This document shows positions 1 through 46,921 of a DNA stretch of 46,921 bases, in pieces. Every line of letters starts with the position of its first letter. The stretch's first letter is position 1. Below the pieces are notes generated by a model that was not told the DNA's origin, did no database searches, and worked only from the letters and a program-made list of their open reading frames with translations. Origin of the DNA: Amycolatopsis thermalba (lineage in GTDB: Bacteria > Actinomycetota > Actinomycetes > Mycobacteriales > Pseudonocardiaceae); NCBI RefSeq assembly GCF_003385215.1, contig NZ_PQHW01000050.1, positions 1 to 46,921 of the forward strand, read 5' to 3'. The position numbers and the translations under genes were made by a program.

Positions 1-1078
1 GGTAGTACGCGCCCGCCGAGGACGGCACCTCTCCCCCGCACAGCACCCGCGCCCCCTCGCCCCGCGCGCGGTCCACCAGCGACGCCACCCGGTCGCGGTG
101 CGCGACCGTCGCCAGCGGCGCCACCTGCGTGTCCGCCGCGGTGCCCGGCCCCATCCTCAGCCGGGACGCCCCCGCCACCAGCAGGTCCCGGAACTCGGCG
201 TACCGCGGCTCCGGCAGGAAGATCCGCGACCCGGCGATGCAGCTCTGGCCGCTGGAGGAGAAGATCCCGTACAGGATCCCGGCCACCGCCTGCTCCACCG
301 CCGCGTCCGGGCACACGATCGTCGGTGACTTGCCGCCCAGCTCCATGGTCACCGGCATGACCTTCTCCGCCGCGATCCGCCCGATCGCCCGCCCGGTCGA
401 CGTGCCGCCGGTGAACGCGACCTTGCCGACCAGCGGGTGCCGCACGATCGCATCCCCCACCACCGACCCCGGGCCCGGCAGCACGGACAGCAACGGCGCC
501 GGCACCCCCGCCTCCAGCACCAGCCGCGCCAGCGCCAGCGACACCAGCGGGGTCGCCTCGGCCGGTTTGAGCAGCACGCCGTTGCCCGCGGCCAGCGCGG
601 GCGCGATCTTCTGCGCGTCGCTGGCGATCGGCGAGTTCCACGGCGTGATCGCGCCGACCACCCCGATCGGCTCGTACACCGACATGGTCAGCCACGGCCC
701 GCGTTGCGGGGTCAGCGCGGTTTCCATCGTCTCCAGCGCCGCCGCGTAGAACCGGAACGTCCCGGCCGCGCTCGCGACCAGCGCCCGCGTCTCCCGCAGG
801 GTCTTGCCGGTGTTGCGGGTCTGCAGCAGGGCCAGCGACTCCGCGTCCCGCTCGATCAGGTCGCCGACCCGGGCCAGCGCCCGGGCCCGTTCGTGCGGCA
901 GCAACGCCGCCCACTCGGCCACCGACGCCGCGCGGGCCGCCTCGTCGACGTCCCGCGCGGACGCGCCGTGCACGACCGCGATCGGCTCACCGGTCGCCGG
1001 GTCCACGCACTCCAGCGGTGCGCCACCGCCCCGCCGCCACCGCCCGGCCACCAGGATCTCGTCCGCGGGCACTGTCAT
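1..1078 (-). CDS. NAD(P)-dependent aldehyde dehydrogenase (3' part outside window)
   Basis: About 359 residues of an aldehyde dehydrogenase superfamily protein (full length usually 470-500); the C-terminus lies beyond the left edge. The start ATG at 1078 gives MTVPADEILVAGRW and is preceded by GGAGG. The ELGGKSP segment carries the general-base Glu, and SSSGQSCIAGSR carries the catalytic Cys, so the visible active site is intact. Enzymes of this family oxidise an aldehyde to the acid in the cytoplasm. The gene is divergent from the catabolic operon starting at 1262 and shares its operator-rich promoter, so it probably belongs to the same pathway, perhaps oxidising an aldehyde released downstream of ring cleavage or by the TPP enzyme. 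The substrate cannot be read from sequence. Confidence 0.93.
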   Translation of the reverse strand, partial: MTVPADEILVAGRWRRGGGAPLECVDPATGEPIAVVHGASARDVDEAARAASVAEWAALLPHERARALARVGDLIERDAESLALLQTRNTGKTLRETRALVASAAGTFRFYAAALETMETALTPQRGPWLTMSVYEPIGVVGAITPWNSPIASDAQKIAPALAAGNGVLLKPAEATPLVSLALARLVLEAGVPAPLLSVLPGPGSVVGDAIVRHPLVGKVAFTGGTSTGRAIGRIAAEKVMPVTMELGGKSPTIVCPDAAVEQAVAGILYGIFSSSGQSCIAGSRIFLPEPRYAEFRDLLVAGASRLRMGPGTAADTQVAPLATVAHRDRVASLVDRARGEGARVLCGGEVPSSAGAYY

Positions 1079-1115
1079 CGAGCCACCTCCACACGCCGTC
1101 CAGGCTCGGCAGAAT

Positions 1116-1244
1116 AACTTAGCTCTAAGTTAATTGGAAGGTGTTGACGGTATTGAAACAAACCCGCAGAAAACTTAGCGCTAAGGGTTGTCGGCGACCG
1201 GGAGGCGGTGCTACAAACTCTTCCCAAGTTCCCTTAGAGCTAAG
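1116..1244. promoter_or_regulatory. Divergent promoter region with three CTTAG-NN-CTAAG operators
   Basis: Three 12-bp palindromes share the arms CTTAG/CTAAG: 1118-1129 (centre CT; 7-nt arms 1116-1131), 1174-1185 (centre CG, fully symmetric) and 1233-1244 (centre AG, the exact reverse complement of the first core). Centres are 56 and 59 bp apart. TTGACG at 1144-1149 is a possible -35 element for the rightward operon; I could not place a convincing -10. The last site lies 6 bp before the AAGGAG ribosome site of the cupin gene, a position that suits repression. No regulator of this locus is present in the window. Confidence 0.75.
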
Positions 1245-1261
1245 ACATCCAAGGAGATCCC

Positions 1262-1771
1262 GTGACGACGACGCAAGCCGGCCTCGAGGAACTGATCGAC
1301 TCCTGCATCGCGACCCGCGAATCGCGCTACGAGGACTGGGACACGCTCGGTTTCCAGGCCAAGGCGGGCGACCAGTTCCGCCGCGCCCAGGTCCGCTACA
1401 TCGGCTCCGGCGCCACCGGCAACCACGACACCGACAACCGCATCCTGCCCTCGGAGCACTTCACCTTCTCCAACATGCGGCTGCCGGCCGGCGCGATCGG
1501 TCCCGAGCACACCCACCACGACGTGGAAGAGGTCTTCTTCGTCCTGGAGGGCACCCTCGAGGTCACCGTGCACGACGTCGAGGACGGCACCAAGACCGCC
1601 AGCCGCGTGCTGGGCTACCGCGACCTGATCCGCGTCCCCGCCGGGGTGCCGCGCAGCCTGCGCAACATCGGCGACACCGACGCCCTGTTCGCCGTGATCA
1701 TCGGCGCGCAGAAGCCGCAGCTGCCGACCTACCCGCCGACCTCGCCGATGCACGGCGTGACCCGCGACTGA
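1262..1771 (+). CDS. Cupin-domain protein, first gene of the aromatic catabolic operon
   Basis: A 169-residue single-domain cupin. The stretch PEHTHHDVEEVFFVLEG matches cupin motif 1 (H-x-H, Glu, Gly), and motif 2 follows around VPAGVPRSLRNIGD. The start is GTG 1262, 5 nt after AAGGAG (1251-1256). Small cupins in such operons are metal-binding dioxygenases, isomerases or ligand-binding accessory proteins, and the sequence does not decide between them. The gene leads a plus-strand operon of closely packed or overlapping genes, with a 4-nt gap to the reductase gene. A role in processing a pathway intermediate is inference. Confidence 0.85.
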   Translation: MTTTQAGLEELIDSCIATRESRYEDWDTLGFQAKAGDQFRRAQVRYIGSGATGNHDTDNRILPSEHFTFSNMRLPAGAIGPEHTHHDVEEVFFVLEGTLEVTVHDVEDGTKTASRVLGYRDLIRVPAGVPRSLRNIGDTDALFAVIIGAQKPQLPTYPPTSPMHGVTRD

Positions 1772-1775
1772 CGCC

Positions 1776-2711
1776 ATGCCCCGGACGGTACGAGTTCACC
1801 AGAGCACCTGGCTGGCCGACGGGGTCGTGCGCGTCGAGCTGCGCGACCCCGCCGGGGCGGCCCTGCCGGCGTGGGAGCCGGGCGCGCACCTGTCGCTGCA
1901 CCTGCCCAACGGGCTGGTCCGGGAGTACTCCCTGTGCGGCGACCCGGCGGACGGGCACAGCTGGACCGTGGCCGTCCTGCGCGAGCCGTCCTCCCGCGGC
2001 GGCAGCGCGTGGGTGCACGAGCGCCTCACGCCCGGCACGCTGATCGAGATCGACGGGCCGCGCAACAACTTCGCCCTCGAAGACGCGCGGGCGCACCTGC
2101 TGATCGCGGGCGGCATCGGCATCACTCCCCTGCTGGCGATGGCGAACCGCCTGCAAGAGCGGGATTCCGACTGGAGCATGCTCTACTGTGGACGATCCCG
2201 GGCGAGCATGGCCTTCCTGGGCGACCTGCCCGCGGACCGGGTGCGCGTGCACGCCGACGACGAGCACGGCGGACCGCCGGACCTGGCCGTGGAGCTGGCC
2301 GGTCTCCGGCCGGGCACGCTGGTCTACTGCTGCGGCCCGGAACCGCTCATCGCCGCGGTCGAGGCCGCGCTCCCGGACACCTCGATGCTGCGGGTCGAGC
2401 GGTTCCGCGCGCCCACAACAACCCCGCCCGCCCCTGACGAGGGCTTCGACGTGGTGTGCGGCGGGTCCGGGCGGCGCGTGCCGGTTCCGGCCGGCGTGTC
2501 CATCCTGGACGCGCTCGCCGGGGCGGGGGTGTCCGTGCCGAACTCCTGCCGGGAAGGGGTGTGCGGCACGTGCGAGACCAAGGTGCTCTCCGGGGAACCG
2601 GAGCACCGCGACTTCCTGCTGAGCGACGACGAGAAGGCGGCCGGCGGCACGATGCTGATCTGCGTGTCGCGCAGCCGGTCGGCCGAGCTCGTCCTGGACG
2701 TGGAGGACTGA
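1776..2711 (+). CDS. PDR/VanB-family oxidoreductase (FMN, NAD, C-terminal 2Fe-2S)
   Basis: A 311-residue reductase of the phthalate dioxygenase reductase/VanB type. Domain order is an FMN-binding barrel with REYSLCG, an NAD-binding domain starting at AGGIGITP and containing CCGPEPL, and a C-terminal plant-type ferredoxin with CREGVCGTC and a later Cys in ICVS. It moves electrons from NAD(P)H to a Rieske oxygenase, here almost certainly the product of the gene at 2904. The length is typical of the family, and all cofactor motifs are present. Only the 192-bp gene at 2716 separates it from its oxygenase partner. Confidence 0.92.
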   Translation: MPRTVRVHQSTWLADGVVRVELRDPAGAALPAWEPGAHLSLHLPNGLVREYSLCGDPADGHSWTVAVLREPSSRGGSAWVHERLTPGTLIEIDGPRNNFALEDARAHLLIAGGIGITPLLAMANRLQERDSDWSMLYCGRSRASMAFLGDLPADRVRVHADDEHGGPPDLAVELAGLRPGTLVYCCGPEPLIAAVEAALPDTSMLRVERFRAPTTTPPAPDEGFDVVCGGSGRRVPVPAGVSILDALAGAGVSVPNSCREGVCGTCETKVLSGEPEHRDFLLSDDEKAAGGTMLICVSRSRSAELVLDVED

Positions 2712-2715
2712 GGAC

Positions 2716-2907
2716 ATGCCTTCCAGCTACGAGAACGCGTTCGGCGACGAACTCGAGGCGATCTACGGCCGCGGCGTGCACGACCTGCCCGGTGTCGTGG
2801 CCGCCCTCAACTCCTCCGGGGTGCGCCCCGCGGGCGGCGAGGACTGGACCGAGTCGTCGTTCACCGCCGAACTGGCCCGCCTGAGCGGAACGGAGAACCA
2901 CGCGTGA
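2716..2907 (+). CDS. Small recombinase-like HTH protein between reductase and oxygenase
   Basis: A 63-residue protein, MPSSYENAFGDELEAIYG onward, with a segment resembling the recombinase-type helix-turn-helix (LPGVVAALNSSGVRPAGG, then WTESSFTAELARL). Its ATG is 4 nt after the reductase stop, and its stop overlaps the Rieske oxygenase GTG start (GTGA), so translation is probably coupled. From memory, small proteins of this type sit next to Rieske oxygenase genes in other bacteria; their role is unknown to me. It could be an assembly or docking factor rather than a DNA-binding protein. The function is not established. Confidence 0.75.
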   Translation: MPSSYENAFGDELEAIYGRGVHDLPGVVAALNSSGVRPAGGEDWTESSFTAELARLSGTENHA

Positions 2908-3947
2908 ACCCCTTGCACACCCCCGAGGGCCTGCTGACGTTCGGGCTGCGGGACCGCTGGTACCCGCTGTGCCCGTCGGACCACGTGCGCACCGGCGAAC
3001 TCGTCCGGATCGACCGCGCGGGCGAGCAGCTGCTGCTGTGGCGGGACGCCGCGGGAACCGTGCACGTCCAGGAGGACCGCTGCCCGCACCGCGGGGCGCG
3101 GCTGTCGCAGGGCGTGCACATGGGCGACCGGATCGCCTGCAACTACCACGGCGTGCAGCTCGACGCCGAGGGCACGGTGGTGTCCGTGCCGGGCAGCCCG
3201 GGCTGCGCGCTGGAGGGCCGCCGCGTCCTGCGGACGTTCCCCGCCGAGGAGCACGCGGGCGCGATCTTCGCCTGGTTCGGTGTCGACGAATCGGCACCGC
3301 CGGCCCCGCTGGAGGTGCCGGAGCCGATCGCGGGGGGAGAGTGGTCGCAGTTCCTCTGCTACGTCGAATGGGACGCGCCCTACCTGTACTCGCTGGACAA
3401 CCTGCTCGACCCCATGCACGGCGCGTTCCTGCACCGCAACAGCCACACCATGTTCGCCGGCAAGCGCGAGGCGGTCTTCCAGATCCGCGCGACCGACAAG
3501 GGTTTCGTGTTCGAGAAGACCGACCAGCGCGGCGTCAACTTCGACTGGGTGGAGCTGACTCACGGCGGCGCCGACTGGGTCACCCTCGACATCCCGTACC
3601 CGGACACCGCCGGCCCGGGCGGTCCGTTCTCGATCGTCGCCGGTTTGTGCGCGATCTCGGAGAACCGGCACGCCGGGTTCTTCTGGCGCTGCCGCAAGGT
3701 GTCCGGCTGGGAGCGGGACAGCTGGCGCTTCCTCTACCGCAACCGGCTGGAGGCCCGGCACTACGCGGTGCTGGAGCAGGACCGCGAAATGGCCGAGGCG
3801 ATGCCCGCCGACGCGTGGGACCGGGAAAACCTCTACCAGCACGACATCGCGCTGGTCCGCATGCGGCGCCTGCTCAAGGCCGAAGCCGCGAAACAGGTGG
3901 CCCGCCTGACCGAGCCCGCGACCGCCCCGCCGGTCCCGGTCGCCTGA
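2904..3947 (+). CDS. Rieske 2Fe-2S aromatic ring oxygenase, alpha subunit
   Basis: A 347-residue terminal oxygenase. The Rieske cluster ligands are C60/H62 (CPHRGA) and C79/H82 (CNYHG). The mononuclear iron site is indicated by DNLLDPMHGAFLH (D170, H173, H178). The size and the VanB-type partner resemble single-subunit oxygenases such as vanillate O-demethylase or phthalate-type oxygenases rather than alpha/beta dioxygenases. No beta subunit is encoded nearby. The start is GTG 2904, overlapping the previous stop. It probably hydroxylates or demethylates the aromatic substrate before the extradiol enzyme at 3969 opens the ring. Confidence 0.92.
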   Translation: MNPLHTPEGLLTFGLRDRWYPLCPSDHVRTGELVRIDRAGEQLLLWRDAAGTVHVQEDRCPHRGARLSQGVHMGDRIACNYHGVQLDAEGTVVSVPGSPGCALEGRRVLRTFPAEEHAGAIFAWFGVDESAPPAPLEVPEPIAGGEWSQFLCYVEWDAPYLYSLDNLLDPMHGAFLHRNSHTMFAGKREAVFQIRATDKGFVFEKTDQRGVNFDWVELTHGGADWVTLDIPYPDTAGPGGPFSIVAGLCAISENRHAGFFWRCRKVSGWERDSWRFLYRNRLEARHYAVLEQDREMAEAMPADAWDRENLYQHDIALVRMRRLLKAEAAKQVARLTEPATAPPVPVA

Positions 3948-3968
3948 CAACTTCCCTTGGAGGACACC

Positions 3969-4892
3969 ATGTCCGAACCCGTCGTCCGGTTGCGGGCGCT
4001 GCGGTCGGTGACCCTGCGCTCCACCGCGTGCGCCGACGCGGGCGAGTTCTACCGCGAGGTGTGGGGGCTGCGGCAGGTCGAGCAGGACACCGGCGCGGTG
4101 TGGCTGCGCGGCACCAGCAGCGAACACCACGTGCTGCAGTTGCAGCAGGCCGAGCAGAACGCGCTCGGCAAGGTGGCCTTCGCGGTCGCCACGCCCCGCG
4201 AGATCGACGAGGCCGCCACGCGCCTGGCCGCCCAGGGCATCCCGCTGGTCACCGAGCCCGGCAAGCTGGACCAGGTCGGCGGCGGCTACGGGCTGCGCTT
4301 CGCCGATCCGGAGGGCAGGCTGATCGAGCTGTCCGCGGACGTGTTCGCGGTGACCCCGGACGATCCGGACGGGCACCCCGCGGTGCCGCGGAAGCTGGCG
4401 CACGTCGTGCTCAACACCGCCGACATCGACGCGGCCTGCGAGTTCTACACGCGCGTGCTCGGCATGCGGATCTCCGACTGGTCCGAGCACCAGATGGCGT
4501 TCCTGCGCTGCAACGCCGACCACCACGTGATCGCGTTCAACCAGGCGCCGTTCGCGTCGGTCAACCACGTCGCCTACGAGATGGCCTCGATCGACCACTT
4601 CATGCGCGGCATCGGGCGGCTGCGGCACAACGGGATCACCCCGCTGTGGGGCCCGGGGCGGCACGGGCCGGGCAGCAACACGTTCGGCTACTTCGCCGAC
4701 CCGGCCGGGCTGGTGTGCGAGTACACCTCCGAGGTCGAGCAGGTGGTGGAGGACGCGTGGCTGTGCCGGGTGTGGCGGCGCACGCCCGAGCTGTCCGACC
4801 TGTGGGGCACCGCGGGCCCGCCGTCGAAGGACGTCCGCACCCACATGGCGGGCGTGCCCGACCCCGGCTACTCGGCGTGGTGGCAGGGATGA
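3969..4892 (+). CDS. Type I extradiol ring-cleavage dioxygenase (two VOC domains)
   Basis: A 307-residue protein with two vicinal-oxygen-chelate domains (about 1-130 and 142-280), the layout of BphC/HsaC-like extradiol dioxygenases. The C-terminal domain keeps the metal triad H145 (KLAHVVLN), H200 (SVNHVAYE) and E251 (GLVCEYTSE). H185/H186 and Y241 fall where catalytic His and Tyr residues are expected. It would cleave a catechol-type ring next to the two hydroxyls using Fe(II) or Mn(II). I chose ATG 3969 because TTGGAGG (3957-3963) is its ribosome site; an upstream TTG lies inside that site. A C-C hydrolase gene lies one gene away. Confidence 0.92.
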   Translation: MSEPVVRLRALRSVTLRSTACADAGEFYREVWGLRQVEQDTGAVWLRGTSSEHHVLQLQQAEQNALGKVAFAVATPREIDEAATRLAAQGIPLVTEPGKLDQVGGGYGLRFADPEGRLIELSADVFAVTPDDPDGHPAVPRKLAHVVLNTADIDAACEFYTRVLGMRISDWSEHQMAFLRCNADHHVIAFNQAPFASVNHVAYEMASIDHFMRGIGRLRHNGITPLWGPGRHGPGSNTFGYFADPAGLVCEYTSEVEQVVEDAWLCRVWRRTPELSDLWGTAGPPSKDVRTHMAGVPDPGYSAWWQG

Positions 4893-5665
4893 GGACCGGG
4901 GTGATCGGCGCGGGCGCGATCGGCGGCGTGGTCGCCCGCGCCCTGCGCGACGGGACCGTACCGGGTGCGACGCTCTCCGGCGTCGTGGACCCGGCCGGGC
5001 CCGCGGACCTGCCGGTGGTGTCGCTGGACGAGCTGCTGTCCACTTCGGACCTGGTGGTCGAGGCGGCCGGGCAGCGCGCACTGGCGGAGGTCGGACCTCA
5101 GGTGCTGGCCGCCGGGCGAGACCTGCTGGTCGTGTCGGTCGGCGCACTGGCCGACGACGCCCTGCTGGCGAAGCTGCTGTCCGCCGGACCGGGTGAGCTG
5201 CACCTGTCCACCGGGGCGATCGGCGGGCTGGACCTGCTGCGGGCGGCGGCCCGGATGGCGCCGCTGTCCCGGGTGACGATCGAGACCACGAAACTGGCCG
5301 CGAACCTGGTGCAGCCGTGGATGCCGGCCGATCAGGCCGAGCGGCTGCGGACCACCGCCGAGCCGGTCGAGCTGATGCGTGGCCCGGCCCGCGAGGTGAC
5401 CGCGGCGTTCCCGAAGTCGGCGAACGTGGCGGCCTCGGTGGCGCTGGCCGCGGGCGACTGGGACGTGGTCGAGGCGGCGGTGATCGCCGATCCGGCCGCG
5501 GAGCTGACCTCGCACGTCATCACCGCTGAGGGGCCGGCCGGGTCGTACCGGTTCGAGATCCGCAACCGGCCCTCGCCGCGGACTCCGACGAGCAGCGAGG
5601 TCGTGCCGCACGCGGTGCTCGGCGCGATCGCCGCGCTGGCCGAGCCCCGGGTGGTGTTCCGATGA
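4889..5665 (+). CDS. Aspartate dehydrogenase (NadX/DUF108)-like protein
   Basis: A 258-residue NAD(P)-binding protein starting MRTGVIGAGAIGG (Rossmann GxGxxG), with the family segments LHLSTGAIGGLD, TTKLAAN and FPKSANVAASVALA. True aspartate dehydrogenases interconvert L-aspartate and iminoaspartate in NAD synthesis. Placed inside a catabolic operon, this homologue probably handles another substrate, possibly an amino or imino compound, but that is inference. ATG 4889 overlaps the dioxygenase stop (ATGA), and the stop overlaps the next start (ATGA). Length is typical. Confidence 0.8.
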   Translation: MRTGVIGAGAIGGVVARALRDGTVPGATLSGVVDPAGPADLPVVSLDELLSTSDLVVEAAGQRALAEVGPQVLAAGRDLLVVSVGALADDALLAKLLSAGPGELHLSTGAIGGLDLLRAAARMAPLSRVTIETTKLAANLVQPWMPADQAERLRTTAEPVELMRGPAREVTAAFPKSANVAASVALAAGDWDVVEAAVIADPAAELTSHVITAEGPAGSYRFEIRNRPSPRTPTSSEVVPHAVLGAIAALAEPRVVFR

Positions 5666-6375
5666 CTCCGGTGTTGCTGCTGCACGGCATCGGCGGGTCG
5701 AGCGCGTCCTTCGAGCCGCAGGTGGACGTGCTGTCGAAGCGTCACCGGGTGGTCGCCTGGGACGCGCCGGGCTACGGGGACTCGCCCGATCCGGAGCGGG
5801 CCGACATCGGCTGGTACGCCGAGCAGGCTGCGCGGATCTTCGACGAGCCCGCGCACGTGGTGGGCGTGTCGTGGGGCGGGGTGATCGCGACCCGGCTCGC
5901 GCTGGAGCACCCCGTGCGGTCGCTGACCCTGGCCGATTCGACGCGCGGCTCCGGCACCAGCCCCGAGGCCGCCGCGCGGATGCGCGCGCGGGTGGACGAG
6001 CTGGCCGAGGTGGGCGCCGCGGAGTTCGCGCGGCGGCGCGCGCCGCGGCTCAGCTCCGATCCGGCGACCCGCGCGAAGGTCGAGGCGACCATGGCCCGGG
6101 TGCGCCTGGCCGGGTACCGCGCGGCCGCGGAGTCGATGGCCACCACCGACCACGGTCCGCTGCTCGGCCGGATCAGCGTGCCGACGCTGGTGGTGGTCGG
6201 CGCGGACGACCAGGTCACCGGCGTCGCGGAGAGCCGGTTGCTGGCGCGGGAAATCCCGGGCGCGCGGCTGCGGGTGATCGGCGGCGGGCACGCGGCCAAC
6301 CAGGAGTGCCCGGACGAGTTCAACGAGGTCCTGCTGGAGTTCCTGTCCGAAGTGGAGGCCGCGCGATGCGCCTGA
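5662..6375 (+). CDS. Alpha/beta hydrolase (meta-cleavage product or enol-lactone hydrolase type)
   Basis: A 237-residue alpha/beta-fold hydrolase. An oxyanion loop LLLHGIGGSS opens the protein. The nucleophile elbow is GVSWGG (Ser), the acid is in VVGADDQVTG (Asp), and the His is in GGGHAANQE. The set fits MhpC/BphD-type C-C hydrolases or 3-oxoadipate enol-lactonases. Directly downstream of an extradiol dioxygenase the first role is more likely: hydrolysis of the ring-opened product. Start and stop overlap both neighbours, so it is co-translated. Confidence 0.88.
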   Translation: MTPVLLLHGIGGSSASFEPQVDVLSKRHRVVAWDAPGYGDSPDPERADIGWYAEQAARIFDEPAHVVGVSWGGVIATRLALEHPVRSLTLADSTRGSGTSPEAAARMRARVDELAEVGAAEFARRRAPRLSSDPATRAKVEATMARVRLAGYRAAAESMATTDHGPLLGRISVPTLVVVGADDQVTGVAESRLLAREIPGARLRVIGGGHAANQECPDEFNEVLLEFLSEVEAARCA

Positions 6376-7100
6376 TCGTGGTGACCGGCGCCGGGCGCGG
6401 GCTCGGCTGGGCGATCGCCGACGCCCTCGGCGCGTCCGGCGCGCAGGTCGTGGTCGCCGAGAGCGATCCGGAGCGGGCCGCTCGCGGGGTGGCGCAGCTG
6501 GAAGAGCGCGGCCGGACCGTGCACCGCATCGACACCGACGTCGCCGATCCCGATTCGGTGGCGCACCTGGCCAAGCGGGTCGCGGAGATCGGGCCGCTGC
6601 ACGGGCTGGTCAACAACGCGGCGATGGCCGACGGGGTGGGCGGCAAGCACTTCGCCGACCTCGAAGTCGAGGCGTGGGACCGGCTGATGACGGTGAACGC
6701 GCGCGGTCCGTGGCTGGTCGCCCGCGCCCTGTACCCGCAGCTGGCGGCCACCGGCGGGCGGATCGTGAACATCGCCTCCGACGTCGCGTTGTTCGGGCCG
6801 CCGCGGCTGGTGCACTACGTGTCGTCGAAGGGCGCGGTGATCGCGATGACCCGCGCCATGGCCCGCGACGCCGGGCCGGACGGGGTGACGGTGAACGCGG
6901 TCGCGCCGGGCCTGACCGAGGTCGAGGCCACCGAGCGGGTGCCCCGCGAACGGCACCAGCTCTACGCGGACGGGCGGGCGCTGACCCGGGCGCAGCGACC
7001 GGGTGACGTGGTGGGCGCGGTGGAGTTCCTGCTCTCCGACGCCGCGTCGTTCATCACCGGGCAAACGTTGGTCGTCGACGGCGGATTCGTCTGCCACTAG
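6366..7100 (+). CDS. Short-chain dehydrogenase/reductase, canonical active site
   Basis: A 244-residue classical SDR: TGAGRGLG nucleotide-binding motif near the N-terminus, NNAAMAD (NNAG-like), Ser in NIASDV, and YVSSK giving the Tyr-Lys pair. The C-terminal TGQTLVVDGGF is typical of the family. It oxidises or reduces a hydroxyl/keto group with NAD(P). The ATG at 6366 overlaps the hydrolase gene by 10 nt. In this operon it may oxidise a cis-diol or a hydroxy intermediate; the substrate is unknown. A second SDR with an altered active site follows 8 nt later. Confidence 0.9.
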   Translation: MRLIVVTGAGRGLGWAIADALGASGAQVVVAESDPERAARGVAQLEERGRTVHRIDTDVADPDSVAHLAKRVAEIGPLHGLVNNAAMADGVGGKHFADLEVEAWDRLMTVNARGPWLVARALYPQLAATGGRIVNIASDVALFGPPRLVHYVSSKGAVIAMTRAMARDAGPDGVTVNAVAPGLTEVEATERVPRERHQLYADGRALTRAQRPGDVVGAVEFLLSDAASFITGQTLVVDGGFVCH

Positions 7101-7108
7101 GAGCTTTC

Positions 7109-7888
7109 ATGGACCTGCGACTTTCCGGGCGGGCGGTGGTGGTGACCGGCGCCAGCTCCGGTGTCGGGCTGGCCACCGCCGCGCTGCTGCTCGCGGAGGG
7201 CGCGCACGTCGCCGCGTGCGCGCGGGACGGCGAGCGGCTGGAGAAGGCGCTCGCCGATCTGCCCCGCGCGTCCGGCGCCCGGCTGTACACCGCGGCCTGC
7301 GACGTCCTCGACGCCGGCGACGTGCGGCGGTTCGTCACCGGCGCGGGCGAGGAGTTCGGCGGGCTGGACGGCGTGGTCAACAACGCCGGCCGCTCGCTGA
7401 TGGCGCGGCTGGCCGAGACCAGCGACGAGCAGTGGCGCGACGAGCTGCACCTGAAGATCTTCTCCGTGCTGCACGTGGTCCGCGCCGCGCAGCCGTGGTT
7501 GCGGCCGGGTGCGGCGGTGGTCAACGTCAACGCGATCCTGTCGCGGCAGCCGGAACCCCAGCTCGCCGCGACCTCGGCGGCGCGGGCGGCGCTGCTGAAC
7601 CTGTCCAAGACGCTGGCCGCGGAGCTGGCGCCCCAGGTGCGGGTCAACTCGGTGTGCCTCGGCCTGGTGGACACCGGGCAGTGGCGGCGCCGGTACGAGC
7701 AGTCCGGCACCTCCCTGTCGTGGGAGGACTGGACCCGCGAGCTGGCCGAGGACCGCGGCATCCCGCTCGGCCGGCTCGGCACCGCCGGCGAGGTCGCCTT
7801 CCCGATCGTGGCGCTGCTGTCGCCACGCGCGTCCTATGTGACCGGTTCCGCCCTCGACGTCGGTGGCGGCGTCGCCCGATACGTCTGA
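7109..7888 (+). CDS. SDR-family protein lacking the Ser-Tyr-Lys catalytic residues
   Basis: A 259-residue SDR fold protein. It keeps TGASSGVG (14-20 region) and NNAG (91-94), so it can probably bind NAD(P). At the catalytic Ser position it reads NVNAIL (N141/A142), and where Y-x3-K is expected it reads T155-S-A-A-R159. The rest of the C-terminus (YVTGSALDVGGG) is normal, and there is no frameshift, so the change looks stable rather than decayed. It may use another mechanism, bind a ligand, or form a heteromer with the canonical SDR encoded just upstream. AGGAGC precedes the ATG. Confidence 0.85.
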   Translation: MDLRLSGRAVVVTGASSGVGLATAALLLAEGAHVAACARDGERLEKALADLPRASGARLYTAACDVLDAGDVRRFVTGAGEEFGGLDGVVNNAGRSLMARLAETSDEQWRDELHLKIFSVLHVVRAAQPWLRPGAAVVNVNAILSRQPEPQLAATSAARAALLNLSKTLAAELAPQVRVNSVCLGLVDTGQWRRRYEQSGTSLSWEDWTRELAEDRGIPLGRLGTAGEVAFPIVALLSPRASYVTGSALDVGGGVARYV

Positions 7889-7898
7889 GGAGACACTC

Positions 7899-9518
7899 GT
7901 GAAACACGGCAACGGCGGGGACTTGCTCGCCCAGATCCTGATCGACAACGGCGTCGACACCGCGTTCGGCATCGTCAGCGTGCACAACCTGCCGCTGGTG
8001 GAGGCGATCGCGGCGCGGCTGCGGTTCGTCCCGGTGCGGCACGAGGCCGCGGCGGTCAACGCGGCCGACGGGTACGCCCGCGCCCGCGGCGGCCTCGGCG
8101 TCGCGATCACCAGCACCGGCACCGGGGCGGGCAACGCGGCCGGGTCGCTCGTGGAGGCGCTGACCGCGGGCAGCCGGGTGCTGCACGTGACCGGGCAGAT
8201 CGACTCGCCCTACCTCGGGCAGGGGCGCGGGGTCATCCACGAGACCCGCGACCAGCTGGGCATGCTCACCGCGGTGTCGAAGCACGCCGCAACCATCTCT
8301 TCGGTGGCCGAGGCGGAGGACGTGCTGCGGCGCGCGGTCCGGCAGGCCGTGTCCCTCCCCTGTGGACCCTCCAGTGTGGAGTGGCCGATCGATCTGCAGT
8401 ACGCGCGGCACACGTTCACCGCCCGCGGTCCGGAGACCCCCGGGCCGGTACCGTCGCCGGACGAGGCCGCGCTGGCCCGGGCGGAAGAGTTGCTCGCCGC
8501 GGCGCGCCGGCCGGTGATCTGGGCCGGCGGTGGCGCGGTGGGCGCGCGGGACGAGGTGCGGGAGCTGGCCGAGCGGCTGCGGGCGCCGGTGTTCACGAGC
8601 AACTCCGGGCGGGGCACGCTGCCCGAGGACCACGAGCTGGTGGTGGGCAACTTCGCGACCGCGGCGGAGGACCTGCTGGCCGAGGCCGACCTGCTGATCT
8701 CGATCGGCACGCACTTCCGGTCCAACGAGACCAGGCACTACCACCTGGCGCTGCCCGAGCGGCACATCCAGATCGACGTCGACCCCGCCGCCCTGGGCCG
8801 GGTGTACCCGGCGACGGTCGGTATCGCCGGGGAGGCGGCCGAGGTGCTCCGGCGCCTGCGGGGCGGGCCGGGCGATCCGGCGTGGCGGGCGCGGGCGGTG
8901 GCGACGCGGGCCGCCGTGCGGTCGCGGCTGCGTGAGGCGATCGGCCCGTACGCCGAGATCTGCGACGCGATGCGCGCGGGGCTGCCGCGGGAGTCGGTGA
9001 TCGCGCGGGACGTGACGATCCCGTCGAGCCAGTGGGGCAACCGGCTGCTGGAGATCGCCGACCCGCGGACCAACCTGTTCCCGGTCGGCGGCGGGATCGG
9101 GCAGGGCCTGGCGACCGGCATCGGGGCGGCGCTGGCCGGCCGCGACGCGCCCACGCTGGTGATGGCCGGGGACGGCGGGCTGGCCGTGCACCTGGGCGAG
9201 CTGGGCACGCTGGCGCAGGAGAAGCCGTGGCTGGTGCTGGTCGTGTTCAACGACGGCGGGTACGGGGTGCTGCGCAACATGCAGGACCACCACGGCGGCG
9301 CGCGGGCCGGGGTGGACCTCTACACCCCGGACTTCTCGCGGCTGGCGCAGTCGCTGGACCTGCCGTACCAGCTGGTGAGCAAGCCGTCGCTGTTCGGGGA
9401 GGCCCTGGAGAAGGCGGTCGCGCAACACGGCCCGTCCGTGATCGAGGTCGACGTGACGGCGCTGGACCCGGCGCCGCGCCCGTTCGTCCCGCCGGTGCCC
9501 GTCCCCCGGGAGGACTGA
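7899..9518 (+). CDS. Thiamine-diphosphate-dependent enzyme, acetolactate-synthase-like
   Basis: A 539-residue ThDP enzyme with the three usual domains. The N-terminal pyrimidine-binding domain holds the conserved Glu (E49 in PVRHEAAAVNAADGYAR). A middle domain is followed by the pyrophosphate domain with AGDGG through FNDGGYG (the GDG-to-N metal/ThDP motif). Family members decarboxylate or cleave 2-keto acids and related C-C bonds, as in benzoylformate decarboxylase, acetolactate synthase or cyclohexanedione hydrolase. Here it may release an aldehyde that the divergent aldehyde dehydrogenase oxidises (inference). I chose GTG 7899, 6 nt after GAGGAG; an in-frame upstream GTG at 7863 lies inside the previous gene. 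Confidence 0.9.
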   Translation: MKHGNGGDLLAQILIDNGVDTAFGIVSVHNLPLVEAIAARLRFVPVRHEAAAVNAADGYARARGGLGVAITSTGTGAGNAAGSLVEALTAGSRVLHVTGQIDSPYLGQGRGVIHETRDQLGMLTAVSKHAATISSVAEAEDVLRRAVRQAVSLPCGPSSVEWPIDLQYARHTFTARGPETPGPVPSPDEAALARAEELLAAARRPVIWAGGGAVGARDEVRELAERLRAPVFTSNSGRGTLPEDHELVVGNFATAAEDLLAEADLLISIGTHFRSNETRHYHLALPERHIQIDVDPAALGRVYPATVGIAGEAAEVLRRLRGGPGDPAWRARAVATRAAVRSRLREAIGPYAEICDAMRAGLPRESVIARDVTIPSSQWGNRLLEIADPRTNLFPVGGGIGQGLATGIGAALAGRDAPTLVMAGDGGLAVHLGELGTLAQEKPWLVLVVFNDGGYGVLRNMQDHHGGARAGVDLYTPDFSRLAQSLDLPYQLVSKPSLFGEALEKAVAQHGPSVIEVDVTALDPAPRPFVPPVPVPRED

Positions 9519-10105
9519 TGACCACCCCGGCGACCAGCCACCACCACGGACACGCCCCCGCCAACCGGCGGCGCCGCGTCCTCAAGACGGCCGCGCCGCT
9601 GCTCGTGCGCTACCCCGTCGCCGACGTACGCGCCGCCGTGATCGTCCTGCACGACGAGCGCGGGCTCACCGCCGGAGCCGAGGCCGCGTGCCGCGCGCTC
9701 GCCGAGTGCGGGTACCTCGCCGTGGCCCCGCTGCTCTACTACGACACCGGCGGACGGGTCTACCCGCGCGGCAACTTCGCCGCCCTCGAACCGGAGGACC
9801 TCGCCGCCGACGTCGCCGGCGCGCTCGACCACCTGCGGCGGCGCGCGCGAGTCCCGCCCACCGCGTTCACCGGGCTCGGCCAGGGCGCCCACCTCGCCGC
9901 GTGGGCCGCCACCACGCACGGCCTGCCCGCGGTGGGCGTCGAGCCGCGCGAAGGTCCCTGGCCCGGTCTCCCCGAGCTGCCGGTGCTCGCCGCGAACCTG
10001 GGCGAGTCCTGGCTGTCCCTGCGTGACGAAGACGACACCTGGGACGAAGCAGTGCGATTCCTCGATTCAGCCCGCACACTATTGCCCGACGAGGAGACCG
10101 AATGA
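9518..10105 (+). CDS. Dienelactone-hydrolase-like protein without the catalytic Cys
   Basis: A 195-residue alpha/beta protein resembling dienelactone hydrolase, shorter than the usual 230 or more residues. The LHDERGL segment corresponds to the family's conserved Glu region. The nucleophile elbow, normally G-x-C-x-G-G, reads G119-L-G-Q-G-A, so the Cys is replaced by Gly121. A His-rich N-terminus (SHHHGH) may bind metal. The ATG overlaps the preceding stop (TGATG), and the stop overlaps the transporter start. It may be non-catalytic or may use another nucleophile. Its conserved place between an enzyme gene and a transporter gene suggests it is still used. Confidence 0.7.
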   Translation: MTTPATSHHHGHAPANRRRRVLKTAAPLLVRYPVADVRAAVIVLHDERGLTAGAEAACRALAECGYLAVAPLLYYDTGGRVYPRGNFAALEPEDLAADVAGALDHLRRRARVPPTAFTGLGQGAHLAAWAATTHGLPAVGVEPREGPWPGLPELPVLAANLGESWLSLRDEDDTWDEAVRFLDSARTLLPDEETE

Positions 10106-11481
10106 GCATCGACGCCACACCCGCAATGACGCAGGGTGACATCGCGGCCCGGCTGGAACGGCTGCCGATGTCGCGCTGGCAGATCAGCGTTCGCCTGCTG
10201 ATCGGCATCGTGACCTTCTTCGAGGCGTTCGACCAGCTGCTGATCGCCTACACGCTGCCGGTGCTCTCCCGCGAGTGGGGCCTGTCGGCGGCCACCAGCA
10301 CCGCGGCGCTGACCATCGGCTCGATCGGGATGCTGCTCGGCGCGCTGGTCTCCGGCTGGGCCGCCGACCGGATCGGCCGGGTCAAGGTGATCGCGATCTG
10401 CGTCGCGGTCAGCGCCCTGTGCAGCGCCGGCATGGCCGCCTGCGACTCGCTCACCCCGTTCCTCGTCCTGCGGTTCGTGCAGGGGCTCGCGATCGGCGGC
10501 GAGGTGCCCACCGCCGCGGCCTACATCAGCGAGATCACCCGCGCCCACAAGCGCGGCCGGTTCGTGCTGCTCTACGAGGTGGTGTTCCCGGCGGGCCTGG
10601 CGGTGAGCGCGCTGGTCGCGGCGTGGCTGATCCCGCTGTGGGGCTGGCGCTCGCTGTACCTGCTGGCCGCCGTGCCCGGCCTGATGGCGTTCGTGATCCT
10701 GAAGAAGGTGCCGGAGTCGCCGCGCTGGCTCGCCTCGCGCGGCAAGTACGACCGGGCGGCCGCGGCGATGGCGACGATGGAGGCGAAGGTCCAGCGCGCG
10801 ACCGGTGAGCCGCTGCCCGCGCCGGCCGCCGCGGTGCCGGTCACCGCCCCGCAGCAGCGCGGCAACGCCCTGCGCGACCTGTTCGCCGGACGCTACCGGC
10901 GTCGCACGCTGACGGTGTGGACGATCTGGTTCGTCGGCTACCTCGCCAACTACGGCATCACGTCCTGGCTGCCGACGATCTACCGCGGCGTGTTCCACCT
11001 GCCGCTGGGCCAGGCGCTCTGGTACAGCACCGCGACCTCGGCCGCCGGCCTGGCCGGCTGCGTGCTGGCGGCGCTGGTGATCGACCGGATCGGGCGGCGG
11101 ATGGTGCTGGCCGCCGGTCTCGGCGCGACCACCGCGATGCTGGTGGTGCTGGGCGCGCTCGGCGCCGGGTCGCCGGTGCAGCTGCTGGTGTGGTCGTCGC
11201 TGGCGGCGGTGTTCAACTTCGCCGTGAACATCAGCCTGTACCTCTACACGCCCGAGCTGTACCCGACGCGCAGCCGCGCGCTGGGCTGCAGCCTGGGCGG
11301 GGTGATGAACCGGCTGGGCCTGATCCTCGGGCCGATCCTGGTCGGCGCGGTCTACGCCGGCGGCACCGCGCTGGGTTCGGTGTTCCTGCTGATCAGCGGG
11401 ATCACGCTGGTGGGTGCGATCGTGGCCGCGGTGTTCGCGGAGGAGACCCGCGGCCGCACGCTGGAGGAGATCGCGCCCTGA
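10102..11481 (+). CDS. MFS transporter (aromatic acid/sugar porter type), last gene of the operon
   Basis: A 459-residue major facilitator protein with about 12 hydrophobic segments. The first helix carries FFEAFDQLLIAYTLPVL. The loop motif is GWAADRIGRVK, and the central loop has ESPRWLASRGKYDRA, as in AAHS/SP-type proton symporters. It probably brings the pathway substrate into the cell. ATG 10102 overlaps the upstream stop (ATGA). A strong hairpin follows the stop codon, making this the likely operon end. Confidence 0.9.
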   Translation: MSIDATPAMTQGDIAARLERLPMSRWQISVRLLIGIVTFFEAFDQLLIAYTLPVLSREWGLSAATSTAALTIGSIGMLLGALVSGWAADRIGRVKVIAICVAVSALCSAGMAACDSLTPFLVLRFVQGLAIGGEVPTAAAYISEITRAHKRGRFVLLYEVVFPAGLAVSALVAAWLIPLWGWRSLYLLAAVPGLMAFVILKKVPESPRWLASRGKYDRAAAAMATMEAKVQRATGEPLPAPAAAVPVTAPQQRGNALRDLFAGRYRRRTLTVWTIWFVGYLANYGITSWLPTIYRGVFHLPLGQALWYSTATSAAGLAGCVLAALVIDRIGRRMVLAAGLGATTAMLVVLGALGAGSPVQLLVWSSLAAVFNFAVNISLYLYTPELYPTRSRALGCSLGGVMNRLGLILGPILVGAVYAGGTALGSVFLLISGITLVGAIVAAVFAEETRGRTLEEIAP

Positions 11482-11489
11482 CGCCGACG

Positions 11490-11515
11490 GGGGTGCCGGG
11501 TCCGCCCGGCACCCC
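11490..11515 (+). terminator. Hairpin terminator of the aromatic operon
   Basis: A perfect 11-bp stem, GGGGTGCCGGG (11490-11500) with CCCGGCACCCC (11505-11515), around a 4-nt loop. It begins 9 nt after the transporter stop codon, and TTTT follows at 11528-11531. The U tract is short and offset, as is common in high-GC actinobacteria. It sits between the operon and the unrelated LigD-type gene. Confidence 0.75.
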
Positions 11516-11548
11516 GCGACGGGCCGGTTTTCGCGCTAGGTTCGGTCC

Positions 11549-12478
11549 ATGGCCAAGGGCGAGGCGGTGGAGCTGGACGCCGGGAACCACACGGTGCGGA
11601 TCTCGAACCCGCAGCGGGTCTACTTCCCGGCGCGGGGCGAGACGAAGCTCGACCTGGCGCGGTACTACCTGTCCGTGGGCGAGGGGATCGTGCGCGCGCT
11701 GCGGGAGCGGCCGTGCATGCTGCACCGGTTCCCGTCCGGGGTCAGCGGCGACAAGGTGCACCAGAAGCGGGTGCCGGCCGGGGCGCCGCCGTGGCTGGAG
11801 ACGGTGCGCGTGCACTTCCCGCGCTACGACCGGCACGCCGACGAGCTGTGCGTCACCGAGCTGGCCCACGTGATCTGGGCGGTGCAGATGAGTACCGTGG
11901 AATTCCACCCCTGGAACTCGCGGCGCGCGGACACCGAGAAGCCCGACGAGTGGCGCATCGACCTCGACCCCGGCCCGGAGGCCGATTTCGCGCGGGTGCG
12001 GCGGGTGGCGCACGTCGCGCACGAGGTGCTCGACGAGCTGGGCGCCGTGCGCTGGCCGAAGACCTCCGGGGGCAGCGGCCTGCACATCTACGTGCGGATC
12101 GAGCCGCGGTGGGGGTTCAGCGAGGTGCGCCGGGCGGCGCTGGCGTTCGCGCGCGAGGTGGAGCGCCGCGCCCCCGACGACGTGACCACGACGTGGTGGC
12201 GCAAGGACCGCGACCCGGCGCTGGTGTTCGTGGACTACAACCAGAACGCGCGCGACCACACGATCGCGAGCGCGTACTCGGTGCGCGGCGTGCCCGAGGC
12301 GACGGTGTCGACGCCGATCCGGTGGGACGAGATCGACGACGTCGAACCGGGCGACTGCACGATCGCGACGGTCCCCGCGAGGTTCGCCAAGCTCGGCGAC
12401 CTGCACGCCGGCATCGACGACACCGCCTACTCGCTGGAGACGCTGCTGGACTGGGCCGACCGCGACGGGCTGGACTGA
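11549..12478 (+). CDS. Stand-alone LigD-type polymerase/primase (PolDom) protein
   Basis: A 309-residue protein matching the archaeo-eukaryotic primase-like polymerase domain of bacterial LigD. The catalytic acidic motif is WRIDLDPG, followed by SGGSGLHIY (the S-x-G-x-G-x-H motif) and a later Asp in VFVDYNQNARDHTI. No ligase or phosphoesterase domain is attached, and no Ku gene is in the window, so this is the separate-polymerase version known in actinobacteria. It would add nucleotides, often ribonucleotides, during end joining or gap repair. ATG 11549 is taken as the start. It has no obvious link to the catabolic neighbours. Confidence 0.9.
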   Translation: MAKGEAVELDAGNHTVRISNPQRVYFPARGETKLDLARYYLSVGEGIVRALRERPCMLHRFPSGVSGDKVHQKRVPAGAPPWLETVRVHFPRYDRHADELCVTELAHVIWAVQMSTVEFHPWNSRRADTEKPDEWRIDLDPGPEADFARVRRVAHVAHEVLDELGAVRWPKTSGGSGLHIYVRIEPRWGFSEVRRAALAFAREVERRAPDDVTTTWWRKDRDPALVFVDYNQNARDHTIASAYSVRGVPEATVSTPIRWDEIDDVEPGDCTIATVPARFAKLGDLHAGIDDTAYSLETLLDWADRDGLD

Positions 12479-13405
12479 CCGCCGCCGACCGAAGCGGTGG
12501 GGCGCATCCGGAACGCGACGATCAACGCGAGGACGGCGACCACGGCCATGGCCAGGAACGCGTCGGAGAAGGCCGCGCCCGCCGGTCCGGCGAAGAGGGG
12601 ATTCACGGCGCCGCCGCCGCTGTGCTGCCACGCGGTCACCAGCACGCCGAACAGGGCCGGGCCGGTGCCGGCGCCGAGGAACTGCGCGCCCTGCAGGATC
12701 CCGAGCCCGGCACCGGTCTGCTCGGCCGGCAGCGCGCTCGCCGCGGCGCTGATGATCGGGGTGGCGCGAAGATGAACCCGACGCTGAGCCCGGGGATCCC
12801 GACGCCCGCGGGGATCACCGACGCTGCCGTCGCGAAGCTCGACAGGAACAGGGCGAACAGCGCCATCGCCGTGAGACCCGCCAGCCCGGTTCGACCTGCC
12901 GGGTGGCATCTTCCTCGGCCTCGGGGCCGGGCTGGTGCTGTTCGGCATGACCCAGGCGCAGGTCGCCGGCTTCACCGCACCCTCGTCCTGGGCCCGCGCT
13001 TGTCCGCGGGCATCAACCTGTGACGGCGATGATCGAGAGCACCGGCAGCGCGGCCGCGCCCAGCCCCATCACGACCCGCCCGAGCACGAGCACGGGCAAC
13101 TCCGGGGCCAGCGCGCAGACCAGGCTCCCGGCGGCGTAGGCCAGCAGGGCGAAAGCGAACAGACGCCGCAGGCTGACGCGGTCGGAGATGCGGCCGTAGA
13201 AGGGGATGCCGACCGAGAACACCAGCAGGAAGCCGGTGACGACCCGGGCCAGCTCGGCCTCGGAAGCCCCGAACTGCTCGCCGATCGACGGGAGCATGAG
13301 GTTGACCATGTCGCTGGCGATAACCGTGACGAGCACGGCCGGCAGGAGCAGGGCCAGCAGGGCCGGCGTCGAGCCGGTTCGTCCGGTGGTCGGCGTGCCT
13401 GTCAT
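12427..13405 (-). pseudogene. Decayed EmrB/QacA-type MFS transporter with an internally inverted segment
   Basis: Three pieces of one drug-transporter-like gene. The minus-strand N-terminal part (13405 down to about 13013) runs from the first helix to VLSIIAVTG and then a stop; a one-base shift resumes at LMPADKRG. The minus-strand C-terminal part (about 12875 to 12427) reads LTAMALFALFLSSFATAAS, is frame-shifted near 12768, and continues IISAAASALPAEQTGAGLG. Between them, 12887-12991 encodes 35 residues of a central helix on the PLUS strand (RFDLPGGIFLGLGAG... to TAPSSW). About half of a normal transporter is missing. The end overlaps the LigD-type gene by about 50 bp. It cannot make a working protein. 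Confidence 0.85.
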
Positions 13406-13434
13406 GCGGTCGTCCCGTCGCGGCATGAACTGCC

Positions 13435-13451
13435 ACTGTTGTGGTTACAGT
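13435..13451. promoter_or_regulatory. Palindrome upstream of the MFS pseudogene
   Basis: ACTGT-N7-ACAGT lies about 30 bp before the start of the broken transporter gene and about 47 bp beyond the 3' end of the Rrf2 gene. It may be the old operator for the neighbouring regulator. The arms are short, so chance is possible. Confidence 0.35.
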
Positions 13452-13497
13452 CAGGGCGGTAAAGACGGCGGAGGACGTGCCTCCGCCAGTCGGCCGG

Positions 13498-13971
13498 TCA
13501 GCGACTCGCCGGCGCGTGTTCGCGCTCGATGGCCAGCATCTGCCGGAGCAGGTGGGCGATCGTGGTCCGGCCGAGCCGTTCTTCCATGGCCTGTTCCGCC
13601 TCGCGGAACTCCACCTCGAGCAGGGCGCAGATGTTGCGTCCGACCTCGCACGCGTCACTGGGCGGATGGGCGTGCCGCGACAGGATCCGCCCCTCCTCGA
13701 CGGCGGCGTAGGCGTCGTCGAGGGTGATCTCCCGCGCGGCACGGGCGAGGGACCAGCCGCCACCACGCCCCTCGGTGGACCACACCAGGCCCGCGTCGCG
13801 CAGGCTGCCGAGGATGCGCCGCACGAGAACCGGGTTGCTCGCCAGGCTCTCCGCGATCTCCGCCGAGGTCAGCGAGCGGTCACTCCAGCGCACCAACATG
13901 GTGAGCGCGTGAATCGCCACCGCGCTCCTGCTGCTGAGCCCCGCCGTCGGCCCTGGCCGGGTAAGGATCAT
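13498..13971 (-). CDS. Rrf2-family transcriptional regulator
   Basis: A 157-residue protein with the N-terminal winged helix typical of Rrf2 (SSRSAVAIHALTMLVRW, then SLTSAEIAESLASNPVLVRR and GLVWSTEGRGGGWSLAR). Two Cys residues in SDACEVGRNICALL fall where Rrf2 members such as NsrR or IscR bind clusters or sense redox stress; a third Cys is not evident, so an intact Fe-S site is doubtful. It lies upstream of the decayed MFS gene on the same strand and is divergent from the CsbD gene 43 bp away. It probably controlled the transporter. Confidence 0.88.
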   Translation of the reverse strand: MILTRPGPTAGLSSRSAVAIHALTMLVRWSDRSLTSAEIAESLASNPVLVRRILGSLRDAGLVWSTEGRGGGWSLARAAREITLDDAYAAVEEGRILSRHAHPPSDACEVGRNICALLEVEFREAEQAMEERLGRTTIAHLLRQMLAIEREHAPASR

Positions 13972-14014
13972 CCACTGGGGTACCCGGAGCGCTCACCGAC
14001 CGGAAGGACCCGAG

Positions 14015-14200
14015 ATGAGCGGCGAAGACAAGGCCCGGAACAAGGCGGAAGAGCTCAAGGGCAAGGCGAAGGAAGGGCTCGGCAGGGCCACCGGCAACGA
14101 GCAGTGGGAGGCCGAAGGCAAGGGCGAGCAGGGCAAGGCCGACGTCAAGCAGGCGGGCGAGAAGGTCAAGGACGCGGCGAAGGACGTGTTCGACCGCTGA
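14015..14200 (+). CDS. CsbD-family stress-response protein
   Basis: A 61-residue, very hydrophilic, Lys/Glu/Gly-rich protein, MSGEDKARNKAEELKGKAKE onward, matching the CsbD domain (general-stress proteins of unknown mechanism). Length is standard. GGAAGGA lies about 7 nt before the ATG. It is transcribed away from the Rrf2 gene. No membrane segment or Cys is present. Confidence 0.92.
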   Translation: MSGEDKARNKAEELKGKAKEGLGRATGNEQWEAEGKGEQGKADVKQAGEKVKDAAKDVFDR

Positions 14201-14225
14201 CCCTGTGGCACCCGCCACAACCCGG

Positions 14226-14262
14226 TGTACGCATCGCGATCGCCACGTTCAACATGCGTACA
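14226..14262. promoter_or_regulatory. Inverted repeat TGTACGCAT...ATGCGTACA at the benE start
   Basis: Nine-nt perfect arms (14226-14234 and 14254-14262) separated by 19 nt. The right arm runs into the ATG start of benE. No good Shine-Dalgarno sequence precedes that ATG, so the element could be an operator, a structured leader, or both. Confidence 0.55.
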
Positions 14263-15497
14263 TGAGCCTCGACGAGGAGACCCGCGCGCCGCGGTTCGAG
14301 CGACCACCGAAACCGGTTGCCGGGCCGCGGCGGGTGCGCCGGGACCTCACCGGCACCACGCTGACCAACGGCGTGATCGGCCTGGTGTTCTCCGCGACCG
14401 GGCCGATCGCGGTCATCCTCGCCGTCGGGGTGCAGGGCGGGCTGACCCCGGCGCAGCTGGCGTCCTGGATCTTCGGGGTCTTCTTCCTCAACGGCATCCT
14501 CACGGTGCTCGCGTCGTGGCTGTACCGGCGGCCGCTCGCGTTCTTCTGGACGATCCCCGGCACGGTCGTCGTCGGCGGATCGCTGAACCACCTGACCTGG
14601 GCCGAAGTGCTGGGCGCGTTCGTGGTGACGGCGCTGCTGATCCTGGGGATCGGCCTGACCGGCTGGGTGCGCGCGGTGATGGCCGCGCTGCCGATGCCGA
14701 TCGTGATGGCGATGGTCGCCGGGGTGTTCCTGGAGTTCGGGCTCGACCTGGTGACCGCGCTCGGCCTGGACCCGGGCGTCGCGGTCCCGATGGTCGCGGT
14801 GTTCGTGCTGCTCAGCGCGCTGCCATCGGCCGGTCGGCGGCTGCCGCCGATCCTGGGGGCGCTGCTGGCGGGCGCGGTCGCGGTGGCGGTGGCGGGTCGG
14901 TTCGCCCCGGCCGGTTCCGGCTGGCTGGCCGAGCCGTTGCTGCAGGCGCCCCGGTTCACCTGGACCGCGTTGCTGGAGCTGGTCGTGCCGCTGGCGGTGA
15001 CCGTGCTGGTGGTGCAGAACGGCCAGGGCGTGGCGGTGCTGAAGCAGGCCGGCCACGAGCCGCCGACCAACGTGGTGACGGTCCTGTGTGGACTGTGGTC
15101 GCTGCCGGCCGCGGCGGTGGGCGCGGTGTCCACCTGCCTGACCGGGCCGACGAACGCCCTGCTGGTCGCCTCGGGCGAGCGCGAACGCCAGTACACGGCG
15201 GGCCTCGTGTGCGGTGCGGGAGCGGTGGTGACGGGCCTGTTCGCACCGGCGTTCGTGCGCCTGATGCTGGCGACGCCACCCGCGTTCATCGCGGTGCTGG
15301 GCGGGCTGGCGATGCTGCGGGCACTGCAGAGCGCGTTCGTGACGGCCTTCCGCACGAAGTTCACGCTCGGCGCCCTGGTGGCCTTCCTGGTGACCGTGTC
15401 CGGCGTGCAGCCGCTGAACATCAGCGCCGCGTTCTGGGGCCTGGTCGCCGGGCTCGCGGTGTCGGCCCTGCTGGAGCGCGGTGACTTCCGCTCATGA
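14262..15497 (+). CDS. benE: Benzoate/H+ symporter BenE
   Basis: A 411-residue inner-membrane protein of the BenE benzoate transporter family. It has about 12 hydrophobic segments and family signatures such as FWTIPGTVVVGGSLNHL, MPIVMAMVAGVFLEFGLDLV, and CLTGPTNALLVASGE. It would import benzoate with protons for the ben/cat enzymes encoded to the right. I chose ATG 14262 (MSLDEETRAPRFERP); a GTG at 14205 would add 19 poorly supported residues directly after csbD. The 3' end overlaps the convergent LuxR-type gene by 6 bp. Confidence 0.9.
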   Translation: MSLDEETRAPRFERPPKPVAGPRRVRRDLTGTTLTNGVIGLVFSATGPIAVILAVGVQGGLTPAQLASWIFGVFFLNGILTVLASWLYRRPLAFFWTIPGTVVVGGSLNHLTWAEVLGAFVVTALLILGIGLTGWVRAVMAALPMPIVMAMVAGVFLEFGLDLVTALGLDPGVAVPMVAVFVLLSALPSAGRRLPPILGALLAGAVAVAVAGRFAPAGSGWLAEPLLQAPRFTWTALLELVVPLAVTVLVVQNGQGVAVLKQAGHEPPTNVVTVLCGLWSLPAAAVGAVSTCLTGPTNALLVASGERERQYTAGLVCGAGAVVTGLFAPAFVRLMLATPPAFIAVLGGLAMLRALQSAFVTAFRTKFTLGALVAFLVTVSGVQPLNISAAFWGLVAGLAVSALLERGDFRS

Positions 15498-18083
15498 CCG
15501 GCGCCGGGCGGCCAGCTCCGCGCGCGAGCGGATGCCGAGCTTGGCGTAGATCCGGGTCAGGTGGTACTGCACCGTCTTCGTGGACAGGAACAGCTCGGCC
15601 GCCACCTCCCGGTTGGACAGTCCACTCGCGACCAGCTGCGACACCGCCTCTTCCTGCGGGGTCAGCTCGTCGAACCCCCGGCCGCGCGGGACGTGCACCC
15701 CGCCGGCCTTCAGCTCGCGGTCGCAGCGGGCCACGTACGTCGCCGCGCCCAGCGCGGTGAACGCGTCCCGCGCGGTGCTGATCACCGTGTCGGCTTCGCG
15801 GCGCTTGCCGGCCCGCCGCAGGATCTGCCCGTAGGCGAAGTTCACCCGCGCCAGGTCGTAGCGCAGCGGCAGGTCCTCCAGCAACTCCAGCGCCTCGCCG
15901 AACGCCGCCCGCGCCCCCGCCACGTCACCCCGCGTGCCGAGCAGCCGCCCGCGCGCCGCGGCGAGGCGGGCCCGGGCCGAGACCCGCCCGCGGTCGGCGG
16001 CGAGGCGTTCGTGCGGTTCGAGGAACGCGCCGGCCTCCGCGGTCTTGCCCGCCAGCACCAGCGCGTGCGCGTACATGTCCGCCCACGGCCACAGCCCCGG
16101 CTCGTCGATGCTGCCGCCCGCCCACGGCATCGTCAGCGGCCGCAACGCCCGCAGCACCCCGGCCGAGTCCGCGCGCGCCTCCGCGACGTGCGCCCGCGCC
16201 AGGCACGACGGCACCCGCATGATCTCGTAGTCCTGCGGCCCGGCGTCGGCCCGGCGCAACGCCTCCTCGGCGCGCTCCCAGTCGCCCCGCAACGCGTGCA
16301 CCGCCACCGCCGTCCACGCCAGCAGCGGCCCGGCCAGCACGATCCCGGACCGGTCCAGCAGCGGCTCCGCCTCCGCGACCGTGCGCAGCGCCTCGTCCCA
16401 CTCCCCCGCCAGGAACTGCGCCCGCGCCAGCCACCCGCGCGCCCACAGCGAGATCCGGGTCGAGCCGCCGAGGAACGTCGTGGGCACCGAGATCTCCAGG
16501 TCCACCCGCGCCTCGTCGAGCGCGTCGACCATCAGGTTCAGCCAGCCGCGGCCCATCTGGATCCGCTGCGCCTGCGCGCCGTGCTGCACCCGTCCGGCCA
16601 GCTCGGCGTACCCGGCCAGCGCCTCGTCCGCGCGGCCGCTGCCGGCCGTGCCCAGCCCGCGGATCGCCGCCGCCTCGACCGCGGCCGGGGCGTCCGCGGG
16701 CACCAGCGAGATCGCCCGGTCCGCCCACCGCACCAGGTCCTCGGCGCGGCACCGCGCCAGCGAGTGCAGCACGTAGCGCTGGCAGATCAGCGCCGCGACG
16801 TCCGGCTCGCGTCCGGCGTTGACCAGGTCCCAGGCCCGGCCCAGCCGCGTTTCCGCCTCGGCGGCGCGGCCGCGCACGATCGCCAGGTACCCCAGGACGG
16901 CGTTGCGCAGCGGCGTCTCCCGCAGGCTCTCCACCTCCGGGACCAGCGCGGCCGCGGCGAACGCGTCCCCGGCGCCGATCAACGCGTCCACCGCGCGGGT
17001 GAGGCGGCTTTCCCGCTTCAGCCGGTCGTCGGTGAGGCGGCTGGCGTCGGACAGCAACGAGGCCGCCACGCCCCACGCGCCCTCGGCGGCGAGTTCGGCG
17101 GCCAGCTCGTCGAGCCGGTCGGCGACCGCCGCGTCCGGCACCGGGGACGCGGCGACCAGCAGGTGCATGCGGCGGACCGGGTCCTCGATGAGGTCGGCGG
17201 CCCGGCGGTGCGCGTCCGCGGCGGCGGCCGGGCCCATCGCGGCGAGCACGGCGGCGCGCACCATCGGGTCCGGCGGGCCGGCTTCGGTGAGGCCGTGCGG
17301 GGCGAACTCGGCCAGTCCCGCGGCACACGCCTCGTCGAGCAGCGGCAGCACGTCGCCGCCGGCCCCGGCCAGCGACGCGGCGTCCCGCACCGCGGTGCCC
17401 GGCCCGAGCACCGCGATCGCCTCGACCAGCCGCCGCGCCGCGGGCGAGCACGACTCCAGGGCCTCGCACACCCGCGCGGCGACCACGGCGGGCGCGGGCA
17501 GGTCCGGGTCGAACCGGGCCCACGTCGCGGCCGGCACCTCGCCGAGCAGCTGCACGACGTGGCGCGGGATGCCGCCGGTGTGCCGCCACAGCCGCTCGGC
17601 CATCGACGGGTGCAGCAGGACGCCGTGCGCCGCGGCCAGGTCGCCGACCTCGCACGCGGTGAGCGGCTCCAGGCGCACGGTCGTGGTCGCGGCGCGGTGC
17701 AGCAGTTCCAGCGCCGCCGCGGGCACGTGGTGGTCGCCGCTCACGCACGTGGCGACCACGAGCAGCCGGCCGTCGTGGTCGTGCCGGACGGCGGAGACCA
17801 GCGTGCGCAAGGACTCCAGGTCCGCCCACTGCGCATCGTCCACAATGGCCACCCCGTCGGCGCCACCGAGCTGGGCCAGCACTCCCCCGGCGCGGCCGGT
17901 CTCCCACGGCGCCCCGGCCGCGCGCCGCCTCGCCCCGCCGTGCCGGGCGGCGAACTCGTCGGCCAGCGCGGACCGTCCCACCCCGGCCGGGCCGGTGACC
18001 AGCACGAACGCCGACGCCGTCGCGCTGCCCAGTGCGGCGAGCGCGGCGGCGCGGGCGATCAGCTGCGGGCGACGGTGGACCAC
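15492..18083 (-). CDS. Large ATPase-LuxR (LAL-type) transcriptional regulator
   Basis: An 863-residue regulator: N-terminal AAA/NACHT-like ATPase, a long helical TPR-like middle, and a C-terminal LuxR helix-turn-helix (ELTPQEEAVSQLVASGLSN, TKTVQYHLTRIYAKLGI). The P-loop reads GPAGVGRSA, with Arg in place of the invariant Walker A Lys; the Walker B-like VAIVDDAQWAD is intact, so nucleotide hydrolysis may be altered. GTG 18083 starts 9 bp after the stop of the BenK-type transporter gene, and the gene appears to be the last in the ben transcription unit. Such proteins activate catabolic operons in response to a ligand. The start codon is uncertain. Confidence 0.88.
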   Translation of the reverse strand: MVHRRPQLIARAAALAALGSATASAFVLVTGPAGVGRSALADEFAARHGGARRRAAGAPWETGRAGGVLAQLGGADGVAIVDDAQWADLESLRTLVSAVRHDHDGRLLVVATCVSGDHHVPAAALELLHRAATTTVRLEPLTACEVGDLAAAHGVLLHPSMAERLWRHTGGIPRHVVQLLGEVPAATWARFDPDLPAPAVVAARVCEALESCSPAARRLVEAIAVLGPGTAVRDAASLAGAGGDVLPLLDEACAAGLAEFAPHGLTEAGPPDPMVRAAVLAAMGPAAAADAHRRAADLIEDPVRRMHLLVAASPVPDAAVADRLDELAAELAAEGAWGVAASLLSDASRLTDDRLKRESRLTRAVDALIGAGDAFAAAALVPEVESLRETPLRNAVLGYLAIVRGRAAEAETRLGRAWDLVNAGREPDVAALICQRYVLHSLARCRAEDLVRWADRAISLVPADAPAAVEAAAIRGLGTAGSGRADEALAGYAELAGRVQHGAQAQRIQMGRGWLNLMVDALDEARVDLEISVPTTFLGGSTRISLWARGWLARAQFLAGEWDEALRTVAEAEPLLDRSGIVLAGPLLAWTAVAVHALRGDWERAEEALRRADAGPQDYEIMRVPSCLARAHVAEARADSAGVLRALRPLTMPWAGGSIDEPGLWPWADMYAHALVLAGKTAEAGAFLEPHERLAADRGRVSARARLAAARGRLLGTRGDVAGARAAFGEALELLEDLPLRYDLARVNFAYGQILRRAGKRREADTVISTARDAFTALGAATYVARCDRELKAGGVHVPRGRGFDELTPQEEAVSQLVASGLSNREVAAELFLSTKTVQYHLTRIYAKLGIRSRAELAARRRS

Positions 18084-18092
18084 ATGGTCACT

Positions 18093-19403
18093 CTAGGCGG
18101 GCTCCGGCGCGACCGCGGCCACCGGAACGCCGGCGTGGTCGGCCCGCGGCACCAGGGCGGTGACCAGCGCCGCGGCGAGCGCCACCCCGGCGAAGATGAA
18201 GAACGCCGTGGTCCCGCCGAGACCGGCGCCGACCAGCAGGCCGCCGACGACCGGGCCCACGATCCCGCCGAGCCGGCCGAACCCGGCGCACCACGCCACC
18301 CCGGCGGCGCGCGCCCGCGTCGGGTAGTAGTTGGACACCAGCCCGTAGATCAGCACCTGGGTGCCGATCGTGCCGACCCCGGCCACCGCCACCGCGAGCA
18401 GCAGCGCGACCAGCGGCAGGTCCAGCGGCAGCAGCGCGAGCGTGATCGCGGCGAGCACGAACGTGGTGACCACGACCCGCTTCGCCCCCGCCCGGTCCGC
18501 CCACAGCGAGGCCAGCACGCCGCCGACGATCGCACCGAGGTTGAGGACCAGCAGGAAGGTCAGCGAGTAGCTCTTGCCGTACCCGTTGTCGGACATGATC
18601 TTCGGCAGCCACGTGTTCAGGCCGTAGGTCAGCAGCAGCCCGGCGAAGCTCATCAGCCCGAGCAGCGCGGTCGGCCAGGCCAGGGCCCGGGTCGCCAGCG
18701 CCGGGAAGCCGACGCGGTCGGTCACCGGCGGCTCCGGCACCAGCGGGACCCCGGTGCGCTCCGACACCGCCCGCGCCTCGGCGTCCCGGCCGCGGGCGGC
18801 CAGCCACTTCGCCGACTCCGGCAGCTTGACGATCGCCAGCGGCAGGACCAGCACGATCGGCAGCGCGCCGACCCAGAACAGCCCGCGCCACCCGACGTCG
18901 TCGGCCAGCACGATCGCCAGCAGTGAGGCGAGCACGCCACCGGCGGGCACTCCACTGTAGACGATCGCGTTGAGCCGGTTGCGGCGTCCGGCCGGCGCGA
19001 ACTCGGCCACCAGAGCGCCGACGGTCGCGACCAGCGCGCCGACCCCGATGCCGGTGAAGAACCGGCCGAAGCCGAACGCGGTGACGTTCTGCGTCAGGGC
19101 GGTCAGCCCCATCCCGATCGAGAACCAGGCCAGGTTGATCAGCATGATCTTGCGGCGGCCGATCCAGTCGCCGAGGGCGCCCGCGGCCAGTGCGCCGACG
19201 AGCACGCCGACCAGGGCGTAGCTGCCCAGTGCCCCGGCCTGGCCGGCGCTGATGTGGCCGAGCTGGCTGGGGTCGGCGAGCAGGGTGGGCAGGACGGTGC
19301 CGTAGACGACCAGGTCGTACCCGTCGAAGACGAGGGCGATCGCCGACAGGGCGACCACCCAGGACACGGTGCGCCGGCGCTTCGTTGCGTCGGTGTCGGA
19401 CAT
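18093..19403 (-). CDS. benK: MFS aromatic-acid transporter, BenK-like
   Basis: A 436-residue aromatic acid:H+ symporter (AAHS family). The first helix has the family signature FDGYDLVVYGTVLPTLL; the loop motif is GDWIGRRKI, and the central loop has LPESAKWLAARGRDAEARA. Twelve hydrophobic segments are visible. With BenE at 14262 it gives the locus two candidate benzoate importers. The ATG at 19403 follows GGGAGC. It lies 62 bp after the BenC-BenD fusion gene, across a hairpin, and just before the LAL regulator. Confidence 0.9.
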   Translation of the reverse strand: MSDTDATKRRRTVSWVVALSAIALVFDGYDLVVYGTVLPTLLADPSQLGHISAGQAGALGSYALVGVLVGALAAGALGDWIGRRKIMLINLAWFSIGMGLTALTQNVTAFGFGRFFTGIGVGALVATVGALVAEFAPAGRRNRLNAIVYSGVPAGGVLASLLAIVLADDVGWRGLFWVGALPIVLVLPLAIVKLPESAKWLAARGRDAEARAVSERTGVPLVPEPPVTDRVGFPALATRALAWPTALLGLMSFAGLLLTYGLNTWLPKIMSDNGYGKSYSLTFLLVLNLGAIVGGVLASLWADRAGAKRVVVTTFVLAAITLALLPLDLPLVALLLAVAVAGVGTIGTQVLIYGLVSNYYPTRARAAGVAWCAGFGRLGGIVGPVVGGLLVGAGLGGTTAFFIFAGVALAAALVTALVPRADHAGVPVAAVAPEPA

Positions 19404-19437
19404 GATGGCTCCCGGGGTGGGGTGTGGGGAGGAAACA

Positions 19438-19457
19438 GCGGCCCCGGGCGGGGCCGC
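19438..19457 (-). terminator. GC hairpin between benC::benD and benK
   Basis: An 8-bp perfect stem GCGGCCCC/GGGGCCGC with a 4-nt loop lies in the 62-bp gap before benK. There is no U tract. It could attenuate transcription, block RNA decay, or do nothing. Confidence 0.45.
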
Positions 19458-19465
19458 CGGGGATG

Positions 19466-21634
19466 TCAGCCGAGGTCGCCCCCGGCCACCGGCAGGACGG
19501 TGCCGGTGATGTAGGAGGCCTCGTCGGAGGCCAGGAACGCGATCGCGGCGGCCTGCTCGTCGAGCGTGCCGTAGCGCTTCATCAGCGACGACTGCACGGT
19601 CTGGTCGATGTGCGCCTGGAACCAGGCCCGCTCCTGCTCGGTCTCCAGCGCCGACCCGCCGCGGCTGATCCGGCGCGGCGGCGCTTCGGTGCCGCCGGGC
19701 GCGGTCGCGACCACCCGGATGCCCGCGTCGGCGTACTCCAGCGCGAGCGAGGCCGTGATGGCGTTGATGCCGCCCTTGGCCGCCGAGTACGGGATGCGGT
19801 GGATGCCCCGGGTGGCGGCCGAGGAGACGTTGACGATCACGCCGTGTCCCCGCGCGGCCATCGACGGCAGCGCGGCGCGGCACGAGTACAGCGTGGTCAT
19901 CAGCGACCGGCGGATCTCGGCGTCGATCTGCGCCGGGGTGAACTCGGTGAACGGCTTGAACCAGATGGCCCCGCCGACGTTGTTGACCAGCACGTCGATG
20001 CGGCCGTACCGGGTCAGCGCCGCCGCGGCCACCGCCTGCGCGCCCGCCCAGGTCTCCAGGTCGGCGAGCACCGGCAGGGTTTCGCCGCTGAGCTCGTCGG
20101 CGACGGCGGTCACCAGGTCCGCGCGGTCGGCGAGGACGACCGTGCCGCCCTCGGCGCTGATCCGCCGCGCGACCCGCGCACCGATGCCCTGCGCGGCGCC
20201 GGTCACCACGACGACCTTGCCGGCGAAGCGGCCCGGGCTGAGGAACTCCGTCCGCCGCGCGGCCGGCCGGTCCCCCGCCTCGAACGCGGGGGTGATGTCC
20301 TGCCGGGGCAGCATTTCCTGGCCCGCGATGGTGCGGGACGCGGTGGGTCGCGGGGAGTCGCCGGGGTCGAGGGCGCCGCCGGTGCCCTGTCCCGGCCAGA
20401 TGACCTGACCGGCGATGGCACGAGCCGTGGCCGCCTCCTCGGCCGCGGGCCGAGGCGAGCCGCCGTGGAGCGGCGCGACCTCGGCGAGCGGGAAGATCCG
20501 CTGCCCGGCGACGGCCCGGCTCGCCCCCACCGGTTCCGGGGCAGACGAAACCGGAGCGGCCGGTGCCGGCCGGGCCGGAGCCGGGGTGACCGGGACGGCC
20601 TCGGGCTCGGGATCGGCCTTGGTCGCCACCGCGGCGGCCGACAACGCGAACTTCTCGTAGTAGAAGCCCGCCGGTTCCACGCCCGTGTCGGCGAAGTGCC
20701 GGCGCACCGCCTCGACCATCGGCGGCGGGCCGCACAGGTACACCGCCACCTCGCCGCCGTGCAGGTGCTCGTCGCGGATCAGGCTGGTCACGTAACCCTT
20801 GTTCGGGGCGCTCGAATCCGGGTCGGCGACGCAGTAGTCCCAGGTGAGCCCCTCGACCTCGGCGGCCAGCGCGGCGAGCGTGTCCATCTCGACCAGGTCG
20901 TCGTCGGTGGTGACGCCGTAGATCAGGTGCGCCCGCCGGGCGGAGCCGCGCAGGGCCCGCACGATCGACAGGATCGGCGCCAGCCCGGTGCCGCCGCCGG
21001 TCAGCAGCACCGGCCGGTCGGCCTCGCGCAGGAAGAAGCTGCCGTGCGGGCCGGTGAAGGTCAGCTCGTCCCCGGGCGCGGCCCGCTCGGTGAGGTAGTC
21101 CGACATGACCCCGCCCGGCGTGAGCTTCACCAGGAACGTCAGCTGCTTGTCGTCCGGGGCGTTGCTGAACGAGTACGAGCGCGTCTGACCGGTGCCGGGG
21201 ACCTCGATGTTGACGTACTGCCCGGGCAGGAACGCCAGCTGGTCGCGGTCCGGCGTCTCCAGCGTGAGGGCGACCGTGGTCGGCGACAACCGCTCCAGCG
21301 CGGTGAGCGTCGCCGGGTAGGTCGCCGCCTGCGTCTTCGCCACCGCCGACGTGCTGGCGATCTGCAGCACCAGATCGGACTTCGGCTTCATGCTGCACGG
21401 CAGCACATACCCCCGCGACGCTTCGTCCGGGGACAACGCGTCGTCGATGTAGGTGCCGCCGTCGTACTCACCGGACTCGCAGAACGCCTTGCACGTCCCG
21501 CACGCCCCGTCGCGGCAGTCCAGCGGGATGTTGATGCGCTGCCGGTAGGACGCGTCGGCGACCGTCTGGTCCGGCTCGCACCTGATGAAGCGGGTGACAC
21601 CGTCCTCGAAGGACAGTGCGACCTGGAAAGCCAT
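19466..21634 (-). CDS. benC/benD: BenC-BenD fusion: benzoate dioxygenase reductase plus cis-diol dehydrogenase
   Basis: One 722-residue ORF joins two normally separate enzymes. Residues 1-330 are BenC: 2Fe-2S ferredoxin (C40, C45, C48, C80), FAD domain with RSYSFSN (152-158), NAD domain with GGGTGLAP (213-220) and CGPPPM. Residues 465-722 are BenD, an SDR with TGAAQGIG (478-485), NNVGG, Ser604/605 and Y616-x3-K620, which oxidises the benzoate cis-diol to catechol. The Ala/Pro-rich linker (335-460) contains three copies of an [S/A]R-x-[VI]-AGQ-x3-P motif. ATG 21634 has AGGAG upstream. No internal start with a ribosome site is obvious at the junction. Both active sites look intact. Confidence 0.93.
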   Translation of the reverse strand: MAFQVALSFEDGVTRFIRCEPDQTVADASYRQRINIPLDCRDGACGTCKAFCESGEYDGGTYIDDALSPDEASRGYVLPCSMKPKSDLVLQIASTSAVAKTQAATYPATLTALERLSPTTVALTLETPDRDQLAFLPGQYVNIEVPGTGQTRSYSFSNAPDDKQLTFLVKLTPGGVMSDYLTERAAPGDELTFTGPHGSFFLREADRPVLLTGGGTGLAPILSIVRALRGSARRAHLIYGVTTDDDLVEMDTLAALAAEVEGLTWDYCVADPDSSAPNKGYVTSLIRDEHLHGGEVAVYLCGPPPMVEAVRRHFADTGVEPAGFYYEKFALSAAAVATKADPEPEAVPVTPAPARPAPAAPVSSAPEPVGASRAVAGQRIFPLAEVAPLHGGSPRPAAEEAATARAIAGQVIWPGQGTGGALDPGDSPRPTASRTIAGQEMLPRQDITPAFEAGDRPAARRTEFLSPGRFAGKVVVVTGAAQGIGARVARRISAEGGTVVLADRADLVTAVADELSGETLPVLADLETWAGAQAVAAAALTRYGRIDVLVNNVGGAIWFKPFTEFTPAQIDAEIRRSLMTTLYSCRAALPSMAARGHGVIVNVSSAATRGIHRIPYSAAKGGINAITASLALEYADAGIRVVATAPGGTEAPPRRISRGGSALETEQERAWFQAHIDQTVQSSLMKRYGTLDEQAAAIAFLASDEASYITGTVLPVAGGDLG

Positions 21635-21664
21635 GGTGACTCCTGGTGCTCGGGCGAGGTGGTG

Positions 21665-21681
21665 AAGCGGCGAAGCCGCTT
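21665..21681. repeat. Short hairpin just upstream of the benC::benD start
   Basis: AAGCGGC (21665-21671) and GCCGCTT (21675-21681) form a perfect 7-bp stem with a 3-nt loop, about 30 bp before the start codon of the fusion gene. It may affect translation or message stability. Confidence 0.5.
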
Positions 21682-21714
21682 GTGGTGGGCCGTGAACCGG
21701 CACCGCCGCGGGTT

Positions 21715-21799
21715 CTCAGACGTCCCCTCGCGAGGACAGCGCCGACGTGGTGAATTGGCATTCATGAGGAGGCGATCCCACAGCGAGGGGGCGTCTGAG
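21715..21799. repeat. 17-bp inverted repeat in the benB-benC::benD gap
   Basis: Arms 21715-21731 (CTCAGACGTCCCCTCGC) and 21783-21799 match at 16 of 17 positions and enclose 51 bp. The gap between benB and the fusion gene is 208 bp, far longer than other junctions in this operon. I see no supported gene in it. The repeat may be a processing site, attenuator or remnant insertion. Confidence 0.6.
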
Positions 21800-21842
21800 G
21801 TTCCGCCACCCGCACCGCCACGCAAACCAGCCCGTGACAGTC

Positions 21843-22349
21843 CTAGATGTGGTAGACGTCGACGACGTGGTGGATGTAGTCGTTCTTGAGGATCACCGTC
21901 TTGCGGCGGATCAGCGGGGATTCGCCGGAGAAGTCGATCGTGTAGAACGACGTGCCGTAGTACGGGTCGACCGTCTTGTAGCGGAAGTACATGGTGTGCC
22001 AGTTGAAGCGCACGTCCACGATGTCGCCGCGGCGCTCGATCAGCTCGACGTTGGTGATGTTGTGGCTGGTGCGCGGCTCCGGGATCGACGTGGCGCTGGA
22101 CCGCTCGGTGCGGATCCGGAACACCCGGTCCTCCAGCCCGCCCTTGTTCGGGTAGTAGATGAGCGAGATCTGGCTCCGCGGGTCCTCGGTCAGCAGGTCG
22201 TCGTCGCCCCAGGAGGGCATCCAGAACACGACGTCGTCGGCGTAGCAGTCCAGCCACTTCTCGAACTCGCGGTCGTCGAGGTAGCGCGCCTCGCGGTAGA
22301 GGAACTGCTCGATGTCGGTCTGGGTGATGGTCTTGATCCCGGTGGTCAT
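21843..22349 (-). CDS. benB: Benzoate 1,2-dioxygenase small (beta) subunit
   Basis: A 168-residue ring-hydroxylating dioxygenase beta subunit (SnoaL-like fold). Family segments visible are [33 protein letters not shown], and [20 protein letters not shown]. It has no cofactor and serves in the alpha3beta3 assembly with BenA. ATG 22349 overlaps the benA stop (ATGA), so the two subunits are translationally coupled. Length is as expected. Confidence 0.95.
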
Positions 22350-23695
22350 TCCGCCGCTCCGATCGCCTTGCGCAGGGTGTCCCGCCAGTAGCCGTGCTGG
22401 ACCGGGTACAGCCCCTCGTCCTCGTTCTTCTGCCCCGCCGAGATGACGCCCTTCATGTCCAGGGCCAGCGCGACCTCGTCCGGGCCGGTCAGCCAGTGCT
22501 CGGCGCCGCGGCTCATGTCGTTCCACGGCGCGGCGGTGGCGCGGAAGGTGAGCTGGCAGGAGCGGAACTCCTCCAGGTCGTCCGGGGTGGCCATGCCGGA
22601 GGCGTTGAAGAAGTCCTCGTACTGCCGGATCCGCCAGGCGCGCGCGTCGGCGCTCTCGCCCTTGGGCGCGATGCAGTAGATCGTCACCTCGGTCTTGTCC
22701 GGCGCGATCGGCCGGAAGTGCCGGATCTGCGTGGAGAACTGGTCCATCAGGTAGACGTTGGGGTACAGGCACAGGTTGCGGGAGCCCTTGACCATGAACT
22801 CGCCCTTGGCGTCGCCGAACTCCGCCTTCAGCTCGTCCATCCGGTTCCACAGTGGACGGTCCTGCGGGTTGGCCGCCCACGTCCACAGGCACAGGTGCCC
22901 GTGCGGGAAGGACCAGTAGCCGCCGCCGGACTTGCCCCAGCTGCCGGCGTCGAGGGTCTTGGTGTCGTTCGTGGACTCACCGGTGTTGCGCCGCGCGGTG
23001 GTGGCCGCGTAGTTCCAGTGCGTCGCGGTGACGTGGTAGCCGTCGGCGCCGTTTTCGGCCTGCACCTTCCAGTTGCCGTCGAAGGTGTAGGTGGACGAGC
23101 CGCGCAGCACCTCCAGCCCCTCCGGGGACTGGTCCACCAGCATGTCGATGATCTTCGTGGTGTCCCCGAGGTGCTCTTCCAGAGGCAGCACGTCGGCGTT
23201 GAGGCTGCCGAACAGGAACCCGCGGTAGCTGTCGAAGCGGGCCACGCGGGTCAGGTCGTGCGAGCCGCCGGTGTTGAACGAGGCCGGGTACCCGGCGCCG
23301 TCGGGGTCCTTGACCTTGAGCAGCTTGCCGTCGTTGCGGAAGGTCCAGCCGTGAAAGGGGCAGGTCAGGGTCATCCGGTTGTCGGTCTTGCGGCGGCAGA
23401 TCATCGCGCCCCGGTGCGCGCAGGCGTTGATCAGGCAGTGCAGCTCGCCGCCGGAGTCGCGCGTGATCACCACCGGCTGCCGTCCGATGTAGGTGGTGAA
23501 GCAGTCGCCCGGGTTCGGGATCTGGCTCTCGTGGGCGAGGTAGATCCAGTTGCCCTCGAAGATGTGCTTCATCTCGAGTTCGAAGATCTCCTCGTCGGTG
23601 AAGATCCGGCGGTTCGCGCGGTAGATCCCGGCCTCGCGGTCCTCCACGACGGCGTCGGCGAGGACGGCCGACACGTGGTCCACGGTCTCGGTCAT
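22346..23695 (-). CDS. benA: Benzoate 1,2-dioxygenase large (alpha) subunit
   Basis: A 449-residue Rieske dioxygenase alpha subunit. The Rieske ligands are in [11 protein letters not shown] (C-x-H) and CPFHGWTF (C-x2-H). The mononuclear iron site is indicated by [18 protein letters not shown] (His residues after N and D). It adds both atoms of O2 to benzoate, using electrons from the BenC part of the fusion protein, and gives the 1,2-cis-dihydrodiol. ATG 23695 follows GGAGG by 5 nt; an in-frame GTG at 23773 would read through the promoter and is rejected. It is the first gene of the minus-strand ben operon. Confidence 0.96.
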
Positions 23696-23783
23696 GGAAA
23701 CCTCCAACGGCCTCAGCGGCACTGCTCGGCTCTGCGTGTTCCCCCGACCATGACAACCCGTGGCCCCAGTCACACCGGGCGAT

Positions 23784-23826
23784 TACCTAGTCCTGACTCA
23801 GGGTGCTATCAATCGATGTCATCGAT
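23784..23826 (-). promoter_or_regulatory. benA promoter with adjacent palindromes
   Basis: On the minus strand TTGATA (plus 23807-23812) and TAGGTA (plus 23784-23789) are separated by exactly 17 bp, a good sigma70-type promoter for benA. A 15-bp palindrome ATCGATG-T-CATCGAT (23812-23826) abuts the -35, the usual place for a LysR-type activator. A second palindrome, CCTGACTCAGG (23792-23802), lies in the -35/-10 spacer. For the divergent LysR gene, TTGACT at 23853-23858 is a possible -35 with no clear -10. Confidence 0.7.
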
Positions 23827-23912
23827 CAATCCAGACCGAATCGCTCCTTGTCTTGACTCAATACCCGTACCTACGGTGAATGAATCCACGAGGAGCGGGA
23901 AGGAGGCCAGCG

Positions 23913-24821
23913 ATGGAGCTGCGTCATCTGCGGTACTTCACCGCCGTGGCCGACACCTGCCACTTCGGGAAGGCCGCCGAGCGCCTGCACATGGCGCAGC
24001 CGGCCCTGTCGCACGCGATCCGGCAGCTGGAGGCCGAGCTGGGCGCGCCCCTGTTCACCCGCACCACCCGGCAGGTCCGGCTCACCCCGGCGGGTGAGTT
24101 CCTCCTGGCCGAGGCGCGCCGGGTGCTGGACACGGTCGAGGACAGCGTCCGCGGCGTGCGCCGCATCGCCGACGGCCGCCTGGGCCTGGTCCGGGTCGGG
24201 TTCACCGGCACCTCGGCGTTCTCGCACCTGCCGCGCATCGCCCGCGCGGTCAAGCGGGACCTGCCCGGGGTGGCCGTCGAGGTGCACGCGGACCTGCTCA
24301 CCCCGGCCCAGTGCGACGGGCTCCGCAACGGCGGCCTCGACCTGGCCGTGCTGCGCCCGCCCGCGCAGGGCGAGGACATCGAGCTGCACACCCTGGAGGT
24401 CGAGCCGCTGATCCTCGCCGTGCCCGCCGACCACCGGCTCGCGGTCGAGCCCGCGGTGTCGGTGGCCGACCTGCGCACGGAGGGGTTCATCAGCTACGCC
24501 GGCAAGGACTCCGTGGTCAACGACGCCGTCATGCGCAGCTGCCAGGCCGCCGGGTTCAGCCCGCGCCGCGAGCACGAAGCGGCCGGCACGGCGGTGCTGG
24601 TGGCGCTGGTCGCCGGCGGGCTCGGCGTCGCGGTGGTGCCCGCGTCGGCCCGCGCGCTGCCGCTGGCCGGGGTCGTGTTCCGCGACCTCGCCGACGCCGG
24701 CACGGTCGAACTCGCCCTCGCCTGGCGCCGCGACAACGACTCCCCGCTCGTCCGGTCGGTCCTCGACGTCCTCGAGGCCGCCCTCGCCCCGCAACCACAA
24801 GCATCCGAGGTCAGCCGATGA
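23913..24821 (+). CDS. LysR-type regulator of the ben/cat genes (CatR/BenM-like)
   Basis: A 302-residue LysR regulator. The N-terminal HTH is classic: MELRHLRYFTAVADTCHFGK, AAERLHMAQPALSHAI and LFTRTTRQVRLT. A periplasmic-binding-like effector domain follows. It sits between the divergent benA and the coupled catB, the usual position of CatR/BenM, which respond to cis,cis-muconate (and benzoate for BenM). ATG 23913 has GGAAGGAGG just upstream; an in-frame start at 23880 is less likely. The stop overlaps the catB ATG by 4 nt, so the regulator is co-expressed with the cat genes. Confidence 0.92.
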   Translation: MELRHLRYFTAVADTCHFGKAAERLHMAQPALSHAIRQLEAELGAPLFTRTTRQVRLTPAGEFLLAEARRVLDTVEDSVRGVRRIADGRLGLVRVGFTGTSAFSHLPRIARAVKRDLPGVAVEVHADLLTPAQCDGLRNGGLDLAVLRPPAQGEDIELHTLEVEPLILAVPADHRLAVEPAVSVADLRTEGFISYAGKDSVVNDAVMRSCQAAGFSPRREHEAAGTAVLVALVAGGLGVAVVPASARALPLAGVVFRDLADAGTVELALAWRRDNDSPLVRSVLDVLEAALAPQPQASEVSR

Positions 24822-25921
24822 AGATCACGCGCGTGGAGGCGATCCCGTTCGCCATCCCGTACCGCAAACCGCTCAAGTTCGCCTCCGGCGAGGTGCACGT
24901 GGCCGAGCACGTGCTGGTGCGGGTGCACACCGACGACGGGATCACCGGCGTGGCCGAGGCACCGCCGCGGCCGTTCACCTACGGCGAGACGCAGGCCGGG
25001 ATCATCGCGGTGATCGAGAAGATCTTCGCCCCGCAGGTGATCGGACTGACCCTGCTCGAACGCGAGACCATGGCCTCGCGCCTGGCACGCACGGTCGGCA
25101 ACCCGGCCGCGAAGGCGGCCATCGACATGGCCGTGTGGGACGCGCTCGGCCGCACCCTGGACGTGCAGGTCACCGAGCTGCTCGGCGGCTACACCGACCG
25201 GATGCGCGTGTCGCACATGCTCGGGTTCGACGAGCCGTCGGCGATGGTCGCCGAAGCCCAGCGCATGCGCGACGAGCACGGCATCACCACGTTCAAGGTC
25301 AAGGTCGGGCGCCGCCCGGTCTCCCTGGACACCGCCGTCGTGCGGGCCCTGCGCGAGGGCATGGGCGACGACGTCGAGTTGTACGTGGACGGCAACCGGG
25401 GCTGGACCGCCTCGGAGTCGGCCGTGGCCATGAAGGAGATGGCCGACCTCGGCCTGCTGTTCGCCGAGGAGCTGTGCCCGGCCGACGACGTGCTGGGCCG
25501 CCGCTGGCTGGTGTCGCAGCTGGACGTGCCGTTCATCGCCGACGAATCGGCCGTCACCCCGGCCGACGTGACCCGCGAGATCCTGGCCGGCTCGGCCACC
25601 GCGATCAGCATCAAGACCGCGCGCACCGGCTTCACCCACTCGCAGCGCGTGCACCACCTCGCCGAGGGACTGGGCCTGGAGGTCGTGATGGGCAACCAGA
25701 TCGACGGCCAGATCGGTTCGGTGTGCACCGTCGCGTTCGGCGCGTCCTACGCGCTCACCTCGCGGCGGGCGGGCGAGCTGTCCAACTTCCTCGACATGAG
25801 CGACGACCTGCTCACCGAACCGCTGGAGATCCACGACGGTGAGCTGCACATCCGGCCCGGCGCCGGGCTCGGGATCGAGATCGACCCGGCCAAGCTCGAA
25901 CGCTACCGCCAGGACCGCTGA
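24818..25921 (+). CDS. catB: Muconate cycloisomerase
   Basis: A 367-residue enolase-superfamily enzyme. Lys160-x-Lys162 (TFKVKVGR) is the catalytic motif on the second barrel strand. The metal ligands fit D191 (YVDGNRGW), E217 (FAEELCP) and D242 (IADESAV); K266 (ISIKTARTG) is the opposite Lys. It converts cis,cis-muconate to muconolactone in the catechol ortho-cleavage branch. ATG 24818 overlaps the LysR stop. Length is typical, and no damage is visible. Confidence 0.95.
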   Translation: MKITRVEAIPFAIPYRKPLKFASGEVHVAEHVLVRVHTDDGITGVAEAPPRPFTYGETQAGIIAVIEKIFAPQVIGLTLLERETMASRLARTVGNPAAKAAIDMAVWDALGRTLDVQVTELLGGYTDRMRVSHMLGFDEPSAMVAEAQRMRDEHGITTFKVKVGRRPVSLDTAVVRALREGMGDDVELYVDGNRGWTASESAVAMKEMADLGLLFAEELCPADDVLGRRWLVSQLDVPFIADESAVTPADVTREILAGSATAISIKTARTGFTHSQRVHHLAEGLGLEVVMGNQIDGQIGSVCTVAFGASYALTSRRAGELSNFLDMSDDLLTEPLEIHDGELHIRPGAGLGIEIDPAKLERYRQDR

Positions 25922-25957
25922 AACTTCCCCGGATATCAAGGAATCAAGGAGGATCCC

Positions 25958-26803
25958 ATGACCGCCACCCACCACGCTCCCGCGGCCGCCGAATCGGGTG
26001 CCAGCGCCACGCAGCGGTTCAAGACGGACAAGTTCGCCGCCGTGGCCGGCACCCCGAAGGAGCGGGTGTCGACGCTCGCCCGTGAGGTGCTGTCGGCGGT
26101 GCACGAGACGATCCGCAAGCACAAGGTCACCTACGACGAGTACAACGCGCTGAAGGCGTGGCTGATCCAGGTCGGCGAGGACGGCGAGTGGCCGCTGTTC
26201 CTGGACGTGTGGGTGGAGCACGTGGTGGAGGAGGTCGCCACCGCGCACCGCAAGGGCAACAAGGGCACGATCGAAGGCCCGTACTACGTGCCCGGCGCGC
26301 CCGAGCAGGGCTCGCGCGGCTCGGTGCCGATGCGCGCGGACGAGGGCGGCACGCCGCTGGTGTGGACCGGCACGGTCACCTCGGTCGATGGTACGCCGCT
26401 GAAGGACGCGAAGGTCGAGCTGTGGCACGCCGACGCCGACGGCCTGTACTCGCAGTTCGCGCCGGGCATCCCGGAGTGGAATCTGCGCGGCACCTTCTCG
26501 GTGGCGGAGGACGGCTCGTTCGAGATCCACACCGTGCGGCCCGCGCCGTACCAGATCCCGACCGACGGCGCGTGCGGCAAGCTCATCGCCGCCGCGGGCT
26601 GGCACGCGTGGCGCCCGGCGCACCTGCACGTCAAGGTGTCCGCGCCGGGCCACGAACTGCTGACCGCGCAGCTGTACTTCCCCGGCGACGAGCACAATGA
26701 GGACGACATCGCCTCGGCGGTCAAGCCGGAGCTGCTGCTGGACCCGAAACCGGGCGACGGCGGCGAGACGGTGTCCTACGGTTTCGTGCTCGACCCCGCT
26801 TGA
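25958..26803 (+). CDS. catA: Catechol 1,2-dioxygenase
   Basis: A 281-residue intradiol dioxygenase. The non-heme Fe(III) ligands are Y110 (EGPYYVPG), Y198 (APYQIPT), H222 and H224 (PAHLHVKVS). The helical N-terminal domain (about 20-100) forms the usual dimer and lipid-binding tunnel. It cleaves catechol between the hydroxyls to cis,cis-muconate, the substrate of catB upstream. AAGGAGG precedes ATG 25958. The 36-bp gap from catB suggests one transcript. Confidence 0.96.
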   Translation: MTATHHAPAAAESGASATQRFKTDKFAAVAGTPKERVSTLAREVLSAVHETIRKHKVTYDEYNALKAWLIQVGEDGEWPLFLDVWVEHVVEEVATAHRKGNKGTIEGPYYVPGAPEQGSRGSVPMRADEGGTPLVWTGTVTSVDGTPLKDAKVELWHADADGLYSQFAPGIPEWNLRGTFSVAEDGSFEIHTVRPAPYQIPTDGACGKLIAAAGWHAWRPAHLHVKVSAPGHELLTAQLYFPGDEHNEDDIASAVKPELLLDPKPGDGGETVSYGFVLDPA

Positions 26804-26824
26804 TCGTCTCTGGAGGACTCACCC

Positions 26825-27106
26825 ATGTTGTTCCACGTCCGGATGGATGTTCGGTTGCCGTCCGATATGGACCCGTCGGTGCGGGCGGACATCGTCGCCC
26901 GGGAGAAGGCGTACAGCCAGCAGCTGCAACGGGAGGGGAAGTGGCCGCACCTGTGGCGCATCGTGGGTGAGTACTCGAACATCTCGATCTTCGACGTGGG
27001 GTCGAACGACGAACTGCACGAGCTGTTGTCGGGGTTGCCGTTGTTCCCGTACATGGATATTCGGGTGATGCCGTTGGCTACGCATCCTTCCAAGGTGGTG
27101 GAGTAG
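26825..27106 (+). CDS. catC: Muconolactone delta-isomerase
   Basis: A 93-residue muconolactone isomerase, MLFHVRMDVRLPSDMDP onward, with the family segments GKWPHLWRIVGEYSN and LPLFPYMDIRVMPLATHPS. It turns muconolactone into 3-oxoadipate enol-lactone. A ribosome site (TGGAGG) precedes the ATG. It is the last gene of the lysR-catB-catA-catC unit; the next steps (enol-lactone hydrolase, CoA transferase, thiolase) are not in this window. Confidence 0.95.
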   Translation: MLFHVRMDVRLPSDMDPSVRADIVAREKAYSQQLQREGKWPHLWRIVGEYSNISIFDVGSNDELHELLSGLPLFPYMDIRVMPLATHPSKVVE

Positions 27107-27473
27107 GCGCTACGCGCGTATCTACTGCGCCGGCTTCGCTTCGCTACGCCCCGATCTGCCCCTCCCGAACCCGATCTTCAATTGTTCGGTTGCCGAGAAG
27201 TCGCGTCAAGGCGGGAAAGAGTACCTTGACCCGACTGCTCGGCAACCGATTTGGCTGGGGATCGGGTTGCGGGAGAGGGGTGGCTCGTGGGGGTTGGTGC
27301 TTTGCGTTGCCGGGTGGCGGTTTGTGACGCCCGGCAACGGCAGATGACCCACCTGCCGCCCAGCCCTCCCCCGCTCCCCTGCTCGGCCGTTGAAACAATG
27401 GAAAATCGGGGCGTAGCGGAGCGAAGCCGGCGCTGTCAGCCGCGCGCAGCGCAACCACCCGCGTAGCGGCTAC
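27103..27473. repeat. Nested inverted-repeat array between catC and the M14 gene
   Basis: The whole 367-bp convergent gap is built of inverted repeats. Outermost: 27103-27116 with 27460-27473 (13/14 match), touching both stop codons. Next: 27127-27155 with 27405-27433 (28/29 match). Inside: a hairpin with 25-bp arms 27187-27211 and 27224-27248 (23/25), extended by 27164-27176 with 27260-27273 (one bulge). A second hairpin is GTTGCCGGG (27306-27314) with CCCGGCAAC (27330-27338). I see no gene here. It probably acts as a bidirectional terminator; a defective miniature element is the alternative. Confidence 0.8.
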
Positions 27474-28838
27474 TCACCCAGCCACCTGCGAGGCAGCGGC
27501 GAGCACCGCTCCGTACTGCGTCGCCACCAGGTGGCGGATCGGGATCGTCCGGTAGTCGCCCAGCGCGGCGTCCTCGGCCAGCCACTCCGCGTGCCGGGCG
27601 GCCACCCGGTCCCGCGCGACCCGCACCGGCGGCCGCGTGTTCCCCACCGCCAGCTCACCGTCCAGCGCCCGCAACAGAATCCCCCCGTACCGCAACCGGA
27701 AACTGTGCGTCGCCTCCGCCAGGGACGCCACTTCGGCCACCGTCGCCGGGCGGTCGGCCTCCGGGGTTGTGCTGCGGGACCGGGCACTGCGCGCCCCGGC
27801 CGCCATCATCGTCGCGAAGGAGCGGCTCGCCCGCCAGAAGGGGGAGTCCGGCACCATCAGCGCCCCGGACACCGCCTCGATGGTGTCCGTCATCAGCGAC
27901 GACAGGTCCGCCACCGCCCGGGCGTGCGCGGCCAGCGCCGACGCGTACCCGATGCCGGCCGGGCTCTCGTCGTCCGCGGTGTCCGACGTCCAGTACGGCA
28001 GCTCGGTCACCAGCGTGAGCGCCCCGTACCGGCCCGCGTAGGACGCCGTGCTGTCGCCGGCCGAGTTGGTCCACGGCTCGCCCCGGCCGGTCAGGTAGTC
28101 GTAGGCCCGGCTGATCGACGTGCCCTGGAAGATCGCGTCGTCCAGCCGCACGATGTAGGGCGCCTCCGGCTCACCGCGGTCCAGCGGCAGCCCGGCGTGC
28201 CCGGGCAGCGCCTGCAACACCCGGTGCAGCGCGGGCTCGGGCCGGCTGAGGTAGTAGTAGACCCCGCCCAGCTCGCTGTTGTGCAGCGAGCACACCAGAT
28301 CCGGGCGGTCGGAGTCGATCAGCCGCATCAGCGCCTGCGTCTCCGGCAGCGCCGCGTCGAAGTAGGCGTCCTTGTAGTCCAGCGGGAACGTCCACTCGAC
28401 CTGGTCGGGACCGGCCGGGCGGTAGAAGTGCCGCGCGTAGTGCTCCCGGGTGAACGGGCCGGCCAGCCAGCCCTCGTTGAGCCGCAGCCCGTCCGGGTCG
28501 ATGCACGCGATGATCCGCCACCGGTGCCGCAGCCGCGCCCGCAGCCCGGGATCGGCGCACAGCCGCTCGGCCAGGTGCAGCGCGGTGAGCCCGCCGATGG
28601 GCTCGTTGGGGTGCGGCAGGCCGAAGACCAGCGCGGTGGGATCGCCCGGCTCGCCGTCGATCGTCAGGCACAGCAGCGGCTCGCCGTGCCGGGACGTGCC
28701 CACGCGCTGGAGCGTCGCGATCTCGCCGTAGCCCGCGGCGAGCCCGCGCAACCGGCGGTGCAGCTCGTCGACGCCCGCGAACGCCGGGTGGTCTCCTACT
28801 TCGTCGATCTCCTTGACCAGCCATTCCGGCAGCGCCAC
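27474..28838 (-). CDS. M14-family zinc carboxypeptidase-like protein
   Basis: A 454-residue metallopeptidase. Zinc ligands are visible as H-x2-E in GLPHPNEPIGG and a later His in SLHNSELGG; the general-base Glu is probably in TELPYW. The N-terminal 330 residues form the catalytic domain, with a helical tail after it. No signal peptide is evident, so it is probably cytoplasmic. GTG 28838 follows GAGGAGG. Family members remove C-terminal residues or deacylate amino-acid conjugates; the substrate here is unknown. It is convergent with catC across the inverted-repeat array. Confidence 0.88.
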   Translation of the reverse strand: MALPEWLVKEIDEVGDHPAFAGVDELHRRLRGLAAGYGEIATLQRVGTSRHGEPLLCLTIDGEPGDPTALVFGLPHPNEPIGGLTALHLAERLCADPGLRARLRHRWRIIACIDPDGLRLNEGWLAGPFTREHYARHFYRPAGPDQVEWTFPLDYKDAYFDAALPETQALMRLIDSDRPDLVCSLHNSELGGVYYYLSRPEPALHRVLQALPGHAGLPLDRGEPEAPYIVRLDDAIFQGTSISRAYDYLTGRGEPWTNSAGDSTASYAGRYGALTLVTELPYWTSDTADDESPAGIGYASALAAHARAVADLSSLMTDTIEAVSGALMVPDSPFWRASRSFATMMAAGARSARSRSTTPEADRPATVAEVASLAEATHSFRLRYGGILLRALDGELAVGNTRPPVRVARDRVAARHAEWLAEDAALGDYRTIPIRHLVATQYGAVLAAASQVAG

Positions 28839-29030
28839 GGGCCCCCTCCTCGTCCGTCGTTTCGTGCTCGGTCCAGTTCATCCGAATGTGTCGCGGCGGG
28901 CGAGAGCCGACCAGGCGAAACGAGTGGAGCGTCACGTGGTACCGAGGTCGCCGGCCACCTGGTCCAGCTTCACGCGGATCCGGGCGACGGCGATCTCTCG
29001 TCCGCCAGCGGAGTGATCCAGGTCACGCGC

Positions 29031-29057
29031 TGTCACGCTCCGCGGGGCCGCTTTGTC
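29031..29057 (+). promoter_or_regulatory. Candidate ECF41-type promoter
   Basis: TGTCACG (29031-29037), 16 nt, then TGTC (29054-29057) fits the ECF41 sigma-factor consensus TGTCACA-N16-CGTC with one change in each half. It ends 30 bp before the flavoprotein start. ECF41 regulons often include flavin- or NAD-dependent oxidoreductases, which suits the downstream gene. No ECF41 sigma gene is in the window. The rest of 28839-29087 shows nothing else I can support. Confidence 0.55.
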
Positions 29058-29087
29058 TGATGGTCGACCCCCTGGAAAGGAGACACC

Positions 29088-30263
29088 ATGAGCGGCAACA
29101 CCGAAGTGGTCGTGATCGGCGGCGGTTATGCCGGAGTCATGGCCGCGAACCGGCTGACCCAGCGCGCCGACGTGACCGTCACCGTGGTCAACCCGCGCCC
29201 GGAGTTCGTCGACCGGGTCCGCCTGCACCAGCTCGTCGGCGGCACGCACCCCGCGGTCGTCGGCTACCGCAAGATCCTGCGTGAGGGCATCCGGCTGGTG
29301 GTGGACACCGCGACGCGGATCGACACCGCCCAGCGGAGCGTGACCCTCGCCGGTGGCGGCACGATCGGCTACGACTACCTGGTCTACGCGGTGGGCAGCG
29401 GCAGCGCGGACCCGAGCGTGCCGGGCGCGGCCGAGTTCGCCCACCCGCTCGCCACGCTCGAAGAAGCCGAGCGCGCCCGGCCGCTCGTCGAAGCCGCCGC
29501 CGAGCTGACGATCGTCGGCGCCGGCCCGACCGGCATCGAGACCGCCGCCGAACTGGCCGGGCGGGGCCGCGCCGTGACGCTGGTCTGCGGCGGCGAGCTC
29601 GGCCCGTACCTGCACCCGCGTGGACGGCGGTCGGTCGCCCGGCGGCTCGCGAAGCTGGGGGTGACCGTCCTCGAAGGACCCGCGGTGACCGCGGTGACCC
29701 GCGACGCCGTCCAGCTCAGCGACGGCCGCACCCTCACCTCCGGCGTGACCCTGTGGACCGCCGGGTTCGGTGTGCCCGGCCTCGCCGCCCGCAGCGGCCT
29801 GACCACCGACGCGCTGGGCCGCCTGCTCACCGACGAGACCCTGACCAGTGTGGACGACGAGCGCATCGTCGCGGCCGGGGATTCGGCGGCGCCCTCGGGC
29901 CTGCCGGTCCGGATGAGCTGCCAGGCCGCGGTGCAGGTGGGCCCGCAGGCCGCCCAGACGGTCCTGGCCCGGATCGCGGGCACCGAGCCCGCCCCGATCG
30001 ACGTCGGGTTCGCCGGGCAGTGCATCAGCCTGGGCCGTCGCCACGGCATCTTCCAGTTCTCGACGAAGGACGACACCGCGAAGGCCTCCTACCTCGGCGG
30101 CCGGCTCGGCGCGGTGGTGAAGGAGGTCATCTGCCGGAGCATCGTGTGGCAGATGGGCTACGAGGCGCGCCACCCGGGCAAGCGGAAGTGGTGGGCCACG
30201 GACGACAAGCGCCGCCGTCTGGTGCGGGACGGGGCGCCGGCCGCCCTGGACCGAGCGGCCTGA
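29088..30263 (+). CDS. NAD(P)/FAD-dependent oxidoreductase (NDH-2-like)
   Basis: A 391-residue pyridine-nucleotide-disulfide-type flavoprotein. The FAD-binding motif is VVVIGGGYAGVMAANRL; the NAD(P) motif is ELTIVGAGPTGIETAAEL; a second FAD contact is in RIVAAGDSAAP. No redox-active Cys pair is seen, so it is closer to type II NADH dehydrogenases or ferredoxin-reductase-like enzymes than to disulfide reductases. AAAGGAGA precedes ATG 29088. It is a single gene, probably driven by the ECF41-like promoter upstream. The electron acceptor is unknown. Confidence 0.9.
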   Translation: MSGNTEVVVIGGGYAGVMAANRLTQRADVTVTVVNPRPEFVDRVRLHQLVGGTHPAVVGYRKILREGIRLVVDTATRIDTAQRSVTLAGGGTIGYDYLVYAVGSGSADPSVPGAAEFAHPLATLEEAERARPLVEAAAELTIVGAGPTGIETAAELAGRGRAVTLVCGGELGPYLHPRGRRSVARRLAKLGVTVLEGPAVTAVTRDAVQLSDGRTLTSGVTLWTAGFGVPGLAARSGLTTDALGRLLTDETLTSVDDERIVAAGDSAAPSGLPVRMSCQAAVQVGPQAAQTVLARIAGTEPAPIDVGFAGQCISLGRRHGIFQFSTKDDTAKASYLGGRLGAVVKEVICRSIVWQMGYEARHPGKRKWWATDDKRRRLVRDGAPAALDRAA

Positions 30264-30283
30264 CGCCGTGCCGGTACCCGGCC

Positions 30284-30764
30284 TCAGGCGACGCGGACGA
30301 CGTCCCGCGCCACGGCCGGGTACCGCGCCAGCACCTCCGGATCGTGCCCGGGCAGCACGACGCCGCCCAGTTCGCGGATCCGGTCGAACGCGCCGTAGAC
30401 CCCGGGCATCGAGTGCAGCAGCGGCGCGGGCCGGTCGTCGTCGAGGTTCTCGTGGAAGTGGCCGGCGTCCGAGGCCACCACGACCGGCCCGGCGGCGGTC
30501 GCGACGCGCGACGATCTGCATCCCGGCCGTGTGCCCGCCCACGAGGTGCACGCTCAGCCCGGGCCGGACCTCCACATCTCCGTCCACTTCGGACAACCGG
30601 TCGCCGCGGAGTGGTCCAGCGCCCACGGTCCGGTCCAGTAGTCCAGCTCCCGCCGCGGCGACCACGATCGAGGCCAGCAGCTCGGTCGGCCGCCCGAGGA
30701 AGTGCTGTCCGCGGGTGCCGTTCCGGCGGCCGTAGCAGAGGGCGTGGACCTCGTACTCGCTCAC
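30284..30764 (-). pseudogene. Decayed MBL-fold hydrolase (AHL-lactonase-like family)
   Basis: The N-terminus (GTG 30764; VSEYEVHALCYGRRNGTRG, then HFLGRPTELL) and C-terminus (VASDAGHFHENL, VVLPGHDPEVLARYP) belong to one metallo-beta-lactamase-fold hydrolase. The middle is missing, including the essential H-x-H-x-D-H zinc motif. The frame breaks by +1 near 30515, after HTAGMQIV. An intact protein of this type is about 250-280 residues. Its start overlapped the end of the upstream transporter gene (GTGA), so the two were once coupled; both are now dead. Confidence 0.82.
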
Positions 30765-32010
30765 CGCACAGCGCCCACCGGCTCCGCCGGAGCGGTTTCC
30801 TCGATGCCCAGCCGCGCGGTCGGGACGCGGTAGGTCTCCCGCGCGGTGGCCACGGCGATCACGTTGACCAGGCACAGCGCCGCGGTGAAGATCGCCACGC
30901 CGAGCCACGCGCCGGTGCCGTCACCGGCGACCGCGGCGGCCACGGTCGGCAGGAAGCCGCTGATGGCGAACCCGATCTGGGTGCCGATCGCGGTAACGGA
31001 CAGCCGCACGCGGGCCGGGAACATCTCGCCGTAGAAGGCGGGCTACACCGCGCTGGTGGCGGTGTAGACGACGCCGAACAGGACGATGCCGACGGCGAAG
31101 ATCAGCCCCCAGCTGCCGGCCGCGATGGCGCCGAGGTAGGCGAAGATCAGCACCGCGCAGCCCAGCGAACCGGCGATGAACAGCGGCTTGCGGCCGACCC
31201 GGTCGGCGAGCCTCGCCCACAGCGGGATCGAGACGACGGCGGCGACGTTGGCGAGCACGCGATGAGCGCCGCGACGATCACCCGTAGCACGTCGGCCCAG
31301 TGCTCGCGCAGCAGCACGATCAGCGGCAGCTTGGTGACCTCGCCGGTGCGGACCTCCTGCTCGAAGACCGGGGTCTCCTCGACCGTGCGGCGCACCGGGT
31401 AGCCGACGAGAACCCATCAGCGCGCTGCCCCAGAACGGCACGCGCCACCCCAGGACAGGAGTGCGTCCTGCGGCAGCGCGGCGACCGGGAGGCACGCGGC
31501 GGTGGCGACGATCTGCCCGGCCTGGGTGCCGCTGAGGGTGAAGCTGGTGTAGTAGGCGCGCTGGTTCTCCGGCGCGTGTTCCAGCGGCATCGAGTTCGCG
31601 CTCGCCTGCTCGCCGCCCGCGGACAGCCCCTGCAGCAGCCGCAGCGCGACGAGCATGACCGGCGCGGCGACCCCGGCGGTCTGGTAGCCGGGCAGGCAGC
31701 CGACCAGCACCGTGGACACGCCCATCAGGAGCAGGGTGAGCACGAGCACCCGCTTGCGCCCGAACCGGTCGCCGAGGTGGCCGAGCAGGATCGCGCCCAA
31801 CGGCCGCGACACGTACCCGACGCCGAAGGTGGACAGGGCCAGCAACGTGCCGGTCGCCGGGTCCGAGACCGGGAAGAAGATCTTGCCGAACACCAGCGCC
31901 GCGGCCGTGCCGTAGATGAAGAAGGCGTAGTACTCCAGAGCGCTGCCGACCCAGGCGGCGAATGCCGCCTGCCGCGGACGCGCCCTGTCGGCACCCGGCT
32001 GAGCCACCAC
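30761..32010 (-). pseudogene. Decayed MHS-family (metabolite:H+ symporter) MFS transporter
   Basis: Pieces of one transporter are readable in order on the minus strand. They are AAFAAWVGSALEYYAFFIYG through YYTSFTLSGTQAGQIVA; VRRTVEETPVFEQEVRTGE; LANVAAVVSIPLWARLADRV to VVYTATSAV; and PAFYGEMFPARVRLSVTAIG to the end. Frameshifts lie near 31450, 31410 and 31258, and an in-frame TAG at 31043-31045 replaces a likely Tyr codon (TSAV-stop-PAFYG). The start is taken as GTG 32010 or 32007. Four lesions make sequencing error unlikely. The gene was translationally coupled to the equally decayed MBL gene. Confidence 0.88.
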
Positions 32011-32189
32011 GTCGTGCTCGCTCTCAATGGACCAAATGGTTAATTGCTGACCCTGAGGAGTTCCGCCGCGGTTGTGGCACCAGTCACACGGATGGGTGAG
32101 TAGTTTGGGATCATGACCACGGACATTGCGTCCGACGACGACGGAGAACCCGGAACCGGTTCGCCGGCTCATGCCTCGCCGTCGTCGCC

Positions 32190-32945
32190 GTGATCGGCGT
32201 GGTCCTGACGGGAGCGATCGGGGGCGATCTCTCCGGCAGCGAGACCGGCGTCGCGCTGGCGATCGCCATCCTGCTGTCCGCGGCGGCCGTCCTCCTGGCG
32301 ACCGAGGCCGTCCACTGGCACAGGTTCGCCAGGGCCCGCGTGCGGGAACTGCTGGAGCACGGAACGCGCGTCCCGGCCACCGTCGTGACGGCGCCGCATC
32401 CGCGCCGGGGAGACGCGACGATCGAAGTCACCTACCCGGTCGGGGACACCCGCCGCGCCGCGGTGATCAAGCTCAGCACCGGGCAGCGGTTCGAGGTGTA
32501 CCAACAGGTCCTGGTCGCCTACGACCCCGCGGACCCCGCTCGCGTCCGCACCCTCGACGACGAGAACGACGATCCCGTCCGGTCCTTCTGGAACCTCGTC
32601 CCGCTGCTGGCCGGGCTCGCCGGCACGCCGGTCGCCGCGTTCGCGGCGGCGAGCTGGGCCCGCAGGTACTGGTCGGTGCGCCGCACCGGGTGGCACCCGG
32701 CGTCGGTCGTGGTGACCCCGGTCGGGCGGGTGTTCGCGAACTACGCCGAGGGCGGTGGGATCGAGCTGAGCGGAGACCTGTCGAGCCGCCGGCCGACGCG
32801 CTTCGCGAGCGCCGGGCCGCAGCCGGCCTGGATCGGCGGCGAAGGCACCTGGATGACCGTGTTGTTCCCCCGTGACGGCGGGAAGAGCCGGTACGCCGTC
32901 CCGGCACGGGCGAGCACACCGCTGCTGCCCGCCCGCGCGCGCTGA
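32190..32945 (+). CDS. DUF3592-like membrane protein, start doubtful
   Basis: A 251-residue ORF from GTG 32190 with two N-terminal hydrophobic stretches (VIGVVLTGAIGG; ALAIAILLSAAAVLLA). A DUF3592-like segment follows (GTRVPATVVTAPHPRRGDAT to VLVAYDPADPARVRTL), then another hydrophobic stretch near 145-165. No ribosome site precedes the GTG. A better start, ATG 32113 (MTTDIASDDDGEPG), is in a different frame that ends at 32190, so a one-base frameshift near 32160 may have damaged the N-terminus. The function is unknown. 32011-32189 holds no other gene I can support. Confidence 0.6.
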   Translation: MIGVVLTGAIGGDLSGSETGVALAIAILLSAAAVLLATEAVHWHRFARARVRELLEHGTRVPATVVTAPHPRRGDATIEVTYPVGDTRRAAVIKLSTGQRFEVYQQVLVAYDPADPARVRTLDDENDDPVRSFWNLVPLLAGLAGTPVAAFAAASWARRYWSVRRTGWHPASVVVTPVGRVFANYAEGGGIELSGDLSSRRPTRFASAGPQPAWIGGEGTWMTVLFPRDGGKSRYAVPARASTPLLPARAR

Positions 32946-33033
32946 TTCACCCGAAGGGAGGAGCCGGCTGCTGTATCAGGTCGCGCTCCGGGTGCGTCCT
33001 GATAGGCAGGAACTCCCGCCAGGACGGTGAGCT

Positions 33034-33486
33034 ATGCGGAGCTACCACGGTGCGTTGCTGATCGGCGCGGCCCTCGCGGGGTGCGCGGGCGGGTCGCCGA
33101 TCCCGGGCGAGCAGCCGGCGGACAGCCCGGCCGAAGTCACCACGACCGAGACGGCCGGCACGGGCGCGGACCCGACGACGACCCGCACGTCGAAGAGCGA
33201 GCCGCCCGGGGTGCCGGGCAGCCCGATCGACTACGACAGCACGCTGCTGCTCGCGGGGGTGGCGGGTGCGCGGGCGGAGATCCTCGCGACCCTGCGCGAG
33301 GAGTGCGGGCCCGGCCTCTGCGGGGTGAAGGTGGTGGTCTCCGGGCGGGGCGAGTGCGCGGCGAGCATCGGGCCGGACCCGGTGCTCCCGGGCGGCACGA
33401 TCACGATCAGGGCGAAACCCTGTGAGACGACGGAGGAAACCACCGCCGAAGAGTCCACTCCGGACACCACCGAGTCCGGTGGCTAG
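33034..33486 (+). CDS. Putative lipoprotein, secreted
   Basis: A 150-residue protein with a short signal peptide and lipobox (LIGAALAGC), so it is probably lipidated at Cys17 and anchored outside the membrane. A Thr/Ser/Pro-rich low-complexity linker follows (about 20-65). A small folded region contains four Cys (EECGPGLCG, GRGECAAS, AKPCETT) that could form two disulfides. The C-terminal tail is Thr/Glu-rich. I do not recognise a family. The stop overlaps the start of the next gene, so the two may act together at the membrane. Confidence 0.78.
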   Translation: MRSYHGALLIGAALAGCAGGSPIPGEQPADSPAEVTTTETAGTGADPTTTRTSKSEPPGVPGSPIDYDSTLLLAGVAGARAEILATLREECGPGLCGVKVVVSGRGECAASIGPDPVLPGGTITIRAKPCETTEETTAEESTPDTTESGG

Positions 33487-34342
33487 GACCCGGCTGTCGC
33501 CGCCGCGCCCGCGGCAGGCGGCCGGCCCGGCCCGCGCGCTGCGGGTGGTCGGCACGCTGGCCGCGAACGCGACGCTGCTGACCGGTCTGCTCTACTACTT
33601 CGGGTTCCTGACCACGCAGGTGTTCTTCAGCTACTTCCGGGTGCACTACACGCTGCTCGGGCAGACCACGCCGGAGATACTGGCGCGCGGGGTGGACGGG
33701 CTGCTGCTGCCGATCGCCGAGCTGGCCGGGGCGGTGTTCCTGGCGCTCGGCGTGATCCGGTTCCTGCGCTTCCGGCTCTCCCGCCGGGCCTGGCACACGT
33801 TCCTGCGCCGGGCGACGCCCGTGGCCGCGGTGCTGGGCGCGGCGCTGCTCGCGGTGACGTTGGCGGTCGCGCTGGACCCGGTGCCCTTCCGGCGGTTCAC
33901 CGCGCTGCCCGGGCTCGGTTTCGCGCTGGCCGTGGTGCTGCTGGTCTTCGCGTGGCGGCGGTGGACCGCGCACGGGGTCGCCGAATGGCTGGTGGCGTAC
34001 GCGCTGGTGACGTTCGGCCTGTTCTGGGCGGTGGCCGACTACGCGGGCCAGGTCGGCGTCCGCCGGGCCTTCGAAACCGAACGCGCGCTCGCCGGCCGCC
34101 CCGCGGCGGTCCTCTACAGCGCCCAGAAGCTCAACCTCCCGGGCGAAGTGCACTGCCCCGCCCCGGACGGCGCGTTCCAGTACCGCTACCCCGGGCTCAA
34201 ACTGCTGCTCCAGTCGGGCAACCAGTACGTCCTCGTCCCGGACGACTGGCGCCGCCCGGAGAGCCCCACGTACGTCCTCCCCCGCACGAACACGCTCTGG
34301 CTGGAGTTCAGCCCACCGGGCACGCGCGCCCCCGGATGCTGA
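33479..34342 (+). CDS. Multi-pass membrane protein of unknown function
   Basis: A 287-residue protein from GTG 33479, overlapping the lipoprotein stop by 8 nt. About five hydrophobic helices are visible (LAANATLLTGLLYYFGFL, GLLLPIAELAGAVFLAL, VAAVLGAALLAVTLAVAL, GFALAVVLLVFAW, WLVAYALVTFGLFWAVA). A soluble C-terminal domain of about 90 residues follows and would face outside if the N-terminus is inside. An upstream in-frame ATG/GTG at 33422 would add an Arg/Pro-rich stretch and is less likely. No family is recognised. It is convergent with the CoA-ligase gene, only 4 bp away. Confidence 0.75.
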   Translation: MARTRLSPPRPRQAAGPARALRVVGTLAANATLLTGLLYYFGFLTTQVFFSYFRVHYTLLGQTTPEILARGVDGLLLPIAELAGAVFLALGVIRFLRFRLSRRAWHTFLRRATPVAAVLGAALLAVTLAVALDPVPFRRFTALPGLGFALAVVLLVFAWRRWTAHGVAEWLVAYALVTFGLFWAVADYAGQVGVRRAFETERALAGRPAAVLYSAQKLNLPGEVHCPAPDGAFQYRYPGLKLLLQSGNQYVLVPDDWRRPESPTYVLPRTNTLWLEFSPPGTRAPGC

Positions 34343-34346
34343 CCCC

Positions 34347-35912
34347 TCAGCCGATGCGCCTGCCCTGCCCGGCCCAGTACGGAGCACGCAGCGACTTCTT
34401 GTCCACCTTTCCCGACGCGTTCAGGGGCAACGCGGACACGAAGTCCACCGACTTGGGCGCCCACACACTGCCCTTGTGCTCCTTGACCAGCGCGATCAGC
34501 TCCCCGGCAGCCACGTCGGACCCCGGTTTCGGCACGACGACCGCCTTGACCGCCTCGCCCCACTTCGGGTCGGGCACGCCGAACACCGCGCACTGCGCGA
34601 CCGCGGGGTGCTGGGCCAGCACGTCCTCCACCTGCCTCGGGAACACGTTGAACCCGCCCGACACGATCATGTCCTTCTTGCGGTCGACGAGGTAGAGGTA
34701 GCCGTCGTCGTCGAGGTAGCCGATGTCGCCGGAGTGCACCCAGCCGTCGCGGATCGCCTCGCCGTCCAGCGCGGGATCGAGGTAGCCGACCATCTGCCCC
34801 TCCTGCCGGGTGCAGACCTCCCCCACGTCGCCGACCGGCAGGATCCGGTCGGACTCGTCCTGGATGCTCATCTCGACGTGGAACATCGGCCGCCCGGCGG
34901 ACGCCAGCCGCGCGACCTCCTCCGGCGTGCCGAACCGGTGGTCCTCCTTGCGCAGCGTCGTCATGAAGCCGGGCTCGTGGCCGGCGTAGGTCTGCACGAA
35001 GATCGGCCCGAGCGCGGCCAGCGCCTGGCGCAGGCGTTCGGGCGCGATCGGCGAACCGGCGTAGACGACCGTGCGCAGCGACGAGAGGTCCGTGTCCGCC
35101 AAGCGCGGGTGGTCGAGCAGCAGGTACAGCGCGGTCGGCACCACCGCGGTCGCGGTGACCCGCTCCTTCGCCACGGTGTCGAGCAGCAGGTCGATGTCCA
35201 GGGTGGGCAGCATGACGTTCGTCCCGCCGCGCATGAACGTCGGCAGCACGAACGCGCCCGTGAAGTGCGTGAGCGGCGCGCCGTGGGCGAACACCTCGCC
35301 GGGGCGGGTGTCGGCGATCTCCAGGCCCGCCGTCACGATGTAGTGCGACCAGGCCTCGTGGGTGTAGATGACGCCCTTGGGCGTGCCCGTCGTGCCCGAG
35401 GTGAAGGCGACGTAGGCGAGGTCGCCCGGCGCGGGCTCGGGGACCGGCGTCTCCGTCGGCGCCGCGCTGAACACCATCCCGTAGTCCCAGGTGTCCGCCA
35501 GGTCCTCCCCGCCGCCCAGCCGGATGTACCGCCGGATGCCCGGCAGCCGGCCGCGGAACTTCCCGACGACCGGCTCGAACTGGGAGTGGTAGACCAGCGT
35601 CGAAGCTTCGGACTGCTCGAGGAAGAACGCGAGGTCCTCGGCGGAGGCCCGGGCCGGCATCTGCACCGTCGCCGCACCGGCCTTCCAGATCCCGTGCTGC
35701 GTCGGGATGAACTCCAGGCAGTTCGGCATCAGCAGCCCGACCCGGTCCCCTTTCCGCACGCCGAGCTCGTGCAGGCCGTTGCCGACGCGGTCGGACCACT
35801 CCCGCAGCTCCCGGTACCGGATCCGGCGGTCGCCGTCCACGATGGCCACCCGGTCCGGGTAGTACGCGCAGGCGCGGTCCAGGACGCTGGGCAGCGTTCC
35901 CCACAACGACAT
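34347..35912 (-). CDS. AMP-dependent acyl-CoA synthetase/ligase
   Basis: A 521-residue ANL-superfamily ligase. The adenylate-forming P-loop is FTSGTTGTPKGV. QTYAGHEPGFMTTL holds the A5 region; YLYLVDRKKDMIVSGGFNV is the A8 hinge; and NASGKVDKK carries the catalytic Lys. It activates a carboxylic acid as the acyl-AMP and then the CoA thioester; fatty, cyclic or aromatic acids are all possible. ATG 35912 overlaps the stop of the nitronate-monooxygenase-like gene by one base. The pair is divergent from the ABC importer and may act on its imported substrate. Confidence 0.92.
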   Translation of the reverse strand: MSLWGTLPSVLDRACAYYPDRVAIVDGDRRIRYRELREWSDRVGNGLHELGVRKGDRVGLLMPNCLEFIPTQHGIWKAGAATVQMPARASAEDLAFFLEQSEASTLVYHSQFEPVVGKFRGRLPGIRRYIRLGGGEDLADTWDYGMVFSAAPTETPVPEPAPGDLAYVAFTSGTTGTPKGVIYTHEAWSHYIVTAGLEIADTRPGEVFAHGAPLTHFTGAFVLPTFMRGGTNVMLPTLDIDLLLDTVAKERVTATAVVPTALYLLLDHPRLADTDLSSLRTVVYAGSPIAPERLRQALAALGPIFVQTYAGHEPGFMTTLRKEDHRFGTPEEVARLASAGRPMFHVEMSIQDESDRILPVGDVGEVCTRQEGQMVGYLDPALDGEAIRDGWVHSGDIGYLDDDGYLYLVDRKKDMIVSGGFNVFPRQVEDVLAQHPAVAQCAVFGVPDPKWGEAVKAVVVPKPGSDVAAGELIALVKEHKGSVWAPKSVDFVSALPLNASGKVDKKSLRAPYWAGQGRRIG

Positions 35913-36856
35913 CAGAACTCCTTTCCGGCCGCGCAGGCCTCGGGCAGGGGATCGACGGGAACGGCCCGGAGGGCCGAGGCGTATTCCGCCCGGGTCGTCT
36001 CGACCAGATCGGCGACGCTCTGCACGCGGTGCACGCCGTGCGCGCTCTGGCCGGCCGCCCAGGCCCGCGGTCGCTCGAGCAGCGTCCGGAAGTCGAACCG
36101 GGCGGGCTGGTCCGGGCCGTGGCCGGCGGTGGCGAGCGAGGCGGCGAGGAAGTTGGCGGGCAACCCGCTCGGCCCGCGGGAGAGCACGATGTCGTCGAGC
36201 GAGGCCTCGACGAGCGCCCGCCGGTAGTCGTCACCGGCGAGGCTCTCCTCGGTGGCGATGAACCTGGTGCCCATGTACGCCAGGTCCGCGCCCAGCAGGC
36301 GGGCGGCGAGCAGCGCGACACCGTCGCTGACGCCGCCGGCGAGGACCACGGGCCCGTCGTAGCGCTCCCGCACCGCGCGGACGAAGGCGAACGGGTTGTT
36401 CCACCCCGTCTGCCCACCGGCTCCGGAGGTCAGCAGCACCAGACCGTCGGCGCCGGCCGCCAGGGCCCGGTCCACGTGGCGCAGGGTCGCGACGTCGGCG
36501 AACACGAGCGCCCCGGCGTCGTGCAGCGGCCCGATCACCGGCTCCGGGGATCCGACGCTGGTGATCACCACCTCGGCGCCGTGCCGCACGAGACAGTCCA
36601 CGTCCTCCCGCAGCCGGGGGTTCGACCGGTGCACGACCAGGTTGGGCGCGACCGGGGCAGCCGCGGCGGGCAGGGCCTCCCGGATGTGGGTCAGCCACCG
36701 GCCGAGCTGGGCGGGAGTCCGCGCGTTGTGCGTCGGGAACGAGCCGACGACGCCCTGGCGGCACGCGGCGACGACGAGATCGGGACCCGAAACGGCCGTC
36801 ATGGGCGCCGCGATCAACGGCAACCGCAGCCGCGCGGCCCAGGAAGAAGGAAGCAT
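35912..36856 (-). CDS. Nitronate monooxygenase-family flavoprotein
   Basis: A 314-residue TIM-barrel FMN enzyme of the NMO/2-nitropropane dioxygenase family: LPLIAAPMTAVSGPDLVVAA at the N-terminus, TSGAGGQTGW in the FMN phosphate region, VVLAGGVSDGVALLAARLL and AYMGTRFIATEES. True NMOs oxidise nitronates; many homologues are quinone reductases or act on other substrates, so the reaction is open. I chose ATG 36856 with GGAG 9 nt upstream; an in-frame start at 36889 is less likely. It is translationally coupled to the CoA ligase. Confidence 0.85.
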   Translation of the reverse strand: MLPSSWAARLRLPLIAAPMTAVSGPDLVVAACRQGVVGSFPTHNARTPAQLGRWLTHIREALPAAAAPVAPNLVVHRSNPRLREDVDCLVRHGAEVVITSVGSPEPVIGPLHDAGALVFADVATLRHVDRALAAGADGLVLLTSGAGGQTGWNNPFAFVRAVRERYDGPVVLAGGVSDGVALLAARLLGADLAYMGTRFIATEESLAGDDYRRALVEASLDDIVLSRGPSGLPANFLAASLATAGHGPDQPARFDFRTLLERPRAWAAGQSAHGVHRVQSVADLVETTRAEYASALRAVPVDPLPEACAAGKEF

Positions 36857-36971
36857 GCGGTTTTTCTCCGAGCGAGGACTGATCGGCACGAAAAGAAAAG
36901 GGAAGAATCGGCAAAAGGAAATCAGCGCGACGGCGAATACGTCACACCGCTCCCGGTCGCGTTCGTGTGTC

Positions 36972-36991
36972 TATCTAACGCCCGATAAGTA
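36972..36991. promoter_or_regulatory. Candidate TetR operator at the NMO/CoA-ligase promoter
   Basis: TATCTAACGCCCGATAAGTA is a semi-palindrome resembling the site at 37282-37301. On the minus strand TTGACA (plus 37010-37015) lies upstream, with TACTTA as a loose -10 overlapping this site, so binding would block the promoter. Together with the second site it points to the TetR protein encoded at 44395. The intergenic stretch 36857-37328 otherwise holds no gene I can support. Confidence 0.5.
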
Positions 36992-37241
36992 GGGCATGAA
37001 GCGGCCGGTTTGTCAAGTTCGCATCGCGGACAACCCGGCCGGCACCACGTAGTCGGTTGAAGCTTTGACCATTCAGGACTGAAACTTCCTTGCCCGACAT
37101 GGACTTTTGCTCGACATGGAGCACTTGCAGACACCGGCCGGACGCGGTCCGCGATGCCGAAGCGTTACCCCGCCACCCCACCACGGGCGCGGCCCACCTC
37201 ACCCCAACGGGTGGTAACTCGCCCCCGCGGACCACGCGGAC

Positions 37242-37301
37242 TTGTCTGGAAAACGAACCCGTGTATCTTTTCCGTCAATCCTATCTAGTGCTCGCTAGAC
37301 A
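37242..37301 (+). promoter_or_regulatory. ABC operon promoter with downstream palindrome
   Basis: TTGTCT (37242-37247) and TATCTT (37264-37269) are 16 bp apart, a plausible sigma70-type promoter. A near-palindrome TCTAGTG-CT-CGCTAGA (37284-37299, one mismatch) lies just after the expected transcription start and about 30 bp before the permease ATG. It shares TATCTA-NN-GC-N-C with the site at 36972. Confidence 0.55.
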
Positions 37302-37328
37302 GCCCGCGCATCGGACAACGGAGTAGCG

Positions 37329-38327
37329 ATGAGCGCAGTTCTACCGAGGTCCCGACCGTCATTCGCGAACCGGATTTCCCAGGAGCAAGTGGTCCTGTTC
37401 GTGGTCGTGGCCCTGTTCGTGGTCTTCAGCCTGACCCTCGACGGGTTCCTCAACGTCGACAACCTGGTCAACCTGGTCCGCAGTGTGTCCGCACTGGGGA
37501 TCTTCGGGGTGGCCATGGCGGTCGTGGTGATCGCCAGGGGGATGGACCTGTCCCTCATCGCCTCGATGGGCGTGGCCACCGCGGTGGCGATCCAGCTGAT
37601 GCGCACACCGGTCAGCACCCCGGTCGCCCTGCTGACCGGCCTCGGCATCGTCGTCATCATGGGGCTGCTGAACGGGTTCCTGATCGCCTTCGTGGAGATC
37701 CCGGCCCTGTTCGCGACGCTGGCCTCCGGCCTGCTGGTCTACGGTCTCGCCCGCACCACCGTCCTGGACGGACTGATCGCGGAGCTGCCCGGCGACCGCC
37801 AGTTCGTCCTCGCCCTGGGACAGGGCACCGTCTTCGGCATCCCGGTCCCCATCATCGTGTTCGCGGTCGTCGCCGTGCTCGCCCAGCTGATGCTCTCCCG
37901 CACCCGCGGGGGACGCTTCATCTACGCCCACGGGGACAACGCCGGCGCGGCCGCGCTCACCGGCATCGCCGTGCGGCCGCTGACCGTGTTCGAGTACACG
38001 GCCAGCGCCGCGACCGCGCTCGTCGGCGGCCTGGTCACCGCCGGCGCGGTCGGCGGGCTCAACACCCAGGTCATCGACGGTTCGCTGATCTACGACGTGC
38101 TGCTCGTCGTCGTGGTCGGCGGCATCAGCCTGGTCGGCGGACGCGGCAGCGTCGCGAGCGTGGTGGCCGGCACCGCGCTGATCGGGATCATGCTCAACGG
38201 CATGACGATCATGAACATGAACACCCACGAGCAGGACATCGTCAAGGGTCTCATCCTGCTCGCGGCCCTCGTGCTGGACAACCGGCTGCACCCGCGCGAC
38301 GAAGAGACCGTCCGCCAGGGCGACTGA
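37329..38327 (+). CDS. ABC importer permease (RbsC-like)
   Basis: A 332-residue BPD_transp_2-family permease with about ten hydrophobic segments. Family marks are VVVIARGMDLSLIASMGVA (the substrate/ligand-channel segment) and GDNAGAAALTGIAVRPL (cytoplasmic loop contacting the ATPase). It is the first of two permeases in the operon. GGAGTAG precedes ATG 37329. RbsC-type importers carry sugars, but related systems carry other polar or even steroid-like compounds, so the substrate is open. Confidence 0.92.
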   Translation: MSAVLPRSRPSFANRISQEQVVLFVVVALFVVFSLTLDGFLNVDNLVNLVRSVSALGIFGVAMAVVVIARGMDLSLIASMGVATAVAIQLMRTPVSTPVALLTGLGIVVIMGLLNGFLIAFVEIPALFATLASGLLVYGLARTTVLDGLIAELPGDRQFVLALGQGTVFGIPVPIIVFAVVAVLAQLMLSRTRGGRFIYAHGDNAGAAALTGIAVRPLTVFEYTASAATALVGGLVTAGAVGGLNTQVIDGSLIYDVLLVVVVGGISLVGGRGSVASVVAGTALIGIMLNGMTIMNMNTHEQDIVKGLILLAALVLDNRLHPRDEETVRQGD

Positions 38328-38365
38328 CACCCCAGACATCCACCGAAGGACAAGGAGGTCCTCCC

Positions 38366-39442
38366 ATGCGTCCACTTCGTACCCGCGCGGTCCGCGCGCT
38401 CGCACTCGGCGCCGCCGCGGTGCTGATCGCCACCGGATGTTCCACCGGCACCAGGGCGAACTCGACGTCGGCGGGCAGCGGCCAGATCCCGCCGACCGCC
38501 TCCGCCGGTGAACTGCGCAACCACGCCCTGCGCAGCATCGAGGGCAAGACGGTCGCGTTCGTCCCGGTGGGACTGGGCACCCCGCTCATGGAGGAGTGGA
38601 ACCGCCAGATGGAGACCGGCTTCAAGGCGGCCGGGCTGAACTACGTCCTGCGCGATCCCAACTGGGACACCGCGAAACAGGCCGAAGCGGTGCAGTCGCT
38701 GATCAACGAGAAACCCGCCGTCCTGGTGGTGCACAACTTCGACGTGCAGATCCTCGCCAAGCTCATCCAGCAGGCCGAGCAGGCCGGGATCTACGTCATC
38801 CAGATCAACATGGTGAGCAACTACAAGTCGGACGCCTTCGTCGGCGCCGACACCATCGACCTGGGCCGTCGCATCGCGACCGACATCGTCAACGAGTGCG
38901 GCGCGAACACCCCCACCTCGCACGAGGTGCAGATCGTGCAGGGCGACGCGACCTCCGGCTTCACGCTCGACGTGATGGCGGGCGCGAAGGAGATCTTCGA
39001 CCAGCACCCGGAGATCAAGATCGTGTCCACCCAGGCGGCGAACTGGGACCGCACCAAGGCGCACGACATCACGGCGACCGTGATCCAGCAGCACCCGAAC
39101 CTGTGCGCCAGCTGGGGTTTCTGGGACCAGATGCAGTACGGCTCGGCCGCGGCGATCAAGGAGGCCGGCAAGCTCGGGCAGGTCAAGGTGTTCACCTCCG
39201 ACCACAGCTCCATCACCTGCGAGGGCATCCGCGACGGCATGTTCCACCAGTCCTACGGCTACTCGGTGCCCACCCAGGGCAAGGACATCGTCGCCATCGC
39301 CAAGTACCTCCTGCAGTCCGGGCAGGCGCCCGGCACCGCACGCATCGCCGACTACACCCCGCTGGTGAAGATCGACAAGACCAACTGGAACCAGCCCAAC
39401 ATGTGTTACGACGGCAAGAGCGACGGGCTCACCGTTTCCTGA
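38366..39442 (+). CDS. ABC importer substrate-binding lipoprotein
   Basis: A 358-residue type I periplasmic-binding protein (RbsB-like). The signal peptide ends in a lipobox (VLIATGC), so it is anchored to the outer face of the membrane at Cys25. The binding fold shows KTVAFVPVGLGTPLMEEW, an INEKPAVLVVHN segment, and FVGADTIDLGRRIATDI. AAGGAGGT precedes the ATG. It delivers the unknown substrate to the two permeases encoded on either side. Confidence 0.92.
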   Translation: MRPLRTRAVRALALGAAAVLIATGCSTGTRANSTSAGSGQIPPTASAGELRNHALRSIEGKTVAFVPVGLGTPLMEEWNRQMETGFKAAGLNYVLRDPNWDTAKQAEAVQSLINEKPAVLVVHNFDVQILAKLIQQAEQAGIYVIQINMVSNYKSDAFVGADTIDLGRRIATDIVNECGANTPTSHEVQIVQGDATSGFTLDVMAGAKEIFDQHPEIKIVSTQAANWDRTKAHDITATVIQQHPNLCASWGFWDQMQYGSAAAIKEAGKLGQVKVFTSDHSSITCEGIRDGMFHQSYGYSVPTQGKDIVAIAKYLLQSGQAPGTARIADYTPLVKIDKTNWNQPNMCYDGKSDGLTVS

Positions 39443-39463
39443 CCGGCACCGAGAGGGACCGCC

Positions 39464-41665
39464 ATGACGGCAAGTACGGAAGTCCGGCCCGTGCCCGCCC
39501 GGCGCCGGCCTCCGGAGCGCAACGTTCTGGAGAACGAGAACCTCGGCACCCGGCTGCGCCACCTGCGGTACCGGTTCTCCCCGCAGCAGTTGTTCGCCGA
39601 GCTGTTCGAGAAGCGGTGGATGGAACCCGCCATCCCGCTGGCGATCCTGGTCGGGGTGATCGTCTTCTTCTCGATCGCCGCACCGGGTTTCGCCACCACC
39701 GCGAACCTGTTGTCCTCGGCCACCGAGCTCGCCGAGATCTCGCTGGTCTGCCTCGGCATGGCGGTCGTGATGATCTCCGGCGGGATCGACCTGTCCGTCG
39801 GCTCGATGTTCGGGCTGTGCAACATCGTGGTGCTCCTGCTGATCACCGTCGTCGGTGTGCCCGTCGTGCCGGCGATCCTGCTGACGATCGTCGTCGGCGC
39901 GGTCCTCGGGTCGGTGAACGGGTCGATCGTGGCCTACCTCAAGGCGCGGCCGTTCCTCACCACACTCGTCACGCTGATCATCTTCCGCGGCGTCCTCAAC
40001 CTGCTGGACCTGCACTACTCCGCGCAGACCGCGACGGTGTTCCTGATGGACCCGGTGTGGGACTGGTTCAGCACGGGCAAGGTGGCCGGCATCCCGTTCA
40101 GCTTCGTCACGCTGCTCGTCGTGCTCGTCGCGGGGCACATCCTGCTCAGCCGGTCGCGGTTCGGCTGGCACGTGACCGCCGTCGGCGCGAGCAGGCGGGC
40201 CGCGCGGCACGCCGGTATCCGGGTGGAACGGGTGCTGCTGCTGGGTTACGTGATCTCCGGCGCCCTGTGCGCGCTGGCCGGCGTCTTCTACGCCGCGCGC
40301 CTGGGCAGCGCGAGCGCCCGCGTCGGCGAGGGCATGGAACTGAGCGTGCTGACCGCGGTGATCCTCGGCGGCATCAGCCTCTCCGGCGGCAAGGGCACGG
40401 TGTGGCGGGCGTTCATCGGCGCGGCCACGATCAGCCTGCTCGGCAAGGGTCTGCTGCTGATGGACGTCGGCGGCGAGGTGCTGCAGACGGCGCTGGCCGT
40501 CGTGCTGATCATCGCCGTCGGTCTGGATACGAAGTGGGGCAAGAACCGCGGCAAGGCGATCCAGAAGACCTACGTCAACCCCACGCTCGTCGAGTACGGC
40601 ACCCCGCCGGACGTGCGGCCCGGCTCGGGCACCCGGTACGAGATCAACGACCGTCTCAGCGACGCCGAGGAGATCGGTCTCGGTGAGGTCGAAGGGCCGG
40701 AGGACGTCATCCTCGACGACCAGGGCCGGATCTACTGCGGCACCCGGCAGGGCTGGATCCTGCGGTTCTCCGGCGAGGACTACCGCGACCGGGAGATCTT
40801 CGCGCGCATCGGCGGCCACCCGCTGGGGCTGGCCTTCGACTCCGCGGGCGACCTGATCGTCTGCGTCGGCGGCATGGGCCTGTACGCGGTCTCGCCCGAC
40901 GGCAAGCACCGCAAGCTGTCCGACGAGACGAACCGGACCTGGACCCGCCTGCGGGACGACTCGCGGCTGCGCCTGCCCGACGACCTCGACATCGCGCCGG
41001 ACGGCAAGATCTACTTCAGCGAGGCCACCAACCGGTTCGAGATGGCCGACTGGGTCCTCGACGGCATCGAGGGGCGGCCCAACGGGCGTCTGTTGTGCTA
41101 CGACCCGGCCACCGGCAGGACCCGCACCGCGGTGCCGGACCTGGTGTTCCCCAACGGGGTGTGCTGCTCCCACGACGGCGAGTCGGTGCTGATCGCCCAA
41201 ACCTGGCTGTGCCGCATCCTGCGGTACTGGCACAGCGGCCCGAAGAAGGGCCGGCTCGAGGTGTTCATGGACAACTTCCCCGGCTACGTGGACAACATCA
41301 ACCGCGGCTCCGGCGGGGCCTACTGGGTCGCGATCTGCGGCATGCGCTCCCCCGCCTACGACCTCGCGATGCGGATGCCGAAGTTCCGCCGCCGCATGAT
41401 GAAGCGCATCCCGCGCGACGAATGGCTCTACCCCAGCATGAACCACGGCTGCGTGGTGCGGGTGTCCGAGCGGGGCGAGGTGCTCGACACCTACTGGGAC
41501 CCGGGCGGGAAGAAGCACTCCACCATCACGTCGATGCGCGAGCACGACGGCTACCTGTACATCGGCGGGCTGGAGAACAACCGCATCGGCCGGATCAAGG
41601 TGCGTGAGGTCCCCGCCGCGGCCGCCGGCGAGGCACGCCGGACGCGCCACGCGTCGGTGAGCTGA
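39464..41665 (+). CDS. ABC permease fused to an SMP-30/strictosidine-synthase-like beta-propeller
   Basis: A 733-residue two-part protein. Residues 1-355 are a second RbsC-like permease (MISGGIDLSVGSMFGLCNIV, GASRRAARHAGIRVERV, AVILGGISLSGGKGTVWRAF). Residues about 390-720 form an SMP-30/gluconolactonase/strictosidine-synthase-type propeller (GLGEVEGPEDVILDDQGRIY, LPDDLDIAPDGKIYFSEATN, NGRLLCYDPATGRT). The join at TKWGKNRGKAIQKTYVNP is continuous, with no frameshift. By RbsC topology the propeller should face the cytoplasm, where it could hydrolyse a lactone or ester as the substrate enters. That role is inference. Confidence 0.92.
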   Translation: MTASTEVRPVPARRRPPERNVLENENLGTRLRHLRYRFSPQQLFAELFEKRWMEPAIPLAILVGVIVFFSIAAPGFATTANLLSSATELAEISLVCLGMAVVMISGGIDLSVGSMFGLCNIVVLLLITVVGVPVVPAILLTIVVGAVLGSVNGSIVAYLKARPFLTTLVTLIIFRGVLNLLDLHYSAQTATVFLMDPVWDWFSTGKVAGIPFSFVTLLVVLVAGHILLSRSRFGWHVTAVGASRRAARHAGIRVERVLLLGYVISGALCALAGVFYAARLGSASARVGEGMELSVLTAVILGGISLSGGKGTVWRAFIGAATISLLGKGLLLMDVGGEVLQTALAVVLIIAVGLDTKWGKNRGKAIQKTYVNPTLVEYGTPPDVRPGSGTRYEINDRLSDAEEIGLGEVEGPEDVILDDQGRIYCGTRQGWILRFSGEDYRDREIFARIGGHPLGLAFDSAGDLIVCVGGMGLYAVSPDGKHRKLSDETNRTWTRLRDDSRLRLPDDLDIAPDGKIYFSEATNRFEMADWVLDGIEGRPNGRLLCYDPATGRTRTAVPDLVFPNGVCCSHDGESVLIAQTWLCRILRYWHSGPKKGRLEVFMDNFPGYVDNINRGSGGAYWVAICGMRSPAYDLAMRMPKFRRRMMKRIPRDEWLYPSMNHGCVVRVSERGEVLDTYWDPGGKKHSTITSMREHDGYLYIGGLENNRIGRIKVREVPAAAAGEARRTRHASVS

Positions 41666-41674
41666 GGAGGAACC

Positions 41675-42796
41675 ATGCCACGAGTGGAAGCGTGGGAACT
41701 GGTCAAGGAGTTCCTGTTCCCCGGCCGGTCCGGCGCGCGGGCGATCCCGCCGCTGGACGGCGGGCTGACCCCGAACGACGCGCTGGAGCGCATCGAGGAG
41801 TCGATCGACGAGCTGCCCGAGCCCGACGACGTGGTGCGCGACGCGTACGGATCGCTCCACGTCACCACGGCCGACAAGGTGGTCCGGCGGTACGGCCTGA
41901 ACTTCGCCCACCACGAGGTCACCGCGACCGTGCCCGGTGACGCCGGCGCGATCGCACTCGACCACGAGGGCGGGCTGCTGGTGTGCGTGGCGGGTCTCGG
42001 GCTCGTCCGCGTCGACCAGGGCGGCGGCACCGAGGTCCTCGTCGACGCCGACTCCGACGGCGTGCCCACTCGCTGCCTGACCGATGTCGCGGTGGCCGGC
42101 GACGGGACGATCTACCTCACCGACGGCTCCGTGCGCCACCACGGCGCGGACTGGGTGCGCGACCTGATGGAGCAGAACGCCCTCGGCCGGCTCCTGCGGT
42201 ACGACCCGCGGACCCGCCGGACCACGGTGCTGGCCCGCGGACTCGCCCACCCCAGCGGGGTCACGCTCACCGCGGACGAGGACGCACTCGTCGTCAGCGA
42301 GGCGTGGTCGCACCGGCTGGTGCGGTACCCGCTGGCGGACACGAGCCGCCCGGACGTGCTGCGGGACAACCTGCCCGGCTACCCGGGGCGGATCAGCCCG
42401 GCCTCCGGCGGCGGGTACTGGCTCGCGGTGTTCGCGTTGCGCACCCAGCTGGTCGAGTTCGTCCTCACCCAGCGCGACTACGTCGAGGAGATGATGCGCA
42501 CGATCGAACCGGACCTGTGGATCCGCCCCGCGCTGCGCGGCCTCGACTCGGGGCTGGAACCCCTGCAGGGCGGTCAGATCCGCAAGCTCGGCGTGATCAA
42601 ACCGTGGGCGCCGCCCCGGTCCTACGGCCTGGTGACCCGGCTGGATCCCGACGGGTACCCGCTCCGCAGCCTGCACAGCCGCGGCGGCGGTCGGCGGCAC
42701 GGGGTGACGTCGGTGAAGCAGTACGGCGACCGGTTGTTCATCGCGGTCCGCGGTGGCGACGAGGTCCTGATCACGAGGGCGGGTGACGCGCAATGA
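41675..42796 (+). CDS. Stand-alone SMP-30/strictosidine-synthase-like beta-propeller protein
   Basis: A 373-residue propeller homologous to the C-terminal half of the preceding fusion. Shared landmarks include DVAVAGDGTIYLTDGSVRHH, GRLLRYDPRTRRTTVLA, and the LPGYPGRISPASGGGYWLAV segment, which matches FPGYVDNINRGSGGAYWVAI there. No signal peptide is seen, so it is probably cytoplasmic. AGGAGGAA precedes ATG 41675, 9 bp after the fusion stop. Homologues are lactonases, esterases or strictosidine synthases; this one may pair with the fused domain. Its stop overlaps the ATPase start (ATGA). Confidence 0.88.
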   Translation: MPRVEAWELVKEFLFPGRSGARAIPPLDGGLTPNDALERIEESIDELPEPDDVVRDAYGSLHVTTADKVVRRYGLNFAHHEVTATVPGDAGAIALDHEGGLLVCVAGLGLVRVDQGGGTEVLVDADSDGVPTRCLTDVAVAGDGTIYLTDGSVRHHGADWVRDLMEQNALGRLLRYDPRTRRTTVLARGLAHPSGVTLTADEDALVVSEAWSHRLVRYPLADTSRPDVLRDNLPGYPGRISPASGGGYWLAVFALRTQLVEFVLTQRDYVEEMMRTIEPDLWIRPALRGLDSGLEPLQGGQIRKLGVIKPWAPPRSYGLVTRLDPDGYPLRSLHSRGGGRRHGVTSVKQYGDRLFIAVRGGDEVLITRAGDAQ

Positions 42797-44340
42797 GCCA
42801 GTCGCTGGTGGACCAGCTCGACATCGACCCGGCAGGCGGCGGCACGCTGCTGGTGGACATGGCGAAGGTGACCAAGACCTACCGCGGGGTGCACGCCATC
42901 TCCGAGGTCGACTTCGACCTGCGGGCCGGCGAGGTGCACGCGCTGGTCGGCGAGAACGGCGCGGGCAAGTCGACGCTGTGCAAGATCCTCGCCGGGGCGG
43001 TGCAGCATTCGAGCGGAGTGGTGCGCATCGGCGGGGAGGAGGTCTCGTTCCGGCGCCCGCACGAAGCGCTCGACCACGGCATCGCGATGGTCTACCAGGA
43101 GACGAGCCTGGTGCCGACGATGACGGCGGCGCAGAACATCGAGCTCGGCCACGAAAAGCTGCTGACCCGGTTCCGCTCGCTGAACATCGGCGCCCAGCAG
43201 CTGCTGCAGTCGATGAACTTCCACGTCGACCCGACGGCGTACGTGTCCAACCTCGGCGCGGCGAAGAAGCAGATGGTCGAGATCGCGCGGGCCCTGCGCA
43301 CCGGCGCGCGCATCGTCATCTTCGACGAGCCGACCGCGAGCCTCACGCCTGAGGAGACCCTGCACCTGTTCAACGTGATCGAGGACCTGCGGACCGCGGG
43401 CCTGGGCATCATCTACGTGTCCCACGCGCTGGAGGAATCGCTCGCCATCGCCAACCGCGTCACCGTTCTGCGTGACGGCAAGCGGGTCGCCTGCCTGGAC
43501 GCGAAGCAGACCTCGCGGGACGAGATCGTCAAGTACATGGTGGGCCGGTCGCTGGACGGGGCCGCGCGGAACCGCCCGGCCGCCCGCGAGGGCCACGTCC
43601 GGCGCCGCCGGGTGCTGGAGGTCGAGAACCTGATCCTGGGCAACGTCGTGAAGAACATGTCGTTCTCGGCCTACGCCGGTGAGGTGCTCGGCATCGCCGG
43701 GCTGATCGGCAGCGGCCGGACGGAGACGGCGAAGATCATCACCGGCGCGCTGAAACGCAACCGGATCCACGGCGGGCGGGTGCTGCTCAACGGCAAACCG
43801 GTCCGCTACCGGGTGCCCAAGCAGGCCATCGACGACGGCATCGTCTACATCACCGAGGACCGCAAGCTCGACGGGTTCTTCGAGACGATGACCGTGGCCG
43901 ACAACATCTACCTCGGGTACCTCGCCTCCCGCCGGGGCCGCCGGCAGTGGCTGCTGGCCGGATCGCAGCGCAGGCGCGTCGCCGACGAGTGGTCGGCGAA
44001 GCTGCGCATCAAGGCGATCAACGCGGACGCGAAGATCATCGAGCTGTCCGGCGGGAACCAGCAGAAGGTGGTGGTCGGCAAGTCGCTGGTCGCCGAGCCG
44101 GAGGTGGTCATCTTCGACGAGCCCACGCGCGGCGTCGACGTCGGCGCGATCGACGAGATCCACCACCTGATCCGCACCCTCGCCGACGAGGGCAAGGCGG
44201 TGATCGTCATATCCTCCTACCTGCCGGAGATCCTCGCCGTGTCGGACCGCATCCTGGTCACCAGGTTCGGCCGCGCGGTTGCGGAGTTCAGCCGCGCGGA
44301 GGCGACGCAGGAGAAGATCATGTACGCCGCGATCTACTGA
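42793..44340 (+). CDS. ABC importer ATPase with two nucleotide-binding domains (RbsA-like)
   Basis: A 515-residue double ATPase. The first domain has an intact Walker A (GENGAGKSTLCKIL) and Walker B (IVIFDEPTASL), but its signature reads LGAAKKQMVEIARAL, without the usual LSxGxxQ. The second domain has the degenerate P-loop GLIGSGRTE and an intact signature LSGGNQQKV. This gives one good composite ATP site, as in other RbsA/MglA proteins, though the loss in the first signature seems stronger than usual. ATG 42793 overlaps the previous stop. It powers the permeases encoded upstream. Confidence 0.93.
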   Translation: MSQSLVDQLDIDPAGGGTLLVDMAKVTKTYRGVHAISEVDFDLRAGEVHALVGENGAGKSTLCKILAGAVQHSSGVVRIGGEEVSFRRPHEALDHGIAMVYQETSLVPTMTAAQNIELGHEKLLTRFRSLNIGAQQLLQSMNFHVDPTAYVSNLGAAKKQMVEIARALRTGARIVIFDEPTASLTPEETLHLFNVIEDLRTAGLGIIYVSHALEESLAIANRVTVLRDGKRVACLDAKQTSRDEIVKYMVGRSLDGAARNRPAAREGHVRRRRVLEVENLILGNVVKNMSFSAYAGEVLGIAGLIGSGRTETAKIITGALKRNRIHGGRVLLNGKPVRYRVPKQAIDDGIVYITEDRKLDGFFETMTVADNIYLGYLASRRGRRQWLLAGSQRRRVADEWSAKLRIKAINADAKIIELSGGNQQKVVVGKSLVAEPEVVIFDEPTRGVDVGAIDEIHHLIRTLADEGKAVIVISSYLPEILAVSDRILVTRFGRAVAEFSRAEATQEKIMYAAIY

Positions 44341-44394
44341 GGTGGGCGTAACCTTGGCAGGCACCGGCGACGGACGAAAGTCGGGTGGACAGGC

Positions 44395-45063
44395 GTGAAA
44401 GCAGCAGCGAGGAAGACCCGCCCCGCGCGGGGCGGGCGGGACGACTGGCGCAATTTCGAGCCGCTCGACCTGACCCCCCTGCTGGCCGCGGCGCTGCAGG
44501 CGTTCTACGAGCGCGGGTTCTACGGCACCTCGGTGCGGGACATCGCCCGCCGGGTCGGCCAGACGGTGCCGTCGCTGTACTACCACCACGAGAACAAGGA
44601 GGGCGTGTTCGTCGCGCTGCTGGAGAAGGGCACGCTCGAGGTGGCGTGGCGGGCCCGCGCGGCGGTGGAGGACGCCGGTGACCGGCCCGACCTGCAGTTC
44701 GTGAACATGATCGAGGCGGTCGTGCTGTACATGACGCACCGCGTCAAGCTGGCCACCCTGGACGTCGAACTGCGCTACCTGTCGGCCCCGAACCGCAGGC
44801 GCTACGCGGCGATCCGCAAGGAGGTGGAGGACCTGCTGGTCCGCGTCGTCACCGACGGTGCGGTCCAGGGGATCTTCACGGTGGCCCAGCCCGCCGAGAC
44901 GGCCCGCGCCCTGCTCGGCATGTGCCAGTCCATAGCCCGCTGGTACCACCCGACCGGCCCGATGGCGCCCGAGGAGGTCGCCCAGCGCTACATCGACATC
45001 GCCCTGATGACGGTGGGAATCCACGAGCGCCCGAAACACCTCGAGGGTGTCCCCGACCGGTGA
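44395..45063 (+). CDS. TetR-family regulator at the end of the ABC operon
   Basis: A 222-residue TetR regulator. The HTH lies at about 28-75: LLAAALQAFYERGFYGTSVR, DIARRVGQTVPSLYYHHENK. The ligand-binding domain has a long helical stretch with HRVKLATLDVELRYLSAP. The start GTG 44395 follows GGTGGA; the gap to the ATPase gene is 54 bp. It is the likely repressor of the importer and of the divergent NMO/CoA-ligase genes through the sites at 36972 and 37284 (inference). It is convergent with another TetR gene 56 bp away. Confidence 0.9.
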   Translation: MKAAARKTRPARGGRDDWRNFEPLDLTPLLAAALQAFYERGFYGTSVRDIARRVGQTVPSLYYHHENKEGVFVALLEKGTLEVAWRARAAVEDAGDRPDLQFVNMIEAVVLYMTHRVKLATLDVELRYLSAPNRRRYAAIRKEVEDLLVRVVTDGAVQGIFTVAQPAETARALLGMCQSIARWYHPTGPMAPEEVAQRYIDIALMTVGIHERPKHLEGVPDR

Positions 45064-45119
45064 CGCGGAGGCCCAGCTCGCTCCACCGGCGGTCGGTCTC
45101 GAGCGAGGCGTCATCCCCC

Positions 45120-45665
45120 TTACCGCCGCAGGAGGTGTTCGCCCGCCAGGTGGATCGCCTCGTGCTTCGTGCGGTTCGGGTGGTCGGCGGCGATGAAGTG
45201 CCGCCCGATGGCCAGCGCGAACGCGAGCGTGCTGCGCGCCTCGATCTCGTCCGGGTCGGTCAGGAAACTGCCGAACACCTTCCGCAGGAAGTCCATCCGC
45301 TCGTTGTCGATCCGCCGCAGCCGCTCCGCGACCGAGTCGTCGTGGCGGGCCCACGCGCGCACCGCCAGGTCGATCCGATGCAGGTCCTCGCTGAAGCTCA
45401 GCCGGCCGACGCGCCGGTACTGCTCGACCACGTCGTCACCCGCCACCGTCGCGAGGATTTCCTTGGTGCACCGGCGTTCCCACTCGTCGAGCATCTCGGC
45501 CAGCAACGCGGGACGGCCGTCGAAGTAGCCGTAGAACCCGCCCTTCGTGACGCCGAGCCGGGCGGCGAGCGCCTCGACGCGGACCGCGTCCGGCCCGCCC
45601 TGGGCGAGCGCTTCCAGACCGGCCTCGATCCACCTGGCACGTGTCGTGCGGGCGACGGCGGGAAT
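45120..45665 (-). CDS. TetR-family repressor with a possible ATT start
   Basis: A TetR protein of about 181 residues. The HTH reads TTRARWIEAGLEALAQGG, VEALAARLGVTKGGFYGYF. No in-frame ATG, GTG or TTG lies at a sensible place. A clean GGAGG (plus 45672-45676) stands 6 nt before an in-frame ATT at 45665. The nearest in-frame ATG (45749) would put both operators inside the coding region and add 28 odd residues. I therefore propose ATT, with a sequencing error or a damaged start as alternatives. It is divergent from the DUF2867 gene. Confidence 0.8.
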   Translation of the reverse strand: MPAVARTTRARWIEAGLEALAQGGPDAVRVEALAARLGVTKGGFYGYFDGRPALLAEMLDEWERRCTKEILATVAGDDVVEQYRRVGRLSFSEDLHRIDLAVRAWARHDDSVAERLRRIDNERMDFLRKVFGSFLTDPDEIEARSTLAFALAIGRHFIAADHPNRTKHEAIHLAGEHLLRR

Positions 45666-45692
45666 CGCACACCTCCGTTGATCGGCTCGCTG

Positions 45693-45732
45693 CTGTACGG
45701 TACCGTACAGATCAACTATACGGCACCGTATA
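45693..45732. promoter_or_regulatory. Twin palindromic operators between tetR and the DUF2867 gene
   Basis: CTGTACGGTACCGTACAG (45693-45710) is a perfect 18-bp palindrome. TATACGG-CA-CCGTATA (45717-45732) is a second with perfect 7-nt arms. Both share TACGG..CCGTA, and their centres are 23 bp apart. They lie between the divergent starts, so the TetR protein probably represses both genes here. Confidence 0.82.
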
Positions 45733-45747
45733 AAACGAGGTGGCGCC

Positions 45748-46329
45748 ATGTCCCGACTGCCTGCATCCGCCCACACCGGCCACCCGTGGCGGATCCACGA
45801 GTTCACCAGCGACTTCGCGGTCGAGGACGTGTGGTCGTTCCGCACCCCCGGCGCCGGCCCCGGCGACTTCCCGGCGATGCTCGCCGCGATGCGCGCCGCA
45901 GGTGGCCTAGCGCACCAGCCGAAAGCGGCGAGGTTCCTGTTCGCCCTGCGCTGGCGGATCGGCGCGCTCCTGGGCTGGGACGATCCATCCGCGGGCGTCG
46001 GCCGCCGGGTCGCCTCGCTCCGCGACCGGTTGCCCACCGACCTCCGCAACGCCCCGCGCGGCCCGGACAGCGACGTGATGCCGCTCAAGGCCGTCTACGA
46101 GACGGACACGGAAGCCGCGCGCGAGCTGGCGAACAAGACCGTGCACCCCGTGATGCACCTCGGCTGGACGCGCGGCGCGGATGGCGACCACGAACTGCGG
46201 ATGGCGGTGCTCGTCAAGCCCAACGGCTGGTTCGGCCGGCTCTACATGGCCGTGATCGCGCCGTTCCGGTACCTCGTCGTCTACCCGGCGCTGACCCGGC
46301 AGTGGGAACGCGCGTGGCTGGCGCGGTGA
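45748..46329 (+). CDS. DUF2867-family protein under TetR control
   Basis: A 193-residue protein with DUF2867-like features: HPWRIHEFTSDFAVEDVWSF, a mid-region RWRIGALLGWDD, and a C-terminal LYMAVIAPFRYLVVYPALTR followed by QWERAW. Family members have an SRPBCC-like fold and unknown ligands. GAGGTGG precedes ATG 45748. The TetR/operator pair suggests induction by a small hydrophobic compound. Only one weak hydrophobic helix is visible near the C-terminus. The function is unknown. Confidence 0.82.
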   Translation: MSRLPASAHTGHPWRIHEFTSDFAVEDVWSFRTPGAGPGDFPAMLAAMRAAGGLAHQPKAARFLFALRWRIGALLGWDDPSAGVGRRVASLRDRLPTDLRNAPRGPDSDVMPLKAVYETDTEAARELANKTVHPVMHLGWTRGADGDHELRMAVLVKPNGWFGRLYMAVIAPFRYLVVYPALTRQWERAWLAR

Positions 46330-46387
46330 AGCAGCGGCACTGAGCGGTCTTCCTGGGCGGTGGGCACCTTGTGCGCCGTGGGGTGGA

Positions 46388-46797
46388 CTAGGGCGTGTCC
46401 TCAAAGTCGGTGTGCTCTTGGGTGGTGCGTAGGCGCGAGCTGGCTGATGTGCAGTGGCGGGTGATCGAGCCATTGCTGCCGGCGTCGGGGGCGAAGGGAC
46501 GTCCGCGGGTTGATGACCCCCCGGGTGATCAATGGGGATGTTGTTCAAGGCCAAGACCCGGGTGGCGTAGCGTGACCCACCACCAAGATCCACCTCGCCT
46601 GCGACGGTCACGGACGGCTCTTGTCGATCGTGTTGACCGGCGGCAACGTCCACGACTGCACCATGTTCACGCAGGTCATGGCAGGCACCGAGTTCCGCAG
46701 GCCAGGCCCCGGCCGTCCGCCGACCCGGCCGAGCAGGTTCTGGCGACAAGGGCCACTCCAGCCACGCCACACACGCCGCAACATCGTCCAACGATGA
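46388..46797 (+). mobile_element. Internally deleted IS5-like transposase remnant
   Basis: The N-terminal end of an IS5-family transposase is readable from about 46395 (RRRELADVQWRVIEPLLPAS, GAKGRPRVDD). A jump in frame and content follows, then TKIHLACDGHGRLLSIVLTG and GNVHDCTMFTQVMAGTE from 46582 to a stop at 46795. The region between, including part of the DDE domain, is missing. GGGCGTGTCCTCAAAGT near 46391 may be the left terminal repeat; I could not find a matching right end. It cannot transpose by itself. Confidence 0.75.
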
Positions 46798-46861
46798 GCT
46801 TGGCCCTGTGGCCCGGACACCTGACCTGAGGTGACCGTCGGTTACCGGGGAGGATGTTGCG

Positions 46862-46921
46862 GTGCCTGCACCACACCCGCCTGAGTTCCGTCAGCGCGCC
46901 GTCGAGTTGGCCCGTCTGGGC
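46862..46921 (+). CDS. Start of an IS3-family transposase orfA (cut by window end)
   Basis: Twenty codons from GTG 46862, VPAPHPPEFRQRAVELARLG, match the N-terminus of IS3-family OrfA helix-turn-helix proteins. GGGGAGG lies 8 nt upstream. The rest is outside the window, so I cannot say whether it is intact. Confidence 0.65.
   Translation, partial: MPAPHPPEFRQRAVELARLG

What the first reader, a model, noticed from the sequence alone, without database searches (positions are those of the whole stretch)
39464..42796. ABC permease fused to a lactonase-like beta-propeller, followed by a second propeller
A membrane permease carrying a soluble SMP-30/strictosidine-synthase-like domain at its C-terminus, with a free-standing paralogue next door, suggests transport coupled to hydrolysis at the inner face of the membrane. 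The operon adds a second permease, binding lipoprotein, double ATPase and TetR gene, and a CoA ligase plus NMO-like enzyme are divergent. A coherent reading is capture of a lactone or ester, ring opening on entry, then CoA activation. I know of no described system with this layout.
Basis: partly seen in the sequence, partly recalled or inferred. Interest (0 to 1): 0.75.

Follow-up and report, generated by a model that had tools for sequence, protein, structure and literature searches.

The report
Importer permease fused to lactonase-like propeller
A bacterial uptake pump carries, fused to one of its membrane subunits, a domain that looks like a metal-dependent ring-opening enzyme, and beside it lies a second copy that has lost the metal site; the same gene set recurs in distant bacteria, which suggests that some nutrients are split open as they enter the cell.

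Summary
ORF 39464-41665 is one 733-aa protein: a CUT2/ribose-type ABC permease, then a strictosidine-synthase-like (SSL) propeller. A free SSL paralogue follows at 41675-42796. In 36 of 36 loci compared (Actinomycetota; Alpha-, Beta-, Gammaproteobacteria) binding protein, fused permease, free propeller and double ATPase keep order and spacing; the upstream permease is present in 34, the other two reaching a contig end.

The two propellers differ in kind. The fused one keeps the metal ligands of SMP-30-type hydrolases in 36 of 36 loci; the free one in 0 of 36. The fused domain is probably a cytosolic lactonase/esterase, the free one a pseudoenzyme.

Neighbours vary. CoA-type enzymes lie near in 20 of 21 actinobacterial but 4 of 15 plasmid loci. 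In 6 of 36, in two phyla, the operon adjoins an ACAD11/LvaC-like dehydrogenase, kinase and CoA ligase, the 4-hydroxyacyl-CoA route; 4-hydroxy acids are opened gamma-lactones. The window's locus lacks this. Import-coupled lactone hydrolysis is my best reading; substrate and activity are unproven. No structure model could be run. Five paper searches for the fusion found no description.

The parts
37329..38327 (+). Permease A, BPD_transp_2 (CUT2 type), unfused, 332 aa
   Evidence: Pfam 68.9 bits; best NCBIfam similarity AraH/RbsC-type permeases, below equivalog cut-off; present upstream in 34 of 36 loci
38366..39442 (+). Substrate-binding protein, Peripla_BP_4, with an N-terminal hydrophobic stretch ending in ..ATGC (lipobox-like, by eye)
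   Evidence: Pfam 160 bits; N-terminus printed; aromatic residue (W/F/Y) in 36 of 36 at the place aligned with an Asn of the allose-binding protein
39464..41665 (+). Fused protein: CUT2 permease B (residues 82-351) plus SSL propeller (about 392-712)
39707..40516 (+). Permease domain of the fusion (Pfam BPD_transp_2, residues 82-351)
   Evidence: Pfam 129 bits
40637..41599 (+). SSL/N6P propeller domain of the fusion; ligand positions E413 (40700), D506 (40979), N564 (41153), D610 (41291)
   Evidence: E-[D/N]-N-D in 244 of 247 homologues and D-N-D with a gap at the first position in 3; 36 of 36 loci; same columns as E-N-N-D of four SMP-30/gluconolactonase-family proteins of the same genome
41675..42796 (+). 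Free-standing SSL propeller, putative pseudoenzyme (ligand columns read D, T, S, G; the N611 column is Arg)
   Evidence: a hydrophobic segment in the first 60 residues occurs in 0 of 120 homologues
42793..44340 (+). Double ATPase of CUT2 type
   Evidence: Pfam ABC_tran, 2 stretches; Walker A GENGAGKST in 36 of 36, LSGGNQQ in 35 of 36, the other (L031) being cut off before that motif
44395..45063 (+). TetR regulator; same-strand place downstream of the ATPase in the window and four close orthologous loci (L067, L070, L071, L073), with a 22% hit at that place in L074
   Evidence: Pfam TetR_N / TetR_C_24
34347..35912 (-). Divergent acyl-CoA ligase
   Evidence: Pfam AMP-binding 271 bits; kept in three close orthologous loci L067, L070, L073
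35912..36889 (-). Divergent NMO/FabK-like flavoenzyme
   Evidence: Pfam NMO 91.7 bits; kept in L067, L070, L073

Best explanation
A five-gene ABC importer of the CUT2 architecture in which one permease carries, on its cytosolic C-terminus, a metal-dependent N6P-type hydrolase propeller. SHOWN by sequence: the architecture, its conservation across two phyla, an intact metal-ligand set in the fused propeller, loss of that set in the free propeller, and one clade for each propeller in the tree. INFERRED: the binding protein captures a small, probably not sugar-like, lactone or ester; the importer passes it inward; the tethered propeller hydrolyses it at the channel exit to a hydroxy acid, which traps it; the free propeller binds the fused propeller or the product as a non-catalytic partner or regulator; the hydroxy acid is then oxidised, often after CoA activation, by enzymes that differ from locus to locus. 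In one subset the opened product is most likely a 4-hydroxy acid (so a gamma-lactone is imported).
For: Operon order in 36 of 36 loci. Fused E-[D/N]-N-D-N in 36 of 36 and free in 0 of 36; 247 and 131 homologues agree. Same columns hold E-N-N-D in four of four SMP-30-family proteins of this genome and in 12 of 13 other SSL proteins, with ESND in the other; one of the four aligns with human regucalcin at its ligand Asn positions (ligand numbers recalled). PDB relatives of the fused profile are a rice SSL-type protein (8kg3, 7e-35) and strictosidine synthases, and weakly DFPase (2e-4) and Drp35 (0.0015). A review states that most SSL-group proteins keep four metal ligands and are more likely hydrolases (PMC4215206, passages). 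Fused and free propellers each form one clade (100/99 and 100/98). Cytosolic side by charge. ATP-site motifs intact. APH kinase + CoA ligase + ACAD adjoin the operon in 6 of 36 loci in two phyla; the two of these ACADs that were tested score highest with ACAD11 among named characterised structures, and LvaA/LvaC and ACAD10/11 process 4-hydroxyacyl-CoAs (PMC11342911 and PMC12440821, passages).
Against: No assay, no structure model (24 busy answers), no growth or fitness data. Hydrolase activity is inferred from ligands alone. One ligand is Asp in 125 of 247 fused proteins, window included, where relatives have Asn. 30 of 36 loci show no kinase/ACAD11-like module in the stretch examined, window included (only 5.8 kb to the right is available there); the six with it represent about two independent associations, and ACADs matching at E<=1e-30 are numerous (13-32 per genome in ten genomes), so some co-location could be chance. 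CoA-type neighbours were found in only 4 of 15 plasmid loci, the queries came from the same loci, and no background control was run. Sugar- or polyol-type genes lie within the fetched stretches of several plasmid loci (L032, L033, L037, L086). Topology rests on charge and hydropathy only.
Confidence: 0.47

Rival explanations
1. The fused propeller is a sensor, not an enzyme: it binds substrate or product on the cytosolic side and gates the permease or ATPase (trans-inhibition, by recalled analogy with regulatory domains on other ABC importers), and the free propeller is a second, metal-free receptor.
For: The free propeller is conserved although it lost the metal site, so a non-catalytic role exists in this operon; fusion to a permease is a plausible place for regulation; the metal could be structural.
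Against: The ligand set plus neighbouring acidic residues (D507, D509) is unchanged in 247 of 247, apart from D/N at 506 and a gap at E413 in 3, as in hydrolases; the other SSL proteins keep the ligands too.
Confidence: 0.22
2. An ordinary sugar-type importer whose lactonase domain opens an aldonolactone or similar sugar lactone; nothing beyond a sugar-acid uptake system.
For: CUT2 architecture throughout; propeller of the gluconolactonase superfamily; sugar- or polyol-type genes within the fetched stretches of L032, L033, L037 and L086, in Pantoea (L033) with a D-arabinono-1,4-lactone oxidase about 8 kb downstream of the fused gene.
Against: The residue aligned with an Asn of the allose-binding protein is W, F or Y in 36 of 36 binding proteins (its role as a sugar contact is recalled); CoA-type enzymes lie near in 24 of 36 loci, 20 of 21 actinobacterial and 4 of 15 plasmid. 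Sugar kinases were not counted systematically.
Confidence: 0.23
3. The SSL domains do a non-hydrolytic reaction or only help complex assembly.
For: Plant strictosidine synthases of this fold are metal-independent condensation enzymes (PMC4215206, passages); the free propeller resembles them in having lost the ligands.
Against: The fused domain keeps the ligands that the review says strictosidine synthases lack.
Confidence: 0.07
4. Annotation or assembly artefact.
For: None found.
Against: 117 of 120 listed relatives carry both domains; 15 of 15 plasmid records with a match over at least 80% of the query keep the architecture.
Confidence: 0.01

Closest known systems
CUT2 (ribose/allose/arabinose-type) ABC importers, Pfam BPD_transp_2 + Peripla_BP_4 + double ABC_tran
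   Same: Two permeases of the RbsC/AraH kind, a Peripla_BP_4 binding protein, one double ATPase with the consensus ATP-site motifs
   Different: One permease carries a propeller; a second propeller gene lies in the operon; the binding protein differs at one aligned pocket position; the first signature motif reads LGAA.. in 26 of 36 and LG[IV][AG].. in 7 instead of LSxGxxQ (the usual motif is recalled); the subunits tested score below NCBIfam equivalog cut-offs
SMP-30/gluconolactonase, Drp35 and DFPase (N6P metal hydrolases)
   Same: Pfam SGL over cut-off and the four metal-ligand columns in the fused domain
   Different: Fused to a membrane permease; belongs to the SSL subgroup (SSL_N, Str_synth); one ligand is Asp or Asn
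Strictosidine synthase and SSL proteins (APMAP named from recall)
   Same: SSL_N and Str_synth domains; best PDB match is rice protein 8kg3, then strictosidine synthases
   Different: The fused domain keeps the ligands that strictosidine synthase lost; the free domain lost them in its own way (Arg in the N611 column in 119 of 131)
LvaA/LvaC levulinate route and mammalian ACAD10/11
   Same: In 6 of 36 loci an APH kinase, CoA ligase and ACAD adjoin the importer; two of these ACADs were tested and are ACAD11-like
   Different: No fused importer is mentioned in the passages read; module not found at the window's locus or in 29 others, within the stretches examined

Membership tests
CUT2 ABC importer | BPD_transp_2 permeases, Peripla_BP_4 binding protein and a double ATPase encoded together | tested here: met
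   Pfam on the window; same genes by tblastn in the other loci
CUT2 ABC importer | Consensus nucleotide site (Walker A of half 1, LSGGQ-like signature of half 2) | tested here: met
   36 of 36 and 35 of 36 by pattern; the missing one is cut off before the motif
CUT2 ABC importer | Sugar-type binding pocket in the binding protein | tested here: inconclusive
   One pocket Asn aligns with W/F/Y in 36 of 36, but pocket residue roles are recalled and no structure was modelled
N6P metal hydrolase (fused propeller) | Four metal ligands | tested here: met
   E-[D/N]-N-D in 36 of 36 loci, 244 of 247 homologues complete, 3 with a gap at the first; one ligand may be Asp
N6P metal hydrolase (fused propeller) | Six-bladed propeller fold | tested here: inconclusive
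   By sequence profile only; structure prediction unavailable
N6P metal hydrolase (fused propeller) | Hydrolysis of lactone, ester or phosphotriester | not testable with these tools
   Needs assay
N6P metal hydrolase (free propeller) | Four metal ligands | tested here: not met
   0 of 36, 0 of 131
Strictosidine synthase (fused propeller) | Loss of the metal ligands, metal-independent condensation | tested here: not met
   Ligands present; the condensation itself not testable
LvaA/LvaC (ACAD10/11) 4-hydroxyacid pathway, subset of loci | ACAD of the ACAD11/LvaC group next to an APH kinase and a CoA ligase | tested here: met
   L028: ACAD11 425 bits against 139 for the next group; L077: 248 against 172; APH and ligase by Pfam; 6 of 36 loci by tblastn. 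ACAD type was tested in 2 of the 6; the other four ACADs are 78-90% identical to that of L077
LvaA/LvaC pathway, window locus | Same module near the window's operon | tested here: not met
   Of the neighbour families queried only the CoA ligase is found within 11 kb; the right flank available is 5.8 kb

The most novel reading that the evidence does not exclude
A family of importers that couple transport to hydrolysis: the permease carries its own lactonase at the cytosolic mouth and is accompanied by an ancient pseudoenzyme propeller that regulates it or forms a mixed pair with it. The cassette is a movable front end that feeds different oxidation pathways, in one branch a gamma-lactone to 4-hydroxyacyl-CoA route, and so supplies a candidate uptake step for lactones.
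Probability: 0.32. Interest if true: 0.82.

Novelty: new variant of a known kind. Interest (0 to 1): 0.63.

Why it matters
If true, it is an ABC importer with a catalytic domain built into its permease. That would make 'hydrolysis on entry' (trapping of a neutral, leaky lactone as its charged acid) directly testable, and would give a candidate transporter for lactone or ester feedstocks. An enzyme/pseudoenzyme propeller pair found in every operon examined here is also a clean system for asking what pseudoenzymes do. Database labels currently split the same protein between 'ABC transporter permease' and 'SMP-30/gluconolactonase family'.

Tried and rejected
Assembly error or frameshift: rejected. 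Both propellers as hydrolases: rejected for the free one. One common substrate for all loci: not supported; neighbours vary. Mevalonolactone, from the degradative HMG-CoA reductase gene overlapping permease A in Shinella HZN7: a single locus, and one search found nothing to the point (listing only); kept only as a lead. The single genome-contig scan used one sequence rather than an alignment and returned only 10 loci, mostly close relatives. Promoter and terminator scan: no promoter-like site, one terminator-like site on the other strand, fewer than in shuffles. A first extraction of other SSL proteins read the wrong strand for minus-strand loci and was redone; the tree run stopped on a naming error and was rerun, again without one SMP-30 row (SGL_L002) that I had set aside. 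Those 13 other SSL proteins were not checked for further domains. From the two searches 4 of 240 listed fused relatives of 600 residues or fewer were dropped before the count. Structure models: never run; the queue was full 24 times, so fold and pocket geometry are untested. My flank gene caller is crude and picks some wrong frames; conclusions rest on Pfam, NCBIfam, record annotation or tblastn matches. On rechecking the neighbour counts CoA-type neighbours proved less general than I had first written; I lowered the main reading from 0.50 to 0.47, the novel case from 0.33 to 0.32 and interest from 0.64 to 0.63, and raised the sugar-lactone rival from 0.20 to 0.23.
Full report
WHAT IS THERE. 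The window holds an operon-like run: permease A (37329-38327), binding protein (38366-39442), fused permease B (39464-41665), free propeller (41675-42796), double ATPase (42793-44340) and TetR gene (44395-45063), with a divergent CoA ligase (34347-35912) and NMO-like gene (35912-36889). Gaps between the genes from permease A to the ATPase are 38, 21, 9 and -4 bases; TetR follows after 54. The fused protein is one open frame with BPD_transp_2 (residues 82-351), SSL_N (392-435), Str_synth (506-592) and SGL (453-626) matches, all over Pfam cut-offs.

IS THE FUSION REAL AND HOW WIDE IS IT. A search with the propeller region scored 8000 candidates and found 3368 at E<=0.001; not all of these need be fusions, but 117 of the 120 listed carry the permease Pfam domain as well (the other three, P0006, P0012 and P0092, are shorter proteins). 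A search with the whole Pantoea fused protein, which favours fusions, listed 120 of 120 with both. Among plasmid records, 15 had one place covering at least 80% of the query, and I fetched all 15. In Actinomycetota it is patchy: 1 of 346 genomes from the phylum, the window's own, and 14 of 297 from the family, at E<=1e-100.

OPERON CONSERVATION. In 36 of 36 the binding protein, fused protein, free propeller and ATPase lie on one strand in the same order with near-identical spacing; permease A lies upstream in 34, and the other two (L071, L072) reach the contig end there. In L031 the ATPase is cut by the end of the stretch. Loci come from Actinomycetota and Alpha-, Beta- and Gammaproteobacteria. 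They are not all independent: four copies (L067, L070, L071, L073) have propellers 95-97% identical to the window's.

TWO PROPELLERS, TWO KINDS. In an alignment of 247 fused and 131 free sequences (the window, ten plasmids, 236 and 120 listed hits), the columns of E413, D506, N564, D610 and N611 read EDNDN in 122 fused sequences, ENNDN in 122, and gap-DNDN in 3. Of the 131 free sequences none has E-[D/N]-N-D; the D610 column is G, A, S, H or T in all 131, and the N611 column is R in 119. In pairs taken from the same operon the result is 36 of 36 against 0 of 36. These columns are the metal-ligand columns: four of four SMP-30/gluconolactonase-family proteins of the same genome read E-N-N-D there, and of 13 other SSL proteins 12 read ENND and one ESND. 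One of those SMP-30 relatives aligns along its length with human regucalcin, its Asn residues falling on the regucalcin Asn residues that I recall as N103 and N154. A review (PMC4215206, passages only) says that four such ligands bind the metal needed for hydrolysis, that strictosidine synthases are the outliers, and that most SSL-group members keep them and are more likely hydrolases. A tree of 58 sequences puts the fused and the free propellers in one clade each (support 100/99 and 100/98), with the other SSLs apart; the SMP-30 rows have long branches, so the root is unsure. In ten plasmid operons the free propellers are on average 44% identical to one another and the fused ones 59%.

WHERE IT SITS. 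By hydropathy and charge, the N-terminus (11 K/R, 7 D/E), the loop 229-256 (7 K/R, 1 D/E) and the stretch after the last predicted membrane segment (LDTKWGKNRGKAIQK in the window) are positive, which places the propeller in the cytosol; no later hydrophobic segment occurs in 236 of 236 relatives. The test is crude: it calls eight segments, two of them overlapping. Of 120 free relatives, none has a hydrophobic segment in its first 60 residues; 16 have one somewhere else. The ATPase keeps Walker A GENGAGKST in 36 of 36 and LSGGNQQ in 35 of 36, the other being cut off before it, so the transporter looks active.

WHAT IT MIGHT CARRY. The binding protein is nearest allose- and ribose-type sugar-binding proteins, but the residue aligned with an Asn of the allose-binding protein is W, F or Y in 36 of 36 (29, 4, 3; its role as a sugar contact is recalled). 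Neighbours differ between loci. With neighbour proteins taken from these same loci as queries, a CoA-type enzyme (ligase, acyl-CoA dehydrogenase, enoyl-CoA hydratase, MaoC, thiolase, CoA transferase or HMG-CoA reductase) lies within 11 kb in 24 of 36 loci: 20 of 21 actinobacterial and 4 of 15 plasmid. An alcohol, aldehyde or short-chain dehydrogenase lies there in 25 of 36 (18 and 7). Celeribacter L030 has none of the families queried. No background control was run. Sugar- or polyol-type genes occur within the fetched stretches of L032, L033, L037 and L086.

A TELLING SUBSET. An APH kinase, a CoA ligase and an ACAD adjoin the operon in 6 of 36 loci: upstream in Sulfitobacter (L028) and directly downstream of the ATPase in L076, L077, L078, L079 and L043. 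Pfam confirms the three for L028 and L077 and the kinase and ligase for L076. Against solved structures the L028 ACAD scores 425 bits with ACAD11 and 139 with the next group; the L077 ACAD scores 248 with ACAD11 and 172 with the next group; an unnamed putative ACAD, 4hr3, scores alongside (424) and above (283). The L077 kinase also matches the ACAD11 kinase domain (52 bits), below other APH-type proteins. In P. putida LvaA and LvaC, and in mammals ACAD10/11, phosphorylate 4-hydroxyacyl-CoA and eliminate phosphate; the authors made their 4-hydroxy acids by opening gamma-lactones (PMC11342911 and PMC12440821, passages). A lactonase on the importer would supply exactly such acids. Against this: 30 of 36 loci show no such module in the stretch examined, the window among them (5.8 kb available on its right side); the six amount to about two independent associations; and ACADs matching at E<=1e-30 number 13 to 32 per genome in the ten genomes searched, although in the four module-bearing genomes among them the copy in the operon is the best match.

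MECHANISM. My best reading is import-coupled hydrolysis: capture, ATP-driven import, ring opening by the tethered metal hydrolase, trapping as the acid, then oxidation, often through CoA esters. The free propeller would be a pseudoenzyme partner. Steps shown: architecture, conservation, ligand retention and loss. Steps inferred: cytosolic placement, hydrolysis, substrate class, partnership. A ligand-sensing regulatory domain, or a plain sugar-lactone importer, cannot be excluded.

WHAT IS KNOWN. Of ten paper searches, five looked for this fusion or operon and gave no description of it; the library holds only openly licensed PMC papers. Of the ten listings those five returned (0, 4, 3, 3 and 0, one paper appearing twice), I opened passages of two papers, which mention separate genes; the others I saw in the search listing only. 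The other five searches concerned SSL lactonases, APMAP, mevalonate, levulinate and ACAD11. By family it is a CUT2 importer plus an N6P propeller, a new variant of a known kind rather than a new kind.

Noticed in passing
window 19466-21703 (-): One frame joins a ring-hydroxylating-dioxygenase-type reductase (Fer2, FAD_binding_6, NAD_binding_1) to a short-chain dehydrogenase, like a fusion of the benzoate genes benC and benD (gene names recalled); a Rieske alpha subunit (22346-23773) and a muconolactone isomerase (26825-27106) lie close by.
   Followed up: partly
window 38366-39442 and the binding proteins of the other loci: Four cysteines of the binding protein (C178, C247, C285, C347) are conserved in at least 90% of the 36 rows, possibly two disulfides.
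   Followed up: no
window 42793-44340 and the ATPases of the other loci: The first signature motif reads LGAA.. in 26 of 36 ATPases and LG[IV][AG].. in 7 (pattern not found in 3), unlike the usual LSxGxxQ, which is recalled; may mark this branch.
   Followed up: partly
L034 10634-12975 (Shinella HZN7): A degradative HMG-CoA reductase gene overlaps the start of permease A by one base: mevalonate or mevalonolactone as a possible substrate there.
   Followed up: partly
L069, L075, L080, L082, L084 and L085: A second recurring neighbour, an acyl-CoA dehydrogenase (44% identical between L075 and Paracoccaceae L085), occurs in two phyla; MmgE/PrpD genes lie near in L082, L083, L084 and L085, and MaoC in L069, L075, L080 and L082.
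   Followed up: partly
L028 8889-9896: A protein with DUF7064/DUF7065 matches (weak, below-cut-off match to the Rv3169 family) lies between the ACAD and permease A in Sulfitobacter.
   Followed up: no
window 46395-46829 (+): Frame that looks by eye like part of an IS5-type transposase near the contig end; not tested.
   Followed up: no
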